Assembly (NCBI RefSeq): GCF_004349065.1
Contig: NZ_SMKZ01000029.1
Span: 1-64,000 of the forward strand
DNA: 64,000 nucleotides
Direction: 5' to 3'
Source: Jiangella asiatica
GTDB lineage: Bacteria; Actinomycetota; Actinomycetes; Jiangellales; Jiangellaceae
Below are positions 1 through 64,000 of this stretch, piece after piece (positions within the stretch are counted from its first letter, which is position 1; each line of letters begins with the position of its first letter). The translations under genes were made by a program, and so were the position numbers. Below the pieces are notes generated by a model that was given only the letters and a program-made list of their open reading frames with translations, searched no databases and was not told where the DNA came from.

Positions 1-70
1 CCCTCTCCCCGTCCCCTCCCCCTGACTCGCTGCCGGCACATGGGAATCTCCACGCGCTCCGGCCGGTGAA

Positions 71-166
71 CCCGAAATGATCACGTTCAGCACGAGATCT
101 CGTGTCACACCATGCTCGCAATCATGGTGAGGCTCGGGTGATCCTGCTGAACGTGATCATTTCGGG
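71..166 (+). repeat. Interspersed palindromic element, class I (copy 1)
   Basis: The outer 22 bases at each end (71-92 and 145-166) are a perfect inverted repeat containing TGATCACGTTCAGCA. An inner inverted pair, CACCATG and CATGGTG, flanks a short loop, so the whole element can fold into a long interrupted hairpin. Near-identical copies occur at 22685-22777 (opposite orientation) and 61362-61453. It lies just upstream of a predicted membrane protein gene, outside any convincing coding region. Confidence 0.9.
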
Positions 167-203
167 AGGTGCGGGGGGTGACCGCGCGGGGCACAATCGG
201 GGA

Positions 204-1094
204 ATGAGACGTGGGCGGCTCGGCTGGGGCGCCGCGCTGGCGGTGGTGGTGGTCGCCGGCGGTGCGGTCGCGGCAGGCCTCGCCTGGTCCGACGACGACG
301 GCGACCGTGGCACCACCGACGCGCCGACCGACCGGGCGGAGGCCCCGGACCTGACCGCGACCGCGGAGATCCGCCGCTCGTTCAACCGCCCGGGGCTCGT
401 CGTCATCGCGGTCACCAACCACGGCACCCAGGACGTGCGCATCACGTCCGCGGAGCTACTCAGCGACTCGTTCGAGGCCACGGGTCCGCAATCGTTCGAC
501 TCCACCATCCCGCCGGGCACCACGCCGCGCGACCTGCAGCTCGAGTACGGCACCGCGCGTTGCCCGGACGGCGTCGCGTCCAGCACCGGGCCGGCGTCGG
601 TGGCGCTGGTCGCCGAGGCCGCGGACGGCACGGAGCACGAGCTGGAGCTGGACCTGCCGCATCCCAACGGCACGCTGGACCGGCTGCTGCGCACCGACTG
701 CGGCGCACAGGTGCTCGGCGCCGCGGTCGACCTGACGCTCAGCCCGCTGGCGAGCCAGCCGGACGCGACGCTGAGCGGCGTGCTCACCGTCAGCCGCATC
801 GACGGCTCCGCCGAACCGGCGGTCATCCACGACGTCCGCGGCAGTGTCCTGTTCACGGTGACCGCCGATCCCGCCGCCGCGGCCGGGTCGGCCGAGCGCC
901 GGGTCCACTTCGACGTGCTGCGCTGCGGTGGCCACGCCATCGGCGACGCGAAGCGGCCGTACGCGTTCACGGCCTGGATCACGCTTGGCGACGCCGAGCC
1001 GATACCCACGCTCATCCCGGTCGACGACGCCGCCCGCGCGGCCCTGGACGCCATGCAGGGCGTGCGGTGCGAGGACGCCCCCGGCGACATCTGA
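204..1094 (+). CDS. Hypothetical membrane-anchored extracellular protein
   Basis: I do not recognise this family. The 296-residue protein begins MRRGRLGWG, followed by a single hydrophobic segment at about residues 9-27. An acidic, Thr/Ala/Pro-rich linker (about 28-55) and a roughly 240-residue domain follow, predicted to be extracytoplasmic. Four cysteines in that domain (in ARCPD, TDCGA, LRCGG, VRCED) could form two disulfides. I chose the ATG at 204 because longer versions of this frame would begin inside the palindromic repeat at 71-166. The next gene starts 83 bases downstream, but its function (DGPF/ECF sigma) gives no clear link. A sensor or cell-wall protein is possible; no enzymatic motif is visible. 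Confidence 0.75.
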   Translation: MRRGRLGWGAALAVVVVAGGAVAAGLAWSDDDGDRGTTDAPTDRAEAPDLTATAEIRRSFNRPGLVVIAVTNHGTQDVRITSAELLSDSFEATGPQSFDSTIPPGTTPRDLQLEYGTARCPDGVASSTGPASVALVAEAADGTEHELELDLPHPNGTLDRLLRTDCGAQVLGAAVDLTLSPLASQPDATLSGVLTVSRIDGSAEPAVIHDVRGSVLFTVTADPAAAAGSAERRVHFDVLRCGGHAIGDAKRPYAFTAWITLGDAEPIPTLIPVDDAARAALDAMQGVRCEDAPGDI

Positions 1095-1177
1095 CGCGAC
1101 CTGTCGAGAACGGCGCGCCGGATCCGACCACAAGACGAGAGGGCCCGCCCGGGTGCCCGCAACCGATGGGAGATCGT

Positions 1178-1537
1178 GTGAAGTACATGATCATGATGTT
1201 CGGCGACGCCGAGACCATGCTCGCGAGCCAGACGAAGGAATGGATCGAGGAGATGATCGCCTTCATGATCCAGCTGGACAAGGACCTCCAGGAGTCCGGG
1301 GAGCTCGTCTTCCAGCAGGGTCTCGCCGACGCGAGCACGGCGAAGCTGGTGACGCTGGAGGACGGCGTCCCCGTCGTCACCGATGGCCCGTTCGCCGAGG
1401 CCAAGGAGTCGCTGGTCGGCTTCTGGGTGGTCGACGTCGAGGACGAGGCGAGGGCGCTGGAGATCGCCGGGCGCATCGCCACGTACGCCGGCCGGGTGGA
1501 GGTCCGGCACGCCATGGACGAGCCGCCGGACATGTGA
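1178..1537 (+). CDS. YCII-related DGPF-domain protein
   Basis: This 119-residue protein belongs to the YCII-related family (dimeric alpha-beta barrel). It carries the DGPF signature in VVTDGPFAEAKE at about residues 66-77, and a methionine-rich start (KYMIMMFGDAETM). Such proteins are encoded beside ECF42-type sigma factors, as here: the sigma gene starts two bases after this stop. Their biochemical role is not settled; a link to sigma-factor signalling is inferred from conserved neighbourhood. I placed the start at GTG 1178 because GGGAG lies five bases upstream. The ATG at 1166 is an in-frame alternative that adds four residues. Confidence 0.88.
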   Translation: MKYMIMMFGDAETMLASQTKEWIEEMIAFMIQLDKDLQESGELVFQQGLADASTAKLVTLEDGVPVVTDGPFAEAKESLVGFWVVDVEDEARALEIAGRIATYAGRVEVRHAMDEPPDM

Positions 1538-1539
1538 CC

Positions 1540-2754
1540 ATGCCGGCCACGACCATCGAGGACCTGCTGCGCACTGCCGCGCCGCAGGTCCTCGGTGTGC
1601 TCGTGCGCCGGTACGGACAGTTCGACGCGTGCGAGGACGCTGTCCAGGAGGCGCTGCTGGCGGCGGCGACGCAGTGGCCGGGCGACGGGGTCCCGGACAG
1701 CCCGCGCTCGTGGCTGGTGACGGTCGCGTCGCGCCGGTTCGTCGACGAGGTTCGCAGCGAGGAGGCGCGGCGGCGCCGGGAGGAGACGGTCGCGACGCTG
1801 GCCGAGCCGGGTGCGGCCGTCCAGACCGACGACACGCTCACGCTGCTGTTCCTGTGCTGCCACCCCGATCTGCCGCTGCCGGCACAGCTGGCGCTGACGC
1901 TGCGCGCGGTCGGCGGCCTGACGACGGCGGAGATCGCCAGCGCGTTCCTCGTACCCGAGCCCACCATCGGGCAGCGCATCAGCCGGGCCAAGCAGAAGCT
2001 CAAGAGCAGCGGCGCCCGGTTCGGCCTACCGCCGCCGGCGGAGCGCGCGGAGCGGCTGCAGGTCGTCATGCACGTGCTGTACCTGATCTTCAACGAGGGC
2101 TACACCGCCAGCGGCGGCGAACGGACCCAGCGCACCGATCTCACCGCCGAGGCGATCCGGCTCACGCGCATGCTGCGGCGGCTGGCTCCCGACGCCGGCG
2201 AGGTGATCGGGCTGCTGGCGCTGATGCTGCTCACCGACGCGCGCCGGGCCGCCCGCACCAGGCCGGACGGCACGCCGATCCCGCTGGCCGAGCAAAACCG
2301 CGAGCGGTGGGACCACGACCAGATCGCCGAGGGCGTCGGCCTGCTCACCGCCACGCTGGGCCACGGCCCGATCGGCCCGTACCAGCTGCAGGCCGCCATC
2401 GCCGCCGTGCACGACGAGGCACCGACGGCCGCGGACACCGACTGGGCCCAGATCCTGGCCCTGTACGAGGTACTGGAGAAGGTGTCGCCGGGGCCGGTCG
2501 TGACACTCAACCGGGCGGTCGCCGTCGCCATGGTGCACGGTCCGCGGGCCGGCCTGGCGCTGCTGGGCACCCTGGACGACGACGACCGGATGGCGCACAC
2601 GCACCGGCTCGACGCCGTTCGCGGGCACCTGCTCGAGCTGGCCGGTGAGACCGGCGCGGCGCGAGAGGCGTACCAGCGCGCCGCCCGGATGACGGCCAGC
2701 CTTCCCGAGCGGCGCTACCTGTCGCTGCGGGCCGCCGGGCTGCCGGTCACCTGA
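1540..2754 (+). CDS. ECF42-type RNA polymerase sigma factor with TPR-like C-terminal extension
   Basis: This 404-residue protein has a sigma region 2 at about residues 15-75 (YGQFDACEDAVQEALL, then SWLVTVASRRFVDEVR). Region 4 at about 110-160 includes a helix-turn-helix (LTTAEIASAFLVPEPTIGQR). A roughly 240-residue helical extension follows, rich in TPR-like repeats (LYEVLEKVSPGPVVTLNRAV). That architecture, together with the DGPF gene two bases upstream, defines ECF42, in which the extension replaces a conventional anti-sigma factor. The target regulon is not visible. Its last eight bases overlap the 3' end of the convergent reductase gene. Confidence 0.92.
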   Translation: MPATTIEDLLRTAAPQVLGVLVRRYGQFDACEDAVQEALLAAATQWPGDGVPDSPRSWLVTVASRRFVDEVRSEEARRRREETVATLAEPGAAVQTDDTLTLLFLCCHPDLPLPAQLALTLRAVGGLTTAEIASAFLVPEPTIGQRISRAKQKLKSSGARFGLPPPAERAERLQVVMHVLYLIFNEGYTASGGERTQRTDLTAEAIRLTRMLRRLAPDAGEVIGLLALMLLTDARRAARTRPDGTPIPLAEQNRERWDHDQIAEGVGLLTATLGHGPIGPYQLQAAIAAVHDEAPTAADTDWAQILALYEVLEKVSPGPVVTLNRAVAVAMVHGPRAGLALLGTLDDDDRMAHTHRLDAVRGHLLELAGETGAAREAYQRAARMTASLPERRYLSLRAAGLPVT

Positions 2755-3328
2755 TCACCCTGAACCGGGTGTGCGTCGCGCTCGGTGCCGCCACGACGCC
2801 GACGGTCTCGAGCTCGACGTGGCCGCCGGGCAGATCACCGAACAGCCGCGTGCCGGCGCCGAACAGCACCGGGACGACGTGCAGCGAGATCTCGTCGACC
2901 AAGCCGGCCGCCAGGTACTGCTGGGCGAGGTCCGCGCCGCCCATGACGGCGACGACCTGGTCGCCGGCGGCGCGGGAGGCCTGCTCCAGGGCGTCCTCGA
3001 TGCCGCCGGTGACGAATGTGTACACGCCGTCCTCAGGCGACCGTTCGGGCGCCGCGTGGGTGACGACGAAGGTGGGCCGCCGGGCCGGGCCGGACGGGCC
3101 GTCGGCTTCCCACCAGGCGATGGAGTCGTCGTAGTTCCGGCGCCCGGTGATCACCGCGCCGAGCCCGCTGACGGCTTCGCGCAGCAGGGCCCTGCTCTGT
3201 TCGTCGCGGCCGAACGCCCACTCGTGCAGGCGCTCGCCGCCGGCGCCGAGCGGTGCTTCGGCAGTGCGTCCCGCGGCCGCCACGTAGCCGTCGAGGGAGA
3301 TGCTGATGTCAAGGACCACGGTGTTCAT
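2747..3328 (-). CDS. Dihydrofolate reductase-family protein (RibD C-terminal-like)
   Basis: A 193-residue member of the RibD-C/DHFR-like reductase family, with the usual N-terminal strand and loop (VVLDISISLDGYVAAAG) and a C-terminal LFGAGTRLFGDL segment near the cofactor site. Close relatives (YwjB/YyaP type) are predicted NADPH-dependent reductases of unknown substrate; a role in folate synthesis should not be assumed. The start at 3328 is supported by GAGGAGGA ending three bases upstream of the ATG. It is divergent from the sigma gene at 3412 and convergent with the ECF42 gene, overlapping it by eight bases. Confidence 0.88.
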   Translation of the reverse strand: MNTVVLDISISLDGYVAAAGRTAEAPLGAGGERLHEWAFGRDEQSRALLREAVSGLGAVITGRRNYDDSIAWWEADGPSGPARRPTFVVTHAAPERSPEDGVYTFVTGGIEDALEQASRAAGDQVVAVMGGADLAQQYLAAGLVDEISLHVVPVLFGAGTRLFGDLPGGHVELETVGVVAAPSATHTRFRVIR

Positions 3329-3411
3329 GAGTTCCTCCTCGGTGAGGTCGGTCGATGGGTGTAACGACGCGCGGCACCCGGAGTCATCGGTCCGGCCGAG
3401 AATCGCGCACA

Positions 3412-4365
3412 ATGAGCCGGATGGATCTCGCCCAGGACGACTTCGCCGCGCTGACCGAGCGGTACCGCCGCGAGCTCCACGTGCACTGCTACCGGATGCT
3501 CGGCTCGTTCGACGAGGCCGACGACCTCCTGCAAGAGACGTTGCTGCGGGCGTGGACCAAGCGGGACAGCTTCTACGCCGGCACCAACGTCCGCGCCTGG
3601 CTTTACCGCATCGCCACGAACGCCTGCCTGGACCTGCTGCGCCGCCGCGCGCGACGGCCGGAGGAGCCGCACTCCTTCGCCGACCTGCCCTGGCTCCAGC
3701 CGTACCCGGATCGGCTGCTGGACGAGCTCGCCCCGAGCGCGGAGCGACCGGACGCCGTCGTCGTCGGGCGGGAGACCATCGAGCTGGCGTTCATCGCCGC
3801 CATCCAGCTGCTGCCCGCCCAGCAGCGCGCGGTACTGGTGATGCGCGACGTCATCGGCTGGTCGGCGGCCGAGACCGCCGAGATCCTCGACACGACCGTG
3901 CCGGCCGTCACCAGCGCGTTGCAGCGGGCCCGGACGACGCTGCGGGAGCGACGCCCGGCGCCCGACCATACGGCCCGCACCGGCCTCAGTGCCGACGAAC
4001 GCGACCTGCTGCGCCGCTACGTCGCGCTCAACGAGAACCCTGACCCGGCCGGCATGGCGGAGCTCGCCAGGCACGACATCCGCGTCACCATGCCGCCACA
4101 GCCGGTCTGCTACGACGGCTGGGGGGCACTGGCGCCGCTGCAGGAGCTGGCCTTCGGATCGGACGGGCTCGGCGATTGGCGGCTGCTGCCCACGGCGGCG
4201 AACCGGCTGCCGGCCGCCGCGTGCTACCTCCGGGCACGCGGCGGCACCGTCTTCGAGGCCTTCAAGCTCGACGTGCTGCGGGCCGAGGACGGCCGGATAG
4301 CGGAGATCACCACGTTCGCGCCGGAACTCTTCCCCGCGTTCGGACTGCCCGCCGCACTGTCGTGA
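3412..4365 (+). CDS. ECF sigma factor with SnoaL-like C-terminal domain (SigG/SigX5-like)
   Basis: 317 residues. Sigma region 2 (about 12-75) includes HVHCYRMLGSFDEADDLLQE and RAWLYRIATNACLDLLRRR. Region 4 (about 125-180) includes LPAQQRAVLVMRDVIGWSAA. The last roughly 120 residues resemble the SnoaL/NTF2-like domain typical of SigJ/SigG-type sigma factors, where it modulates activity in place of an anti-sigma factor. The reductase gene is divergent across 83 bases, so a shared promoter region is likely. The ATG at 3421 is an alternative start three residues in. The gene stops immediately before the end of the convergent sulfatase gene. Confidence 0.9.
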   Translation: MSRMDLAQDDFAALTERYRRELHVHCYRMLGSFDEADDLLQETLLRAWTKRDSFYAGTNVRAWLYRIATNACLDLLRRRARRPEEPHSFADLPWLQPYPDRLLDELAPSAERPDAVVVGRETIELAFIAAIQLLPAQQRAVLVMRDVIGWSAAETAEILDTTVPAVTSALQRARTTLRERRPAPDHTARTGLSADERDLLRRYVALNENPDPAGMAELARHDIRVTMPPQPVCYDGWGALAPLQELAFGSDGLGDWRLLPTAANRLPAAACYLRARGGTVFEAFKLDVLRAEDGRIAEITTFAPELFPAFGLPAALS

Positions 4366-5850
4366 TCAGTGCCGCACGTCCAGGTGGAACGCGTCGGTGT
4401 GGTACCCGGGCCAGGCGGTCGCGCGCTGCTCCGCGGGGGTGTCACCCATCGCCGGCACCGCCGGGAGCCGGCCGCCGTCGAGGTAGCGCTCGCCGCCGCC
4501 GTCGCGAACAGCCGCGACCAACCGCTCCCGCCACCGGCCCAGCTCGGCCGGATCGGCCGGATCGGCCGAGCGGGCCAGGTCGGACCGTTCCTCCGGATCG
4601 TTCTCCAGGTCGAAGAGCTGCTCGGCCGGACCTTCCGGGTACCAGATGTACTTGTGCCGGCCGTCGGTGACGGCCAGGTAGTACGGCACGCCGGGCGGCC
4701 CGCCGTCGCCGCTGGCGATGCCGGTCACCATCCGTGACGGGGAAGGCGCCGCCGCCAGCGACACGAGGTCGACCCCGTCGACGTCGTCGCCGACGGTGCC
4801 GCCGGCCGCCTGGACGAACGTCGGGAGCACGTCGGCCAGCGTGACGGGGGTCCGCACGACCGTGCCGGGCGGGAACGGTGACGCACCCGCCGGCGGCCGG
4901 ACGATCATCGGCACGCCCGCGGACACCTCGTGGAAGAACACCTTGTTGCCGGTGCCGTGGTCGCCGAGGAACTCGCCGTGGTCGGACGTGAAGACGATCA
5001 GCGTCCGCCCCAGCTCGCCGATGTCCTGCAGGGCCGCGAGCACTCGGCCCAGGTTGTAGTCGATCTGCGTGACCAGCCCGTAGTAGGCCGCCCGGGCGGC
5101 CTTGACGGTGTCCGGGTCGAGCTGGTCGAACGAGCCGCGGTGGCGCTGGCGCAGGAACGCCGCCGGGGCATCGTCGCCGGCCCAGTCGCCGACCACCGGC
5201 TCCGGGATCGGCGCGGACAGGTACATCGAGTAGTACGGCTCCGGCGGGTCCAGCGGCGGGTGCGGTTTGGAGTAGGACAGCCACATGAACATCGGGCGGG
5301 TGGGGTCGCGGCGGTGCCGGATGTGCTCGACGGCCTGCTCGGACAGCCACGAGGTCAGCGTCGCCGCCTCCGGGACCGTAGCCATGCCGGGGTACAGCTC
5401 GTTCTGGCCCAGTCCGTGGCGCATCGCGGCGACGGCGGTCCGGCTGGCGTGCCGGTAGTAGTCGTCGGGCAGGACCAGCTCTTCGAAGCCGTGGTGCGCG
5501 CGCGGCGGGCTGAAGTGCATCTTCCCTATGCCGACGGTGGCGTAGCCCAGCGCGGACAGCCGCGCGGGCAGCGTGGGCGCGCCCGGCGACAGGACCGACG
5601 AGGTGGCGCCGTTGTGCGTCATCCCGTGGCGCAGGCTGGACTGTCCGGTCAGCAGCGACACCCGGGACGGCACGCACACCGGCGTCGAGGCGTAGGCCGC
5701 GTCGAACCGGACACCCTCGTGGGCCAGCTGGTCAAGGTGCGGCGTGCGCAGGAAGCGCGGCGCACTCGGACCCAGCGTGTCACGGCGCTGCTGGTCGGTG
5801 GTGATCAGCAGCAGGTTCGGCCGGTTGTCGGCGGGGACGGCGCTGTTCAC
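4366..5850 (-). CDS. Sulfatase (formylglycine-dependent, alkaline-phosphatase superfamily)
   Basis: This 494-residue enzyme should hydrolyse sulfate esters. The N-terminal metal-binding TTDQQRRD is at about residues 17-24. The sulfatase signature VCVPSRVSLLTGQ has Cys59 as the residue to be converted to formylglycine, and FTSDHGEFLGDHG supplies further metal ligands. No signal peptide is seen, so it is probably cytoplasmic and acts on an imported substrate. It starts with GTG, overlapping the stop of the oxidoreductase gene by four bases, and is the last gene of the five-gene importer operon. That context suggests a sulfated sugar or polyol as substrate. No maturase gene is present in this window. 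Confidence 0.93.
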   Translation of the reverse strand: MNSAVPADNRPNLLLITTDQQRRDTLGPSAPRFLRTPHLDQLAHEGVRFDAAYASTPVCVPSRVSLLTGQSSLRHGMTHNGATSSVLSPGAPTLPARLSALGYATVGIGKMHFSPPRAHHGFEELVLPDDYYRHASRTAVAAMRHGLGQNELYPGMATVPEAATLTSWLSEQAVEHIRHRRDPTRPMFMWLSYSKPHPPLDPPEPYYSMYLSAPIPEPVVGDWAGDDAPAAFLRQRHRGSFDQLDPDTVKAARAAYYGLVTQIDYNLGRVLAALQDIGELGRTLIVFTSDHGEFLGDHGTGNKVFFHEVSAGVPMIVRPPAGASPFPPGTVVRTPVTLADVLPTFVQAAGGTVGDDVDGVDLVSLAAAPSPSRMVTGIASGDGGPPGVPYYLAVTDGRHKYIWYPEGPAEQLFDLENDPEERSDLARSADPADPAELGRWRERLVAAVRDGGGERYLDGGRLPAVPAMGDTPAEQRATAWPGYHTDAFHLDVRH

Positions 5851-7184
5851 AGGTACTCGACGGTGCCGTTCTGGCGGGAGCGCTCGGCGGCGAAGGCCAC
5901 CCAGTGGCTCTCGAGGCTCTCCTCGAACGCGCTCGGCGCGGCCTCCACCGGCAGGCCGGCCCGCCGCCGTCGGGTCCGTTCGACGAAGTCGGCCATCAGC
6001 GCGGCGTCACCGCCGGAGTGCCCGCCTCGCGGCTCTGGGATCTCCTCCACGTAGCCGGTCGCACCCTCGCCCACCTGCATGGTGCTGCCGCTGTCGACCT
6101 GCCGGCCGGCGATGTCGGGCGACGCGTCCCGGAACGGCATGATCTTGATGCGGCCGGTCTCCAGGTCGGCGTTGATCTCGCCGTGGCTGCCCATGAGCGT
6201 GATGATGCGAGTGTTCTGTCGCGTGAACGCGGACACCACGAGGGACGCCGTCACCCCGTTGGCGAACCGCAGTGACGTGGTCTGGTGATCGACGACGTCG
6301 TTGTCCATGCGGTACACGCAGCGGCCGTAGTCGGTCTCGCGCAGCGCCCGCATCCGGCCCTCCGGCGACGGGTCCTTGGTGATGACGCTGACCGGCCAGG
6401 TCTCCACACCGGCGAGCTGCTCGACGTAGAAGCGCTCGGCGTTGTAGGGGCAGCTGGCGGCGACCGCGCAGCCGTCGATGCACCGGTCGGTGGAGCCGGC
6501 CGGCGCGTTCTCGATGCGGAAGTGCCGCCGGTCGCCGAAAGACGACACCGCGACGTACGGGGAGTCGACCAACCAGCGAAGGATGTCCAGGTCGTGGCAG
6601 GCCTTGGCCAGGAGCATCGGGCTGGACCGGTCGGTGCGGTGCCAGTTGCCGCGTACGTAGCTGTGCGCGAAGTGCCAGTACGCGATGTTCTCCGCGTGCT
6701 GGATGCCCTGCAGGTCGCCGATGCGGTCCTCCTGGAGCAGCCTGCGCAGCGTGGTGAAGAACGGCGTGTAGCGCATGACGTGCGAGACGGTGATGGCGCC
6801 GGGCCGGTCCTTGGCCGCGGCGACCAGCCGGTCGAGCTCGCTCGACGTCGGCGCTATCGGCTTCTCGAGCAGGACGTCGTAGCCCAGCTCCAGGGCGCGC
6901 ACGGTGGGATCCACGTGGGTGCGGTCCGGCGTCGTGACGATCACCGCGTCCCACGGGCCGGGCTGTGCCAGCGCGGCCTGCCAGTCGCCGTACCGGTGCT
7001 CCGGCGCGACGCCGTGCGCGTCGCCGACGCTGGCGCGGCGCTCGTCGTCCAGGTCGGCGAGCCCGGTCACCGTCGCGGCGCCCGGATTGTCCAGGCACCA
7101 GCCGGCGTAGGCGTGCCCGCCCCGGTTCCCGGCACCCAGCACCAGCAGACGCACCGGCGCGTCGTGGTCGTCGCTCATCGTCAT
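5847..7184 (-). CDS. Gfo/Idh/MocA-family NAD(P)-dependent oxidoreductase
   Basis: A 445-residue sugar or cyclitol oxidoreductase. The N-terminal Rossmann motif VLGAGNRGGHAYAG is at about residues 14-27, the family EKP motif is in VLLEKPIAPT, and the catalytic-region histidine is in KACHDLDILRW. An unusual cysteine set (C-x3-C-x5-C around CIDGC) in the second domain resembles a subgroup of this family. The ATG at 7184 overlaps the preceding permease stop as ATGA. An alternative ATG at 7178 has AAAGGA at better spacing. Its position between importer and sulfatase genes suggests it oxidises the imported sugar or its desulfated product. Cytoplasmic. Confidence 0.9.
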   Translation of the reverse strand: MTMSDDHDAPVRLLVLGAGNRGGHAYAGWCLDNPGAATVTGLADLDDERRASVGDAHGVAPEHRYGDWQAALAQPGPWDAVIVTTPDRTHVDPTVRALELGYDVLLEKPIAPTSSELDRLVAAAKDRPGAITVSHVMRYTPFFTTLRRLLQEDRIGDLQGIQHAENIAYWHFAHSYVRGNWHRTDRSSPMLLAKACHDLDILRWLVDSPYVAVSSFGDRRHFRIENAPAGSTDRCIDGCAVAASCPYNAERFYVEQLAGVETWPVSVITKDPSPEGRMRALRETDYGRCVYRMDNDVVDHQTTSLRFANGVTASLVVSAFTRQNTRIITLMGSHGEINADLETGRIKIMPFRDASPDIAGRQVDSGSTMQVGEGATGYVEEIPEPRGGHSGGDAALMADFVERTRRRRAGLPVEAAPSAFEESLESHWVAFAAERSRQNGTVEYL

Positions 7185-8047
7185 CCTTTCTCGGCTCCGG
7201 CCGTCAGGCCCTCGACCAACAGCCGCTCGGCGGCGAAGAACAGCACGACGACCGGCAGCGTGAGCAGGACGGAGCCGGCCATCAGCACCGTCGCTGACAC
7301 GCTGATGTCGTCCAACTGCGCCAGACCGAGCGAGACCGTCCAGTTGTCCCGGCTCTCCAGCAGGAACAACAGCGCGAACAGGTACTCGTTCCACGCGATC
7401 ATGAAGACGTACAGCGACGTCGCGGCGATCGACGGCATCGCCAGCGGCAGGACGATCCGCCAGATCACCTGGCTGCGGTTGCAGCCGTCCACCATCGCCG
7501 CGTCCTCGAGACCCTGCGGGATGGAGCGGAAGTAGTTGCGCAGCATGTACACCGACACCGGCACCGTCGAGGCCAGGTAGATGATGATCAGCGCGGGCAG
7601 CTCACCGCGCAGGCCCAGCCGCGAGAACAGCACGAACAGCGGGATCGCCATCACGATGCCGGGGAACATGTAGACGGCGAAGAACGACGTGTTGATCACG
7701 TTCTTGCCCGGGAAGCGCAGCCGGGTGGCGGCGTACGCGCCCAGCACCGACAGCGCCACCGTCAGCACCACCGAGCCCAGCGCCACGATCAGCGAGTTGC
7801 CGAAGAACGACAGCAGCCCGTAGCCACCGTCCTCCGGCGAGGCGATGACCCGCTCGTACGCGGCCAGGTTCAGCTCGCTGAGGCTGGGCAGCATGTCCAG
7901 CGGATCGGCCAGGACCGCCTGCAGCGGCCGGACCGAGAGCAGCACCATGTACAGCAGGGGCACGACACATCCGGCCAGCACGATCGCCAACCACACCACC
8001 CGCGCTACGTTCAGCACGCGGGTCTCGACCCGTTCCCGCGACGCCAC
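7181..8047 (-). CDS. Carbohydrate ABC transporter permease (MalG type)
   Basis: This 288-residue inner-membrane permease has six predicted membrane segments, the first at about residues 16-38. The EAA loop that contacts the ATPase is seen in EDAAMVDGCNRSQVIWRIVL. It is the second permease of the CUT1-type importer encoded here. The GTG start directly follows the TAG stop of the first permease gene with no intervening base, implying translational coupling. No ATPase gene is in the operon; CUT1 systems in Actinobacteria commonly share a multitasking ATPase (MsiK type) encoded elsewhere. Confidence 0.93.
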   Translation of the reverse strand: MASRERVETRVLNVARVVWLAIVLAGCVVPLLYMVLLSVRPLQAVLADPLDMLPSLSELNLAAYERVIASPEDGGYGLLSFFGNSLIVALGSVVLTVALSVLGAYAATRLRFPGKNVINTSFFAVYMFPGIVMAIPLFVLFSRLGLRGELPALIIIYLASTVPVSVYMLRNYFRSIPQGLEDAAMVDGCNRSQVIWRIVLPLAMPSIAATSLYVFMIAWNEYLFALLFLLESRDNWTVSLGLAQLDDISVSATVLMAGSVLLTLPVVVLFFAAERLLVEGLTAGAEKG

Positions 8048-9091
8048 CTAGACCTCCGACTCCTGCTTCAGTACGCCGTAGCGGTAGTAGACGGCGAATG
8101 CGATGATCAGGACGACCGACATCAGCAGGCCCAGTGCGGCCGCGCCGCCGACGTCGTTGCGCGAGATCAGGTAGTTGTAGACCTGCACGGACACCACCTC
8201 GGTGCCGCCGGAGCCCCTGGTCAACAGGTAGATGTCGTTGAAGTTCTGGAACGTCCAGATGAACCGCAGCAGCACCAGCAGCGCGATGACGCCGGACAGC
8301 TGGGGCGCGACGACGTAGCGGAACCGCTGCAGCGGGGTGGCGCCGTCGACCCGGCCCGCTTCCTCCAGATCGCGTGGCAGCCCCTGCAGCCTGGCCAAGA
8401 TGAACAGGAACGCCAGTGGGAAGGTCTTCCACGCCTCGAACACGATGACCGTGATCAGGGCGATCGGCAGGTCGACGCCCAGGCCGAACACCTCCACCCG
8501 GTGGAACCGCTCGCTGAGGAACCCGATCGGCTGGTCCCAACCCAGCACCTCCACGCCGAAGACGTTCACCGGCCCGAACTGCGGGTTGAGCAGGGTCCGC
8601 CAGACCAGCGCCGCGGAGACCACCGGGATCACGTACGGCACCAGGACGAACGCCCGGATGATCATGCGCCCCGGGAACCGCTGCCGCAGCGCCAGCGCGG
8701 TCAGGAGGCCGGCGCCGACGGACAGGATGGTGCCGCCGACGCTGTAGATCAGCGTCGTGCGGACCATCTCCCACAGGTCCGAACTGCCCAGGACGGTCTC
8801 GAAGTTGCGCAGGGTCAGCGTGATGTCGAAGACGTTCTGCAGGTCGATCAGCCGCAGCCGCTGGAACGAGATCAGGATGGTCCAGAGGAACGGCAGCACG
8901 ACGACCAGCAGGACGATCAGCACCGTCGGGCTGACCAGCACCAGCCCGGCCCGGGCCTCGCGGGCCCGCAGCGACGGGCCGCGCCGGCGGCCCCGCGCCG
9001 GCTCCCAGGCGGGAGCCGACGCCGGCCTCCGATCGGCCCCCGCGTTCGGACCGGAGTCCGGTGCGGTGGTGCGCGATCCGTCGGGACCCAT
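8048..9091 (-). CDS. Carbohydrate ABC transporter permease (MalF type)
   Basis: 347 residues with a long, basic, Ala/Pro-rich cytoplasmic N-terminus (about 1-48) before the first membrane segment (GLVLVSPTVLIVLLVVVLP). Six membrane segments are predicted. The EAA loop reads EEAGRVDGATPLQRFRYVV. It pairs with the MalG-type permease immediately downstream and the solute-binding protein gene five bases upstream. The periplasmic-equivalent loop between the first two segments is short, as in CUT1 permeases of oligosaccharides and sugar derivatives. Confidence 0.93.
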   Translation of the reverse strand: MGPDGSRTTAPDSGPNAGADRRPASAPAWEPARGRRRGPSLRAREARAGLVLVSPTVLIVLLVVVLPFLWTILISFQRLRLIDLQNVFDITLTLRNFETVLGSSDLWEMVRTTLIYSVGGTILSVGAGLLTALALRQRFPGRMIIRAFVLVPYVIPVVSAALVWRTLLNPQFGPVNVFGVEVLGWDQPIGFLSERFHRVEVFGLGVDLPIALITVIVFEAWKTFPLAFLFILARLQGLPRDLEEAGRVDGATPLQRFRYVVAPQLSGVIALLVLLRFIWTFQNFNDIYLLTRGSGGTEVVSVQVYNYLISRNDVGGAAALGLLMSVVLIIAFAVYYRYGVLKQESEV

Positions 9092-9096
9092 ACGCG

Positions 9097-10512
9097 TCAG
9101 CCGAGCCCTTCGGCGAGCTGGGTGGCGCTCTCGTCCATCTGCGCGGCGGCCTCCTCCGGAGTGATGCTGCCGTCGAGGGCGTCACGCAGGATGTTGGTCA
9201 GCTCCAGGTCGCCGTACATCGCGGTCACCAGCGCCCCGTAGCCCTGTGCGAAGCCCCACCGCTCGAACCCGGTGGCACCGGTGGCGATGGTCTCGACCGC
9301 CTCGTCGCCGTACAGCTCGCCCACGCTGACCGTCTGCGAGCCGCTGCCGACGGCGAGCTCGCGCCAGCCGTCGACATACGAGGTGTCGCCGGCCTCCGGG
9401 CCGTTGCGCATCGGGAACCGGCCCTCGGGCGAAATGGAGAGGAAGCCCATGTAGCCCTCCTCGCCGAGGAGGTACCGGACCAGCTCCTTGGCCGACTCGG
9501 TGTCGGCGGAGGTGGTGATGCCGAGGTTGATGGTGAGGCCGAACTGGGTGGGCTCCTCGCCGGACGGACCCTGGAACAGCGGCAGCATGGTGGTCCGGTC
9601 GACCAGCCACTGCTGGTCGTTGGCACATTCGGCGCAGGTCAACGGGGTGTCCGGGAAGAGGCCGGCCAGCTCGTCGAGCAGGTGCGGCGACCACGACATC
9701 ATGGCGGCCCGTCCGGCCAGCCAGTTCGCCCGGGTGGTGTCCACGTCGCCGGCGCCGGTTGGCGCGAACTCGTTCAGGTCGACGTAGAACTGGATGGCCT
9801 CGACGCACTCGGGGCTGTCGAGGGTGACCTCCCCGTCGTCGTTCACGAGCTGGCAGTCGTTGGCCAGGGCGACGTGCTCGAAGACCTGCATGGTGAAGCC
9901 GTCGCCGCCGGAGCTGCCCAGCGCGAAGCCGGAGACACCGTCCTGGCCGTTCAGCTGCTCGGCGGCGGCGAGGACATCCTCGTAGCTGTCCGGCGGCTCC
10001 AGGCCTGCGCTCTCGAACAGGTCGGAGCGGTAGAAGATCATCTGACCCCAGCCGTCGGACGGGACCGTGGCGTACTCGCCCTCGGCGTCCTCGACCCGGA
10101 TGAGGTCCAGCGCGCTCTCGTTGAAGGTGTCGGCGCCCAGCTCGTCGACCAGCTCGCTGGCCGCGGCGGAGTCGAGGATGCCCTCGTTGACCCAGCCGCC
10201 CGCGAGCTCGACACCGTGGACGACGACGTCGGGCAGATCGCCCGCCGCGGCCGCCGACACCATGGCCTGCGACAGGTCGGGCGCGCTGACGCCGACCAGC
10301 TCGACCTCGATGCCACTCTGCTCGGTGAACGTCGCCAGCACCGGCTCCATGGTCGCGATGCGATCCGCGGTGTCGTAGACGGTCCACATGGTGATGCTGC
10401 CGCCCTCGCCCCCGTCGCCGTCGCCGGAGCCGGCGTTGTCGCCGTCGTCATCGGAACATCCCACCGCGACGAGCGCGATCGCCGCCACGGCGCAGATAGG
10501 CCGTCGCCACAT
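9097..10512 (-). CDS. Extracellular solute-binding lipoprotein (sugar ABC importer)
   Basis: A 471-residue CUT1 family binding protein. A signal peptide with the lipobox AVGC places the mature lipid-modified cysteine at about residue 19, followed by an acidic linker (SDDDGDNAG). The body shows the usual family-1 pattern (ITMWTVYDTADR near the mature N-terminus, LPDVVVHG, WGQMIFYRSDLFESAG). I chose ATG 10512 because GGAGGAGG lies eight bases upstream. It heads the operon with two permeases, an oxidoreductase and a sulfatase, so its ligand may be a sulfated carbohydrate (inference). Confidence 0.92.
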   Translation of the reverse strand: MWRRPICAVAAIALVAVGCSDDDGDNAGSGDGDGGEGGSITMWTVYDTADRIATMEPVLATFTEQSGIEVELVGVSAPDLSQAMVSAAAAGDLPDVVVHGVELAGGWVNEGILDSAAASELVDELGADTFNESALDLIRVEDAEGEYATVPSDGWGQMIFYRSDLFESAGLEPPDSYEDVLAAAEQLNGQDGVSGFALGSSGGDGFTMQVFEHVALANDCQLVNDDGEVTLDSPECVEAIQFYVDLNEFAPTGAGDVDTTRANWLAGRAAMMSWSPHLLDELAGLFPDTPLTCAECANDQQWLVDRTTMLPLFQGPSGEEPTQFGLTINLGITTSADTESAKELVRYLLGEEGYMGFLSISPEGRFPMRNGPEAGDTSYVDGWRELAVGSGSQTVSVGELYGDEAVETIATGATGFERWGFAQGYGALVTAMYGDLELTNILRDALDGSITPEEAAAQMDESATQLAEGLG

Positions 10513-10630
10513 GAAGCAGTCCTCCTCCGGTGGTCCGGACCGTCGCGTTTGCCCGGTGGGCAGCGACTGCGGACGTCCTGCGAATTTGTGGGGCACCATG
10601 TTTGGGGCGCATGATCCAACCTGTCAACGA

Positions 10631-10658
10631 ATGTGCGTAGAATGCAAGGAACGCACAT
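10631..10658. promoter_or_regulatory. Perfect dyad in divergent promoter region
   Basis: ATGTGCGT (10631-10638) and ACGCACAT (10651-10658) are exact inverted repeats separated by 12 bases. The dyad lies 18 bases upstream of the AsnC/Lrp-type regulator start and about 120 bases upstream of the solute-binding protein gene. It is a good candidate operator for that regulator, controlling itself and possibly the importer-sulfatase operon. Confidence 0.6.
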
Positions 10659-10675
10659 AGTCGGCGGGTGATCTG

Positions 10676-11689
10676 ATGGAATCGGCACGAGTCGATGATC
10701 TCGACCGCCGCGTGATCGCTGCCTTGCTGGCGCACCCGCGCGCAACCCACGCGACCATCGGCCAAGCGGTCAGCAGCTCCGAAGCGACGGTCTCCCGCCG
10801 GATCGCCCGGCTGCGCCGCCAGGGCGCGGTGCGCGTGGTCGGCGCCCTGGACTCGCAGCTCAGCCACCGGGCCCGGTCGGTGTTCGTGAGGCTGCGGTGC
10901 GCTCCCGGCGCGGCCGACGAACTGGCCCGTCCGCTGGCGCTGTGGCACGAGACGGGGTCGGTCAAGGTGCTGACCGGTAGCGTCGACTGCGTCGCGGAGC
11001 TCGCATACACGTCCAACGAGCACCTCTACCGGCTGATGATGCACCGGCTGCCGCAGCTCGAAGGTGTCACTGCGACGTTCAGCAACCAGGTCATCCGGCG
11101 CTTCTCCACGCCGCACGGCTGGAACCCGGGCATTCTGCCCGACGAGACCGTGACGGCGCTGCGGGCCGAGCGGCGGGACCGCTGGGCCGAGCGACCCGAG
11201 CCGGACGAGGTCGTGCCGATGTCACCACTGGACGAGCGGGTCTTGGGAGAGCTGATCGGCGACGGGCGGATGAGCTGGCAGGACCTCGCCGGTCGCTGCG
11301 GCGTCACCCCGAGTACCGCGCGCCGGCGGGCCGAGGCGCTGATGGCCCGCGGTTTCCTGCGGATGCGCACGGTCGTGGAGCCCGAGGTCCTCGGCCTGAC
11401 GGTCAACGCGTTCGTGTGGCTGACGATCAACCCGACCAAGATCGGGCTGGCCGGCGAGATGCTGGCTCGCAACCGCAACGTGATCATGATCGCCGCCACG
11501 ACCGGCGACCGGAACCTCTGCGGCGAGATCGCCGTCGCCAACGACAGCGCGCTCTACGACTTCCTCTCCGAGACCGTCGGGCACCTCCCCGGGCTCATCC
11601 ACGCCGATGTCGCCGTCGCGCTGCGGACGGTCAAGCGGGCCGGCATGGTCGCTCCCGACGTCGTCCCTGTCGGGGGTGGCATCAGCTGA
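10676..11689 (+). CDS. AsnC/Lrp-family regulator with two HTH domains
   Basis: 337 residues in two units. Each has an AsnC-type winged helix (VDDLDRRVIAALLAHPRATHA at about 4-24; LDERVLGELIGDGRMSWQDL at about 185-204), and each is followed by an alpha-beta ligand-binding region. This duplicated arrangement is known in Actinobacteria for large AsnC/Lrp regulators. The gene is divergent from the sulfatase-importer operon, with a perfect dyad (10631-10658) just upstream, so local control of that operon is the simplest reading. The effector is unknown; the family usually binds amino acids or related small molecules, so a sugar-linked regulator of this type would be unusual. Confidence 0.9.
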   Translation: MESARVDDLDRRVIAALLAHPRATHATIGQAVSSSEATVSRRIARLRRQGAVRVVGALDSQLSHRARSVFVRLRCAPGAADELARPLALWHETGSVKVLTGSVDCVAELAYTSNEHLYRLMMHRLPQLEGVTATFSNQVIRRFSTPHGWNPGILPDETVTALRAERRDRWAERPEPDEVVPMSPLDERVLGELIGDGRMSWQDLAGRCGVTPSTARRRAEALMARGFLRMRTVVEPEVLGLTVNAFVWLTINPTKIGLAGEMLARNRNVIMIAATTGDRNLCGEIAVANDSALYDFLSETVGHLPGLIHADVAVALRTVKRAGMVAPDVVPVGGGIS

Positions 11690-11892
11690 CGGGACTGGTG
11701 GAGCGGGCGGGGCCCTCGACTCACTTCCGACCACTACCAAAGCAGCCAGCTCGCTTCCACTTCACCCGGATGCCCGGGCCGAGGCGGCTAGGCGCGCTCG
11801 GACGGTACCTACGTATGAACATGATCGGAACTCGGGCGGATCCTCGTTGTCTTGCGCGACCATCCGGGCCGGAGGGGACTAATCTCGGTGCC

Positions 11893-12447
11893 ATGCACGA
11901 AAGCAATGCTGCGCACGATGCCGTGCGCCGCGACCCGATAACCATCGTTCCTTACGACCCGCACTGGCCCCATTCCTTCGAACAGCAGCGTGAGCTCGTC
12001 GAGCCGGCGCTGCGGCCCTGGCTGATCGGCTCCGTGGAGCACGTCGGCAGCACCGCTGTGCCAGGGCTCGCGGCCAAGCCGATCATCGACATGATGGCCA
12101 TGGTCGCCGACTATGAGCAGGCGCGCGACGCCATTCCGGCCATGGAGGCCGTCGGCTGGACGTTCGTCTGGGAGGACGGCGACCACGAGCTGCGGCGCTG
12201 GTCGTTCTGCCATCCGGACCCGGCCTGGCGCACGCACCACCTGCATGTCGTGGAGTACGTGTCGCAGCTGGGCCGCGACTGCCTGGCCTTCCGCGACCAC
12301 CTGCGCCATCACCCGGAGGACGCGGCCACCTACACCGCGATCAAACGCGACCTGGCCTCGCTGCACCACGACGACCGTCCGGCCTACCGGTCGGGCAAGG
12401 CGCCGTTCATCGAGGACATCATGCGCCGCGCCTCCGTACAGCACTGA
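11893..12447 (+). CDS. GrpB family protein (UPF0157)
   Basis: This 184-residue protein shows the GrpB pattern: IVPYDPHWPHSFEQQR near the N-terminus, then GSVEHVGSTAVPGLAAKPIID (nucleotidyltransferase-like fold), and a His-rich segment THHLHVVEY. The family is predicted to have a nucleotidyltransferase fold, but its cellular role is unproven. It stands alone after about 200 bases in which I see no gene or clear signal. The start at ATG 11893 matches the usual family N-terminus. Confidence 0.9.
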   Translation: MHESNAAHDAVRRDPITIVPYDPHWPHSFEQQRELVEPALRPWLIGSVEHVGSTAVPGLAAKPIIDMMAMVADYEQARDAIPAMEAVGWTFVWEDGDHELRRWSFCHPDPAWRTHHLHVVEYVSQLGRDCLAFRDHLRHHPEDAATYTAIKRDLASLHHDDRPAYRSGKAPFIEDIMRRASVQH

Positions 12448-12537
12448 GCTGGCGCATCCGTACGGTCGCGGACGGCTCGATCCAGCCGGTCGCCAAATCC
12501 GCCAGCGGCCCGTGATGGTGACGATCTCGACGCGGAC

Positions 12538-13306
12538 GTGCGGCCGGTGAGGGCGGGCACCGTCGTGCAGGTCGGTCCGCTGCATCCCACGGTGGAACGC
12601 GAGCTTGCCACGACATACCAGGCGGTCCGGTTGCCCGACGGCCCGGCCGCGGCGGACTTCCTGGCCGCCGACGGTGCCCACGTCACTGTCGCCGTCACCA
12701 GCGGTGGTACCGGCGTGGACGCAGAGCTCATGGCGGCGCTGCCGAAGCTGGCCGCCATCGTCAACTTCGGGGTCGGTTACGACGCCACCGACGTCGAGGC
12801 CGCCAGGGCGCGCGGCATCGCGGTCAGCAACACGCCGGACGTGCTGAACGTCTGCGTCGCCGACCTGGCCGTCGGCGGGCTGATCGACGCGGTGCGCGGG
12901 CTGTCGGCGGCGGACCGGTTCGTCCGCCGCGGCGACTGGGCCGGTGGTGGCCGGTTTCCGCTGATGACCCGGGTCACCGGGATGCGGGTGGCATCCTGGG
13001 GCTGGGCCGTATCGGCCGGGCGGTCGCGCGGCGGATGGAGGGCTTCGACGCCCCCCTCTCCTACCACAGCCGGCAGCGCGTGCCCGACGTGTCGTACGCG
13101 TATGCCGCATCGCCGGCGCGGCGCTGGACGTCTTCGAGGACGAGCCGCGGGTACCGCCCGCCCTGCTGGACCTCGACACCGTAGTGCTGCTCCCGCACAT
13201 CGGCTGCGGAACCCACGAGACCCGCGAGGCGATGGCCCAACTGGCGCTGCGCAACCTCGAACGGTTCCTGGCCGACGGGACCCTGGTGACCCCGGTGCCG
13301 CTTTAA
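12538..13306 (+). pseudogene. Broken D-isomer-specific 2-hydroxyacid dehydrogenase
   Basis: The first roughly 150 codons encode a normal N-terminal half (VVQVGPLHPTVERELATTYQ; NFGVGYDATDVEAARARGIA). At about 12990 the expected GTGGGCATCCTG reads as GTGGCATCCTG, a one-base loss that shifts the frame out of the NAD-binding motif (expected GILGLGRIGRAVARRM). After SYAYA (about 13100) roughly 60 codons are missing, including the segment with the catalytic Arg. The sequence then resumes in frame at IAGAALDVFEDEP and keeps the C-terminal HIGCG histidine, ending at TAA 13304-13306. Two independent lesions make an inactive gene likely. A sequencing error could explain the frameshift but not the deletion. 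Confidence 0.85.
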
Positions 13307-13313
13307 TGGCCAG

Positions 13314-14096
13314 ATGCGGGTAGCACTGGTCCAGTTGGCGGCCGGCACCGACATCGGGGCGAACGTGGCAGCGATCCGGCGCCTGACGAAGGATCTCGAG
13401 GCAGACCTGATCGTGCTGCCCGAGGCGGTCATGCACGACTTCGGCAAGCCCGACCTGCCGCTCGGACCGGTGGCGCAGCCGCTGGACGGACAGTTCGCCG
13501 CGGCGCTGTCCGGCCTCGCACGGGAACGCCGGGCGGCGGTGATCGGCGGCATGTTCGAACGCTCTGACGACCCCGACCGGCCCTACAACACCCTGGTGGC
13601 GTTCGGCCCGGACGGCACGCTTCTCGGCACGTATCGCAAAGTGCAGCTGTACGACTCCTTCGGCTACAAGGAGTCCGACCGGTTGCGCGCCGGTGCGCCG
13701 GTGCCGTCCGTCGTCGACGTGCATGGTGTCCGGCTCGGCCTGCTGACCTGCTACGACCTGCGGTTTCCGGAGCAGGGGCGGGCCTTGGTCGACGCCGGGG
13801 CCGACGCGTTCGTCGTCTCCGCGGCGTGGCTGCGCGGCCCGCTGAAGGAGGACCACTGGCAGACGCTGCTGCGCGCCCGGGCCATCGAGAACACGGTCTA
13901 CGTCGCGGCCGCGGCGCAGACCGGCCGGGCCTACTGCGGCCTGAGCATGCTGGTCGACCCGCTCGGCGTCTCCGTCGCATCGCTCGGCGACGAGGAGGGC
14001 CGGCTGGTCGCCGAGCTCGACCCGGCCCGGATCGAGGCGGCCCGGGCGCGCAACCCGGCGCTGCGGCATCGCCGCACCTGGAAGTCGTCGCCGTGA
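13314..14096 (+). CDS. Carbon-nitrogen hydrolase (nitrilase superfamily)
   Basis: This 260-residue amidase has the complete Glu-Lys-Cys triad: LPEAVM (Glu at about 41), YRKVQLYD (Lys at about 107) and LTCYDLRFPE (Cys at about 146). The length fits the single-domain nitrilase branch that includes Nit-type omega-amidases and deaminated-glutathione amidase; the exact substrate cannot be read from sequence. It begins seven bases after the dehydrogenase remnant and overlaps the MobA-like gene by four bases (GTGA), so it is probably co-transcribed with the next two genes. Confidence 0.9.
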   Translation: MRVALVQLAAGTDIGANVAAIRRLTKDLEADLIVLPEAVMHDFGKPDLPLGPVAQPLDGQFAAALSGLARERRAAVIGGMFERSDDPDRPYNTLVAFGPDGTLLGTYRKVQLYDSFGYKESDRLRAGAPVPSVVDVHGVRLGLLTCYDLRFPEQGRALVDAGADAFVVSAAWLRGPLKEDHWQTLLRARAIENTVYVAAAAQTGRAYCGLSMLVDPLGVSVASLGDEEGRLVAELDPARIEAARARNPALRHRRTWKSSP

Positions 14097-14707
14097 CGGT
14101 GTGGGGCGCTGTCGTGCTCGCCGGCGGCGCGGGGCGGCGGCTGGGCGGAGCCGACAAGCCCGCGCTGGTCGTCGGCGGCCGGACGCTGCTGAACCGTGCG
14201 GTGGCAGCGTGCGCGGGCGCGACCGAGGTGGTCGTGGTCGGGCCGCGGCGGACCACCGAGGCAGCGGTGCGGTGGACCCGTGAGGACCCGCCCGGTGGCG
14301 GGCCGCTGGCCGCGCTGGCCGCCGGTCTCGATGCCTTCGAGTCGCCTCCGCCGATCGTGGTGGTGCTGGCCGCGGACCTGCCGCGGGTGTCGTCGGCGCT
14401 GGTGCGGCGGCTGGTGGCCGCGCTCGACGACACCGATGCCCACCCGGGCGCCGGCGGTGTCGCCGTCGTCGACGACGGTGGATGGGTACAGCCCTTGGTG
14501 GCCGCGTACAAGACCGAGCCGCTGGCGGCCGCGCTGGACGCCCTCGGTGATCCGCGGGACCGGCCGGTCCGCGAGCTGCTGGCCCGGCTGCGGCTGCGGA
14601 CCGTCGTCGACGCGGCCGGCGCATCGGACATCGACACGCCGGACGACCTGGCCCGATGGCAGGCGGGCCCGGTAGAGGATGTGGGAACTGCCGCGGAGGA
14701 AGGGTGA
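14093..14707 (+). CDS. Molybdenum cofactor guanylyltransferase-like NTP transferase (MobA family)
   Basis: 204 residues with the nucleotidyltransferase signature VVLAGGAGRRLGGADKPAL at about residues 6-24 and the metal-binding aspartate in VVVLAADLPRV. The C-terminal DIDTPDDLARW is typical of MobA. MobA transfers GMP to molybdopterin in the cytoplasm. GTG 14093 overlaps the preceding stop. The neighbouring DUF6457 gene supports a molybdenum-cofactor assignment, since that domain commonly accompanies MobA-like proteins. Other NTP transferase specificities remain possible. Confidence 0.82.
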   Translation: MTVWGAVVLAGGAGRRLGGADKPALVVGGRTLLNRAVAACAGATEVVVVGPRRTTEAAVRWTREDPPGGGPLAALAAGLDAFESPPPIVVVLAADLPRVSSALVRRLVAALDDTDAHPGAGGVAVVDDGGWVQPLVAAYKTEPLAAALDALGDPRDRPVRELLARLRLRTVVDAAGASDIDTPDDLARWQAGPVEDVGTAAEEG

Positions 14708-14714
14708 GCGCGTG

Positions 14715-14978
14715 ATGGACCGCTGGGTGAGCGAGCTGTGCGACCAGCTCGGGGTTCCCGTCGACGACGTCGACGTCGGCGCGATCCTCGACCTGGCCAG
14801 GGACGCCGCGCACAACGTGGAGCGGCCGGCGGCACCGGTGACGACGTTTGTCGCGGGGTACGCGGCGGCCATCAAGGGTGGCGGCGCGGCACAGGTGGCG
14901 GCAGCCCTCGACACCGCGGGCGACCTGGCCCGCGACTGGAACGAAGGCCCCGACCCCAGCACGCCCGCACTGCAGTGA
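14715..14978 (+). CDS. DUF6457 domain protein
   Basis: A small, mostly helical 87-residue protein starting MDRWVSELCDQLG, with a conserved-looking segment DLARDAAHNVERPAAPVTTF. Proteins of this type are found next to, or fused to, MobA-like nucleotidyltransferases, as here (seven bases downstream). No catalytic motif is visible and the function is unknown. GTG 14712 directly before the ATG is an alternative start; GGAGGAAGGG upstream could serve either. Confidence 0.8.
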   Translation: MDRWVSELCDQLGVPVDDVDVGAILDLARDAAHNVERPAAPVTTFVAGYAAAIKGGGAAQVAAALDTAGDLARDWNEGPDPSTPALQ

Positions 14979-15027
14979 GCGCGGCCCGGGGCGCGGCGGC
15001 AAATCGGGTCGGCTAGCGTCGTTCGCT

Positions 15028-16143
15028 GTGCAGACCAAGAGCGCTGTTCACCTGCCGGCACCGGCAGAGGTCGTCGACCCGCTGCGGCAGGTCCTGACCC
15101 GCGTCACCGTGGCCGTCGGCATCCTGCTGGCCACGGTGTTCCTCGTCTGGCTGGACCGTGACGGCTACAACGACAACTCCGACGGCAGCGTCGACCTGCT
15201 CGACGCGTTCTACTACACGACCGTCACGCTCTCCACCACGGGCTATGGAGACATCGCGCCGGTCAGCGACAGCGCCCGGCTCATCAACGTCCTCCTGATC
15301 ACGCCGATGCGGGTGCTCTTCCTGATCATCCTGATCGGCACCACGCTGGAGACCCTGACCACCAGGAGCCGGGAGCAGGTACGGCTCAACCGCTGGAGGA
15401 AGAAGTTGCGCGACCACACCGTCGTCATCGGCTACGGCGTCAAGGGCCGCAGCGCGGTCGCCACCATGCTGGCGAACGCGGTCGCCGAGGAGTCGATCGT
15501 CGTGGTCGACCCCGACCCCTCGGCCATCGCCGAGGCCAACGAGGCCGGCCTGGTGGCCGTCATGGGCGACGCGACCCGCACGGAGGTGCTTCGCCGCGCC
15601 GGGGTGCCCACCGCCGACCGCATCATCATCACGACCGCGCGCGACGACGCCGCCGTGCTGGCCACGCTGACCTGCCGGCAGCTCAACCAGGACGCGAGCA
15701 TCATCGTCGCGGTCCGCGAGGCCGACAACGTCGCGTTGGTCCGGCAGGGGGGCGCGAACGAGGTGGTCACGTCGTCCGACGCGGTCGGGCGCATCCTCGG
15801 CCTTGCGACGGTCAGCCCGGCGCTCGGGCACGTCCTGGAGGACCTCACCACCTCCGGCACCGGGCTGGAGGTGGCCGCGCGCCTGGTGACCCCGCGCGAG
15901 GAGGGCAAGCAGCCGAAGCAGCTGACCGACCTGGTGGTGGCGGTGGTGCGCGACGGCGTCGAGTTGCCGTTCCATTCGCCGGCCATCGGGCACCTGGTCC
16001 GCGGCGACCGGCTCATAGTCATCCGGCCGTCGGAGGAGTACCCGTGGGCCCGCCGCGAGGACATCCACGCCGCGGCCGCGGCGCAGGACGAGCGCGAGGA
16101 CGAGCCGGAGGACCCGGCGGACCGGCCGCCGGGCGGGATCTGA
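15028..16143 (+). CDS. Two-TM potassium channel with RCK (TrkA-N/TrkA-C) domains
   Basis: 371 residues. Membrane helix 1 is at about 25-42, the pore helix and selectivity filter TTGYGD at 70-75, and helix 2 at about 84-106. A cytoplasmic RCK domain begins near 130 (VVIGYGVKGRS, the Rossmann glycine motif) and ends in a TrkA-C domain. The tail is strongly acidic (AQDEREDEPEDPADRPP). It should form a tetrameric K+ channel gated by nucleotide or ion binding to the RCK ring. The GTG start gives the expected short N-terminal helix before helix 1. No operon partner is evident. Confidence 0.92.
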   Translation: MQTKSAVHLPAPAEVVDPLRQVLTRVTVAVGILLATVFLVWLDRDGYNDNSDGSVDLLDAFYYTTVTLSTTGYGDIAPVSDSARLINVLLITPMRVLFLIILIGTTLETLTTRSREQVRLNRWRKKLRDHTVVIGYGVKGRSAVATMLANAVAEESIVVVDPDPSAIAEANEAGLVAVMGDATRTEVLRRAGVPTADRIIITTARDDAAVLATLTCRQLNQDASIIVAVREADNVALVRQGGANEVVTSSDAVGRILGLATVSPALGHVLEDLTTSGTGLEVAARLVTPREEGKQPKQLTDLVVAVVRDGVELPFHSPAIGHLVRGDRLIVIRPSEEYPWARREDIHAAAAAQDEREDEPEDPADRPPGGI

Positions 16144-16157
16144 GCAGGAGCCGCATC

Positions 16158-17135
16158 GTGCATGCCATCGTCATCACCGAGCCCGGCGGGCCCGAGGTGC
16201 TCTCGTGGACCGAGGTCCCCGACCCGGTCTGCGGCCCGGACGAGGTCGTCGTCGACATCGTCGCGTCCGCAGTGAACCGCCCCGACATCGCGCAGCGGCA
16301 GGGCCTCTATCCGCCGCCGGGCGGCGCACCGGCCTGGCCCGGCCTGGAGTGCAGCGGTGTCATCAGCGAGGTCGGCGCGGAGGTCTCCGGCTGGCGGGTC
16401 GGCGACGAGGTGTGCGCGCTGCTGGGCGGCGGCGGGTACGCCGAGCGGGTCGCGGTGCCGGCCGGGCAGGTGCTGTCGGTGCCCACAAGGGTCGAGCTGG
16501 CGACGGCGGCCGCGCTGCCGGAGGTCTTCTGCACGGTCTGGTCGAACCTCGTGATGACGGTGGGGCTGAGCCGCGACGAGGTGGTCCTGGTGCACGGCGG
16601 CGCCAGCGGCATCGGGACCGCTGCCATCCAGATCGCGGCGGCCCGGGGTGCGCGGGTCGCGGTGACCGCCGGCTCACCCGAGAAGCTGGCGCGATGCGCG
16701 GAGCTGGGCGCGTCCATCCTGATCGACTACCGCGAGGACGACTTCGTCGACGCGGTCCGCGCGGCCACCGGCGGGCGCGGCGCCGACGTGGTGCTCGACA
16801 TCGTCGGGGCCAAGTACCTGGCGCGGAATCTCGACGTGCTGGCGCGCGACGGCCGGCTCGCCGTCATCGGCCTGCAGGGCGGCCGGACCGCCGAGCTGGA
16901 CCTGTCCGCCATGATGGACAAGCGGGTCCACATCACCGGCTCCCGGCTGCGTCCCCGCTCACCCGCCAACAAGGCGGCCATCGTCGCGGAGGTCTGTGAG
17001 CACGTGTGGCCACTGCTGGAGTCCGGCGCCGTGAAACCGGTGATCGACCGGGTGCTGCCGATGACGGAGGCGGCCGCCGCGCACCGCGTCGTCGAGGCCG
17101 GCGAGCATGTCGGCAAGGTGCTGCTCACCACCTGA
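16158..17135 (+). CDS. Zinc-independent NAD(P)H:quinone oxidoreductase (PIG3-like MDR)
   Basis: This 325-residue medium-chain dehydrogenase/reductase has the quinone oxidoreductase pattern: ASAVNRPDIAQRQGLYPPPG at the catalytic site, LECSGVISEVG, and the nucleotide-binding VHGGASGIGTAAIQIA at about 143-158. Zinc-binding residues of alcohol dehydrogenases are absent. It probably reduces quinones or enones with NADPH in the cytosol. GTG 16158 is preceded by AGGAG seven bases upstream. The preceding channel gene ends 14 bases before, which may be chance co-direction. Confidence 0.9.
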   Translation: MHAIVITEPGGPEVLSWTEVPDPVCGPDEVVVDIVASAVNRPDIAQRQGLYPPPGGAPAWPGLECSGVISEVGAEVSGWRVGDEVCALLGGGGYAERVAVPAGQVLSVPTRVELATAAALPEVFCTVWSNLVMTVGLSRDEVVLVHGGASGIGTAAIQIAAARGARVAVTAGSPEKLARCAELGASILIDYREDDFVDAVRAATGGRGADVVLDIVGAKYLARNLDVLARDGRLAVIGLQGGRTAELDLSAMMDKRVHITGSRLRPRSPANKAAIVAEVCEHVWPLLESGAVKPVIDRVLPMTEAAAAHRVVEAGEHVGKVLLTT

Positions 17136-17222
17136 GACAGGACCTTGACATCGAGTGGCTGACTGATTGCGACCGAGGTGGTCACAAGCGCGGCCGGGGG
17201 GCGTACCCTGACGAATGTGGTC

Positions 17223-17768
17223 ATGTCGTTGGAGTCCGAAGTCGACCGTCCGGTCACCCACCGCCGCACCGCGCGCGTGCTGCTCATCGAGCCCGGCGGC
17301 AGGGTTCTGCTGTTCGAGGACAGCGATCCGTCCGCGCCCGGCGCGCCGACATTCTGGATCACCCCCGGCGGCGGGGTCGACCCTGGCGAGACGCTGCTGG
17401 CGGCCGCGGTCCGTGAGGTGGCTGAGGAGACCGGGCTGCGGCTGGAACCGTCGGCGTTCCGCGGGCCGCTGGCCGAGCGCACCGTCGTGCATGCCTACTC
17501 CGACAAGGTCGCGGTCCAGTCCGAGACGTACTTCGCCGCCGCTGCCCCCGGGCTCGAGATCGACCCGGCCGGGCTGACCGAGGACGAGCAGCTGACCGTC
17601 ATCGGGCACCGCTGGTGGAGCCTCGACGAGCTGCGCCTCACCGACCGCCCGGTGTGGCCGGTCGGGCTGGCCGACCTGGTGGCCGTCGCCGACGCCCCGG
17701 CCCACTGGCCGGTCCTGCTCAGCGTCGCCGAGGAGTCGACCGTCCCCACCAACCACTTCGCCCGCTGA
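17223..17768 (+). CDS. Nudix hydrolase
   Basis: 181 residues with a complete Nudix box starting GGGVDPGETLLAAAVREV and continuing AEETGL (about residues 44-67), which binds the metal and cleaves a nucleoside diphosphate linked to another group. The start at ATG 17223 precedes the basic RPVTHRRTARVLLIEPGG strand. The substrate is unknown. A palindromic element begins 24 bases after its stop. Confidence 0.88.
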   Translation: MSLESEVDRPVTHRRTARVLLIEPGGRVLLFEDSDPSAPGAPTFWITPGGGVDPGETLLAAAVREVAEETGLRLEPSAFRGPLAERTVVHAYSDKVAVQSETYFAAAAPGLEIDPAGLTEDEQLTVIGHRWWSLDELRLTDRPVWPVGLADLVAVADAPAHWPVLLSVAEESTVPTNHFAR

Positions 17769-17792
17769 GCCTCCCGCCTCCCGCCGCGCTAC

Positions 17793-17873
17793 GAAATGAT
17801 CACGTTCAGCACGAAATCTCGTGGTGCACCATGCCTTCACGCCTGGTGATGCACGCGATCTCCTGGTGATGTG
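17793..17873 (+). repeat. Interspersed element, class II (copy 2)
   Basis: It begins GAAATGATCACGTTCAGCA, identical to the class I arm, and continues through CACCATGC. The right half differs from class I: it lacks the returning TGCTGAACGTGATCA arm and ends in CTGGTGATGCACG followed by CTCCTGGTGATG. Comparable right halves occur in the copies at 20009-20088 (reverse) and 54286-54366. Confidence 0.85.
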
Positions 17874-18502
17874 GCCCTGAGACCGCCGCCGAGGCAGATC
17901 CATACGACGCTGTACTCCAGCCGGCGGCTCCGACCGAGCCGGAGCGTGACCCGGCCGCCGTCGACGTCACATCGTTCCTGCCGGCCGGCGCCGTCGTCGC
18001 GCCTGATCGACTGGCGTACAGTGCCCGCCTCGACCGCGGCGACGTCGCCATCCGCTACGAGCTGCAGATGGCATCGCTCGACGGCCCGCTGAACGACCAC
18101 ATGCTCCGCCTCGACTCGGGGCGGAGGCCCGAGGCCGACGACGAGATCGTGGTCACCCCCCCGGCCATGGCGGAGCGACCGGAGCTCGTCGACGGCGACG
18201 GTGACCTGCTCGCGGATTCCGCGATCGCGTTCACCGACGGGCCGCGGGTCCGGGTCACCGGCATCGCGGTCGACCCGTTCCGGCTGCTCGCAGACGCACG
18301 GACCCGACCGACCTCGCCGTGGCCCTGGCGGTCGAAGGGCTGCAGGCGGCCCTCGCTGGTCGCGGTCGTCGTCGGGCTCGGCCTGCTCGCGGTGCGCCGC
18401 GCCGCTCGCCGGCGCACCCTGCAGCTTCTCGCGCTGCGCCGCACGGAGGCGGCCTGCCGGCGGCAGAAGGCACAGCGCGCCGGCCCGGCGGGCGGCCGGT
18501 GA
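17870..18502 (+). pseudogene. 5'-truncated gene remnant abutting a repeat element
   Basis: A reading frame is open from 17870 to TGA 18502, with no start codon before ATG 18068 and a stop (17867-17869) inside the adjoining element. The part upstream of 18068 looks coding (AAVDVTSFLPAGAVVAP, SARLDRGDVAIRYELQ). A hydrophobic stretch, SLVAVVVGLGLLAVRRA, near the C-terminus is followed by many Arg residues, as in a membrane anchor with an inside tail. This suggests an extracytoplasmic protein that lost its signal peptide. A 144-residue protein from ATG 18068 is the alternative. I do not recognise the family. Confidence 0.4.
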
Positions 18503-18552
18503 TTTACGACCCGCGTGCCTTGAGCGCGGCCCGGAGGGGTAAAGATGGTCCC

Positions 18553-19134
18553 ATGACGGAGCCGAACGAGAACGCCGAAGGCCGGGAATCCCCCGACGGT
18601 GGCGACGAACAGCGCGTTGTGGTGGTCGGCCCCGAGGGCATGGCCGTCGAGGGCGGGAGCAGCGACCGCGACGACCAGCGCTCTCTCACCGACCTGGTCG
18701 AGCAGCCGGCGAAGGTCATGCGCATCGGCAGCATGATCAAGCAGCTGTTGGACGAGGTGAAGGCCGCACCGCTGGACGAGGCGAGCCGGCGTCGGCTGGG
18801 CGAGATCCACCGAGCGTCGCTGGACGAGCTCGAGGATGGCCTCGCACCGGAGCTTGTCGACGAGCTGGAGCGTCTCGCACTGCCCTTCGGAGACGACAAC
18901 GTGCCTACCGACGCTGAGCTCCGCGTGGCGCAGGCACAGCTCGTGGGCTGGCTGGAGGGCCTGTTCCACGGCATCCAGACCACGCTGTTCGCACAGCAGA
19001 TGGCGGCTCGTGCCCAGCTGGAGCAGATGCGCCGAGCGCTGCCGCCGGGCGTGCAGATGGCTCCCGGGCAGGTACCCGGGGGCGCGGCACCGGGCGAGCA
19101 GTCCGACGAGCGTGGCAGCGGCATGTACCTGTGA
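18553..19134 (+). CDS. bpa: Bacterial proteasome activator Bpa (PafE, DUF2587 family)
   Basis: 193 residues. A disordered acidic N-terminus (1-35) is followed by a four-helix core (SLTDLVEQPAKVMRIGSMIK, LDEVKAAPLDEASRRRLGEI, LRVAQAQLVGWLEGLFHGIQ) and a flexible Gly/Pro tail ending GMYL. Bpa rings cap the 20S proteasome without ATP and open its gate through a C-terminal GQYL motif; here Gln is replaced by Met. Known clients in mycobacteria include the repressor HspR and unfolded proteins. The proteasome genes are not in this window. Confidence 0.9.
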   Translation: MTEPNENAEGRESPDGGDEQRVVVVGPEGMAVEGGSSDRDDQRSLTDLVEQPAKVMRIGSMIKQLLDEVKAAPLDEASRRRLGEIHRASLDELEDGLAPELVDELERLALPFGDDNVPTDAELRVAQAQLVGWLEGLFHGIQTTLFAQQMAARAQLEQMRRALPPGVQMAPGQVPGGAAPGEQSDERGSGMYL

Positions 19135-19234
19135 CCGTCGCACCGGGACCGGGCGCCGCGGCGTCCGACCCGGTCCGGTACGCCGTGCGGTAGCGCACAA
19201 CGTGGCCGACCTGCGGGACGATCCCTCGCGACGA

Positions 19235-19251
19235 GCGGGACTGCGTCCCGC
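19235..19251. terminator. Small GC hairpin between convergent genes
   Basis: GCGGGAC and GTCCCGC form a perfect seven-base stem with a TGC loop, about 100 bases after bpa and about 110 before the 3' end of the DUF6918 gene. No T-run follows, so termination activity is only a possibility. The rest of 19135-19358 holds nothing I can identify. Confidence 0.3.
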
Positions 19252-19358
19252 GGTCGCTGATGTGTGCGTGCGGCGTCGCGGCCTGGTCGAGCGGCTCGGC
19301 GGCGACGGCCGCGACGAGCCGGCTCGACCCGGCCGACGACAGTGCGAGGAGGCCGGCC

Positions 19359-19814
19359 TCAGGCGGTGGCGCGGGCGTGGCTCTCGATGACGCCGGCCAG
19401 CCGCGGCAGCGCCTCCTCGACGTGCTTCTGGGCCTGCGGACGCAGCTTGCCGTAGACCTTCTTGATGCTGTCGCGCTGTGACGACGCGGCGCGGGCGTCG
19501 GTGACGCCCAGGAGGGCGTCGGCGACATCGGCACGCCGGCCCTCGAAGTAGTCGGCCAGGGAACCGCCGCCGGTGGCCTGGAAGTCGGCGTAGAACGGCT
19601 CGGCCCGCTCGACGAACGAGTCGAGCATGCCGTCGATGGCGTCGGGGACGAAGCCGGCGTTGATCTTCTTCAAGACCGCGTAGCCACCCTTGACCGCCAT
19701 GCCGGAGACGCCGCTCTTGTCGGAGACCTCGGCGTCGACGAGCTGGTGGAGGTCCTTGACGACGGCCGGCCGGCGGCTCGGGTCGAGCAGGATCTCGCGA
19801 AGAGTGTCAGCCAT
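19359..19814 (-). CDS. DUF6918 family protein
   Basis: This 151-residue, Ala-rich and largely helical protein starts MADTLREILLDPSRRP. Conserved-looking parts are VVKDLHQLVDAEVSDKSGVS, GGYAVLKKINAGFVPDAI and the C-terminal KKVYGKLRPQAQKHVEEALP. Function is unknown; no signal peptide or membrane segment is seen. GAAGGG seven bases before ATG 19814 supports this start over one five codons upstream. Confidence 0.82.
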   Translation of the reverse strand: MADTLREILLDPSRRPAVVKDLHQLVDAEVSDKSGVSGMAVKGGYAVLKKINAGFVPDAIDGMLDSFVERAEPFYADFQATGGGSLADYFEGRRADVADALLGVTDARAASSQRDSIKKVYGKLRPQAQKHVEEALPRLAGVIESHARATA

Positions 19815-19834
19815 GTGGGTGCCCTTCAACTATC

Positions 19835-19861
19835 GAAATGATCATGTGTCGCGTGCCGTGC
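19835..19861 (+). repeat. Possible degraded fragment of the interspersed element
   Basis: GAAATGATCA matches the first ten bases of the element arm, then jumps to TGTCGCGTGCCGTGCT, which resembles the TGTCGCACCATGCT part of other copies. This would be an internally deleted copy. The match is short and could be chance. Confidence 0.3.
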
Positions 19862-20008
19862 TCCGCCACTGTAGAACACCAAGATCGACGGAACGAAAAG
19901 CGGCATTGATGCCGCTTCCGCGGTGCAGTCTACGGGCGGTCCCTGAGAAACCGCCTGGCCGGCCGTCACGGGTGCCGCTGGAGCGCTGACCGGCATGCGT
20001 TCGGCGGT

Positions 20009-20088
20009 CCACCACCAGGCTTTCCCGTGCGTCACCATGCTTGCGGGCACGGTGCAACACGAGATCTCGTGCTGAACGTGATCATTCC
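20009..20088 (-). repeat. Interspersed element, class II, reverse orientation (copy 3)
   Basis: Read on the minus strand it starts GGAATGATCACGTTCAGCA, then ACGAGATCTCGTG, an inner CACCGTG/CATGGTG pair and a class II right end, GCCTGGTGGTGG. The arm supplies the TGA stop codon (20084-20082) of the HAD phosphatase gene. Confidence 0.85.
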
Positions 20089-20897
20089 GTCGTGGCGAAG
20101 TGGGTATCCAGCAGGGCTGCGAGGCCGCTGCCCTCGACGTCGCCGCAGACCTGGTCGGCGATCGCCTTGACGTCGTCCGGCGCCTGGCCCATCGCCACCC
20201 CGAGCCGGGCCCAGCGCAGCATCTCGACATCGTTGTGGCCGTCGCCGACCGCCATGGCGTCCGCGGCGGTCAGGCCCAGCCGCTCGGCCACCCGGCTCAG
20301 CCCGGAGGCCTTCGAGACGCCCTCGGGCATGATGTCCAGCCACGCGGTGTAGCCGATGGCGTAGTCGACACTGGGCAGGCCGGAATCGCGGGCGATCTCG
20401 CGCAGCCGCTCGCGGTCGCCATTGGGCCAGCGCACGACCAGGCGTGTGACCGGCCGCGCGATCAGGTCGTCGTGCTTGACGACGACGACGTCGCCGTCCA
20501 GGTCACCGGCCGGGAACTCACCGGTCACGCGGTACCCGCGGCCCAGTTCCTCGACCGCCAGGACGGCGTCCGGGATCTGCTCGGCGAAGTACCGCACCGG
20601 GTCGCCGGCGTCGAAGGTCACGACATCGGAGGGCGTGCGGGTGGCGACGTCGACCACCACCGCGCCGTTGGAGCAGACGGCGTAGCCCTCCTCGAGCCCG
20701 AGCGGATCGAACAACGACACCGTCGAGTGCATGGACCGTCCGGTCGCGATGACGACGTGGGCACCGGAGTCACGCACCCGGCGGACCGCGTCGATCACCG
20801 CGGCCCGCGGCGGGTCGTGGAACTCCTCGTACGTGACCAGCGTGCCGTCGACGTCCAGCGCGACGAGCCCGGGACGCCACCCGTCGCGGGCCGTCAC
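20082..20897 (-). CDS. HAD-superfamily hydrolase (Cof-type phosphatase)
   Basis: 271 residues. Motif [11 protein letters not shown] provides the nucleophilic Asp at about residue 13; motif II is VVIATGRS; motif IV is [14 protein letters not shown] near 220. A type IIB cap lies between them. Such enzymes dephosphorylate sugar phosphates or flavin-type phosphates; the substrate is unknown. GTG 20897 overlaps the serS stop by four bases, so it is co-translated with serS. The last codons (ACG-GAA-TGA) run into the repeat element at 20009-20088, which supplies the stop. Confidence 0.9.
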
Positions 20898-22156
20898 CTC
20901 GTGACCGGTTCCAGGACCTCGCGGCCGCCGAGGTAGGCACGCAGTGCCTCCGGTACTCGCACCGAGCCGTCGGGCAGCTGGTGGTTCTCGAGGATCGCCA
21001 CGATCCACCGGGTGGTGCCGAGCGTGCCGTTGAGCGTGGCGACCGGCCGCGTGCCGCCGTCGGCGCGCTCGCGCACGCCCAGCCGGCGGGCCTGGAAGGT
21101 CGTGCAGTTGGACGTGGACGTCAGCTCGAGCCAGCGTGACTGAGACGGCAGCCAGGCCTCGCAGTCGAACTTGCGCGCGGCACTTGAACCGAGGTCGCCC
21201 GCGGCGACATCGATGACCCGGTACGGTACCTCGATGGCGGCCAACATCTGCTCCTCCCAGCCCAGCAGGCGCGCGTGCTCGTCGACTGCGTCCTCCTGAC
21301 GGCAGTAGGAGAACATTTCCACCTTCTGGAACTGGTGAACGCGGATGATCCCGCGGGTGTCCTTTCCGTAAGAACCTGCCTCGCGCCGGTAGCAGGCCGA
21401 CCAGCCGGCGTAGCGCAACGGCCCGTCGGACAGGTCGACGATCTCGTCGGCGTGGTAGCCGGCCAGCGGCACCTCGCTGGTGCCGACCAAGTAGAGGTCG
21501 TCCGCCTCGAGACGGTAGACCTCGTCGGCGTGCGCGCCGAGGAAGCCGGTGCCGCGCATGACCTCCGGGCGCACCAGCGTTGGCGTGATCACCGGCGTGA
21601 ACCCGGCCTCGACCGCCGTGCTCAGGGCGAGGTTGAGGATGCCGAGCTCGAGCTGCGCGCCGACACCGGTCAGGAAGTAGAACCGGGCACCGGACACCTT
21701 GGCGCCGCGCTCGGTGTCGATGGCTCGCAGCCCTTCACCCAGCTCCAGGTGGTCGCGCACCGTGTTCAGCGCGGGCTTGCCGCCGACCTCGCGCAGCACC
21801 ACGTAGTCGTCCTCGCCGCCGGCGGGCACGCCGTCGAGCACGATGTTGGACGGCACCAGGGACAGCTCGTCGAGCCGCTGCTGCACCTCGGCGGCCGCGG
21901 CCTCGGCGGCCTTGACGGCCGCGGACAGCTCGCGGGTCTTGGCCAGCAGTGCCTGCTTCTCGTCACCGGAGGCCTGCGGGATCAGCTTGCCTAGGCTCTT
22001 CTGCTCCGCGCGCAGCCGCTCGAACTCGCTCAGCGAGGAGCGCCGGGACTCGTCGGCGGCGAGCAGCTGGTCGACGACGTCGACGCTTTCGCCGCGGGCG
22101 CGTTGCGAGGCACGGACACGGTCGGGATCCTCACGGATCTGGCGCAGATCTAGCAC
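20894..22156 (-). CDS. serS: Seryl-tRNA synthetase
   Basis: 420 residues. An N-terminal coiled-coil arm (about 30-105; rich in Arg, Glu, Ala) binds the tRNA long extra arm. The class II catalytic core includes [20 protein letters not shown] (motif 1 region), [20 protein letters not shown] (motif 2) and [20 protein letters not shown] (motif 3). It charges tRNA-Ser, and tRNA-Sec where present. GTG 22156 gives the conserved N-terminus [11 protein letters not shown]. The HAD gene follows with a four-base overlap. Confidence 0.97.
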
Positions 22157-22360
22157 GCTGAAGAGGGTATCCGCCCGGCCTGGTGGGATGCCCACCGGTT
22201 ATTCGCCACGACCAGGCGTCTACGCGCATCACCAGTCATCTCGGTCGTCAGGTCGAGCAAGCACCACGCACGGCAACTGTCACCTTCGCCACGCACCGGT
22301 GACGAGAGGAAGCCACTGACCCGCGTCCCATCACCGGTCCTGCCCGCCCCTACTCGGGGC

Positions 22361-22410
22361 TGCAAGCATGGTGCAACACGTGATTTCGTGCTGAACGTGA
22401 TCATTTTGGG
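22361..22410 (-). repeat. Interspersed element, truncated copy (copy 4)
   Basis: On the minus strand it reads CCCAAAATGATCACGTTCAG, continues CACGAAATCACGTGTTGCACC and stops after CATGCTTGCA. Only the shared left half of the family is present, so its class cannot be decided. Confidence 0.8.
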
Positions 22411-22684
22411 CTCTTCCGTTGCATCCGTGGGTGGGTGCGGTTCGGGATCGCGATGCCGTTGCGGACAAGTGGCGGCCCGGCCGGCCACGTCGAGGGCTCG
22501 GACGGCCCGGTTTGTGCCGGCGGGGTGCGTTAGAACCGGGGGCCCCGACGCCCAGCGGTGCGAAGGGGTGGCCCTCGGCGAGTTGTCGCACCCGGCTGGA
22601 ACGACGCGGGATCGCGGTACCGGGTGCGGCACCGCTGCCCCTCTCCGCCGCCAGGTCAACGGCAGCGATCTACGCCGCGGGCCT

Positions 22685-22777
22685 CGGAATGATCACGTTC
22701 AGCAGGATCCCCCGAGCCTCACCATGATTGCGAGCATGGTGTGACACGTGATTTCGTGCTGAACGTGATCATTCGGG
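22685..22777 (-). repeat. Interspersed palindromic element, class I, reverse orientation (copy 5)
   Basis: GAATGATCACGTTCAGCA (22687-22704) and TGCTGAACGTGATCATTC (22757-22774) are perfect 18-base inverted repeats. Its reverse complement differs from copy 1 (71-166) at only a few interior positions, so the two are recent relatives inserted in opposite orientation. Confidence 0.9.
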
Positions 22778-22822
22778 GGCACGCGCGCGCCATGGAAGCA
22801 GCAGAAGATCCTCGTTTGGAGG

Positions 22823-23758
22823 TCAGCCGCGGAGCTCGTCCAGCCAGGTGGCGGCGTCGGCGAAGTCGGCGTTGGACGTGCCAGGCAGGACCGGCGGCCG
22901 GACGCCGTCGGCGCGCGGATAGGAGCCGAGGAAGCGGACCGTGCCGCAGACCCGCTTGAGGCCCATCATCGCCTCGCCGACCCGGGCGTCGGCGACATGC
23001 CCCTCGACGTCGATGGCGAAGCAGTAGCGGCCCATGCCGTTGCCGGTGGGCCGGGACTCGATGCGGGTGAGGTTGACGCCCCGGGTGGCGAACTGCTCGA
23101 GGATCTCCAGCAGTGCCCCGGGGTGGTCGTCGCGGATGAAGGCGACCAGCGTGGTCTTGTCCGAACCCGTGGGCCGGCCCGGCCTTCCCGGCTGCGTGAC
23201 CAACACGAAGCGGGTGAGTGCGTCGGAGTCCTCGCCGATGTCGCTGGCCAGGGCCGTGAGCCCGTAGCGCTCGCGGGCGAGCGGCGCGGCGATGGCGGCG
23301 TCGTAGGGCGCGCCGTCGGGCCCGGGCGTGGTGGTGGCGACGGCGGCCGCGGCGGCCGCGGTGGACGGCCCCAGCGAGATGGTGGCCTCGGGCAGCTTGG
23401 CGCTGACCCACGCCCGGCACTGCGCCTCGGCGACCGGGTGAGTGACGATGCGACGGACGTCGGCGAGGTCGGTGCCGGGCCGCGCCAGCAGCGTGAACGT
23501 CACCGGCAGCAAAACCTCGGCGGTGATGGTGAGCGGCTCACCGCGGATCAGCTCGTCGAGTGTGGCGTTGACCGAACCCTCGACCGAGTTCTCGACCGGG
23601 ACGACGGCACCGGCCATGTCGCCGGCTCGGACGGCGTTGATGGCGGCATGTACCGTGGGGAAGGGCTCGAGCGTCGCGCCGGCCAGGGTTGGGAAGCGCA
23701 GCGCGGCGGCCTCGGTGAACGTCGCCTCCGGTCCGAGGTAGGCGTAACGGTTGGTCAT
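22823..23758 (-). CDS. pheA: Prephenate dehydratase
   Basis: 311 residues. The catalytic domain starts YAYLGPEATFTEAA and contains VVPVENSVEGSVNATLDEL. A C-terminal ACT domain carries the phenylalanine-binding ESRPTGNGMGRYCF. The enzyme converts prephenate to phenylpyruvate in phenylalanine synthesis and is feedback-regulated by Phe through the ACT domain. There is no fused chorismate mutase, as usual in Actinobacteria. It is divergent from the large membrane protein gene across 84 bases. Confidence 0.96.
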   Translation of the reverse strand: MTNRYAYLGPEATFTEAAALRFPTLAGATLEPFPTVHAAINAVRAGDMAGAVVPVENSVEGSVNATLDELIRGEPLTITAEVLLPVTFTLLARPGTDLADVRRIVTHPVAEAQCRAWVSAKLPEATISLGPSTAAAAAAVATTTPGPDGAPYDAAIAAPLARERYGLTALASDIGEDSDALTRFVLVTQPGRPGRPTGSDKTTLVAFIRDDHPGALLEILEQFATRGVNLTRIESRPTGNGMGRYCFAIDVEGHVADARVGEAMMGLKRVCGTVRFLGSYPRADGVRPPVLPGTSNADFADAATWLDELRG

Positions 23759-23842
23759 TCCAGCAGCCTAGTGTGTCGACCTGGCCACAATTGGCAGCGT
23801 CGCCACTTGCCGACCCGGCCAGTGCGGATACGGTCAACCTTG

Positions 23843-26197
23843 ATGGATGCGGATCGGAGCGGTCGTCCCAGCACGCCACCCGGCGCCACCCGGCGCGGGC
23901 GGCGCGCGGCTCGGGCTCGCCTGATCACGACGGTCCTCGCCGGGGTCGCCGCCCCACTGATGCTCACGGCGGCCGCACCGGTCGCCTCGGCCGCGGACTC
24001 CACGCCCGCCGGCGCCACGCCACCGGCCACCCCGGCGGAGTCCACGCCGGCCGCCGTCGTCGACCAGCCGAACGTCGTCCTCCTCGGCATCGCGGGACTG
24101 GCCTGGCCGGACGTCACCGCCGAGGACACACCCACCCTGTACGAGATGGCAGGCTCCGCCGCCGCCGGCTCGCTCACCGTCCGCACGGTCCGCTCCCGCA
24201 CCTGCGTGGTCGACGGCTGGCTGTCGGTCAGCTCCGGCCGGCGTGCCACCGATGTCTACGACACCGACGCCGACGACGAGAACGACCGCTTCTGCCGCCA
24301 GGTGCCCGAGCCGTCGCCGGACGGCACCGGCGGCGCCGTCGTGCCCGGCTGGGAGGCGCTGGTCCAGCAGCAGGAGGACAACTCCTACAACGCCGAGATC
24401 GGCCTGGTCGGCGACCGCCTGGCCGAGGCGGGGGTCTGCGCCACTGCCGTCGGGCCGGGCGCCGCGATGGCGCTGGCCGACTCCACCGGCCGGGTCGCCT
24501 CGTATCAGCCCTTCTCCGGCGAGATCGACCAGCAACTGCTGAGCCGGTGCCCGGTCACAGTGATCGACCTCGGCGGCCTGCCGTCTCCCGCACCGGCCGG
24601 CAGCGACGACCTGACCGAAGAGGCCGCGCTGGAGACCCGCCGGCAGGTGACCGCCGGCATCGACCAGTTGGTCGCACGCATCCTCGACGAGCTGCCGCCG
24701 GACACCGCACTGCTGATCGCCGGGCTCTCCGACAGCGCGGCCACCTCCGTGCCCCTGCCCGACCAGCCGACGCCGATCCCCCCGGCCGGGCTCCGGGCCG
24801 CGTTCGCCACCGGGCCGGTGGCCGACGGTGACGACACCTTCGGCGGGCGGTGGCTGACGTCGTCGTCGACGCTGTGGCCCGGGCTGGTGCAGCTGACCGA
24901 CATCGCGCCCACGCTGCTCACCTACGCGGGGGTGGAGGATCCGGCCCGCGACGTCGCCGGACGGCACTGGCGTCCGGCCGGCGAGCACGCGGCGACGTCC
25001 GCGGCCACGGTGGCGGAGCTGACCGGCGTCGACCAGGCCGCCCAGATCTATCGCGTCCAGTCCGGGCCGTTCTTCCAGGTGCTGGGCATCGTGCAGGTGA
25101 TCGTGTTCGCCGCCGCGGTGCTGGCGCTGCGCCGCCGCTCCTCGTACGGCTCGATCGTGCTGCGCGTGGTGCAGGTGGTCGCGGTGACCGCGGCCGCCGC
25201 GCCGGTGGCGTCCTACCTGGCCAACATCACCCGGTGGTGGCGCTACGACAACCCGAACGTCGTGCTGTGGACGTCCATCGTCGTGTCCACCGTGGCGCTG
25301 ACCGTCGTGGCGCTGGCTGGTCCGTGGCGCAAGCGCGCCTACGGCCCGCCGGGTGTCGTCGCCGGCGTGACGGCCACCGTGCTGGCCGTCGACGTGGCGA
25401 GCGGGTCGAGCCTGCAGCAGTCCAGCCTGCTCGGGCTGTCGCCCCTGGTGGCCGGGCGCTTCTACGGATTCGGCAACATCCCGTTCGCCATCTTCGTGGT
25501 GGCGAGCCTTGTCGCGGCGGCGGCGCTTGGCCAGTTCCTCATCGACCGCGGGCGCTCGCGCCGCTATGCCGCCACCGCGGTCGGCGTGGTCGGCCTGATC
25601 GCGGTTGTGGTCGACGGGGCGCCGCAGGCCGGCGCCGACGTCGGCGGCATCCTGGCCGCCATCCCCGGCTTCGCGGTGCTGGTCCTGGGGACCCTCGGCG
25701 CCCGCGTCACCGTGCCGCGGGTGGTGCTTGCCGGCGTGGGCGCGACGGTGCTGTTCGGGCTGTTCGCGTTCCTCGACTGGCTGCGCCCGGCCGGCTCGCG
25801 CACGCACTTCGGCGGGTTCTTCGACGACCTGCTCTCGGGCGAGGCGCTGACCGTCATCCTGCGCAAGGCCGAGGCGTCCATCGGCACGCTGGAGCGCTGG
25901 CCCATCTACGGCTGGCTGGTCCCGTTGGCGTACTTGCTCATCCTGTGGCTGACCCGCCGCGACGGCGCGGCCGCGATGGCCGAGACCGTGCGGCAGTGGT
26001 CGCTGATGCGCTACCTGGTGTGGGCGTCGCTGCTCACCGGGGCGGCGGGGTTCGCGGCCAACGACTCCGGCATCATCGTGCCGGCGCTGCTGCTGACGGT
26101 GGGCGTGCCGCTGGGAGTCGCGGCGGTCGCCGCAGCCCAGCGGCTGGCACCGGCGAAGCTGGTGGACGACGCGGAGCTGGTTGCACCGTCTCGTTGA
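23843..26197 (+). CDS. Large membrane protein with alkaline-phosphatase-like extracellular domain
   Basis: 784 residues. A cationic N-terminus and signal-like segment (about 30-50, ending ASAA) are followed by an extracytoplasmic domain of about 360 residues. That domain resembles a degenerate alkaline phosphatase/sulfatase fold (VVLLGIAGLAWPDV; LTDIAPTLLTYAG). About ten membrane segments follow from residue 410 to the C-terminus. Classic metal-binding residues are not clearly intact, so catalysis is uncertain. Proteins of this architecture are common and uncharacterised in Actinobacteria; a cell-envelope role is inferred. The gene is convergent with the glycosyltransferase gene, 17 bases apart. 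Confidence 0.85.
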   Translation: MDADRSGRPSTPPGATRRGRRAARARLITTVLAGVAAPLMLTAAAPVASAADSTPAGATPPATPAESTPAAVVDQPNVVLLGIAGLAWPDVTAEDTPTLYEMAGSAAAGSLTVRTVRSRTCVVDGWLSVSSGRRATDVYDTDADDENDRFCRQVPEPSPDGTGGAVVPGWEALVQQQEDNSYNAEIGLVGDRLAEAGVCATAVGPGAAMALADSTGRVASYQPFSGEIDQQLLSRCPVTVIDLGGLPSPAPAGSDDLTEEAALETRRQVTAGIDQLVARILDELPPDTALLIAGLSDSAATSVPLPDQPTPIPPAGLRAAFATGPVADGDDTFGGRWLTSSSTLWPGLVQLTDIAPTLLTYAGVEDPARDVAGRHWRPAGEHAATSAATVAELTGVDQAAQIYRVQSGPFFQVLGIVQVIVFAAAVLALRRRSSYGSIVLRVVQVVAVTAAAAPVASYLANITRWWRYDNPNVVLWTSIVVSTVALTVVALAGPWRKRAYGPPGVVAGVTATVLAVDVASGSSLQQSSLLGLSPLVAGRFYGFGNIPFAIFVVASLVAAAALGQFLIDRGRSRRYAATAVGVVGLIAVVVDGAPQAGADVGGILAAIPGFAVLVLGTLGARVTVPRVVLAGVGATVLFGLFAFLDWLRPAGSRTHFGGFFDDLLSGEALTVILRKAEASIGTLERWPIYGWLVPLAYLLILWLTRRDGAAAMAETVRQWSLMRYLVWASLLTGAAGFAANDSGIIVPALLLTVGVPLGVAAVAAAQRLAPAKLVDDAELVAPSR

Positions 26198-26214
26198 TGC
26201 TCGTGGGGCGGGGG

Positions 26215-26970
26215 TCAGCGGGTACGGAACCGCGCCGGCGCCGACGGGCGGACGCCGCGGGTCAGCAGTGCCCGCATGACGTGCGCGTACTGCTTGCCGC
26301 GGTGCACCTGGGCCTTGAGGTCGGTGCCGGTGACGCGGTGGTGGAACTCCACCTCCACCTCGACCACCCGGAAGCCCTGTCGCAGCAGGTCGATGGTGAG
26401 GCCGGTCTCGACGCCGAACCCCTGCGCCAGCGGCAGCGCCGCCTCGAAGGCCGCCCGGGTCAGGCAGCGCTGACCGGACAGCGGCTGCGTGGCCGTCCAG
26501 CCGGTGGCCCGCTCGATGCCGGTGCGGGCGAGGTCGACCACCAGGCCGCGGCCGCCGCCGGACGTGCGCTGGGTCGGCAGGATGCCAATGGTCATGTCGG
26601 CTTCGTCGGCCAGGACCGGGTCGACCAACGGACGCGCGTTCGCCGCGGTCGCCTCCAGGTCGGCATCCAGGAACAGCAGCGCCCGCGGCGCGGTGCGCGA
26701 CGCCTCGCGGGACTCGATGGCGTTCAACGCGGTGGCGCCGGTCTCCATCGCCGCGGCCTTGCCCCGGTTGCGGGCGTGCCCGACCACGACAGCGCCGGCG
26801 GCGGTCGCCGTCGCCGTCGTCCGGTCGGTGGAGCCGTCGTCGACGACGATGACCACGTCGACACCCGGAATGCCGCGGGTTGCCTCGACCGTGGCGGCGA
26901 TCCGGTCCTGCTCGTCCTTGGCGGGGATGATCGCGGCGACACCCTCCACGAGGCGCTCCTGGTTCGTCAT
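26215..26970 (-). CDS. Family 2 glycosyltransferase
   Basis: 251 residues with the GT2 pattern: VAAIIPAKDEQDRIAATVEA at the nucleotide-sugar site, VIVVDDGSTDRT, and the metal-binding ALLFLDADLEA (DxD-like). A later GFGVETGLTIDLL helps define the acceptor site. No C-terminal membrane anchor is seen. It resembles polyprenol-phosphate or glucosyl-3-phosphoglycerate-type GT2 enzymes, but I cannot choose between them. It is convergent with the membrane protein gene and divergent from arcA. Confidence 0.87.
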   Translation of the reverse strand: MTNQERLVEGVAAIIPAKDEQDRIAATVEATRGIPGVDVVIVVDDGSTDRTTATATAAGAVVVGHARNRGKAAAMETGATALNAIESREASRTAPRALLFLDADLEATAANARPLVDPVLADEADMTIGILPTQRTSGGGRGLVVDLARTGIERATGWTATQPLSGQRCLTRAAFEAALPLAQGFGVETGLTIDLLRQGFRVVEVEVEFHHRVTGTDLKAQVHRGKQYAHVMRALLTRGVRPSAPARFRTR

Positions 26971-27050
26971 GCCGCCAGCTTAGAGACCGGCTGGCGGGTC
27001 GGTGCCCCGCACCGTCCAACCGCCCGGTGACCGCGTAGCCTCTGCTCTCG

Positions 27051-28259
27051 ATGACTGCGTCCAGACCGACCGTCGACGGCGCCGACTCCGAGGTGGGACG
27101 GCTGCGCTCCGTCCTGCTGCACCGACCCGGGCCGGAGCTCAAGCGCCTCACCCCACGCAACAACGACAAGCTGCTGTTCGACGGCATCCCCTGGGTCGAC
27201 CGAGCCCAGGACGAGCACGACGCGTTCGCCGACACCCTGCGCGCCCATGACGTCGAGGTCGTGTACCTGCGCGACCTGTTGGTGGACACGCTGGCGATCG
27301 ACGAGGCCCGGCAGGCGTGCATCGAGTCGGTGGCGGCCGATCCGCGCCACGGCGACACTCTGCGGGCCGTCCTGCGCGCGGAGCTGGCCGGGCTGCATCC
27401 CGACGACCTCGCGCGGGTGCTGATCACCGGGCTGGCCCACGAGGAGCTGCGCACGGGCCGCGGGCTGACCTACGGGCTCATGGAGCGGCACGACTTCGTC
27501 ATCGACCCGCTGCCCAACCTGCTGTTCACCCGCGATTCCAGCGTATGGATCGGCGACCGTGTCGCCGTCACCAGCCTGGCCATGGCCGCGCGCCGCCGCG
27601 AGACCAGCCTCACGGCGGCCATCTACCGCTACCACCCGCGCTTCGCCGGCGTCGGCACCGTCTACGGGCCGGAGCTGGAGAACCTCGAGGGCGGCGACGT
27701 CCTGCTGCTGGCGCCCGGGGTGGTGGCCGTGGGCACCGGCGAGCGGACCACTCCGGCCGGCGTCGAGCGCCTGGCCCGCAACATCCTGCGTCCCGGCCTG
27801 GCGCGCACCGTGCTGGCGGTCCCGATCGCCCAGGACCGCGCCACCATGCACCTCGACACCGTCTGCACCATGGTCGACGAGGACTCCGTCGTCATGTACC
27901 CGAACGTCGCCGACGAGCTGACGGCAGTGGCGCTGCGATGGGCCGACGGCGACATCGTCATCGACGACGACCCAGCGCCGTTCGTCGAGGTCGCGGCGCG
28001 GGCCATGGGCATCGACGCGCTGCGGACCATCGAGACCGGCCTCGACCCGGTGACCGCCGAGCGCGAACAGTGGGACGACGGCAACAACACGCTGGCCGTC
28101 GGCCCCCGGCTGGCGGTCGCGTACGAGCGGAACACCGAGACCAACGCCCGGCTGGAGGAGTCCGGCATCGAGGTGCTGCGCATCGCCGGCAGCGAGCTCG
28201 GCTCCGGCCGCGGCGGCCCCCGGTGCATGTCGTGCCCGCTTCGGCGCGACCCACTCTGA
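27051..28259 (+). CDS. arcA: Arginine deiminase
   Basis: 402 residues of the guanidino-modifying superfamily. Key parts are [40 protein letters not shown] (His and Asp of the active site) and the C-terminal GGPRCMSCP, with the nucleophile Cys392. It converts arginine to citrulline plus ammonia. No arcB, arcC or arcD neighbours are present, so it is a stand-alone enzyme here, perhaps serving nitrogen supply or acid defence. A palindrome and a strong hairpin follow it (28305-28406). Confidence 0.95.
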
Positions 28260-28304
28260 CAAGGTCGCAGACCGGCCGAGACCTGGCCGTAACGGTATGA
28301 ATAT

Positions 28305-28334
28305 GAAGAAGTTCTCATTCATTCGAACTTCTTC
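28305..28334. promoter_or_regulatory. Perfect 10-base inverted repeat, AT-rich
   Basis: GAAGAAGTTC (28305-28314) and GAACTTCTTC (28325-28334) flank TCATTCATTC. The composition is far more AT-rich than its surroundings. It sits between arcA and a second hairpin, just upstream of a TANNNT-like TAGTCT at 28348-28353, so it could be an operator for a small transcript or an RNA stem. Confidence 0.5.
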
Positions 28335-28359
28335 GCCCAGAACACGGTAGTCTGCATAG

Positions 28360-28406
28360 AGACCCCGGTCGCTCGTGTTCCCCCGTCGTGAGCGGTCGGG
28401 GTCTTT
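28360..28406 (+). ncRNA. Possible small RNA, or terminator hairpin with C-rich loop
   Basis: GACCCCGGTCGCTC (28361-28374) pairs with GAGCGGTCGGGGTC (28390-28403) at 12 of 14 positions. The loop contains CCCCC, and TTTCG follows the stem. A TAGTCT hexamer seven bases before 28360 resembles a -10 box. It lies between convergent genes (arcA and the SEC-C gene), so a bidirectional terminator is the simpler explanation. The preceding palindrome and -10-like box keep a short RNA in play. Confidence 0.4.
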
Positions 28407-28451
28407 CGTGCCCGCGGCCTCTCGCGCCGCGGACCGGAGATCAACCTGGAG

Positions 28452-29372
28452 TCAGCGGATGGTCACCTGGCGGTTGGCCAGGCCCGCCCGCGCACGGCGC
28501 TGGTCGTGGTCGAGCGGCGAGGTGTCGGCGACGGCGTCGTCGAGCCGCTCGGCGAACGTGGCGGCCGGTTTCTCCACCTCGTCGGCGGTGGTGCCGTCGA
28601 CGAGATCCCACACGGGGACGAGCAAACCGCTGGCCCGGAACGTGCCGAGCAGCCGGGTACCGTCGCCCAATGTGTCCGTGCCGGCGGCGTGCAACCGGGC
28701 CAGCCCGTCCAACAGCGGCTCCTCCTCGTGCGGGAGGACCCACCGGACCTGGTCGCGGTCGCCCAGGCTGCACCAATAGGCGGCGGAGACCGAGCTAAGG
28801 CGGGCCGCGGGAACGATCGCGGAATTGGCCTCCTCCAAAGCAGCGCGGGCCTCGGAACCGGTGTCCGACTCAGGATCCAACCAGTAGTCGAAGCCCTCGT
28901 GAACCGTGACGGAGAATTCGGCGTCGGAGTCGATCAGGTCGTGCAGCCGCGGTGCGTCGGCCGGGCGGGGACCTGGGTTCACGGTGTTGCCCGGCTCCGC
29001 CTCGAGGGCCTGCGCCAGGGTGTGTCCGAGGTCGGCCGCCGGGTCGCCGGTGGAGCTGATGGTCTGTAGCGCCAGCAGGATCTCGCCGTTGTCGCGCACC
29101 AGGGCGGGCAGGGCGCCCGGCAGCAGCGTGCAGACGACGGCGGAGCGATGGGCGGCATCACCGGTGAGCCGGAGCGGTGCGGTGGCCGAGGAGACGATCT
29201 CGCGCATGGCCACCCAGTCGCACTCGCCGGGCAGGCCCGCGAACGGACGGGCGACGTACTGCCGCTCGGCCTCGCGGGCACGCTTGCCGTGGCACACCTT
29301 GTAGCGCTTGCCCGAACCGCACGGGCACGGCTCGCGGGGGCCGACGACGGGGACTTCAGTAGTGGCGCTCAC
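28452..29372 (-). CDS. SEC-C motif protein of the DUF5926 family
   Basis: 306 residues. An N-terminal SEC-C zinc-binding motif (REPCPCGSGKRYKVCHG at about 13-29), as at the C-terminus of SecA, precedes a DUF5926 domain of unknown function covering the rest. The zinc motif may mediate protein or ribosome contacts, but no role is established. GTG 29372 is the start. It is convergent with arcA, and the anti-sigma-type ATPase gene ends 63 bases upstream on the same strand. Confidence 0.88.
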   Translation of the reverse strand: MSATTEVPVVGPREPCPCGSGKRYKVCHGKRAREAERQYVARPFAGLPGECDWVAMREIVSSATAPLRLTGDAAHRSAVVCTLLPGALPALVRDNGEILLALQTISSTGDPAADLGHTLAQALEAEPGNTVNPGPRPADAPRLHDLIDSDAEFSVTVHEGFDYWLDPESDTGSEARAALEEANSAIVPAARLSSVSAAYWCSLGDRDQVRWVLPHEEEPLLDGLARLHAAGTDTLGDGTRLLGTFRASGLLVPVWDLVDGTTADEVEKPAATFAERLDDAVADTSPLDHDQRRARAGLANRQVTIR

Positions 29373-29435
29373 GACAACCGAGCGTATCCGGTTCCGGTGG
29401 GCGGGTGTCAGCCGGACGGGGGTGAGCGGGCGCCG

Positions 29436-29885
29436 TCAGGCCGGGTTCCACGGGCCGACGATGGCGTAGACGGTGACCCGGCCGGGCTCGGCCCTGACGC
29501 GCCACTCGCGGGCGATGGCGTCGACGATGGACAGCCCGCGCCCTTGGTCCTCGGTCCACATGGGCTGGCGCATCTGCGGCCGGTCAGGGCCGCCGCCGTC
29601 GGTGACCTCGATGAGGACGTCCTCGCCGAACACCGACCACTGGAGCAGGACGCCGTCGCGGGTGCCGCTGAGGGTCAAGGGCTGAGCGTGCAGGATGGCG
29701 TTGGTGACCAGCTCGGTGACGACGATGAGGGCGTTCTCGACGACGGCCGGCGAGACGCTGGTGGTGCGGAGGTCCTCGGCTACCAGGTGACGGGCGTGCG
29801 GGACGTTACTGACCTCGCCGGTCAGCTCCACGAGGCGAGCGCTGTTGGATCGTGCCTCACGCTTCGTGGCCACGACTCGGCCCAC
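29436..29885 (-). CDS. ATP-binding anti-sigma-regulator-like protein (HATPase_c_2)
   Basis: This 149-residue GHKL ATPase is of the RsbW/SpoIIAB-like type found in large numbers in Actinobacteria. The N-box is ELVTNAILHA, the G1 region EVTDGGGPDRP and the G2 region GRGLSIVDAIA. Such proteins bind sigma or anti-anti-sigma factors and may phosphorylate the latter. No partner gene is adjacent. I chose GTG 29885 because AAGGGAGAG lies six bases upstream; GTG 29939 would add 18 residues unlike the family. Confidence 0.85.
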   Translation of the reverse strand: MGRVVATKREARSNSARLVELTGEVSNVPHARHLVAEDLRTTSVSPAVVENALIVVTELVTNAILHAQPLTLSGTRDGVLLQWSVFGEDVLIEVTDGGGPDRPQMRQPMWTEDQGRGLSIVDAIAREWRVRAEPGRVTVYAIVGPWNPA

Positions 29886-30232
29886 TGGCTGCTCTCCCTT
29901 CACCAGACCCCTGTCACACCCGCATCCAGTGGTGCCCACTGCAAGACTCTGTCAAACCTCCCGACAGTGAACCATTCGTCACACGATCGCGTCCATATGT
30001 TGAGATGACAGTTTGCGGGATCTCCATCATCGCCGTCCGTCGGGTGCCGTCCGACCGGTGATCCATCGCACCGTTGATCACCAGCGGATTCGCGTGATTC
30101 CCGGTGCCCAGAGCCGCTGCGGCGTACCGTATGCGATGCCCTCATCGCACACGTATGTCCGACCGTGACTTTTCCTTCCGTGCCGAAGTGACGGGCGGAC
30201 CGCTAGGTTAGAGCGGGGCGGAGAGGATGACG

Positions 30233-31735
30233 ATGTGGACTCACTCCCGGTCGTCGGGACAACGTGGGGCGGAAGGTGATCAAACCGGGGGAACGGCGGG
30301 CGATGCTGTCATCGACGCCGCCGGTGTCGACCCGCGCGCCGTTGCCGACTCCGGTGCGCATGACGGTGGCTCGTGGTTCGAGCCCGCTCGTCATGACCGT
30401 GGCGCGGAGCCGGTGCAGTTGCGCCGCAATGGCGCTTCGGCGTCGTCGCCCGTCGTCGACGACGGAGTGAACGAGCAGCTGTCGGACGAGGTGGGTCAAG
30501 AGCCGGCTGGCCGGGTGGACGATGGCGAGCCGGAGGCCGACGGTGCGTCAGGGGCACACGCGGGGGTTGGAACCGAGGTAGAGCCGGAGCGAGCACTGGA
30601 ACCCCAGCCGCGCAACACGACCGGCCTCGACGGCGACGCTCTGCGCGAGAGTCTCGGCCTGGTCGAGGAGCACCTGGACGCGATCGGCACCGACTTCTAT
30701 TCGCAACTCTTCGTGATGGCGCCGGAGACCCGTGAGCTCTTCGGCGCCGGCATGGAGGTCCAGCGCTCCCGCCTGCTCGGCGCCATCGTGCGCATCGTGG
30801 GCAGCGCCGACGACCGCGACGTCCTGGAGCCGTACCTCGAGGGCCTCGGTCGCGACCACCGCAAGTTCGGCGTCATCGACCAGCACTACGCGCCGGTCGG
30901 CACCGCGCTGATCCTGGCCATCCGCAGGGCCCTCGGCAAGCGCTGGACACCCCGGTACGAGAAGGCTTGGGTCGACGGCTACGACCACATCGCGTCGGTC
31001 ATGGTGGGTGCGGCCCGCCGCGACGCCGTCATCTCGCCGCCGTGGTGGGACGCCGAGGTCGTCTACCACCGGCGCATCCTCGACGACGTCGCGATCCTCC
31101 AGGTGCGCCCGCACACCGACTACCCGTACCGCCCGGGCCAGTACACCTACCTGACCACGCCGCGCCGCCCCAAGATCTGGCGCGCCTACTCCATGGCATC
31201 GGCCCCGCGCGACGACGGCCTGCTGGAGTTCCACGTCCGTACCGTCGGTGCGGGCTGGGTCAGCAGCGCGCTCGTCTGGCGCACCGAGCCCGGCGACGTC
31301 CTGCACCTCGGAGCGCCGCAGGGTCACGACGTCGCCTCGCCGCGGTCCGAGCACGACCTGCTGTGCATCACCGGCGGCACCGGCATCGCCCCGGTGCTGG
31401 CCACTCTGCAGGAGCTCGAGCAGCGGCAGGACGGCCGCCGGGTGCACGTGTTCTATGCCGGCCGAGACCGCGACCACCTCTACGCCCTGCCGCACCTGGA
31501 GTCCATCGGCGTGCGGTACCGGCGGCTGACGGTGGTCCCGGTCGTCTCGCCCGACGGTCCCACCGACCGCAGCCCCGACCTGATGGGCAACATCGTCTCG
31601 GCCTACGGCGACTGGCGGAAGCACCGTGTGTACGTCGCCGGCCCGACGTCCATGGTGGCCACCAGCCTGGAGCGGCTGCGCGACCAGGGCGTGCCGGACG
31701 AGCAGGTCGTCGTCGACGATTACGGTCTCTGGTGA
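30233..31735 (+). CDS. Flavohemoprotein-type globin/FAD/NAD(P) oxidoreductase with long N-terminal extension
   Basis: 500 residues. The first roughly 125 are low-complexity (Gly, Asp, Ser, Arg, Glu) with no family match. A globin domain follows (about 130-265), with the probable proximal His in GRDHRKFGVIDQHY. The ferredoxin-reductase-like part includes the FAD-binding RAYSMASAPRDDG and the NAD(P)-binding CITGGTGIAPVLATL. The domain order fits nitric oxide dioxygenase-type flavohemoproteins. The extension is odd: typical members are about 400 residues. GGAGAGG supports ATG 30233; ATG 30227 is the alternative. Confidence 0.9.
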   Translation: MWTHSRSSGQRGAEGDQTGGTAGDAVIDAAGVDPRAVADSGAHDGGSWFEPARHDRGAEPVQLRRNGASASSPVVDDGVNEQLSDEVGQEPAGRVDDGEPEADGASGAHAGVGTEVEPERALEPQPRNTTGLDGDALRESLGLVEEHLDAIGTDFYSQLFVMAPETRELFGAGMEVQRSRLLGAIVRIVGSADDRDVLEPYLEGLGRDHRKFGVIDQHYAPVGTALILAIRRALGKRWTPRYEKAWVDGYDHIASVMVGAARRDAVISPPWWDAEVVYHRRILDDVAILQVRPHTDYPYRPGQYTYLTTPRRPKIWRAYSMASAPRDDGLLEFHVRTVGAGWVSSALVWRTEPGDVLHLGAPQGHDVASPRSEHDLLCITGGTGIAPVLATLQELEQRQDGRRVHVFYAGRDRDHLYALPHLESIGVRYRRLTVVPVVSPDGPTDRSPDLMGNIVSAYGDWRKHRVYVAGPTSMVATSLERLRDQGVPDEQVVVDDYGLW

Positions 31736-31777
31736 GTTCTAGGGTTCTCTAGCGCTGAGCGTAGAGAGCCCTAGAAC
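31736..31777. terminator. Bidirectional terminator-like hairpin
   Basis: GTTCTAGGGTTCTCT (31736-31750) pairs with AGAGAGCCCTAGAAC (31763-31777), 15 positions with one G-T wobble, around a 12-base loop. It starts one base after the flavohemoprotein stop and lies 25 bases from the 3' end of the convergent ATPase gene. Confidence 0.7.
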
Positions 31778-31801
31778 CTCCGATGCGGTGCGCTCCCGGC
31801 T

Positions 31802-32998
31802 TCAAATGGTTGCGTGCTGGCGCAGGTAGATGCCGAAGTGCGGGACGGTGAAGGCGATCGTTCCGCGCTCGGCGGAGTACACCAGGCCCTTCTTGATCAG
31901 CGAGTCGCGGGCCGGTGACAGCGACGACGGCTTGCGGCCCAGGAAGGTGGCGACGTCCGAGGTGGGGACCGCGCCGTGGGTGTCGTCGGACAGGGACGCC
32001 ATGGCACGCAGGTACTCGCGCTCGGCCGGGGTCGCCCGCTCGTACCGTGAGCCGAAGAACCCGACGGCCAGCTCGGCCTGTGCCTCCGGTGCCGCCATCC
32101 GCACGTCGTCGGCGCCAATGGGGTCGGCCGGGGCGTTGTCCCAGGTGACCTTGCCGTAGGCCTGGACGAAGTACGGGTAGCCCTCGGTCACCTCGTACAG
32201 GGCGTCGAGCGCCGCGGACTCGAAGCGGACGCCTTCGTCGGCGGCCGGGTTGGCCAGCGCCCGGTCGGCAGCACCGCGGTCGAGGCGGTCGATCCGCACG
32301 TACCGGAACAGCCGCTCGGAGTAGGACTTCGACGCAGACAGCACGGCCGGCAGGTGCGGCAGCCCGGCACCGACGACGACGAGCGGCAGGCCCTGTTGCG
32401 ACAGCTCGTGGCAGGCCGCGCAGAGCGCCGACACGTCCGGCGCGGGGATGTCCTGCATCTCGTCGACGAACAGCGCGATGCCGACCCCGACGTCGCGGGC
32501 GACCCCGGCCGCGTCGACCAGCAGCTCGACGAGGTCCACCTCGATGTCACCGGTGTCGGCCCGGCCGGCCGCCGCCGGCACGTCGATGCCGGGCTGCCAG
32601 CGATCGCGCAGCTTGGTGTCGTCGCCGGTGGAGCGCAGCGCGAACGCCTTGAGCACCCCGAGGAAGCCGTCCACTCGCTCGGGGTCGCGGTGCCGCGGGG
32701 TCAGCTCGCGCACAGCCATGTGCAGGGCGCTGGCCAGCGGTCGGCGCAGCGACTGGTCCGGCCGCGCCTCGATCTTGCCGGTGCCCCACATCCGTCCGAT
32801 GGCTTGGGAGCGCAGCGCGTTGAGCAGGACGGTCTTGCCGACGCCGCGCAGGCCGGTCAGTACGAGGGAGCGTTCCGGCCGGCCGCGGGCGATGCGCTCG
32901 AGCACGACGTCGAACTGCTGCAGCTCGCGGTCGCGGCCGGCCAGCTCGGGTGGGCGCTGACCGGCGCCGGGGGCGTACGGGTTGCGGACCGGGTCCAT
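31802..32998 (-). CDS. AAA-family ATP-binding protein (Orc1/Cdc6-like STAND-type ATPase)
   Basis: 398 residues. Walker A is LTGLRGVGKTVLLNALR (about 47-63), Walker B is IALFVDEMQDI (about 172-182), and a sensor-like VVVGAGLPHLP follows. A C-terminal winged-helix region (VATFLGRKPSSLSPARDSLI) could bind DNA or a partner. Such ATPases are widespread in Actinobacteria without an assigned role; resemblance to archaeal-type Orc1 ATPases is structural only. It is a single-gene transcript bounded by a hairpin downstream and a perfect 14-base dyad 11 bases upstream of its start, suggesting autoregulation. Confidence 0.87.
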   Translation of the reverse strand: MDPVRNPYAPGAGQRPPELAGRDRELQQFDVVLERIARGRPERSLVLTGLRGVGKTVLLNALRSQAIGRMWGTGKIEARPDQSLRRPLASALHMAVRELTPRHRDPERVDGFLGVLKAFALRSTGDDTKLRDRWQPGIDVPAAAGRADTGDIEVDLVELLVDAAGVARDVGVGIALFVDEMQDIPAPDVSALCAACHELSQQGLPLVVVGAGLPHLPAVLSASKSYSERLFRYVRIDRLDRGAADRALANPAADEGVRFESAALDALYEVTEGYPYFVQAYGKVTWDNAPADPIGADDVRMAAPEAQAELAVGFFGSRYERATPAEREYLRAMASLSDDTHGAVPTSDVATFLGRKPSSLSPARDSLIKKGLVYSAERGTIAFTVPHFGIYLRQHATI

Positions 32999-33009
32999 GA
33001 TCGGACTCT

Positions 33010-33055
33010 ATGGCGCCGTCTAGGCCGATCCGTAGATTTCGCTAGACGGCGCCAT
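33010..33055. promoter_or_regulatory. Perfect 14-base dyad upstream of the ATPase gene
   Basis: ATGGCGCCGTCTAG (33010-33023) and CTAGACGGCGCCAT (33042-33055) are exact inverted repeats around 18 bases. The nearer arm begins 11 bases from the ATPase start codon, so it overlaps the expected promoter or leader. It may be an operator, possibly for the ATPase's own winged-helix domain, or an RNA stem. Confidence 0.65.
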
Positions 33056-33218
33056 GGGCGTGTCGCGCTCGTCGCCCGTACCCCCGGAAGCGGCGTCCGG
33101 TTCCGGCCCGGCGTCTGCGGCCCGGAGGTCCCAGTGCCCGACGACGCCGACGAGCAGATCCGGCTCCTCGCCTTCCTGGGGAGGAAGGCCTGAAACCGGT
33201 GGGGGTCACAATGGAAGG

Positions 33219-33617
33219 GTGATCTCCGTCGAACTCGCCCGGAAGCTGCGCGAAGCCGGCCTGCGCTGGGACCCCGAACCCGGCGACCGCTTCGTCATCC
33301 CGAACCGCGGCATGGACGACGACGTGTTCGTGGTCAGCCAGATGGTGGTCGACGTGCACGACTTCCCGACCGGGCGGGTGCTCGGCTTCAACGGGACCGT
33401 GGAATGGGCGCTGGACAGCGTGGAGCAGGACGTCGCCCTCTGGCTGCCCGGCGAGAGCCGGCTGCGCGAGCTGCTCGGCGGCACGTTCGTCGGGCTGAAC
33501 CGGGTCGAGGGCGGATACCGGGTAACCCTCGAGGTGTCCGGGCACCGCATCGACATCGAGGACGAGCTGGCCGAGGAGGCCTACGGCAAGGCGCTGCTGT
33601 ACCTCGCGACCGGTTGA
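33219..33617 (+). CDS. Conserved actinobacterial protein (often labelled CpaE-like)
   Basis: 132 residues starting ISVELARKLREAGLRWDPEP, with GDRFVIPNRGMDDDVFVVSQ and a hydrophobic VEQDVALWLPGESRLRELLG. It is soluble with no P-loop, so the pilus-assembly CpaE label attached to similar proteins is not supported by visible motifs. Function unknown. GTG 33219 gives the compact family N-terminus; a longer in-frame version begins with a Ser/Pro-rich stretch that does not look coding. The PTS genes start 100 bases downstream. Confidence 0.78.
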   Translation: MISVELARKLREAGLRWDPEPGDRFVIPNRGMDDDVFVVSQMVVDVHDFPTGRVLGFNGTVEWALDSVEQDVALWLPGESRLRELLGGTFVGLNRVEGGYRVTLEVSGHRIDIEDELAEEAYGKALLYLATG

Positions 33618-33717
33618 CCTCGGCGTGCCGCTTGTCGGGATTGGTCTGGACCAGTACTGTCCCGACAACAGCGAGCGGGGGGAGACCGCGCAGCCGACTG
33701 CGAGGGAGCGACCAGCC

Positions 33718-35169
33718 GTGAACGCACTCGAGTTCATCGCGACCAACTTGTTCAACGAGGTGTCGATCCTCATCGGCATCATCACGGCCATCGGCTTGAT
33801 ACTGCAGCGCAAGCCGGTCGAGGACGTCGTCGGCGGTGCCCTGCGGGCCACGGTCGGCATCATCATCCTGTTCATCGGCGTCGAGGTGTTCACTGGCGGG
33901 CTGGCGTCGTTCCAAGCCATCGTGGCCAGCGCCGTCGGCCTCGACCCGCCGGAGTCGACCAACAGCCTCGACGAGTTCCTCGGCGCCCGCGGCAGCGACG
34001 TCGCACTGGTCATCACGCTCGGCTTCGTCGTGCACCTGCTGCTGGTGCGGGTGCTCAAGACCCGTTACGTCTACCTGACGGGTCATCTCCTCTTCTGGAT
34101 GGCGTTGGTCATCACCGCCAGCCTGGTGCAGGTCTTCGGCGACCTCGAACGGTGGCAGCTGGTGCTGGTGGGCTCGGCCGTCGCCGGCTGCTACTGGACG
34201 GTGCAGCCGATGTTCATCGCCCCGATGATGCGCCGGGTCATCTCCTCCGACGACTGGGGCTACGCGCACACCAGCTCGTCGGTGGCGTGGATCGGCGGGA
34301 AGCTGGCGCCGCTGGTCGGCGACCCGGAGCGGCACGACGTCGAGCAGGTGCGCCTGCCGCGGCGGCTGTCGTTCTTCAAGGACGTGACGGTGTCGACGGC
34401 GCTCGTCATCGGGCTGATCATGGTGGTCGGCGTCGCGTTTGCCGACTCGCAGGTGGCCGAGGCGCAGGCGGACGCCTACAACCCGGACGTCAACCCATGG
34501 GTCTGGGCGATCATCGCGGCCCTGCGGTTCGCCGCCGGCATCGCGATCCTGCTCTACGGCGTGCGCCTGTTCCTGGCCGAGATCGTGCCGGCGTTCACTG
34601 GTATCAGCGAGAAGGCGATCCCCGGTTCCCGGCCGGCGCTGGACGCACCGACCATCTTCCCGGTCGCACCGACCGCCGTCATGCTCGGCTTCGTCTCCAC
34701 CACCGCGACCTTCCTGATCCTCATGGGCATCTTCGCCGCGGCCGGCTGGTTCGTCCTGGTGCCGCCGATGATCATGCTGTTCTTCGTCGGTGGCGGCGCG
34801 GCCGTCTACGGCAACGCGTTCGGCGGCTGGCGGGGCGCGACGCTGGCCGGGGCGATCACGGGCGTCGCGCTCGCGTTCGGCCAGTGGCTGGGCTGGAACC
34901 TGCTCTCCGATACCGCTCCGGAGCTGGCCACGCTGGCCGACCCGGACTGGTATCTGATGATCCTGCTGCTGCTCGGCCTGGGCGAGCTCTTCTCCGGCTT
35001 CGGCGACAGTGCCGTGCTGCTGGTCGGCGCCGTCGTGGTAGCCGTCTTCGGGGTATGGGTGTGGCTGCTCAAGCGCCTGAAGAGGAGCGATGCCGCCGAC
35101 CGGCACGAGGACATGGCAGAGTCGGAGCCGGGCACCGAGACCGATTCCGAGACGCCGAGAGAGCGGTGA
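33718..35169 (+). CDS. PTS transporter subunit IIC, ascorbate (UlaA/SgaT) family
   Basis: 483 residues with about 11 membrane segments, the first at about residues 12-29 (VSILIGIITAIGLILQ). UlaA-like features include GVEVFTGGLASFQAIVASAV and the C-terminal LGELFSGFGDSAVLLVGAVV. The tail is charged (RHEDMAESEPGTETDSETP). It would import a sugar acid or polyol with phosphorylation by the IIA-IIB pair encoded next. GTG 33718 follows GAGGGAG. The known family substrate is L-ascorbate; no ascorbate-6-phosphate catabolic genes are nearby, so the true substrate is open. Confidence 0.9.
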   Translation: MNALEFIATNLFNEVSILIGIITAIGLILQRKPVEDVVGGALRATVGIIILFIGVEVFTGGLASFQAIVASAVGLDPPESTNSLDEFLGARGSDVALVITLGFVVHLLLVRVLKTRYVYLTGHLLFWMALVITASLVQVFGDLERWQLVLVGSAVAGCYWTVQPMFIAPMMRRVISSDDWGYAHTSSSVAWIGGKLAPLVGDPERHDVEQVRLPRRLSFFKDVTVSTALVIGLIMVVGVAFADSQVAEAQADAYNPDVNPWVWAIIAALRFAAGIAILLYGVRLFLAEIVPAFTGISEKAIPGSRPALDAPTIFPVAPTAVMLGFVSTTATFLILMGIFAAAGWFVLVPPMIMLFFVGGGAAVYGNAFGGWRGATLAGAITGVALAFGQWLGWNLLSDTAPELATLADPDWYLMILLLLGLGELFSGFGDSAVLLVGAVVVAVFGVWVWLLKRLKRSDAADRHEDMAESEPGTETDSETPRER

Positions 35170-35176
35170 GACACCG

Positions 35177-35485
35177 ATGTCGCCAGCGCCGAACCGACCG
35201 CTGACCGTCCTGACGGTGTGCGGCGTGGGCATGGGCAGCAGCCTGATCCTGAAGATGAACGCCGAGAAGGCGCTGAAGTCGCTGGGGGTCGACGCGAAGG
35301 TGGAGCACACCGACGTGTCGTCCGCCCGCGGGATGAAGGCCGACGTCGCCATCGCCCAGGGGCTGCACACCGACGAGCTGAGCGGGGTCGCGCCGGTCGT
35401 CATCGCCATCTCCAACTTCATGGACGTCGACGGGTTGCGGCGCCAGCTCGACGAGGCGCTGCGGGCACAGGGCTGGCTGGAGTGA
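35177..35485 (+). CDS. PTS subunit IIB (SgaB/UlaB type)
   Basis: 102 residues. The phosphorylated cysteine lies in LTVCGVGMGSSLILK (about residues 12-26), the classic P-loop of lactose/ascorbate-type IIB proteins. It accepts phosphate from IIA and passes it to the substrate carried by IIC. It starts eight bases after the IIC stop, and its own stop overlaps the IIA start (GTGA), so the three genes form one operon. Confidence 0.92.
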   Translation: MSPAPNRPLTVLTVCGVGMGSSLILKMNAEKALKSLGVDAKVEHTDVSSARGMKADVAIAQGLHTDELSGVAPVVIAISNFMDVDGLRRQLDEALRAQGWLE

Positions 35486-35916
35486 CCGAGCCGATCCTCG
35501 ACGCGGTGGTCGGTGTCCAGGCCACGGACTGGCGCGGCGCCGTGCACGCCGCCTGTGCCCCGCTGGTCACGGCCGGCGCCCTGGAGGCCAGGTACCCGGA
35601 CCGTTGCGTGGCGATCGCCGAGGAGCACGGGCCGTACATGGTGCTGGCGCCCGGCCTCGCGCTGGCGCACGCGCGGCCGGAGGACGGCGCCGTCCAGCTG
35701 TGCCTGTCCGCGGCGGTGCTGAGCCGGCCGGTCGAGTTCGGCCACGACCAGAACGACCCCGTCGACCTCGTGCTGGCGTTCGGATCGCCAGACGACGCCA
35801 GCCACCTGGAGCTGCTGCAGTCCCTCGCCGAGCACCTGCTCGCCGGCCTCGCCGACGAGCTGCGGCTGGCACCGAACCGTGTGGAGGCGGTCCGGATGCT
35901 CGGCGCCGTCGCGTGA
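35482..35916 (+). CDS. PTS subunit IIA (fructose/mannitol/ascorbate type)
   Basis: 144 residues of the PTS EIIA type-2 family. The active-site histidine is in GLALAHARPEDGA (about residue 63), which is phosphorylated by HPr. It completes a IIC-IIB-IIA system as separate polypeptides. HPr and enzyme I genes are not in the window. The gene is convergent with the GH127 gene, whose 3' end is 40 bases away. Confidence 0.92.
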   Translation: MTEPILDAVVGVQATDWRGAVHAACAPLVTAGALEARYPDRCVAIAEEHGPYMVLAPGLALAHARPEDGAVQLCLSAAVLSRPVEFGHDQNDPVDLVLAFGSPDDASHLELLQSLAEHLLAGLADELRLAPNRVEAVRMLGAVA

Positions 35917-35956
35917 CGGCGGCGCCTCACGCACACCTGACACACAGAGCCTGGCA

Positions 35957-37906
35957 TCACGTCGGAAGCCACACTCGCATGGATGATGGACCGCGGTTCG
36001 CCCAGGCGTGGTACGGGATCAGCGGCAGCTCAACGGCCGAGTCGGCTTCCGATGCGTGCGTGTTCGTGCCCACCGGCTGTGGGTATGGCCACGGGCGATC
36101 CGCCGGTGCCGTTCTGTGTGCTCGCACAACGGCGACGGCGTCGGTCTCGATGGCACCCGGCGTGATGTCGGACGCGCCGGGGTCGATGTCCACGCGAATC
36201 GCGTCCAGCTCGACGCCGTCGGGGAGGTCGGCCGACTCGGCGCACAGTACGAGAGGACCGTGTTCGACCGCGACACATCCGCGCACCGCGTCGATGCGCG
36301 GATCCGCCGCGGTGAGGCGGGCGGCGACTGGCAGCGTCAGCCGGATCTCCTCGCCGGGCCGGAAGGACTCCGTGATCGCGGCGACTCCGGGCACGACCGC
36401 CCGCTGTTCGCCACGAAAGATGACGCGTGCGCCGTCGGCCCACGCGGGGATGCGAAGGGAAAGCGTCCAAGGCCGCTGCTCGTGACCCACGACGTGGATC
36501 ACCACTGTGCCGTCGTACGGGTAGTCGGAGCCCACTTCGAATGCGACGCGCCGCCCGTCCGGCAGCTGCGTGGCCACGCCTCCGGTGATGTACTGGTGCA
36601 GCTGAACACCTTCGTCGTCAGCTGTTGCCACGTAGGCGGCGAGGCTGGCAAGTGTGCGCGCGACGTTGGGCGGGCAGCATGCCACTTCGTACCAGGGCGC
36701 CCGCGAACCGGCGGCCGCGCGCCGGCTGGGCGTACCTGCGTCGGGCCCCGGCACAGGCCGCCGCTGGTGCAGTGTGTTCGCGTAGAAGAACGACCGCCCG
36801 TCCAGTGCAGGCGACGCCGCGATGACGTTGTACAGAGCCCGCTCGATGAGGTCGGCGTACTTGGGATCACCGGAAGCCAGCAGCAGCCGCCAGCTGAGCA
36901 TGACCGAGCCGACGCCGGCGCAGGTCTCCGAATAGGCCCGGTCGGGCGGCAGCACGAAGTCGTCGCCGAACGACTCGTCCTGGTGATGGGCTCCCATTCC
37001 TCCGGTGAGATAGGTGCGGCGGGCCACCGTCGTCTGCCATTGGGTGGCGACGGCCCGGAGGAGATCGGTGTCTCCGGTTTCCGTGGCCACGTCGACGGCG
37101 CCGGAGGCGAGGTACAACGCCCGGACGGCGTGGCCGCGCAACACGGTGGCGGACCGTACCGGGACGTCGTCCTGGTAGTAGGCGCGGCCGTACTCGATGT
37201 CGGCGAGCCGGGCATGTCCGCGGCGCTCCACGAACAGGGCCGCCTGGTCGAGATAGCGTTGCTCATCGGTGACCCGGGCGAATTCGGCCAGGCCGGTCTC
37301 GATGACCGGATGACCGCATAGTCCAGCGATACCGGCAGGCCCGAAGGTCCGGCAGACGTGGTCGGCCACCCGGCGAGCGACCTCGAACAGCCGGTCCCCG
37401 CCATGGGTTCGTGCCCGCGCGACCGCGGCCTGAAGGAGATGACCGTAGCAGTACAGTTCGTGGCCCCACTCCAGGTCGCTGTAGCGGGGTGGCCGGCCCG
37501 GGTGGCCGAAAGCGGTGTTGAGGTAGCCGTCGTCGTCCTGTGCGGCCGCGACGCGGTCCGCGAGTGCGGTCAGGCGGGCGTCCAGCGCCGGGTCGCCGGA
37601 CCGTGCGACCTCCCAGGCGGCGGCCTCCATGAACTTGTAGATTTCGGAGTCTGCGAACTCCCTTCCGGCGTGGCCGGACCCGTCGCCCGCGCCGTTCAAC
37701 CGATCCGGGTCGAAGTTCGCGATCCAGCCGGAGCGCTCGAGCCAATAGGCGATGTGTGGAAGGGTCGCCTCAGCATTCGTACGCTGCCGCCGAGCCCAGA
37801 ATCCACCGGTGATCCGCACCTCGCCCAGACCGAGCGGACGCAGTGGTCCTGATCTGGGCACGACCGGTCGGCCCCCGGCGTGGTCCTTGACTGGGTGACG
37901 GGACAC
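35957..37906 (-). CDS. GH127 beta-L-arabinofuranosidase-like glycoside hydrolase (DUF1680)
   Basis: 649 residues: an (alpha/alpha)6 barrel followed by beta-sandwich domains. By analogy with HypBA1, the zinc-cysteine catalytic site is complete: YSETCAG gives Glu327 and Cys329, and VACCPPN gives Cys410 and Cys411, with one cysteine as nucleophile. It should release L-arabinose from beta-linked arabinofuranosides. No signal peptide is seen, so it works on imported oligosaccharides. AGGAGG precedes GTG 37906. It is the last gene of the LacI-controlled importer operon; the ara operon at 49-54 kb would metabolise its product. Confidence 0.93.
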   Translation of the reverse strand: MSRHPVKDHAGGRPVVPRSGPLRPLGLGEVRITGGFWARRQRTNAEATLPHIAYWLERSGWIANFDPDRLNGAGDGSGHAGREFADSEIYKFMEAAAWEVARSGDPALDARLTALADRVAAAQDDDGYLNTAFGHPGRPPRYSDLEWGHELYCYGHLLQAAVARARTHGGDRLFEVARRVADHVCRTFGPAGIAGLCGHPVIETGLAEFARVTDEQRYLDQAALFVERRGHARLADIEYGRAYYQDDVPVRSATVLRGHAVRALYLASGAVDVATETGDTDLLRAVATQWQTTVARRTYLTGGMGAHHQDESFGDDFVLPPDRAYSETCAGVGSVMLSWRLLLASGDPKYADLIERALYNVIAASPALDGRSFFYANTLHQRRPVPGPDAGTPSRRAAAGSRAPWYEVACCPPNVARTLASLAAYVATADDEGVQLHQYITGGVATQLPDGRRVAFEVGSDYPYDGTVVIHVVGHEQRPWTLSLRIPAWADGARVIFRGEQRAVVPGVAAITESFRPGEEIRLTLPVAARLTAADPRIDAVRGCVAVEHGPLVLCAESADLPDGVELDAIRVDIDPGASDITPGAIETDAVAVVRAHRTAPADRPWPYPQPVGTNTHASEADSAVELPLIPYHAWANRGPSSMRVWLPT

Positions 37907-37922
37907 AGCGCCTCCTGGGTGT

Positions 37923-38738
37923 TCATTTCACGCTTCCAGCGGTCATCGCGGCGACGATGCGCTCGCTGAGGATCATGTAGATCACGACGGTCGGGGCGAT
38001 GGAGACCACGGTCGCGGCGAACGCCAGCGGATAGTCGGCGGCGTAAGTGGTCAGGAAGTACCGCATGCCCACCTGTACCGTCTGAGACGCCTCGTCCTGC
38101 GTGAGGATCGACGCGAACAGCAGTTCGTTCCAGGCGGTGATCACGAGGAAGATCCCCGCCGTTGCCGCCCCGGGCATGGACAACGGCACGACCACGCGGC
38201 GGAAGATCGCATGGAAGCTGGCCCCGTCGACCCGAGCCGCCTCGATGATCTCCATCGGCGTCGTGTCCATGTAGGTCTTCACGATGAGGAAGCCCAACGG
38301 GAAGAACAACCCGGCGTACACCAGCGCGAGACCGATGGTCGTGTTGTAGAGGCCGAGCTTGTTGACGGTGAAGAAAATCGGCGTCATCAGCGCGTTCACC
38401 GGTAGCAAGATTCCGAACAGGAGGAACCCGAACGTCATCCGGCTGAGCCGGAAGCGGTGCATCAGGGAGTAAGACGCCATCAGCGAGGCGATCAGAATCA
38501 ATGCCGTCGCCAGGACGGCGACCACGGCGCTGTTGCGCAGGAACACCAGCAACGGGTGTTCCCGAAGCGCCTCACTGTAGTTCCGGAACGACCACGACTC
38601 CGGCGGCGCGAACGGACTGCCGAACAGCTCGGCGTCGCTCTTGAACGACGACATCACGAGCCACAGCAGGGGCAGCAGCGTGATCAGGGTGAAGACGCCG
38701 AGGACGACCCAGCGGAACATCTTGCCGGCCATGGTCAT
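37923..38738 (-). CDS. Carbohydrate ABC transporter permease (MalG type)
   Basis: 271 residues with six predicted membrane segments (first at about 9-30) and the EAA loop in EAARVDGASFHAIFRRVVVP. It overlaps the MalF-type gene by four bases (ATGA) and is followed by the GH127 gene after 16 bases. As in the sulfatase operon, no ATPase is encoded here, so a shared MsiK-type ATPase is likely. Confidence 0.93.
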   Translation of the reverse strand: MTMAGKMFRWVVLGVFTLITLLPLLWLVMSSFKSDAELFGSPFAPPESWSFRNYSEALREHPLLVFLRNSAVVAVLATALILIASLMASYSLMHRFRLSRMTFGFLLFGILLPVNALMTPIFFTVNKLGLYNTTIGLALVYAGLFFPLGFLIVKTYMDTTPMEIIEAARVDGASFHAIFRRVVVPLSMPGAATAGIFLVITAWNELLFASILTQDEASQTVQVGMRYFLTTYAADYPLAFAATVVSIAPTVVIYMILSERIVAAMTAGSVK

Positions 38739-39670
38739 CGCTCCGTCCGCCGCAACGCCGCGAAGACCGCCAGGGTGAGCACGGTGCCGACGACCAGTGT
38801 GACCACGCCAGCCGCCATGGACAGTCCGTACTGGTTCGCCGTCATCATCTGGCGGTGGATGTACAGCGACAGCGTCATCGACGAGTCAGCCGGTCCACCA
38901 CTGGTCATGATGAACGGATACTCGAAGCTGCGCAGCGCGTAGCCGACGACGAAGAGCACTTGAAGGGCGATCGCCCGGCGGATCAAGGGGATGGTGATGG
39001 ACAGGTCCTGCCGCAGTGTCGAGGCCCCGTCCAGCTCAGCGGCCTCGTAGAGCTCCTTCGGGATGGTGGAAATCTGGGTGAGGAGCAGGACCATCCCGAA
39101 GCCGATGTAGACCACCCAGGGGGCCATCGTGGCCGAGAGCGCCGTGGAAGGATCGAACAGCCACGGCCGAACCCAGGACTCCAGGCCGATCGCGGACAGG
39201 GCGGAGTTCAGCAGTCCCAGGCTGACGTGAAAGACGAAGTACCACAGCATCGCCAGCGCGGTGGCCGAGATGACGTTCGGCAGGAAGAACACCGTCCGGA
39301 AGAACCGCCAGCCGCGCGGTCTGCGGGCGATCACGAGCGCGACCAGGACGCACAGCGGCGTGTGCACAAGCGTGCCAGCCGCCACCCAGATCAGTGTGTT
39401 GACGAGCGCCGTACGGAAGGCCGGGTCCTCGGCGAGACGGGTGAAGTTGTCGAACGCGACCCACTCGGGCACGCCCACGCCGGCCCATTCGGTGGTGCTC
39501 ATGCCGAACACCACCGCGAGCGGGATGGCCAGGAACAGCACGACGAGTGCTAAAGCGGGCAGGAGGTACAGCGCGATGCGCCACCGGTCGGCCACGTCTC
39601 GCCCGCCTCTGCGCTCCTTGCGGCCGGGCGGCGCCGTCATCGCCCGGGCCGGGACCAGGGCGGAGGTCAT
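38735..39670 (-). CDS. Carbohydrate ABC transporter permease (MalF type)
   Basis: 311 residues with a basic cytoplasmic N-terminus, a first membrane segment at about 33-56 (LYLLPALALVVLFLAIPLAV) and the EAA loop in YEAAELDGASTLRQDLSITI. Four-base overlaps with both neighbours indicate translational coupling within the arabinoside importer operon. An internal ATG ten codons in (39640) is a possible alternative start. Confidence 0.92.
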   Translation of the reverse strand: MTSALVPARAMTAPPGRKERRGGRDVADRWRIALYLLPALALVVLFLAIPLAVVFGMSTTEWAGVGVPEWVAFDNFTRLAEDPAFRTALVNTLIWVAAGTLVHTPLCVLVALVIARRPRGWRFFRTVFFLPNVISATALAMLWYFVFHVSLGLLNSALSAIGLESWVRPWLFDPSTALSATMAPWVVYIGFGMVLLLTQISTIPKELYEAAELDGASTLRQDLSITIPLIRRAIALQVLFVVGYALRSFEYPFIMTSGGPADSSMTLSLYIHRQMMTANQYGLSMAAGVVTLVVGTVLTLAVFAALRRTER

Positions 39671-40974
39671 TCCTGGTTCGCCTGCTGGAGCCCGGCCGCG
39701 AACTCATCAGGGCCGCGCTGTCCCAGGGCGAGCGACTCCAGCAGCGACGGCAGCTGCGCTTGTGCCCCACTGGTGATCTCGCGGCCCATCTGCACGACGC
39801 TGGCGGGCGCGGCGTTGGCGATCTCGAGGACCTGCCTCATCTGGCACGATGCGCGCTCTGCGTCCTCCGGGCCGAGCTCGGTCTGCACCGCGAGCGGGTA
39901 CTCGCCGTCGACAGCCATCCGGACCGCGCTGTCGTTCGACGTGAAGTACTTCATCCATGCCACGACGGCTTCGGTCTTCTCCTCGTCGGCCTGCTCAGCC
40001 GCGCCCCAGACGTTCAGCGAGTCGGTGACGGTATAGCCGGGCTCGACGGCACCGTCTCCCGCGGTCGGCGCGGGCGCCACCTGGACGGTGCACGGGTCCT
40101 CGACGTCGGACTGGATCGAGCTGATCAGCCACGGCCCGTCGATCACCGCGAGAGCCTGCTTGGCCAGGAAGTTGCGTGAGCTGACCGCGTAGTTGCCGCC
40201 CACGGCGTCCGGCGTCGAGAGCTCGAGCAGCCGCCGAGTGTCCTCGGCGGCCCTGCGGATGGCGTCGCTGTCGAGGGATTCGCCCGGTGCGTAGGCATCG
40301 CGGCCGCCCGCGGCGGTGGCCAGGTAGCTGAACGCGTTCATGGTGTGCCAGGCGTCGTCGGCTGTCATCATCGCCAGGCCGGCAACTCCCTCGGACTTCA
40401 GCGTCTCCGCCACGGTGAAGAAGTCGTCCCAGGTCGCGGGGAACGAGTCGTGCCCAGCCTGTTCGAGCAGGTCGCTGTGGTAATAGACGAGTGCGGGAGC
40501 CTGGTCACCGGGAATGCCGGGAATCGCGCCGTCCAGGGCGATCGCGTCCAGGTTGGCCGGGGAGAAGCGCGCCTTCCATTCCGGGTCCTCGTCGAGGTAA
40601 CGGCTCCAGTCCATCAGCGCGCCGGATTCCTCCCGGCTACGGTCGTTGGGGTTGTAGTTGTAGAGGAAGACGTCTGGTGGGTCGCCCGCCGAGATCATCG
40701 ACCGGATCTTCTGCTGCAGGGTCGGCCAGTCCGGCTCGGCGGCGGACTCGACCTGGTACTCACCCTCGTGGTCCTCGTTGAACTTGGCGATCAGCTCGTC
40801 CAGCACCTGGCCGCGGGCGACGTCGGAGGTGAAGTTGGACATGACGGTCACCGTGACCTCGCCGCCGTCGCCGCTGTCACCTTCCTGGCCCTCTGGCACG
40901 GCGCTACCGCATGCGACCAGGCCGAGCGAGGCCGCCGGGACCAAGCACAGGGGAATCAGCGTTCGTCGGCGCAT
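39667..40974 (-). CDS. Extracellular solute-binding lipoprotein of the arabinoside importer
   Basis: 435 residues. A signal peptide with lipobox LVAC puts the lipidated Cys at about residue 22, followed by a Gly/Asp/Glu-rich linker. The fold pattern is CUT1 family 1 (VTVMSNFTSD, DPPDVFLYNYNPNDRS, LVYYHSDLLEQAG). It begins one base after the glycosidase-like gene and overlaps the permease gene. From the enzymes in the operon, its ligand is probably an L-arabinose-containing oligosaccharide (inference). Confidence 0.92.
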   Translation of the reverse strand: MRRRTLIPLCLVPAASLGLVACGSAVPEGQEGDSGDGGEVTVTVMSNFTSDVARGQVLDELIAKFNEDHEGEYQVESAAEPDWPTLQQKIRSMISAGDPPDVFLYNYNPNDRSREESGALMDWSRYLDEDPEWKARFSPANLDAIALDGAIPGIPGDQAPALVYYHSDLLEQAGHDSFPATWDDFFTVAETLKSEGVAGLAMMTADDAWHTMNAFSYLATAAGGRDAYAPGESLDSDAIRRAAEDTRRLLELSTPDAVGGNYAVSSRNFLAKQALAVIDGPWLISSIQSDVEDPCTVQVAPAPTAGDGAVEPGYTVTDSLNVWGAAEQADEEKTEAVVAWMKYFTSNDSAVRMAVDGEYPLAVQTELGPEDAERASCQMRQVLEIANAAPASVVQMGREITSGAQAQLPSLLESLALGQRGPDEFAAGLQQANQE

Positions 40975-40975
40975 G

Positions 40976-43177
40976 TCATTTCCTCACGATCGGTGAGTTC
41001 AGGGGTTGGTGGTGCGGGGCCGGCTCGGCACAGGCGTCGAGGTATTTCGCCATTCCGAAGGTGCCGGCGCTATAGGGCCAGGCTAGACCGCCCCAGGTGT
41101 CGCCTTTGCGGATGAGCCCGTCGTCGGCGCCCTGGTCGCAGAACGAAATGCCTTCCGGTTGCATGCCGATGTCGGCGAACCCGTACGACCGCTCCGGGAC
41201 CGACAGCAGCTGCACCGACGAGTGCGCGATGAGCTGTGCGACGCGGGCGAACAACTGGTCGTCGGCGAGCCGGGCGAGGCGGACCAGATCCGCGGCGAAG
41301 AAGAGGGAATAGATGTCGGTCACGCCGGCGCCCCAGATGGAGTTGATGCCTCCCCAGCCGACCGAGCGGACGCCCGCGGTGGCGACCTCGGTGCCGTCAA
41401 TGTTCGGCACCGTCCAGATGGAGTGCCAGGTCACCGCCTGTGTGGCCGACCGGCGTGCCGCATCCAACCAGCGGCTTTCCCCAGTCGCCTCATGCAGCGC
41501 CAGGGCGGCGCTCATGACCAGAAAGGCTGCCTCTTTGTCGACGACGTTCGGGTTGTCGAGCGTCCCGCCGCGGTAGTCGTCCAGTGCGACGGAGTGTCGC
41601 AGGACGTACTCGCCGGCTCGAATCGCGGCGTCTCGGTATCGCCGAGCGGCCTCGGGGTGACACCCGGTCGCCTGCCGGGCGACGGCGAGCAGGAACGGGA
41701 CCACCGTCGACGTCGCCGTCTTGCCGGCGGCCGGCGACGTGCCGAACCATTCTCCGCCGGTAACCGGGTCGCCATCGGGGGTGTAGGCCCGGTACCAGGC
41801 CCCGTCGTCATCCTGATACCGGACGAAGAAGTCGGCGAGCCGAAGGCAGGCGTCCCACCAGGACGGACGCGCGGTGGTTGGGTTGTACAAGGAGATGTTG
41901 AGCAGCAGATCGGAGCCGGCCTCGGCCATCATCCGGCTGTAGGTTCCCGGCCGGCTGGATCGTCCGAGGTAGTGCATGACCGGACCAGTCGGGTCGCCGC
42001 AGGCGTACAGCGGCCGCTTTCGGCCGGTGTCCCACAACGTGTACATCCAGCCGGAAGCGGTACACATCCGATCGACGAACGCGTCCACCACGCGAGCGGC
42101 GCGCTCGGACCAGGCATCAGGGTTGTGGCGGGCGAGCATGTAGGCGACGTTGAGCTGCCGGCCGGTGAAGCCGTACTCGAAGATCTGCTCGGAACGGCCC
42201 ATCCGATGCTCGGCGAACGATGCGCCGAACGCCAAGGGGTGCGAGCCGAACCCGTGTCGCGGGTCGAAGTTGAGCGCGAATCCTGCGAACCCGTCGTCGG
42301 ATTCCCGGTAGGTGGCAGCAGCCGAATCCAACCGCACTTCGATGGAGTCTCTCAGTGGCACGGGGAGGGCGGTCGGCTCCGGCGCCGCAGCGGCCAAAGC
42401 GGCGCTGAACGCCCGGTGAGTCGCGGTCGAGAAGGTCTTCGCGGCGTCGACCCACAACCGGTAGCGGATGGTGATGTCGAGGTCCTCGCCGTCCACCGGG
42501 AAGTGTGCGGTGGCCGGGGTACCCTGACGGTCCAGCATGGCGCTGGTTTCGCCCTCGTGGTACGGCCAGTTGGCGCTCAACGTCAGCGTTTCGGGCTCGG
42601 TGGAGAAGCCGACCGAGCCGATGTCTGTGCGTTGGATGAACGCTCGCTGGCCTGGCTCTCGCTCCGGCGCTTGGTCGAAGGTGGCGGGGGTGAGTCGTTT
42701 CAGGACAATGACCTCACCCCGACGTACCTGGTGGGCCGCGACGAGCGGATAGGCTAGGCGGTGATCGGCGTAGGAGTGCTCGCGGCCATCGGTGTACTGA
42801 TCCACGGCGTAGATCAGTCCTGGCACGAACAGCCGGACCGGCCCGGGCGACGGCACCGACCATGCCAGCCGCAAGCGGAACCCGTCCGGGTGCTCCGGAG
42901 CTGGACCGGTGGCGCGGATCCGGCGGTGCAGCGTCAGCGCATCGCCGGCCGGCTCCCAGGTATCGGAGACCCGGATGGTGGCGTCCCCGTGTCGCCACTG
43001 GGCCGTACCCGTCCACCGGCCCTCGAGGGCCGAGGCGATGTGGTCGTAGCCGCTTCGATGAAGGGACCCGTCCACGCCGGCGCACTCGATGGGGTGCTCC
43101 AACGTGGCCCATGTGCCGGCTCCGCGGCGGACGTCCAGACCGGCTCCGCGCGGCGCCGGCGCGACCATAAGCGTCAC
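40976..43177 (-). CDS. Unclassified (alpha/alpha)6-barrel glycosidase-like protein
   Basis: 733 residues that I cannot place in a named glycoside hydrolase family. The N-terminal third looks like a beta-sandwich (TWEPAGDALTLHRRIRATGP). The rest is a helical barrel rich in aromatic and acidic residues (SGWMYTLWDTGRKRPLYACG, RYQDDDGAWYRAYTPDGDPV, GWGGINSIWGAGVTDIYSLF). No signal peptide, so cytoplasmic. It heads the operon with an importer and a GH127 enzyme, suggesting it acts on the same oligosaccharide. The open frame extends to a TTG at 43219, but that crosses a LacI-type operator. GGAGG five bases before GTG 43177 marks a better start. Confidence 0.8.
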   Translation of the reverse strand: MTLMVAPAPRGAGLDVRRGAGTWATLEHPIECAGVDGSLHRSGYDHIASALEGRWTGTAQWRHGDATIRVSDTWEPAGDALTLHRRIRATGPAPEHPDGFRLRLAWSVPSPGPVRLFVPGLIYAVDQYTDGREHSYADHRLAYPLVAAHQVRRGEVIVLKRLTPATFDQAPEREPGQRAFIQRTDIGSVGFSTEPETLTLSANWPYHEGETSAMLDRQGTPATAHFPVDGEDLDITIRYRLWVDAAKTFSTATHRAFSAALAAAAPEPTALPVPLRDSIEVRLDSAAATYRESDDGFAGFALNFDPRHGFGSHPLAFGASFAEHRMGRSEQIFEYGFTGRQLNVAYMLARHNPDAWSERAARVVDAFVDRMCTASGWMYTLWDTGRKRPLYACGDPTGPVMHYLGRSSRPGTYSRMMAEAGSDLLLNISLYNPTTARPSWWDACLRLADFFVRYQDDDGAWYRAYTPDGDPVTGGEWFGTSPAAGKTATSTVVPFLLAVARQATGCHPEAARRYRDAAIRAGEYVLRHSVALDDYRGGTLDNPNVVDKEAAFLVMSAALALHEATGESRWLDAARRSATQAVTWHSIWTVPNIDGTEVATAGVRSVGWGGINSIWGAGVTDIYSLFFAADLVRLARLADDQLFARVAQLIAHSSVQLLSVPERSYGFADIGMQPEGISFCDQGADDGLIRKGDTWGGLAWPYSAGTFGMAKYLDACAEPAPHHQPLNSPIVRK

Positions 43178-43203
43178 GTCCGCCTCCGCTGTTAGAAAAT
43201 CTA

Positions 43204-43217
43204 CGAAAAGCTTTTCC
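43204..43217. promoter_or_regulatory. LacI-type operator upstream of the arabinoside operon
   Basis: CGAAAAGCTTTTCC is a near-perfect palindrome (centre AGCT) lying 27 bases before the proposed GTG start of the operon. It matches the second site, CGAAACCCTTTTCG at 44393-44406, in its outer CGAAA and TTTTC halves, and fits the LacI-family operator pattern. Confidence 0.65.
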
Positions 43218-43287
43218 AAGCTGCCGACGCTAGACCCGTCACGGAAGTGACGTCAAGCGGCTGCCGGCATCGTCCGGGATCGGACGG

Positions 43288-44307
43288 TCAGTTGAGCGGA
43301 ATCGTGGAGCCCCGCTGCACGATTTGGCAGTGCAGCATCTCCACACCGGGCGTCATCCTTTCGTCGATCGCCTCGTAGAGCCGCTGAGCCGCCCGCCGGC
43401 CGAGCTCTTCCAGGCGCATGTCGACGCTGGTGAGTTCCGGACGGGCGTTCACCGTGAGCACTTCCCAGTTGTCGAAGCCGATGACCGCGACGTCATCGGG
43501 TATTTCACGGCCCTGGTCGCGGAGCACCTCCAGGCAACCTCGGGCGATCTGGTCGCTTCCACAGAAGATCGCGTCGACCGCTGGCTCGTCGGCCAGCAGC
43601 ATCCGGGTGGCACCGCGACCCCATGCCTCGGTCCACGAGCCGTAGTGGATCCGCCCACACGCCAACGACAACCCGGCCGCGTCCAGCGCTGCCTCGGCGC
43701 CCCGGGCGCGGTCGTGGGTCGCCTGGTAGCCCGGGTCGCCGGCGATGTGAGCGATCCGTTTACGTCCGCCCGTGACCAGGTGCTGGATCGCGAGGCTTGC
43801 ACCAGCGACGTTGTCGATGACCAGCGACATGTCGTCAGGATGATCCGATGGCGAATAGACGTAGACCACCGGGACCGGAAGGCCGCGGCCCAGGGACGGC
43901 CGTGGTTCGGTCCGCGAGCCGACGACGATGAGACCGTCGACTCGGCGGCTCAACAGGGCGTCCACGTGGTGTTGCTCACGGATCGAGTCGCCCCGGGCGT
44001 CGCAGAGGAACACCGAGGTGCGAGCGGCGCCGAACGCGTCCTCGACGCCCATCATGATCGGCAACGAGAACCGGCCCTCCATGTCGGAGGTGAGCAGACC
44101 GACGGTTCCGGTGCGACCGGCCAGCAGGCTCTTCGCCAGCGCGTTCGGCTGGAAGGCAAGGCGTTTGGCCACGTCGACGACCCGTTCGCGGGTCTCGGTC
44201 CGCACCCCTGCCCGGCCGTTCAGTGCCTTGGACGCCGTCGCCACCGACACGCCAGCCAGCCGGGCGACGTCGGTCAGGGTCGTTGCCCGACTCGAGCCGT
44301 TCGCCAC
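43288..44307 (-). CDS. LacI-family transcriptional regulator of the arabinoside operon
   Basis: 339 residues. The N-terminal HTH is TLTDVARLAGVSVATASKAL (about 9-28), with a hinge helix at NALAKSLLAGRTGTVGL and a periplasmic-binding-like effector domain ending in IFCGSDQIARGCLEVLRDQG. It presumably represses the downstream glycosidase/importer/GH127 operon until an arabinosaccharide binds. GTG 44307 has GGAGG five bases upstream and is preferred over GTG 44331. Matching palindromes upstream of it and of the operon imply autoregulation plus operon control. Confidence 0.92.
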   Translation of the reverse strand: MANGSSRATTLTDVARLAGVSVATASKALNGRAGVRTETRERVVDVAKRLAFQPNALAKSLLAGRTGTVGLLTSDMEGRFSLPIMMGVEDAFGAARTSVFLCDARGDSIREQHHVDALLSRRVDGLIVVGSRTEPRPSLGRGLPVPVVYVYSPSDHPDDMSLVIDNVAGASLAIQHLVTGGRKRIAHIAGDPGYQATHDRARGAEAALDAAGLSLACGRIHYGSWTEAWGRGATRMLLADEPAVDAIFCGSDQIARGCLEVLRDQGREIPDDVAVIGFDNWEVLTVNARPELTSVDMRLEELGRRAAQRLYEAIDERMTPGVEMLHCQIVQRGSTIPLN

Positions 44308-44392
44308 GGTCGCCTCCGATCGCAACTTCACGGGCCGACCGTTGGCTGGATTGGGCTTGCCTCAGCGGGCCGGTTTGCACAGTGTAGCGATG

Positions 44393-44406
44393 CGAAACCC
44401 TTTTCG
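44393..44406. promoter_or_regulatory. LacI-type operator upstream of the LacI gene
   Basis: CGAAACCCTTTTCG shares the CGAAA...TTTTC halves with the site at 43204-43217. It lies 86 bases before the regulator start and probably mediates autoregulation. Confidence 0.55.
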
Positions 44407-44627
44407 ATACTTTCACAGTACGCTTCACAGGCATTGGCTCCCGTGGCCGGGGTCGCGACCCTCGACGGCTACTTTCACCTGCGGGACTTCGCCGGCCGCG
44501 ACGAGTGACCCGGTTCGAACCCGGAGCCCCGCCTCGCACGGCCGGCTGCGGTCAAGAGCCCGGCGAGGCCCCGCTGTGCCACTTGACGATCAAGGTTAGT
44601 TGGTGCTGGTGATCTTGGCTGCAGGTG
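44407..44627. other. Intergenic tail after the amidohydrolase gene
   Basis: It contains CCCGGTTCGAACCCGG (44509-44524), which resembles a tRNA T-arm but lacks the rest of a tRNA. A weak inverted pair, GCCTCGC/GCGAGGC (44531-44537, 44563-44569), could aid termination of the minus-strand amidohydrolase transcript. No gene is recognisable. Confidence 0.4.
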
Positions 44628-45941
44628 TCACTGCTCCCTCGGCATCCAGGGCTTCGCCGCGCGGCCGTCGAGGTCCCAGACCACCTCGCCGGCGCGGACG
44701 GTGAGGGCACAGACCAGCTTCCGGTCTCCGTCGATGCGGAAGCCGAAGCTGTCGACGAGCCCGAAGTCGCCCTCCGCCAGCTCGAGCAGCGCCACGTCGG
44801 CGGGCGCACCCGGTGACAGGTGTCCCAGGTCCTCCCGGCCGATGGCCTGTGCCGGCGCCAAGGTGGAGGCCTCGATGACGTCGTACAGCGGCAGGCCCAG
44901 GGCCAGGAACTTCGACATGACGTTGGTCATGTCCTTCATCCCGGAGTTCATGCTGCTGATGTGCAGGTCGGTGGAGATCGTGTCGGGTACGAAACCCTCC
45001 TCCATCGCCGGCACCGCGACGTCCCACGCGAAGCTGCCGCCGCCGTGCCCGACGTCGAACAGCACGCCGCGCTCGCGCCCGGCCCACATGCCGGGGTTGA
45101 CCTTGCCGTCCTCGGTGAGCTCGCCGCGGTTGCCCGAGTAGGCGTGCGAGTAGATGTCGCCGGGGCGGAGCTTCTCGGTGAGCAGTTGTTCCAGCGGGCG
45201 CTCCGGGTGGTCGGCGCCGAAGTCGACCATGACCGGGAGACCGGCGATCTCGCCGGCTCGCACCGACCGCTCCACTGGCTTCCAGTCGGTGCCTTCGTAG
45301 TGGGCGGTCTTGATGCCGACGATGTCGTCCGGGTACTGCTGGGCGACTCGCGCCGCCGGCCCGGGCAGCATGTTCGTCAGGTCCTGCTCGAACTCCCCGC
45401 CGGCCATGCCCTTGCCGACGATGTTGAGGAACGCCAGCACCCTCGTGTTCGACCGGTCGATCACATTGGTCTTGAACTCGTCGAAGTTCTCCCAGCCGGC
45501 CGACCCGGTGTCGACGGCCGTCGTGACACCGGAGCGGAACGTGAACCCGTCGGGGGCGACACTCTGCCAGCCGGCTGAGTACGCGTCGTTCGGCCCGACG
45601 AACAGGTGGGTGTGCATGTCGATGAGACCGGGTGTGACGTAGAGCCCGGAGGCGTCGACCGTCCGCTCGGCGCTGGTGGGGTCGATCTCGGCGGCGACCT
45701 CGGCGATCACGCCGTCGTCGATCGCGACGTCGAGGACCTCGTCGCGCTCGTTCTTCGGATCGATGACGTGGCCGTCGTCGATGAGCAGGTCGTACTCCGC
45801 GTCGGCGCCGCCGCTGCTGGCCGCCCGCGGTGGGGGCGCGGCGTCGTGCTCCGGCGTCGACGATCCGGCGGTGTGCAGGGCGGTCACGGCGAGCACGCCG
45901 GACAGGGCGAGGGGGAGGACCGTACGGGACCGTGGTGTCAT
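44628..45941 (-). CDS. Exported amidohydrolase/deacetylase-family metallohydrolase (COG3964 type)
   Basis: 437 residues. An N-terminal export signal (about 1-28, LPLALSGVLAVTALHTAG) and a disordered linker precede an amidohydrolase barrel. Metal ligands are in GLIDMHTHLF, a possible carboxylated Lys in VGIKTAHYEG, later His residues in DIYSHAYSGNRG and FDVGHGGGSF, and the catalytic Asp region in TISTDLHISS. Relatives include enzymes first called dihydroorotases and later shown to deacetylate small esters such as acetyl-(R)-mandelate. They are often paired with SelA-like PLP enzymes, as here. The secretory leader is unusual. It is the last gene of a three-gene operon. Confidence 0.88.
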   Translation of the reverse strand: MTPRSRTVLPLALSGVLAVTALHTAGSSTPEHDAAPPPRAASSGGADAEYDLLIDDGHVIDPKNERDEVLDVAIDDGVIAEVAAEIDPTSAERTVDASGLYVTPGLIDMHTHLFVGPNDAYSAGWQSVAPDGFTFRSGVTTAVDTGSAGWENFDEFKTNVIDRSNTRVLAFLNIVGKGMAGGEFEQDLTNMLPGPAARVAQQYPDDIVGIKTAHYEGTDWKPVERSVRAGEIAGLPVMVDFGADHPERPLEQLLTEKLRPGDIYSHAYSGNRGELTEDGKVNPGMWAGRERGVLFDVGHGGGSFAWDVAVPAMEEGFVPDTISTDLHISSMNSGMKDMTNVMSKFLALGLPLYDVIEASTLAPAQAIGREDLGHLSPGAPADVALLELAEGDFGLVDSFGFRIDGDRKLVCALTVRAGEVVWDLDGRAAKPWMPREQ

Positions 45942-45969
45942 GTCGGCTCCAATCCGTCGGGGTCGTGGC

Positions 45970-46464
45970 TCAGCGGCAGGCGATGCAGTCGATCTCGACC
46001 AGGGAGTCGCCCGGGATGCCGGCCGCGGCGGCGATGGTCGTCCGCACGCCGGGGCGGTCGCCGAAGCGGCCGAGGAAGACCGCGTTCATGGCGTCGTAGT
46101 CGTCGAGCGAGTTCAGGTACACGTTGACCTTGAGCACCTTCTCCATCGACGAGCCGACCGCCTCCAAGTAGCGCTCCACCTCGTTCAGCACGTGATCGGT
46201 GTGTGCGGTGATGTCGCCCTCGAAGTGGGCACCGATTCCGGAGATGAAGACCAGGTCGCCGAACGTGACGATCGGGCTGAACAGCGGGTTGTCCGGCGGC
46301 TCACCACCCGGCCAGTGCGTCTCCTTGTGCGGCCGGTGCCGCGAGCCGCCGGGCTGGTCCTGCTGCTCGGAGTCGGTCAGGGCGGCCGCGCCGGTCGCGG
46401 CGGAGGCCGCCACGACCGCAACGGCCGGTGCCTTGCTGATGAAGTCTCGTCGGTTCGGGATCAC
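45970..46464 (-). CDS. RidA-family protein with Tat signal
   Basis: 164 residues. The N-terminus NRRDFISKAPAVAVVAASAA is a twin-arginine (Tat) signal: RR, then F and K, a hydrophobic stretch and an Ala-rich cleavage region. The mature part is a RidA/YjgF fold (PLFSPIVTFGDLVFISGIGA; NVYLNSLDDYDAMNAVFLGR; VEIDCIACR at the end). RidA proteins hydrolyse reactive enamine/imine intermediates made by PLP-dependent dehydratases; the partner here is the exported SelA-like enzyme encoded 39 bases upstream. AGGAGG precedes GTG 46464. Confidence 0.9.
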   Translation of the reverse strand: MIPNRRDFISKAPAVAVVAASAATGAAALTDSEQQDQPGGSRHRPHKETHWPGGEPPDNPLFSPIVTFGDLVFISGIGAHFEGDITAHTDHVLNEVERYLEAVGSSMEKVLKVNVYLNSLDDYDAMNAVFLGRFGDRPGVRTTIAAAAGIPGDSLVEIDCIACR

Positions 46465-46503
46465 AGTGCCTCCTGGTCTGCGTGCTCGAATGACGGGGTC
46501 GGG

Positions 46504-48117
46504 TCACGCCTGGCGGGTGGCGGTCCACGTGGCACGGAGGTACTCACCCATGTCCAGGGCGCCGCTCATGGAGGTGCCGTCGCCGGACACCGTGCCGGTG
46601 AACGTGAAGGAGAGCGCGTCGCCGTGCGACTCGCCGTAGCTGCTGCGGATGCTCACGGTCTCGCCGCTGACGGTGCCGGTGGCCTCGCGCGACACGAACT
46701 CGCCGGTGTGTGTCCCGCTGAGGTCGGCGCCGTCCTGGGTCAGCTCCAGCACGTGCGCGTCGGAGCTGCTCGCGGTGTACTCGATGCTGACCTGCCAGGT
46801 GCCGGCGACGTCCACCGCGGGTGGCCGCGGCGGCTCGGGCGGCTCCGGCGGGTCGAGCAGCAGTGCCCGCAGCTCTCTGGCGATGATCTTGTCGTCACCG
46901 GGGGACATCATGTAGGGCGTGATCGACACGCCGGTCCGCCCGGGCGCGTCGCCGGATGTCGAGTTGAGCGCGATGCGCGGCTCGCCGTCGTACATGGTGG
47001 CCGAGGCGGTCGCGCCGGACAGTCCGACCTGCTCCTCGTCCCAGTACACGCGCAGCGACGGGGTCCGGTTCGACAGCCCTTCCGGCTGCACGATCCGCGT
47101 GGTGACGCCGTCGACCGTGGAGACCGTGCTCGCGATGTGCTCCAGCCACCCCGTCCACTGGTCCCACTCGGCGTCGTGGTCGCGCCGCAGCCACATCTCG
47201 ACGGCGGCGAGCATGCCGATCGCCTCTTCCTTGCCCACCTTGAAGCCGCGCCCGTAGCCGTGGTGCGGCGCGCTGTGCACCCACGCCGCCCGGACGAGGT
47301 CCTCGCGGCCGAGCAGCAGGCCGGCCGTCTGCGGTCCGCGCAGGCACTTGCCGCCGCTGTAGGCGACGAGGTCCGCGCCGCGCTCGAGGTGGACGTTCGG
47401 GATGGTGAGGATCTCCGCCGCCGCGTCCACCAGCACCGGAACGCCGTGCGGCCGAGCGATCTCGGCGATGGTCGCGGTGTCGAGCTCGCTCTCGTCGACC
47501 CGCGGCCCGGCCATGATGTAGACGAGCGCGGTCTGCGGGCCGAGGGCGGACTCCAGCTCAGCGCGCGTCTCGACCTCGACGACAGTCAGACCGATGGCGC
47601 TGACGGCGGCCTCGTAGACGTTGCGCGAGTGCCGCGGGATGATCGCTTCGGTCTTCTCGAACCCGGTCAGGTCCGGGATCTGGATGTGCAGGTCAGGGTT
47701 GCCGCCAGCGGTGCAGGCCGCCGCTGCGTGCCCGAGCCCGGCCGAGCACCCCGAGCTGACCATCCCGAACTCCGCGCCGGTCAGCTCGCCCAGACGCCGA
47801 CCGACGGCGTCGGCCAGCTCGTCCAGGTGGACGTACTGGCGGGCGGCGGCGTCGATCGCCTCCAGCACCTCGGGCAGCATGAGCGAGCCGCTCAGGATGG
47901 TGAACGTGCCGCGCCCGTTGATCAGCGGCCGCACGCCGATGGACTCGTAGACGTCGAGTCCGCCGGGTGCCGTCACGGCTCCAGGAGCGGGGCCGGTCCG
48001 AGCCGCCGGGGCGCCCGCCTCGGCCACTCCGGCCAGGACCGGGCTCAGAGCGAGGAGGCCACCCAGGCCACCCGCACGTTGGATGAGTTCGCGCCGACCG
48101 ATCCCGTCAACTCCCAT
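46504..48117 (-). CDS. Tat-exported SelA-like PLP-dependent enzyme with C-terminal beta domain
   Basis: 537 residues. A Tat-type leader (GRRELIQRAGGLGGLLALSP) comes first. A fold-type I PLP domain of the SelA/D-glucosaminate ammonia-lyase-like group spans about 45-410, with the PLP lysine Lys257 in YSGGKCLRGPQ. A Pro-rich linker (DPPEPPEPPRPP) and a roughly 105-residue beta-rich domain (GTWQVSIEYTASSS to the end) follow. It probably catalyses beta-elimination or a related reaction outside the membrane; the Tat route would let PLP bind before export. ATG 48117 has GGGAG five bases upstream. It is first in the operon with RidA and the amidohydrolase. Confidence 0.88.
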   Translation of the reverse strand: MGVDGIGRRELIQRAGGLGGLLALSPVLAGVAEAGAPAARTGPAPGAVTAPGGLDVYESIGVRPLINGRGTFTILSGSLMLPEVLEAIDAAARQYVHLDELADAVGRRLGELTGAEFGMVSSGCSAGLGHAAAACTAGGNPDLHIQIPDLTGFEKTEAIIPRHSRNVYEAAVSAIGLTVVEVETRAELESALGPQTALVYIMAGPRVDESELDTATIAEIARPHGVPVLVDAAAEILTIPNVHLERGADLVAYSGGKCLRGPQTAGLLLGREDLVRAAWVHSAPHHGYGRGFKVGKEEAIGMLAAVEMWLRRDHDAEWDQWTGWLEHIASTVSTVDGVTTRIVQPEGLSNRTPSLRVYWDEEQVGLSGATASATMYDGEPRIALNSTSGDAPGRTGVSITPYMMSPGDDKIIARELRALLLDPPEPPEPPRPPAVDVAGTWQVSIEYTASSSDAHVLELTQDGADLSGTHTGEFVSREATGTVSGETVSIRSSYGESHGDALSFTFTGTVSGDGTSMSGALDMGEYLRATWTATRQA

Positions 48118-48132
48118 CAGCACTCCCAGGCA

Positions 48133-48162
48133 TAGTGTGAGTCGAATAGGTCAGTCACACTA
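48133..48162. promoter_or_regulatory. Dyad upstream of the exported PLP/RidA/amidohydrolase operon
   Basis: TAGTGTGA (48133-48140) and TCACACTA (48155-48162) are exact inverted repeats separated by 14 bases, located 16 bases before the ATG of the SelA-like gene. Such an interrupted dyad could be the binding site of the LysR regulator encoded just upstream, or another repressor. Transcription start is probably nearby. Confidence 0.55.
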
Positions 48163-48238
48163 CGAACCCGGCGGATGGGTGTTAAGCGCGTCTTTCGTAT
48201 AGAAGTATCGGGCTACGCGATCATCTTCGCGAAAGGGG

Positions 48239-49174
48239 TCACGGCAGCGCTTCGGTTCCGGCTGGGCGCGGCGCCACGACGATGGCGCCCAGCAGGTCAC
48301 GCGCCGCCCGGCTGAGCGGCCGCGACGAGTCCCAGCGCACGGCCACGCGCCGGCCGCAGTCGCCCTCCAGCCGCCGTACCACGATGCCGTCGGTGTCGCA
48401 GATGGCCGCCGCGAGCCCATTGGTGACGCCGACGCCGAACCCGCGCCGCACCAGCGCCATCAAGGTCTGCGGCTGGTTGGTGGCCTGGACCGGATGCAGC
48501 TCGAAGCCGTGCTCGCTGAACAGACGATACGGCTCGTAGCCGGCGGGATCGGGTGAGTCCATGGAGCCGATGGTGATCAACGGATAGGTGTTGACCTCGC
48601 TGATCGGAAGCGGCTCCGGCAGTGCGCGGAGCGGATGGTCCGGCGGGAACGCGACCACCAGCGGTTCCCGCCAGAGCAGCCGCTCGCGTATGGACGGCGT
48701 GCCCAGCGGCGGGCTCATCGGCCGCACGCACAGGTCGATCTCGCCCGCGACCAGCGCCTCGCCGAGCTCGATCGTGGAACGTTCGACCAGCGCCACCGTC
48801 ACGTCCGGGTGGTCGGCCGCGAAGCGATCCAGCAGCTCGGGCACGAACGCCGCGCTGGCACTCGGATAGGTGCCGAGGGTGACGACGCCGTGGCCGGTCG
48901 CCCGCCGCGTCGCCATGGCGTCCTCGGCCAGCTCGAGCTCGTGCAGGATCGCCTCGGCGTGTTCCGCCAGCGCCTTGCCGGCGTCGGTGAGCATGACCGG
49001 GCGCTTGCGGCGGTCGAACAGCCGCACACCGGAGGCTCGTTCGAGCGCCGCGACGTGGGTGCTCACCCGTGGCTGCGAGCGGTGGGTAGTCTCCGCGGCC
49101 GCGGAGAAGCTGCCGGTCTCGACGACCGCGAGGAAGGACACGAACCACTCGAGCCGCACATCAGGGTTGAGCAT
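48239..49174 (-). CDS. LysR-family transcriptional regulator
   Basis: 311 residues. The N-terminal winged HTH is LEWFVSFLAVVETGSFSAAA, then TTHRSQPRVSTHVAALERA (about 8-50). The C-terminal substrate-binding domain starts near 90 (GVVTLGTYPSASAAFVPELL). It lies upstream of the exported PLP operon on the same strand with a 121-base gap, not in the more usual divergent layout. Regulation of that operon is inferred from proximity and the dyad at 48133-48162. Confidence 0.92.
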   Translation of the reverse strand: MLNPDVRLEWFVSFLAVVETGSFSAAAETTHRSQPRVSTHVAALERASGVRLFDRRKRPVMLTDAGKALAEHAEAILHELELAEDAMATRRATGHGVVTLGTYPSASAAFVPELLDRFAADHPDVTVALVERSTIELGEALVAGEIDLCVRPMSPPLGTPSIRERLLWREPLVVAFPPDHPLRALPEPLPISEVNTYPLITIGSMDSPDPAGYEPYRLFSEHGFELHPVQATNQPQTLMALVRRGFGVGVTNGLAAAICDTDGIVVRRLEGDCGRRVAVRWDSSRPLSRAARDLLGAIVVAPRPAGTEALP

Positions 49175-49237
49175 CGCCGACCGACCGCCGTTCTCCCCCC
49201 GGGCAGGGTAGCCGATCGGTCCCGGGGGCCGGGCGCC

Positions 49238-50746
49238 CTAGAGGCCGCCGGCGAGACGGTGGTAGGCCTGGTTCCAACGCAGCTCCTGGGCGAACCGCCG
49301 GGTGGTCGTGTTGGCGTCGATCACCACGAGCTCGGTGCGGACCATGTCGGCGAAGTCGGCCAGGATCTCCGCGCCGACCGCCTGCGACAGCACGGTGTGG
49401 TGCGGTCCGCCCGCGGTCAGCCAGGACTCCGCCGACGTCGACAGGCTCGGCCGCGGCTTCCACACCGCCCGGGCCACCGGTAGGCGCGGCAGCGGCTCGT
49501 CCGGCGGCACCACGTCGATCTCGTTGGCCACCAGCCGGAACCGGTCGCCGACGTCGGCCATGCCCACGACGACGGCCGGGCCGGCAGCGGCGTCGAACAC
49601 CAGCCGGACCGGGTCCTCGCGGTTGCCGATGCCCAGCGGGTGGATCTCGCAGGACGGCGTGCCGGTCGCGATGGTCGGACAGACCTCCAGCATGTGCGCG
49701 CCGAGGATCCTCGGCTCACCGGGCCCGAAGTGGTAGGTGTAGTCCTCCATGAACGACGTGCCGCCGGCCAGCCCGGCGGCCATCGACTTCACCGTCCGCA
49801 GCAGCACCGACGTCTTCCAGTCGCCCTCGCCGCCGAAGCCGTAGCCGTCGGCCATGAGTCGCTGCACGGCCAGGCCGGGCAGCTGGCGCAGCCCGCCGAG
49901 GTCCTCGAAGTTCGTGGTGAACGCGCGGAACCCGCCGTCGGTCAGGAACGCGCGCAGGCCTGCCTCGATGCGCGCGGCGTAGCGCAGCGACTCGCGCCGG
50001 TCACCGTCCTTGCGCAGCTCCGGCACCAGGTCGTAGGTGTCGTCGTACTGTGCGACCAGCTCGTCGATCTCGGCGTCGCTGGCAGCGTCGACCACCGCCA
50101 CGAGGTCGTTGACACCGTAGGTGTTGACCGACACCCCGAACCGCAGCTGTGCCTCGACCTTGTCGCCCTCGGTGACGGCGACGTCGCGCATGTTGTCGCC
50201 GAACCGGGCCAGCTTCAGCGCGTGGATCTCGGCGTACCCGACGGCGGCCCGGACCCAGGCGGCGATCCGGGCGACGACGACGGGGTCGCTCACGTGGCCG
50301 GCGACGGTGGTGCGCGCGACGCCCAGCCGGGACTGGATGTACCCGAACTCGCGGTCGCCGTGTGCGGCCTGGTTGAGGTTCATGAAGTCCATGTCCAGCT
50401 CGGCCCACGGCAGCGACCGGTTCGCCTGCGTGTGCAGGTGTAGCAGCGGCGTGCGCAGCGCGTCGAGTCCGCTGATCCACATCTTGGCCGGCGAGAACGT
50501 GTGCATCCAGGCGATCAGGCCGACGCAGGAGTCGTCGGCGTTGGCCTCCAGCGCCACCCGCCGGATGGCGTCGGCGTCGGTCAGCACCGGCTTCCAGACC
50601 ACGCGGACCGGGATGTCGCCGGCGCTGTCGAGGGCCTGCGCGATCTGCTGCGACTGCCCCGCGACCTGGCGCAGCGTTTCGTCTCCGTAGAGCCCCTGGC
50701 TCCCGGTCAGGAACCAGACCTCACGCTGGTCGAACACCGCATCCAT
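49238..50746 (-). CDS. araA: L-arabinose isomerase
   Basis: 502 residues. Catalytic and metal-binding parts are complete: [17 protein letters not shown] (Glu), [20 protein letters not shown] (Glu and His) and [13 protein letters not shown] near the C-terminus (His). It converts L-arabinose to L-ribulose in the cytoplasm. The start at ATG 50746 has GAGGAG at six bases; ATG 50752 abuts the ribosome site and is less likely. It is the last gene of the araR-araB-araD-araA operon, 46 bases after araD. Confidence 0.97.
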
Positions 50747-50792
50747 CGTCATCTCCTCGTGGCTTCGTCGGCTCAGTGGGCGTTGCCCAGGC

Positions 50793-51458
50793 TCACTGGC
50801 CGTACACGTTCTGGTATCGGTCGTACAGGCGGTCGATGTCGTCCTGGGGGATCGGCTTCGGCTCGCCGAGCTGACGGGCGATGTGCACCGTCCTGGCGAC
50901 GTCCTCGCACATCACCGCTGCCTTCACCGCTGCCGTGGCGTCCTCGCCGATGCTGAAGACGCCGTGGTTCTTCATGAGCACCGCCGGCGACCGGTGCCCG
51001 GCCAGCGTGTCGACGATGCCGCGGCCGATGGAGTCGTCCCCGATCAGTGCGAACGGGCCGACCGGGATCTCGCCGCCGAACTCGTCGGCCATGGCGGTCA
51101 GCACGCAGGGGATGGCCTCGTCGCGCGCGGCCCACGCGGTGGCGTAGGTGGAGTGGGTGTGCACGACGCCGCCGACGTCAGGCCGGTGGCGATAGACGTA
51201 GGCGTGCGCGTCGGTGTCGCTGGACGGGGAGAGCTCGCCGTCGACGAGCTTGCCGTCGAAATCGCAGACGACGATCGACTCCGGCGTGAGGTCGTCGTAC
51301 GACACGCCGCTGGGCTTGATGACGAACAGGTCCGCGCCGGGCACCCGGCCCGAGACGTTGCCGGACGTCCAGGTGACCAGGTTGTACCGGGTCAGGTCGG
51401 CGTGCAGCGCGCAGACCGTGCGGCGCAGGACGCCGATGGTGTCGTCGAGGGTGGTCAT
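50793..51458 (-). CDS. araD: L-ribulose-5-phosphate 4-epimerase
   Basis: 221 residues of the class II aldolase/epimerase fold. Substrate-binding motifs are WTSGNVSGR and [10 protein letters not shown]. Zinc ligands are in [16 protein letters not shown] plus a later His in [13 protein letters not shown]. It converts L-ribulose 5-phosphate to D-xylulose 5-phosphate for the pentose phosphate pathway. ATG 51458 overlaps the araB stop by four bases. Confidence 0.95.
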
Positions 51459-53125
51459 CGGGTCACCGCGGTCCGCTTGATGGCGCGCAGCCGGCGCATG
51501 ACGTCGTTGCCGCCGCGCCCGAAGTAGTCGTGGAGCGTGACGTACTCGGCGTAGAGGGCGTCGTACGCCTTGGCGCGGTCGGGGTCGGGCTGGTAGACGG
51601 CCCGTTCGACATTGCCCATGGCGGCCGCGGCCGCGTGCACGTCCGGGTAGGCGCCGGCTGCGACGGCGGCGTGGATGGCCGAGCCGAGAGCCGGGCCCTG
51701 CTCGGAGCCGATGACGCTCAGCGGCAGGCCGGTGACGTCGGCGTAGATCTGCATGATCAACCCGTTCTTCAGCAGCCCGCCGGCGATGATCAGCTCGGTG
51801 ACCTCGACGCCGGCGCGGTTGAACGTCTCGATGATGGTGCGGGTGCCGAACGCGGTGGCCTCGAGCAGCGCCCGGTAGGTGTCCTCGGGCTTGGTGGCCA
51901 GCGTCTGGCCGACGACGACGCCGGACAGCTCGTGGTCGACCAGCACGGACCGGTTGCCGCTGTGCCAGTCCAGCGCGATCAGCCCGTGCTCGCCGACCTC
52001 CTGGGCGGCGGCCAGCTCGGTCAGGTACTCGTGGACGTTCAGGCCCCGCCGGGCGGCCTCCTCGGCATAGGTCGCCGGCACCGACGTGTCGACGAACCAG
52101 CCGAAGATGTCGCCGACCCCGCTCTGCCCGGCCTCGTAGCCCCAGCGGCCGGCCATGATGCCGCCGTCGACGACGCCACACATGCCGGGCACCTCGCGCA
52201 GGACGTCGCCGTTCATGACGTGGCAGGTGGACGTGCCCATGATCGCGACCATCTGGCCGGGCTCGACCGCCTGCGCGGCCGGCGCCGTGACGTGGGCGTC
52301 GACGTTGCCGACCGCGACGGCGATGCCCTCGGGCAGGCCGGTCCATGCTGCCGCCTCGGCGGTGAGCCCGCCGGCCCGGTCCCCGAGCTGGCCGATCGGC
52401 TGGTCGAGCTTCTCGCTGACGAAGTCGGCGAAGCCGGGGTTCAGCGTCGCGAGGTAGTCCGGCGAGGGGTAGGCGCCGTCCTGCCGGATGCCCTTGTAGC
52501 CGGCGGTGCAGGCGTTGCGCACGTAGCTGCCGCTGAGCTTCCAGACGATCCAGTCGGCGGCCTCGACCCAGCGCTCCATGGCCGCGTAGATCTCCGGGTC
52601 CTCTTCGAGGACCTGCAGGGCCTTGGCGAACTCCCACTCCGACGAGATCAGCCCGCCGTATCGCGCCAACCACGGCTCGTTCCGATCGGCGGCAAGTGCG
52701 TTGATGCGGTCGGCGTGCGGCTGGGCGGCGTGGTGCTTCCAGAGCTTCACGTACGCGTGCTTGCGCCCGGCGTACTCCGGCAGCTCGTTGAGCGGGGTGC
52801 CGTCCGCGAGCGTCGGGATCATGGTGCACGCGGTGAAGTCCGTGGCGACGCCGATGACGGCGGTCGGGTCGACGCCGGCGGCGGCGACGGCCCGCGGTAC
52901 GGCGGTCTTGAGCACGTCGATGTAGTCAGAGGGCACCTGCAGCGCCCAGTCCGGCGGCAGCCGCTCGCCGGTGCCGGGCAGTTCGTTGTCGACGACGCCG
53001 TGTGTGAACTCGTGGACGGCGCTGCCCAGCTCGGCGCCGTCGGCGACCCGGACCACCACGGCCCGTCCGGACAGTGTCCCGAAGTCGATACCGACGACGA
53101 CGGCGTCGTTGGTGTTATCGCTCAC
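51455..53125 (-). CDS. araB: Ribulokinase
   Basis: 556 residues of the FGGY kinase family. The N-terminal phosphate-binding VVGIDFGTLSGRAVVVRVAD, the domain signature region (MGTSTCHVMNGD, EPGQMVAIMGTS) and GGLLKNGLIMQIYADVTGLP in the C-terminal domain are present. It phosphorylates L-ribulose with ATP. GTG 53125 is the start. It lies 51 bases after the LacI-type regulator gene and overlaps araD, so one transcript is likely. Confidence 0.96.
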   Translation of the reverse strand: MSDNTNDAVVVGIDFGTLSGRAVVVRVADGAELGSAVHEFTHGVVDNELPGTGERLPPDWALQVPSDYIDVLKTAVPRAVAAAGVDPTAVIGVATDFTACTMIPTLADGTPLNELPEYAGRKHAYVKLWKHHAAQPHADRINALAADRNEPWLARYGGLISSEWEFAKALQVLEEDPEIYAAMERWVEAADWIVWKLSGSYVRNACTAGYKGIRQDGAYPSPDYLATLNPGFADFVSEKLDQPIGQLGDRAGGLTAEAAAWTGLPEGIAVAVGNVDAHVTAPAAQAVEPGQMVAIMGTSTCHVMNGDVLREVPGMCGVVDGGIMAGRWGYEAGQSGVGDIFGWFVDTSVPATYAEEAARRGLNVHEYLTELAAAQEVGEHGLIALDWHSGNRSVLVDHELSGVVVGQTLATKPEDTYRALLEATAFGTRTIIETFNRAGVEVTELIIAGGLLKNGLIMQIYADVTGLPLSVIGSEQGPALGSAIHAAVAAGAYPDVHAAAAAMGNVERAVYQPDPDRAKAYDALYAEYVTLHDYFGRGGNDVMRRLRAIKRTAVTR

Positions 53126-53176
53126 AATGTCTCCCTGCGCTCCTCGGTCCTGTGTAGGCCGGCGTCCGCGTTGCCG

Positions 53177-54214
53177 TCACGCCGTCGTTGGTGGTGCCGT
53201 GCTCTTCCTGGTCACGAGCGTCGGTGGGACGACGATGCGCTCGTGTTCGTCGCGTCCCACGGAGCCGGACTCGATGAGGTCGAGAAGCAGGCCGATGCTC
53301 CTGCGACCGACCTCGGCGAAGTCCTGCCGGACCGTGGTCAGCGGCGGGCTGAAGAACTCCGCCTCGGGAATGTCGTCGAAGCCGACCACGCTGATGTCGT
53401 CGGGCACCCGGATGCCGGCCTCGGTGAGCGCGCGCAGCAGCCCCAGTGCCATCTGGTCGTTGCCGACGAAGATCGCACCGGCCTCGCGGTCGGCGGCGAT
53501 CGCGCGGCCGGCCTCGTAGCCGGCGCGTGGGCTCCAGTCGCCCTGGATGAGCCGCGGCACCGGCGCACCGGCCTGCTCGAGTGTTGCCTGCCAGCCCGTC
53601 GTCCGGCCCTCGGCCTCCAGCCACTCGGCCGGGCCGGCGACGTGCCAGACGGTGCGGTGGCCGAGGTCGAGCAGGTGCTGGGTGGCCAGCCGCGCGCCGG
53701 CGACCTGGTCGACGGCGACGACGGGGGTGGCGCCGGCCTCGCCGCCCTCGACCGCGACGACCGGCAGGTGACCAGGGACGCGTGACACCGCCGCGGCAGC
53801 CTCGATCTGTGGCGCGATGGCGATCATGCCGTCCACGGCCTGGGCGGTGAGGTAGTCCAGCGCCTCGTCCACGTTCTTGCGGGTGATGGTCTTCAGGCTC
53901 ACGATGCTGACGAAGTAGCCGGCGTCGCGGGCCGCCTGCTCGATGCCGAACAGCGTGCTGGCCGGGCCGTAGAGCGTGGTGTCGAACGCGACCACGCCGA
54001 GGGTGTTGGTGCGCCGGGTCACCAGCGCGCGGGCGGAGAGGTTGCGCCGGTAGCCCAGTTGGTCGATGGCGGCCAGCACGCGCTCGCGGGTGGACGCGCG
54101 AACGTTGGGGTGCCCGTTGAGGACCCGCGACACGGTCTGGTGCGACACGCCCGCGATACGGGCGACGTCGGCCATCACCGGGCTGCGGTTGACCGTCCCC
54201 TGCGTCATGCTCAC
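53177..54214 (-). CDS. LacI-family regulator of the arabinose operon (AraR-like)
   Basis: 345 residues. The HTH VMADVARIAGVSHQTVSRVL is near residues 13-32, followed by a hinge (NLSARALVTRRTNTLGVV) and an effector-binding domain with FVGNDQMALGLLRALTEAGI. It heads the araBDA transcript and presumably senses L-arabinose or a phosphorylated product. A LacI-type palindrome (54240-54254) is 25 bases before its start. GTG 54214 has GAGAG upstream; ATG 54208 is the alternative. It is a LacI member, unlike the GntR-type AraR of Bacillus. Confidence 0.9.
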   Translation of the reverse strand: MSMTQGTVNRSPVMADVARIAGVSHQTVSRVLNGHPNVRASTRERVLAAIDQLGYRRNLSARALVTRRTNTLGVVAFDTTLYGPASTLFGIEQAARDAGYFVSIVSLKTITRKNVDEALDYLTAQAVDGMIAIAPQIEAAAAVSRVPGHLPVVAVEGGEAGATPVVAVDQVAGARLATQHLLDLGHRTVWHVAGPAEWLEAEGRTTGWQATLEQAGAPVPRLIQGDWSPRAGYEAGRAIAADREAGAIFVGNDQMALGLLRALTEAGIRVPDDISVVGFDDIPEAEFFSPPLTTVRQDFAEVGRRSIGLLLDLIESGSVGRDEHERIVVPPTLVTRKSTAPPTTA

Positions 54215-54239
54215 ACCGTACTCTCTGCGCAGTCGTGGG

Positions 54240-54254
54240 TGTGAACGTTAACAA
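54240..54254. promoter_or_regulatory. LacI-type operator upstream of the ara operon
   Basis: TGTGAACGTTAACAA has an AACGTT centre and near-symmetrical halves, like classical LacI-family sites of the TGTTAACGTTAACA type. It precedes the regulator gene that heads the ara operon, so one site could control the regulator and araBDA together. Confidence 0.6.
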
Positions 54255-54285
54255 GGACCCCGTCGTCGCGCCACACGCGATCTTG

Positions 54286-54366
54286 CAAATGATCACGTTC
54301 AGCACGAAATCGCGTGTCGCACCATGCTTGTGAGCCTCGTGATGCACCAGGAATCCTCGTGGTGGC
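54286..54366 (+). repeat. Interspersed element, class II (copy 6)
   Basis: It starts CAAATGATCACGTTCAGCA, continues GAAATCGCGTGTCGCACCAT, and has the class II right half: CTCGTGATGCACCAGGAATC, then CTCGTGGTGG. It lies between the ara regulator promoter and the 3' end of the TetR gene. Confidence 0.85.
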
Positions 54367-54389
54367 GGCGGAGTGGACGCCGCCACGGC

Positions 54390-55037
54390 TCACCGGAGGG
54401 CGACGGCGCGAACGGCCCGGCGGGTGCGTTCCGGTCCGACCTCGGCGACCATGGCGTGCAGGTGCTCGGCGGCCAGCGGTGCCAGCACCGCGTGGGCGAG
54501 CGCGTCGGGATCGGTGTGCTCAGGTGATCCGGCCGCGGCGAGCAGCAACGTGACGTGCCGGTGCCAGAAGCGGTAGGCGCCGATGCGGTACCGGGCGCCG
54601 GGCGCGGCGGTCTCCGACATGCGCACCAGGTCCAGGTGGACGAGGACGTAGTCGAGGTAGGCGTCGACGAACGCGGCCAGCCGTTCGAGCGGCGCGGGCG
54701 CGTCGTCGTGCCCGCCCGGGCCGAGAGGGGCCGGCCCGAACAGGATGGCTTCCTGCAGCTCGCGCTCCCGTTCGTCCAGGAGCGCGACGGCGAGCCCGGC
54801 CTTGTCGCCGAACCGGCGGAACACCGTGCCCTTTCCGACCCCGGCGGCGGCGGCGACGGCGTCCATCGTCACGTTGTCGACGCCGTCGCGGGCGAACAGC
54901 GCGGCCGCGGCGTCGAGCACGGCGACCCGGTTGCGGGCGGCGTCGGCCCGTTCCCGCGGCGGCGAGGAGCGCAGTTGCAGCAGCTCGCCCGGCGGCGGGG
55001 AATAACCGGACCGCGGTCCGGTCTTGTCCATGGACAT
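54390..55037 (-). CDS. TetR-family transcriptional regulator
   Basis: 215 residues. The HTH spans about 37-80 (RVAVLDAAAALFARDGVDNV, then MDAVAAAAGVGKGTVFRRFG), and a helical ligand domain follows. It is divergent from an azoreductase gene, the common arrangement for quinone- or dye-responsive repressors. ATG 55037 is followed two codons later by another ATG (55031); either could be used. A perfect 18-base palindrome lies inside its first codons and a related one sits between the two genes. Confidence 0.9.
   Translation of the reverse strand: MSMDKTGPRSGYSPPPGELLQLRSSPPRERADAARNRVAVLDAAAALFARDGVDNVTMDAVAAAAGVGKGTVFRRFGDKAGLAVALLDERERELQEAILFGPAPLGPGGHDDAPAPLERLAAFVDAYLDYVLVHLDLVRMSETAAPGARYRIGAYRFWHRHVTLLLAAAGSPEHTDPDALAHAVLAPLAAEHLHAMVAEVGPERTRRAVRAVALR
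55005..55022. promoter_or_regulatory. Perfect 18-base palindrome, candidate TetR operator 1
   Basis: ACCGGACCGCGGTCCGGT is fully self-complementary. It is inside the 5' end of the TetR coding region, 34 bases from a second, imperfect copy. Both are preceded by ATA. Binding here could block elongation of the tetR transcript as well as divergent initiation. Confidence 0.6.
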
Positions 55038-55038
55038 A

Positions 55039-55056
55039 ACCGGACTGTAGTCCAGA
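55039..55056. promoter_or_regulatory. Candidate TetR operator 2
   Basis: ACCGGACTGTAGTCCAGA repeats the first seven bases and the central GTCC of operator 1. It lies between the TetR and azoreductase start codons, where it would overlap both promoters. Confidence 0.55.
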
Positions 55057-55079
55057 TCGCTCGTTCGAAGGGAACCTCC

Positions 55080-55715
55080 ATGACAACACTCCTGCACATC
55101 TCCGCGTCGCCGCGGGGCAACGTCTCGGAGTCGCTCGTGCTCGCCGACGAGTTCGTGGCCGCCTACCGCCAGGCCAACCCCGGTGCTGAGGCCAGGCACT
55201 GGGACCTCTGGGACGGCACCCTGCCGGAGTTCGGCCCGACAGCGGCGCACGCCAAGATGGCGATCTTCGCCGGGCAGGACCTCGACGACACGCAGCGAAC
55301 CGTCTGGAAGGACGTCACCGCGGCGTTCGCCCGCTTCGACGCCGCCGACCATTACCTGTTCAGCGTGCCCATGTGGAACGCCGGGCTGCCCTACGTGCTG
55401 AAGCAGTTCATCGACGTCGTGAGCCAGCCCGGCCTGGTGTTCGAGTTCCACCCGGAGCTGGGCTATCGAGGACTGCTGCGCGGCAAGAAGGCCGCCGTCA
55501 TCTACACCAGCGGCGTCTACGCACCCGGCCGCGGTCCGGCGTTCGGCTCGAACTTCCAGAGCCCCTACCTGGAGGACTGGCTGCGCTGGGCCGGCGTCGA
55601 GGACATCCGGACGGTGTCGCTGCGGCCGGACTCGGTGGTGGGAGACCCGGCGGACCCGGAGGCAGGGCGGCGCGCCGCGCGAGCGGCCGCGAGCGCGGCG
55701 GCGGCCACGTTCTGA
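55080..55715 (+). CDS. FMN-dependent NADH-azoreductase
   Basis: 211 residues of the AzoR flavodoxin-like family. The FMN phosphate site is HISASPRGNVSESLVLADEF (about 6-25), the flavin-contacting VPMWNAGLPYVLKQFIDVVS is near 96-115, and YTSGVYAPG completes the site. It reduces azo bonds and, more relevantly for cells, quinones, using NADH. It is divergent from and probably repressed by the adjacent TetR protein. GAAGGGA lies a few bases before ATG 55080. Confidence 0.93.
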   Translation: MTTLLHISASPRGNVSESLVLADEFVAAYRQANPGAEARHWDLWDGTLPEFGPTAAHAKMAIFAGQDLDDTQRTVWKDVTAAFARFDAADHYLFSVPMWNAGLPYVLKQFIDVVSQPGLVFEFHPELGYRGLLRGKKAAVIYTSGVYAPGRGPAFGSNFQSPYLEDWLRWAGVEDIRTVSLRPDSVVGDPADPEAGRRAARAAASAAAATF

Positions 55716-55722
55716 CCCCGCG

Positions 55723-56586
55723 CTACTTCAGCAGCTTCGACATCCGACGGTCGGCGAGGATCTTGCCGCCGGTCTGGCAGGTGGGGCAGTACTGGAGGCT
55801 GGAGTCGGCGAACGACACCTCGCGCACGACGTCGCCGCAGACCGGGCAGGTCTCGCCGGTGCGCCCATGGACCCGCATGGACGAGCGCTTGGAGTCCTTG
55901 AGGTCCTTGGCGGCCAGTCCTTGCGCGCGCTTCAGCGCGGTGGTGAGCTCATCGATGATGACGGCGTGCAGCGCGGCGAGCTCGTCGTCGTCGAGGCTCG
56001 ACGCGGGCCGGAACGGCGACAGCCTGGCCGCGTGCAGCACCTCGTCGGAGTAGGCGTTGCCGATGCCGGCGATGACCGACTGATCGCGCAGCACGCCCTT
56101 GATCTGGGCGCGTTTGGCGTCGGTGAGGATCTGGCGCAGCCGGTCGACGGTGAACTCGTCGGATAACGGGTCCACGCCCAGCCGGGCGATCCCAGGGACC
56201 TCGGCGGGGTCGCGGGCGACGTAGACGGCCAGCCGCTTGCGAGTGCCGGCCTCGGTGAGGTCGAAGCCGGAGCCGTCGTCGAGGTGGACGCGCAGCGCCA
56301 GCGGCCCGCTGCCGGGCTTCGGCGGCTTCGGGGAGAGCGTGTCGCTCCACCGCAGCCAGCCGGCCCGGGCCAGATGGATGATCAGGTGGATACCGTCGCA
56401 GTCGAGGTCGACGAACTTGCCGTGCCGGGCAACCCCGGTCACGGTGAGCCCGCCGAGCGCGGTGACGGGTGGGTCGAAGGTCTTGAGCACGCTGATGGCG
56501 GCGACGTCGACACGCGCGACCACCCGGCCGACCGCCTTCTCGCGCAGGAAGGCGGCCAGGGCCTCGACCTCGGGTAGCTCCGGCAT
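55723..56586 (-). CDS. Fpg/Nei-family DNA glycosylase/AP lyase
   Basis: 287 residues. The N-terminus MPELPEVEAL supplies the catalytic Pro and Glu. The H2TH domain contains VLRDQSVIAGIGNAYSDEVL, and a C-terminal zinc finger has CPVCGDVV and CPTCQ. It excises oxidised bases and nicks the abasic site. Substrate range (8-oxoguanine versus pyrimidines) cannot be decided. It is convergent with azoreductase and followed upstream by aat with a four-base gap on the same strand. Confidence 0.92.
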   Translation of the reverse strand: MPELPEVEALAAFLREKAVGRVVARVDVAAISVLKTFDPPVTALGGLTVTGVARHGKFVDLDCDGIHLIIHLARAGWLRWSDTLSPKPPKPGSGPLALRVHLDDGSGFDLTEAGTRKRLAVYVARDPAEVPGIARLGVDPLSDEFTVDRLRQILTDAKRAQIKGVLRDQSVIAGIGNAYSDEVLHAARLSPFRPASSLDDDELAALHAVIIDELTTALKRAQGLAAKDLKDSKRSSMRVHGRTGETCPVCGDVVREVSFADSSLQYCPTCQTGGKILADRRMSKLLK

Positions 56587-56590
56587 GGTG

Positions 56591-57304
56591 TCAGTGTGCC
56601 TCGTTCGGTACGCGCCCGGCGAACACGGGCGGCAGCGGCAGCTCCAGCGCCCGGCGCAACCGGCTGAGGTACTCAGGACGCGGGATCTCGACCACACCGA
56701 GGCTCTCCAGGTGCTGCGTGCCCCACTGGACGTCGAGCAGCCGGCCCACCTGCCCGTCGGCGCGCAGCAGCTCGACCAGGGCGACCAAAGCGACCTTGGA
56801 CGCGTCGCGACCCCAGCGCTGGGTGGCGTGGAACATGGACTCCCCGGCGAACAGACCGCCGATGGCCACGCCGTACAGCCCACCGGCCAGCCGGCCGTCC
56901 GGCGTCCATGCCTCGACGGAGTGCGCCCAGCCGAGCCGGTGCAGCCGCTCGTAGGCCTGCCGGATGCCCGGGGTGATCCACGCCCCGGGCCGCGTGGGGT
57001 CGGCGCACGCGTCGATGACCTCGCCGAAGCTGGCGTCGACCCGGATCTCGAACCGTCGGCACGACTGGCGCAGCGACCGCGACACCCGGAGTCCGCCCAG
57101 CGGCAGCACGCCGCGCGGGTTCGGCGACCACCACGCGAGGTCGGTGGCCCGGCCGAGCAGGTGGTCGACCGGCATCGGGAACAGGCCGTTGCGGTACGCC
57201 GCGAGGAGCGTGCCGGGCTCCAGGTCGGCGCCGAACGCGACGAGGTCGTCGTCGCCGGATGTGCTGGGCAGCTCCCACCGGGTCGGCGGCGGCTCGACGG
57301 GCAC
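56591..57304 (-). CDS. aat: Leucyl/phenylalanyl-tRNA--protein transferase
   Basis: 237 residues of the Aat family. Diagnostic parts are YRNGLFPMPVD, WWSPNPRGVLPLGGLRVSRS and GGLYGVAIGGLFAGESMFHA. It adds Leu or Phe from charged tRNA to proteins with N-terminal Arg or Lys, marking them for ClpS-ClpAP/ClpCP degradation (N-degron pathway). GTG 57304 has GGGAGGGAG upstream and gives the expected N-terminus; an ATG 14 codons earlier lacks a ribosome site. It is paired with the glycosylase gene (four-base gap). Confidence 0.94.
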   Translation of the reverse strand: MPVEPPPTRWELPSTSGDDDLVAFGADLEPGTLLAAYRNGLFPMPVDHLLGRATDLAWWSPNPRGVLPLGGLRVSRSLRQSCRRFEIRVDASFGEVIDACADPTRPGAWITPGIRQAYERLHRLGWAHSVEAWTPDGRLAGGLYGVAIGGLFAGESMFHATQRWGRDASKVALVALVELLRADGQVGRLLDVQWGTQHLESLGVVEIPRPEYLSRLRRALELPLPPVFAGRVPNEAH

Positions 57305-57408
57305 TACGGTCTCCCTCCCGGCACGGTGCGACGGCTCCGCTCCCATCGTCAGGGTAATCCGCCCCACGACGGATCCGAATGACGTCGCCGGCCACGTACA
57401 GTGAAGGC

Positions 57409-58101
57409 ATGGGTGTGCGTCGGACCGTAGGCACCTGGGCCGGTACCGTCGCCGCGCGACGCGCGGCGCCGATCATGGCCGCGCGCGGTGCGAACCAGTT
57501 CATGAGCCGGGCCATCGAGGGTTTCCCCGGCTTCCCGGGCGCCCGCGAGGTGGCCCGTCGTCACCTCGACAAGCGCGGCGACGTCGAGCGCGCCATCCGC
57601 GACGTCATCGAGCAGCACATCCGGCTGGCCGGCGTCCAGGGCTTCGTCACCAACATCGGCGGCGTCGTCACCATGCCGGTCGCTGTGCCGGCGAACATGG
57701 CCGGCATCGCGGTGCTGCACTTTCGCATGGCCGCGGCCATCGCGCACCTGCGCGGCTACGACATCGCCGACCCGCGGGTGCGCACGGCCGCGATGATGAC
57801 ACTGCTCGGCAAGGACGGCGTCGAGGCCGCGCTACGCGGCCGCGACCTGCCGGGCCGGCCGTTCGACGTTGCCACCGGCATCAACGAGCCCGACCCCGCC
57901 GTCGTCGAGCGAACCGTGGCGGGCGTGACGTCGCAGCTGGTGGCGCGTATCGGCGGCAAGCATGCGACGCTGGCGATGGTCCGCCGCGTCCCTGTGCTGG
58001 GCGGTGCGGTCAGCGCGGGCGTCGACGCGTTCTCCACCTACGCGATCGGCCGGTTCGCCGACCGCGAGTTCCCGCCCAACGTCACCGTCGAGCGGGCCTG
58101 A
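57409..58101 (+). CDS. EcsC family protein
   Basis: 230 residues with an amphipathic, Ala/Gly-rich helical character. EcsC-like parts are VQGFVTNIGGVVTMPVAVPA, LHFRMAAAIAHLRGYDIADP and RRVPVLGGAVSAGVDAFSTY. EcsC of Bacillus influences secretion and an ABC transporter, but the biochemical role is not known. It may associate peripherally with the membrane. ATG 57409 fits the family start. It is convergent with the Nei2 gene, seven bases apart. Confidence 0.85.
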   Translation: MGVRRTVGTWAGTVAARRAAPIMAARGANQFMSRAIEGFPGFPGAREVARRHLDKRGDVERAIRDVIEQHIRLAGVQGFVTNIGGVVTMPVAVPANMAGIAVLHFRMAAAIAHLRGYDIADPRVRTAAMMTLLGKDGVEAALRGRDLPGRPFDVATGINEPDPAVVERTVAGVTSQLVARIGGKHATLAMVRRVPVLGGAVSAGVDAFSTYAIGRFADREFPPNVTVERA

Positions 58102-58108
58102 TCTCGCT

Positions 58109-58897
58109 TCAGGGCCGCGGCTGGCAGCGCGGGCACCAGTAAGTCAGCCGCGCCTGGGGTGGGGTGCCGATCTGCGCTGACCGGATCGGCGTGCCGCAGC
58201 GCCAGCAGGGCCGCCGGCCGCGTCCGTACACCCAGTGCTGCCGGCCCGGGCGGGGGTCGCCGGTGGTCACCTGGCGCCCGGTCTCGATACCGAGGTGCAG
58301 CAGCCGGTGCGCGTCGTCGACGACGGCGCGCAGGTCGGGCGCCGCGGCCACCGGCGTCCACGGTGACGCGCCGGCCAGGAAGCACAGCTCGGCCATGTAC
58401 ATGTTGCCGATGCCGGCGAGGTTGCGCTGGTCGAGCAGGGCGACGCCCAGCTCGCGGTCAGGGTCCGTGAGCAGGCGGCGGACGGCGACGTCGGCGGACC
58501 AGTCGTCGCCGAGTAGGTCGGGGCCCAGGTGTCCGACGACGCGCGACTCGTCCGCGGTCCGGACCAGCTCGACCACGGGCAGCCGGAACCCGACCGCGTC
58601 GTGCCGGTCTGTCGACAGCACCACCCGGATCTGGAACGCCGGACCGCCCCGCCAGGGCTGACCGGAGGCGAAGACGCGCCAAGCGCCGTCCATCCGCAGG
58701 TGGGTGTGGAGCGTCAAGCCACCGCTCACCCTGGTGAGCAGATGCTTGCCGCGGGCGACCGACTCGGTGACGGTACGTCCGGCGAGGTCGGCGGTGGCCA
58801 GGCGCGGCACGCGGAAGTCGGTGCGCACCAGCTCGGCACCGGCCAGCGCGTCGTGGAGGCGTTTCGTGGCCAGCCAGACCGTGTCGCCTTCGGGCAT
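58109..58897 (-). CDS. Endonuclease VIII-like DNA glycosylase (Nei2 type)
   Basis: 262 residues. The N-terminus MPEGDTVWLATKRLHDALAG has the catalytic Pro and Glu. The H2TH region is DQRNLAGIGNMYMAELCFLA and a zinc finger lies near the C-terminus (CWRCGTPI, CPRCQP). It resembles the actinobacterial Nei2 group that removes oxidised pyrimidines. This is the second Fpg/Nei member within 3 kb, with Ogt and Ada-AlkA genes nearby. Confidence 0.93.
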   Translation of the reverse strand: MPEGDTVWLATKRLHDALAGAELVRTDFRVPRLATADLAGRTVTESVARGKHLLTRVSGGLTLHTHLRMDGAWRVFASGQPWRGGPAFQIRVVLSTDRHDAVGFRLPVVELVRTADESRVVGHLGPDLLGDDWSADVAVRRLLTDPDRELGVALLDQRNLAGIGNMYMAELCFLAGASPWTPVAAAPDLRAVVDDAHRLLHLGIETGRQVTTGDPRPGRQHWVYGRGRRPCWRCGTPIRSAQIGTPPQARLTYWCPRCQPRP

Positions 58898-58977
58898 CTG
58901 TAGAGCGTCCCACAGGCGACCGAAAACCCCTCGTCAACCGTTCCCGGGGTGGCTAGCATGCTGGTCAGGGAGCCACG

Positions 58978-59301
58978 ATGGATTCGCCTTTCCACGACCT
59001 CGGCAAAGTCTTCCGGCGTCGCCGCGCCGGCGGCCGCGGTGCGCCGTGCATCATGCCCGACCCGTTCCAGACCCTCAACGTGCAGCTGCGGCTGTCCCGC
59101 GTCGTCGGCGAGATCCGCCGGCTCGAGTGCGACCAGGGCCGCTGGGCGCGGGCACACCACCTGGCGGCGGCCACCCGCGCGTACGACGACCTGTTGCTCG
59201 ACGCGGCGCGGCTTGCCGGCGTGCCGGTGCCGGACGCACCGGCACCGGTCCGCCGGGTCATGATCGAGAGTGCGCTACGCCACGACGGCTGGAGCTGGTA
59301 G
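58978..59301 (+). CDS. Hypothetical 107-residue helical protein
   Basis: I do not recognise this protein. It begins [20 protein letters not shown], then a helical region rich in Leu, Arg and Ala ([40 protein letters not shown]) and ends GWSW. AGGGAG lies five bases before the ATG, which supports translation. Its 3' end overlaps the convergent ogt gene by 27 bases. It is divergent from the nei2 gene across 80 bases, so shared regulation with DNA repair is possible. Confidence 0.7.
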
Positions 59302-59784
59302 CCGCTGCTGGCTGCCGGTGGTCTCCAGGTCCAGGAGCGTGCGCTTGCGGTCCAGGCCCCAGGCGTACCCCGTCAGCACGCCGGACGAGCCCACCACGCG
59401 GTGGCACGGCACCACGATGCAGATCGGGTTACGGCCGTTCGCGGCGCCGACCGCGCGGGACGCCGTCGGCCGGCCGATCTGCTCGGCGATCTCGCGGTAG
59501 CTGCGCGTCTCGCCGTACGGGATGGCCCGCAGCGCGGCCCACACCTCCTGCTGAAACGGTGTCCCCGACGGGTTCAGTGGGACGTCGAACTCGCGCAGCT
59601 CGCCGGCGAAGTACGCGGCCAGCTGGTGGCTGGCGGCCGTGAAGGGCGCGTCGTCCTCGACCCAGCCGTCGTTGTCGAGCATGGCCGGCCGTCCCATGTA
59701 GAGGCCGCTGAGCCCGGCGCCGTCACCGGTGAGCCACAGCGTGCCCAGCGGGCTGTCGACAGCGGTCCAGTACGCGGTGGTCAT
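59275..59784 (-). CDS. ogt: Methylated-DNA--protein-cysteine methyltransferase
   Basis: 169 residues. The acceptor is Cys127 in VVPCHRVVG. The HTH-like DNA-binding part includes [20 protein letters not shown] and [11 protein letters not shown]. It removes methyl groups from O6-methylguanine in a suicide reaction. It follows the Ada-AlkA gene by 59 bases on the same strand, forming an alkylation-repair operon, and overlaps the small hypothetical gene at its 3' end. Confidence 0.95.
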
Positions 59785-59843
59785 GGGTTCTCCTTCGATG
59801 GTTCTCGGGTTCTGGAGTTTCGCGGGGGCGTGACGCGGCGGCG

Positions 59844-61283
59844 TCACAGCGTCGACCAGACGTGCAGCAGCGCGTAGGAGCGCCAGGGCCGCCAGTTCTC
59901 GGCCAGCTCGGCGACGGCCCGCGGCCGGGTCGGCAAGCCCAGCCCGGCCAGCCCGTGCGTCACGCCCAGGTCGGTCGGCAGGAAGACGTCCGGGTCGGCC
60001 AGCGCGCGCATGCGCACGTACCGCGCCGTCCACGGTCCGATGCCGGGCACGTCGAGCAGCAGCCGCTCGGCCTCGTCGCGGTCCACGCCCGGGTCGAGCC
60101 GGATGCCGCCGTCGGCCAGACGAGTGGTCAGCTCGTGCAGGGTGCGCTGCCGGCTGCGCGGCATCGGGAACGTCGACGGCTCGACCGCGGCCAGCACGGA
60201 CGCCGTCGGGAACGCATGGGTGACGGTACCGACCGGCGCGTCCAGCGGCTTGCCGTGCTCGGCCACGAGCCGGCCGGCGACGGTGCGCGCCGCGGCGACC
60301 GAGATCTGCTGGCCCAGCACCGCGCGGACCGCGAGCTCGTCGCCGTCGACGGTGCCGGGCACTCGCCGCCCGGGATACGCGGCCACGAGCGGCCCGAGCA
60401 CCGGGTCGGCGCCGAGCAGGTCGTCGACGGCCTGCGGGTCGGCGTCGAGGTCGAGCACCCGGCGGCACCGGGCGACCGCGGCGGTCAGGTCGCGGGGGTC
60501 GGCCAGCCGCAGTGTCGCCTGCACCCAGCCGTCCCGCGGGGTCAGCTCGGCCACGCCGGTGCCGTGCGGCAGCGTCATGCCGCGCCGGTACGTGCCGCCG
60601 TCGACCTCCTCGATGCCGGGCACCGCGCGCTCGGCCAGGAACGCCAGGACGCCGTCGAGGTCCGCCGGCTGCCGGTAGGCCAGCCGCAGATCGATTGTCC
60701 CGGCGACGCGGTCGCGCCCGGTCCGGCGGGCACGGCCGCGCAGCTCGCTCGGCGTGATGGCGTAGACCTCGCGGATCGTGTCGTTGAACTGCCGGATGCT
60801 GGCGAACCCGGACGCGAACGCCGTCTCGGTGACCGGCAGGTCCGTGGTCTCCAGCAGCACCCGTGCCGTGTGCGCACGCTGCGAGCGGGCCAGCCGCAGC
60901 GGGCCGGCGCCGACTTCTTCGACCAGAGTCCGGTGGACCTGGCGCTCGCTGTAGCCCAGCCGGCACGCCAGCCCGGCCACCCCGTCGCGGTCGACGACGC
61001 CGTCCGCGATCAGGCGCATCGCGCGACCGACCATGTCGGCGCGCACGTTCCACTCCGCCGACCCGGGTGTCGCGTCCGGGCGGCAGCGGCGGCAGGCCCG
61101 GAAGCCGGCGCCGTGTGCCTCGGCGGCCGTACGGTAGAAGCGGATGTTGGCCCGCTTCGGCGTCATGGCCGGACAACTGGGGCGGCAGTAGATGCCGGTC
61201 GACGTCACGCCGATGTAGAAGACGCCGTCGAACCGGGCGTCGCGGCCCTGAACTGCGCGGTAGCACGCTTCTTCGTCGAGCAT
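59844..61283 (-). CDS. Ada methyl-acceptor/AraC HTH fused to AlkA 3-methyladenine DNA glycosylase
   Basis: 479 residues in three parts. The N-terminal Ada zinc domain (1-75) has the methyl-accepting Cys33 in [10 protein letters not shown] and further ligands in ACRRCRP. An AraC-type HTH (about 85-185; [20 protein letters not shown]) is followed by an AlkA glycosylase (about 200-479) with the helix-hairpin-helix [20 protein letters not shown] and its catalytic Asp in PTDLG. Methylation of the N-terminal Cys should activate transcription of this gene and ogt. ATG 61283 is the family start. Confidence 0.95.
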
Positions 61284-61361
61284 GCGTCCAGTGTGACTCG
61301 CCGGGCGGGCCCCTACTAGCGGGAATCGGACATCACCGTGTGACACCACCCCGGCAGCCCC

Positions 61362-61453
61362 TCAAATGATCACGTTCACCACGAAACCTCGTGTCGCACC
61401 ATGCTTGCACGCATGGTGTTGCACGGGTGATCCTGCTGAACGTGATCATTTCG
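61362..61453 (+). repeat. Interspersed palindromic element, class I (copy 7)
   Basis: AAATGATCACGTTCA (61364-61378) and TGAACGTGATCATTT (61437-61451) are perfect inverted repeats. The interior has CACCATGCTTGC followed by GCATGGTG, like copy 1. It lies between the Ada-AlkA promoter and the 3' end of the MurA-like gene. Confidence 0.9.
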
Positions 61454-61533
61454 AGGGCGCAGGGGCGAAGCTCTGCGGCCGCCGATCCCAGGCCTGAGCC
61501 GGCCGTGACCCCGGAACCGGCGCTCCTGATCGA

Positions 61534-63075
61534 TCAGATGTCGCGGAAGGGCTCGATGCGGGCGCCGAGCACGGACAGCCGGGCGGCCAGGTCCTCGTAG
61601 CCGCGATTGATGACGTAGACGTTGCGCAGCACCGACTCGCCCTTGGCCGCGAGCATCGCCAGCAGCACGACGACGGCCGGCCGCAGCGCCGGCGGGCAGA
61701 TGATCTCGGCGCCCGACCACCGGGTCGGTCCCTCCACCAGGACGCGGTGCGGGTCGAGCAGTGTGACGTTGCCGCCGAGCTTCGTCAGCTCGGTCAGGTA
61801 GATCGCGCGGTTCTCGTACACCCAGTCGTGGATCATCGTCTGGCCGTTCGCGGTGGCCGCGATCAGGGCGAAGAACGGCAGGTTGTCGATGTTCAGGCCG
61901 GGGAACGGCATCGGGTGGATCTTGTCGTGCGGCGCGCGCAGCAGCGACGGACGCACCGTCAGGTCGACCAGTCGGGTCTCGCCGTTCGCGGCGACGTACT
62001 CGGCGCTGCGGTCGTAGTCGAGGCCCATCTCCTCCAGTAGCGCCAGCTCGATCTCGAGGAATTCGATCGGCGCCCGCTGGACCGTGATCTCCGACGACGT
62101 GACGATCGCGGCGGCGAGCAGGCTCATCGCCTCGATGGGGTCCTCGGACGGCGCGTAGTCGACGTCGACGTCGATTTCGGACCTGCCGTGCACCGTGAGC
62201 GTGGTGGTGCCGATGCCGTCGATGCGCACGCCGAGCCGGGTGAGGAAGAAGCAGAGGTCCTGCACCATGTAGTTGGAGCTGGCGTTGCGGATGACGGTGA
62301 CACCGTCGTTGCGGGCCGCGGCCATCAGGGCGTTCTCGGTGACGGTGTCGCCGCGCTCGATCAGCACGATGGGCCGGGTCGGCGACGCCTTCCGGTCGAC
62401 CTCGGCGTGGTAGTAGCCACCGGTCGCCTTGAGCTCGAGGCCGAACGGGCGCAGTGCCGACATGTGCGGCTCGACGGTGCGGGTGCCGAGGTTGCAGCCG
62501 CCGGCGTAGGGAAGCTTGAAGCGGTGCTCGCGGTGCAGCAGCGGTCCGAGGAACATGATGACGCTGCGCGTGCGGCGGGCGGCTTCGACGTCCATGCTGT
62601 CGAGATCGAGCCGCTCGGGTGGAACGATCTCGAGGTCGCGTCGCTCGCCGAGCCAGCGGGTGCGGATGCCGATGCTCTCGAGCACCTCGATGATGCGGTT
62701 GACCTCTTCGATGCGGGCGATGCCGCGCAGTACGGTGCGGCCCTTGTTGAGCAGGCTGGCGCACAGCAACGCGACGCTGGCGTTCTTGCTGGAGCGGACG
62801 TCGATGCTGCCGGAGAGCTGTTGGCCCCCGCTGACCCGGAGATGCGTCGGGCCGGGTTGCCCGAGTGAGACGATCTGCTTGTCGAGTGCCTCACCGATGC
62901 GGGCGATCATCTCCAGACTCAGGTTTTGCTGACCGTGCTCGATCCGGTGGACGGCGCTCTGGCTGCTGCCGAGAGCGTCGGCGAGCTGGCTCTGGGTCCA
63001 TCCGCGGTGCTGTCGCGAGTCACGGATCAATCGACCGATCCGGCTGCGGTAGTCGTCTGCCACGAGCGGAACCAT
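61534..63075 (-). CDS. UDP-GlcNAc 1-carboxyvinyltransferase-like enzyme fused to an N-terminal XRE HTH
   Basis: 513 residues. An XRE-type HTH (about 10-65; WTQSQLADALGSSQSAVHRI) precedes a full EPSP synthase/MurA fold. Catalytic residues are conserved: Lys97 in RSSKNASVALL and Cys194 in PYAGGCNLGTRTVEPH, the position that reacts with PEP and fosfomycin in MurA. The fusion is known in Actinobacteria as a second MurA-like protein; its enzymatic role relative to canonical MurA is unclear. The HTH suggests a regulatory or moonlighting enzyme. A palindrome lies directly before ATG 63075; GTG 63063 is an alternative start. Confidence 0.88.
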   Translation of the reverse strand: MVPLVADDYRSRIGRLIRDSRQHRGWTQSQLADALGSSQSAVHRIEHGQQNLSLEMIARIGEALDKQIVSLGQPGPTHLRVSGGQQLSGSIDVRSSKNASVALLCASLLNKGRTVLRGIARIEEVNRIIEVLESIGIRTRWLGERRDLEIVPPERLDLDSMDVEAARRTRSVIMFLGPLLHREHRFKLPYAGGCNLGTRTVEPHMSALRPFGLELKATGGYYHAEVDRKASPTRPIVLIERGDTVTENALMAAARNDGVTVIRNASSNYMVQDLCFFLTRLGVRIDGIGTTTLTVHGRSEIDVDVDYAPSEDPIEAMSLLAAAIVTSSEITVQRAPIEFLEIELALLEEMGLDYDRSAEYVAANGETRLVDLTVRPSLLRAPHDKIHPMPFPGLNIDNLPFFALIAATANGQTMIHDWVYENRAIYLTELTKLGGNVTLLDPHRVLVEGPTRWSGAEIICPPALRPAVVVLLAMLAAKGESVLRNVYVINRGYEDLAARLSVLGARIEPFRDI

Positions 63076-63077
63076 AT

Positions 63078-63090
63078 CTCAGCTATGAGT
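63078..63090. promoter_or_regulatory. Short palindrome at the HTH-MurA start
   Basis: On the minus strand, ACTCATAGCTGAG has inverted CTCA/TGAG arms and ends two bases before the start codon. This is the size and form of an XRE-family operator and would let the HTH part repress its own gene. Confidence 0.4.
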
Positions 63091-63401
63091 TAACTGACGC
63101 CACATTCGTCACATTGGACACGCCGTAGTCACGCAGTAAGGGAGCTCTCATTCGCGTCATGACGTCGGCGTGGCGTGCTGGACCGTGGCCTCGTCGTTGC
63201 GGCCGACTGCTTGGACGGCGCGGACCTCGCGGCAGTTCCCGGCTCAGGCGAAAAATCGGGAGGCGGCGGCCGCGGCGGCGCCGGCTGCTCCCGTCCACGT
63301 CGTCCTCGACCTCGCGGTCTTCGTCCACCGCCGGGAGCCGCGCGTCGGCCTCGAGGGCCTGTATGGTCCGCCGGCTAGTGGTGCGCCTGACGCCCTGACG
63401 A
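63091..63401. other. Intergenic region without a recognisable gene
   Basis: The first part must hold the promoter of the HTH-MurA gene. The rest (to 63401) is GC-rich with short open frames on both strands made of Arg/Ala/Pro; none resembles a family. I see no repeat or strong hairpin. Confidence 0.5.
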
Positions 63402-64000
63402 TCAGGGGTCGAACGCCACTCGCCAGAAGCGGTCGCGGACCGCGTTGACCGGCCCGCTCGACCGCGTGTAGTAGAGCTTGTTCGTCAGCAGCACCGCCCA
63501 TCGGCGCCGGCGCGGTGAGACCCACATCCCGGTGCCGGTGAAGCCCAGGTGCGCCCAGACGTCCGGGATCGCCCGGTCGGCCGGATGCCAGAACAGCCCA
63601 CGCGCCGGGCGCAGCGAGCCGGTCTGCACCTTGAGCGACTCCTTGATCCAGGCCGGGCCGAAGCCGGGGCGGCGCGGTGCCTGGTCCGGTGCGAGCAGGT
63701 AGCGCAGGAAGGCCGCGAGGTCGTCGGCGACGGAGAACGCGCCGGCGCTGCCGCACACACCGAGGAGCCGGGCCGAGTAGTCGTGCGGGCTGCCCTTGAG
63801 GTGCCGGCCGGTGTCGGAGTCCCACTCGGTCGGCGCGCACCGCGCGGCGACGTCCGGCGGCAGCGGCCCGAACCGGGTGGACGTCATGTGCAGCGCGTCC
63901 CAGGCACACGCGCGGCTGAGGTCGTCCAGCCGCAACCCGGTGAGCCGTTCGGCCAGCAGCCCGAGGACCAGCGCGGCTCGGTCGGTGTACTCGACCACCT
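63402..64000 (-). CDS. Serine hydrolase, class C beta-lactamase family (5' end outside window)
   Basis: The C-terminal 199 residues of a beta-lactamase/transpeptidase-like protein; the gene continues past the window edge. YTDRAALVLGLLAERLTG corresponds to the second active-site motif (YxN/YxD), and HLGFTGTGMWVSP is the third (HxG, in place of KTG). The nucleophilic SxxK lies in the missing part. Family members act as esterases, D-aminopeptidases or penicillin-binding proteins; true beta-lactamase activity is not implied. It is transcribed toward the HTH-MurA gene's promoter region. Confidence 0.85.
   Translation of the reverse strand, partial: VVEYTDRAALVLGLLAERLTGLRLDDLSRACAWDALHMTSTRFGPLPPDVAARCAPTEWDSDTGRHLKGSPHDYSARLLGVCGSAGAFSVADDLAAFLRYLLAPDQAPRRPGFGPAWIKESLKVQTGSLRPARGLFWHPADRAIPDVWAHLGFTGTGMWVSPRRRRWAVLLTNKLYYTRSSGPVNAVRDRFWRVAFDP

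Follow-up and report, generated by a model that had tools for sequence, protein, structure and literature searches.

The ong pathway for N-acetyl-glucosaminic acid in Pseudoalteromonas strain ACAM 620 is cytoplasmic and includes OngB, OngC and OngD; the accessible part of the source describes the RidA protein (OngD) as essential and its role as unknown (PMC9537276). The PLP enzyme DGL has a phosphorylated, PTS-imported substrate and thus acts in the cytoplasm. The sections of the DGL paper available to us report that the H163A variant lets the enamine escape to the solution, with a transient near 293 nm; the authors mention RidA in this connection, and RidA-type enzymes remove such free enamine (PMC9529869). 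Extracytoplasmic precedents have also been described. The accessible text of one report places an extracytoplasmic RidA of Chlamydomonas beside an amine-oxidising enzyme, a periplasmic L-amino-acid oxidase, and notes that the gene for a Tat-type L-amino-acid oxidase of Gluconacetobacter diazotrophicus clusters with ridA (PMC5053998). PvdN, which belongs to pyoverdine biosynthesis and is a PLP enzyme of fold type I, is called periplasmic in titles cited by PMC7497351. The N-acetyl-D-hexosamine oxidase of Ralstonia solanacearum (7zzk) has a biological function that its authors, in the part of the paper seen, call unclear (PMC9299179).

Results

We analysed a 64,000-nucleotide stretch of Jiangella asiatica DNA (the window), in which three genes form a single minus-strand run: a SelA-like gene (46504-48117), a RidA gene (45970-46464) and an amidohydrolase gene (44628-45941). 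The gaps within this trio are 39 bases (SelA-like/RidA) and 28 bases (RidA/amidohydrolase). A LysR regulator gene (48239-49174) lies on the same strand 121 bases upstream of the SelA-like gene and possibly regulates the operon; a LysR gene stands beside the trio in 2 of 53 loci, the window counted, the other being a 41% relative in Nonomuraea (L003). Relatives of the operon were found in other genomes of two phyla, which rules out an artefact of one genome.

The preliminary description had proposed Tat leaders on the SelA-like and RidA proteins and a secretory leader on the amidohydrolase, and all three were present. The SelA-like protein carries GRRELIQ at residues 7-13 (48079-48099, minus strand), with R8 and R9 invariant in 11/11 aligned proteins, and RidA carries NRRDF at residues 4-8 (46441-46455, minus strand). 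The amidohydrolase begins with MTPRSRTVLPLALSGVLAVTAL, which is Sec-type both by eye and by the leader rule; its leader and linker occupy residues 1-45 (45807-45941, minus strand), over which pLDDT is below 50. For the predicted Tat substrates an RR motif, a hydrophobic stretch and a TatC encoded in the window's genome are all present. The SelA-like protein and RidA are thus predicted to leave the cytoplasm via Tat and the amidohydrolase via Sec.

To determine leader conservation, we scored N-termini with a rule of our own (RR motif plus hydrophobic stretch for Tat, and a Sec rule) rather than a trained predictor. Loci were chosen by likeness to the window protein, and 41 of 52 listed Acidobacteriota places were read, the 11 others falling among the weakest 15 of the 52. 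Among the Actinomycetota and Acidobacteriota loci read, window included, all 34 RidA proteins passed the Tat rule. The same rule was passed by 46 of the 49 long SelA-like proteins (the misses, L073, L010 and L083, still show RR) and 20 of the 21 short ones, the one exception being truncated where the locus ends. Leaders were also found on 34/34 amidohydrolases, 29 by the Sec rule and five by the Tat rule. By comparison, no leader was found on nine comparison SelA-like homologues or two comparison amidohydrolases; seven of these nine SelA-like genes have no ATG, GTG or TTG 19-90 residues upstream of the domain, leaving no room for a leader under the rule. As a control, 332 other genes of the same loci were scored with every start up to codon 90 permitted: 59 satisfied the Tat rule and another 110 the Sec rule, and a single leader is therefore weak evidence. 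Conservation across the families, however, rules out chance. Leaderless orthologous operons would have spoken against export; instead, nearly all relatives read, in two phyla, keep the leaders.

The SelA-like gene encodes a 537-residue DgaE/SelA-like PLP enzyme of a long form (Aminotran_5 above cut-off). Its closest solved relative is DGL (7lc0), with about 360 residues aligned at E 2.8e-34. In this alignment Lys-257 (47347-47349, minus strand), the PLP lysine, and R271 correspond to Lys-213 (numbered as in the chain; Lys-217 in the paper) and Arg-226 of 7lc0, and Lys-257 is Lys in the 79 rows listed. G204-P205 (47503-47508, minus strand) occupy the place of DGL His-162/His-163. His is absent at both columns in the 79 rows, comparison homologues included, so this loss does not set the exported proteins apart. 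The DGL phosphate residues Arg-301, Arg-332 and Arg-346 are replaced by S354, T387 and Y402 in the pairwise alignment, which is less certain in this C-terminal part; the replacement fits an unphosphorylated substrate. The protein scored below both NCBIfam DgaE cut-offs (158.1 vs 385.3; 154.8 vs 600), as did its leaderless relatives.

The long form ends in a beta-rich C-terminal domain in the predicted model (residues 433-537; 46507-46821, minus strand), with block pLDDT of 60-93 over residues 431-537 and one block below 70; a search of this domain against Pfam gave no match at E up to 1. The AlphaFold model is poor in the N-terminal half (mean pLDDT 61), and Foldseek results on it consequently say little beyond the PLP fold.

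The 164-residue RidA protein matches PF01042 (62.5 bits vs a cut-off of 27.3) and falls below the cut-off of TIGR00004, the NCBIfam Rid family of detoxifying hydrolases (54.2 vs 106.25). The Arg and Glu of VRTT...LVEID, presumably the catalytic Arg and conserved Glu of the RidA family, are each kept in 34/34 proteins. It is a candidate enamine/imine deaminase.

The 437-residue amidohydrolase belongs to a deacetylase family that we take to be COG3964 (NF006689, 433.4 bits vs a cut-off of 371). It has the fold of 8wzy, 8je0, 2ics and 2ogj and is closest to 8je0 and 2ogj, while 1m7j matches only at 1.6e-5. Of the presumed metal-site residues of such enzymes (HxH, Lys, two His and Asp), HxH, Lys, the second His and Asp are kept, and the first His is replaced by Asp-240 (45222-45224, minus strand), giving MVDFG for MVHVG, MVHIG or MIHIG. 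This position is Asp in 33/33 readable leader-bearing proteins, whereas it is His in both leaderless proteins and in three of the four PDB relatives as aligned, the alignment of the fourth (8je0) being shifted. A KxAH motif is fixed in 34/34 leader-bearing proteins. Because Asp-240 is unusual at a likely metal-ligand position, the chemistry of the amidohydrolase may differ.

In a quick tree (no bootstrap), 70 SelA-like rows from leader-bearing loci formed one group with SH-aLRT 99, in which the nine actinobacterial rows were nested among Acidobacteriota. Other phyla were sampled through plasmid records and a six-short-peptide pattern scan, which gives a lower bound. Long homologues on rhizobial plasmids appear leaderless by eye and adjoin phosphonate and phospholipid genes; the gene table, which is incomplete, lists no RidA or amidohydrolase within 8 kb of them. 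Two of these forms, added to the tree, fell beside the long clade inside the leader-bearing group. Their placement weakens the idea of export as a single strict clade and implies one gain and one loss, or two gains.

In the flanking DNA read, mostly 5-6 kb, 27 of the 49 long SelA-like genes had both a RidA and an amidohydrolase gene; 14 had neither, three of these with less than 3 kb on one side. When 12 named genomes that carry the SelA-like gene were compared, L010 showed no RidA of the trio type at 1e-15 and L012 has it on a different contig.

Some Acidobacteriota clusters hold further genes. The Granulicella operon runs TonB-type receptor, RraA, short SelA-like, RidA, long SelA-like, amidohydrolase, lactonase and oxidase, and its oxidase shares 256 of 464 residues (55%) with 7zzk (543 bits; next match 249). 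Oxidase matches at 1e-100 occurred in nine of 396 Acidobacteriota genomes searched, eight of them belonging to the 36 genomes that have SelA-like matches (hypergeometric 2e-8, from related and hence not independent genomes), and seven of the nine oxidase genes lie 2-16 kb from the SelA-like gene. The oxidase proved leaderless in each of four Acidobacteriota clusters examined, which makes the cytoplasm a possible site of the first step. Many Acidobacteriota clusters carry an RraA aldolase gene; over all 53 loci it is present in 16, a count that includes one region twice and L078 at only 41%. Lactonase genes occur in some Acidobacteriota clusters; RraA and the lactonases have export-type N-termini in most cases by eye. 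Cluster transporters are closest to the D-galactonate family, with scores below the family cut-off. KDG-type kinase and KDPG aldolase genes were found in L131, and also in L133 beside an oxidase without the trio; the KDPG aldolase starts show no leader by eye.

Most actinobacterial loci showed none of these helper genes. Among those read, only Micromonospora (L001) has an oxidase beside the trio, and we give it little weight because its nearer relatives are TamL/AknOx, with 7zzk more distant. The window's genome gave no 7zzk-type match at 1e-30, its ten oxidase-family stretches all being weaker than this level. A search of the same genome for an AA10 LPMO found none, and an LPMO-fed substrate is not supported there.

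Discussion

From the genes, their conserved leaders, the kept and lost residues and the neighbourhoods, all read from sequence, we infer export, activity, substrate and direction of the trio. On balance we slightly favour an exported catabolic module with ong/DGL-like chemistry, acting most likely on N-acetyl-hexosaminic acids. In this scheme the amidohydrolase would first deacylate an acyl derivative of a 2-amino-3-hydroxy acid outside the membrane; the substrate would most likely be an N-acetyl-hexosaminic (aldonic) acid, and the group lost probably acetyl. The SelA-like enzyme, exported by Tat with its PLP in place, would then remove water across C2-C3 and, having no counterpart of the histidine that serves for protonation in DGL, release a free enamine. 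The exported RidA would convert the enamine or imine to ammonia and a 2-keto-3-deoxy acid. In some Acidobacteriota clusters the aldonic acid may be made by the N-acetyl-hexosamine oxidase and lactonase, and the keto acid may be disposed of by an exported RraA aldolase, by a sugar-acid transporter or, in one cluster, by the KDG-type kinase and KDPG aldolase. Only tentatively do we propose the full route for Acidobacteriota, and by transfer for some actinomycetes: oxidative N-acetyl-hexosamine breakdown outside the cytoplasm from oxidase and lactonase through amidohydrolase, PLP ammonia-lyase and RidA to RraA aldolase, or to import with KDG kinase and KDPG aldolase.

COG3964-type amidohydrolases fit several acyl and ester substrates. 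The same exported module and logic could therefore serve other compounds, such as acylated beta-hydroxy or D-amino acids, or amino acids derived from peptidoglycan or antibiotics, a possibility we regard as somewhat unlikely. It gains from the mostly bare actinobacterial loci, where the lone oxidase-family neighbour is that of Micromonospora, from the window's genome with no oxidase match at 1e-30 and from the His-to-Asp change specific to the amidohydrolase clade. Against it, the Acidobacteriota neighbours are sugar-acid genes: a hexosamine oxidase relative, a lactonase, a galactonate-type transporter, a KDG-type kinase and a KDPG aldolase.

An improbable alternative is that the PLP enzyme is not an ammonia-lyase and acts as a periplasmic amine-modifying enzyme (decarboxylase, transaminase or PvdN-type oxidase) in biosynthesis or tailoring. 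PvdN is a precedent and the setting of the rhizobial relatives is compatible with it, but DGL is the closest solved relative, a lyase that releases enamine would be expected to have a RidA beside it, and the neighbouring genes are catabolic. It is very unlikely that the leaders only anchor or target the enzymes, which would then work at the inner side of the membrane as a tethered form of the pathway known from the cytoplasm: the leaderless Acidobacteriota oxidase and KDPG aldolase would suit this, but the three families keep signals for two unrelated routes, Tat and Sec, and RraA and the lactonases mostly have export-type N-termini.

The earlier suggestion of an exported PLP elimination with its own quencher now has a more concrete footing, since the SelA-like enzyme lacks the histidine without which DGL lets free enamine go. 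The logic of deacetylase, PLP deaminase and RidA is nevertheless already known inside the cell from the accessible account of the ong pathway. The preliminary description also knew of no pathway of this form. This holds for the exported operon, which we did not find in the literature at title and abstract level, in a coverage with subscription journals mostly outside it; it does not hold for the ong logic or for extracytoplasmic RidA, both of which have precedents in the parts of the sources seen.

If correct, the module would carry out PLP-dependent elimination outside the cytoplasm with a dedicated RidA. Soil bacteria of two phyla would then deaminate amino sugars beyond the membrane, and nitrogen from chitin and glycans would have a new route. 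A Tat-exported PLP lyase with a RidA protecting the envelope, not the cytosol, would take Rid biology beyond the cytoplasm. Loss of a built-in proton donor would be a testable reason for RidA beside PLP lyases and would suggest a role for the RidA of the ong pathway, and the orphan N-acetyl-D-hexosamine oxidase would gain a physiological role.

Compared with known systems, the amidohydrolase shares its fold and most metal-site residues with 2ogj, 2ics, 8je0 and 8wzy, but differs in its leader, in Asp for the His of MVHxG (three aligned relatives) and in the fixed KxAH. The SelA-like protein shares the PLP lysine and carboxylate Arg with DGL, whereas it lacks His-162/163 and the three phosphate Args and has a leader and an extra C-terminal domain. 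With PvdN it shares the fold type and an extracytoplasmic location (predicted for the SelA-like protein), while PvdN serves siderophore tailoring. We know of no RidA partner of PvdN. The L-amino-acid oxidase systems likewise pair RidA with an extracytoplasmic imine-forming enzyme; in the accessible text that enzyme is an FAD oxidase, not a PLP lyase, and the bacterial Tat signal is reported for the oxidase and not for RidA (PMC5053998). In the parts of the ong papers available, the pathway is cytoplasmic whereas the trio has leaders, and the subfamilies differ: OngB is D-aminoacylase-like and closest to 1M7J (PMC12017989), which the window amidohydrolase matches only weakly, and OngC is called a putative D-amino acid deaminase rather than DgaE-like (PMC9537276). 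The ong product is KDG, followed by a kinase and a presumed aldolase (PMC9537276). Both systems nevertheless combine, by functional class only, an amidohydrolase-superfamily deacetylase, a PLP deaminase and a RidA protein in one cluster.

Gene organization and predicted export leaders

The trio lies on the minus strand behind a LysR regulator gene (48239-49174), in the order SelA-like PLP enzyme (46504-48117; Aminotran_5), RidA (45970-46464; Ribonuc_L-PSP) and amidohydrolase (44628-45941; NF006689 amidohydrolase/deacetylase, above cut-off), with successive gaps of 121, 39 and 28 bases. DgaE-type models were the top NCBIfam match of the SelA-like protein, though below cut-off. Its C-terminal beta-rich domain (46507-46821) had no Pfam match at E up to 1, and tblastn matches of rhizobial homologues extended through this domain. 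The predicted amidohydrolase structure was fair (pTM 0.81), with 8wzy, 8je0, 2ics and 2ogj as first fold matches. Just upstream of the trio (49238-53125) are candidate L-arabinose isomerase, epimerase and kinase genes. A 747-aa protein (40976-43219) adjoining a sugar ABC transporter and a LacI regulator had no match at 0.001 in either Pfam or NCBIfam.

The preliminary description had claimed export signals on all three proteins. This was confirmed far beyond the window: with all N-termini scored by one rule, predicted leaders were conserved across the loci read, with Tat leaders in 46/49 long SelA-like proteins (those with the extra C-terminal domain), 20/21 short ones and 34/34 RidA proteins, and export leaders in 34/34 amidohydrolases (29 Sec, 5 by the Tat rule). 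Under the same rule, leaders were found in 0/9 SelA-like proteins and 0/2 amidohydrolases of a comparison set from the window's phylum; for seven of these nine SelA-like genes, the region 19-90 residues ahead of the domain lacks any start codon. Control genes of the same loci passed as Tat in 59/332 and as Sec in 110/332 cases under lenient scoring that allowed any early start. TatC is encoded in the window's genome.

Flanks of mostly 5-6 kb were read around the 49 long SelA-like genes; RidA was present in 32, amidohydrolase in 30, both in 27 and neither in 14, the last including some second genome copies and three genes less than 3 kb from the stretch end. Both partners accompanied 8/9 actinobacterial loci; the ninth, from Streptomyces aculeolatus, is cut off by a contig end, with RidA and amidohydrolase at the start of a different contig. 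Trio-type RidA was detected at 1e-15 in 11/12 named genomes with SelA-like; the L010 genome had none at this threshold, and in the L012 genome it sits on a separate contig. In L096, the transporter and the amidohydrolase are separated by genes (9361-11383) for a second RidA-like protein and a third paralogue of the SelA-like enzyme, each with an RR-type start. This arrangement hints at modules that work in parallel on different substrates.

Active sites

Compared with 7lc0, the structure of DGL, an ammonia-lyase that acts on a phosphorylated substrate, the SelA-like protein retains the PLP lysine and Arg-226 and lacks the phosphate residues Arg-301, 332 and 346 and His-162/163. The DGL authors describe H163A as still active, with enamine escaping into solution, and mention RidA as a remover of such enamines (PMC9529869). 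The natural absence of His-163 beside an operonic RidA would fit enamine release; it is not specific, because His was found at these columns in 0/79 SelA-like rows, comparison homologues included. The catalytic Arg and the conserved Glu of RidA were kept in 34/34. Leader-bearing amidohydrolases had a fixed KxAH (34/34) and an Asp (33/33 readable) at a column occupied by His in two leaderless homologues and in 3/4 PDB relatives as aligned, the fourth, 8je0, being aligned with a shift.

Distribution and history

Six short peptide patterns searched across named genomes returned 12 relatives (54-75% identity), from eight actinomycetes and four Acidobacteriota MAGs. Among 22 genomes of the window's family the orthologue was confined to the window's own, and two further genomes had leaderless homologues (34-40%). 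The module is rare in Actinomycetota and commoner in Acidobacteriota, since SelA-like matches occurred in 36/396 Acidobacteriota genomes at 1e-70 (29 with the long form) and, at 1e-90, only in the window's own genome among 396 Actinomycetota. Surroundings were read for 41 of the 52 Acidobacteriota places listed, the remaining 11 being among the 15 weakest.

A quick tree (SH-aLRT, no bootstrap) was built from 79 SelA-like domains together with 7lc0 and 8t7j; in it, the 70 rows from leader-bearing loci formed one group (99). The nine actinobacterial rows formed a single clade (100) deep among Acidobacteriota rows, most simply read as transfer from Acidobacteriota with leaders retained. Beside the long clade branch two Sinorhizobium plasmid proteins of the long form, in which no leader is visible by eye; leaders were therefore lost there or gained twice. 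Their genes (L113:7932-9536; L114:7869-9509) have phosphoenolpyruvate mutase and CDP-alcohol phosphatidyltransferase genes nearby, which suggests an unrelated pathway for phosphonates or phospholipids.

Neighbouring genes and a probable link to sugar acids

An RraA-type aldolase (PF03737), mostly with a visible hydrophobic N-terminus, occurred in 16/53 loci, counting one Granulicella region twice and L078 at only 41% identity. Plasmid pACIX902 of Granulicella tundricola MP5ACTX9 carries a run of TonB-type receptor, RraA, short SelA-like, RidA, long SelA-like, amidohydrolase, lactonase, BBE oxidase, a small protein with an RR-type start, and GH35. This oxidase is 55% identical (256/464) to the N-acetyl-D-hexosamine oxidase 7zzk, which was also the first match of the L095 relative (474 bits vs 248). 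In the paper on 7zzk, the enzyme's biological function is described as unclear, and homologues from Acidobacteriales are mentioned (PMC9299179).

Such oxidases were found at 1e-100 in at least 9/396 Acidobacteriota genomes, at least eight among the 36 with SelA-like, both lower bounds, since only a few candidates in each genome are scored by this search; the genomes of L092 and L095, which carry the oxidase, fall outside these nine. Seven of the nine oxidase genes listed lie 2-16 kb from a SelA-like gene. The hypergeometric value for co-occurrence (2e-8) is overstated because the genomes are related. Neighbouring transporters were nearest the D-galactonate family, below its cut-off, and RR-type lactonases were also among the neighbours. 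In L131, a KDPG aldolase scored above cut-off, and a sugar kinase, truncated where the stretch ends, came nearest to KDG-type models. At L133, where the trio is absent, a KDPG aldolase, likewise above cut-off, and a KDG-type kinase adjoin the oxidase; this region (6352-10828) also has a lactonase-like propeller, in a genome without a listed SelA-like match. At L070, the SelA-like gene is preceded by one (4404-5774) for an enolase-superfamily protein that is related to galactonate dehydratase and begins with an RR-type sequence.

Proposed reaction and comparison with known systems

Judged from sequence, the trio most likely acts outside the membrane on N-acetyl-hexosaminic acids, a likely substrate class drawn from neighbours in another phylum. 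The amidohydrolase would deacylate, the PLP enzyme would carry out dehydration/deamination and RidA would hydrolyse the enamine set free. Weak points of this reading are the oxidase, which has no leader, and the window's genome itself, which had no 7zzk-like oxidase at 1e-30, only weaker oxidase-family relatives, and no AA10 LPMO. The earlier interpretation, an exported PLP elimination with its own quencher, gains a chemical rationale (missing His, RidA in the operon) and a likely substrate class, and holds up only in part. In the ong pathway for N-acetyl-glucosaminic acid of Pseudoalteromonas the same step order is established, but inside the cell; its RidA, OngD, is essential, with a role left unexplained (PMC9537276). 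The trio is a new, putatively exported variant of this already known chemistry.
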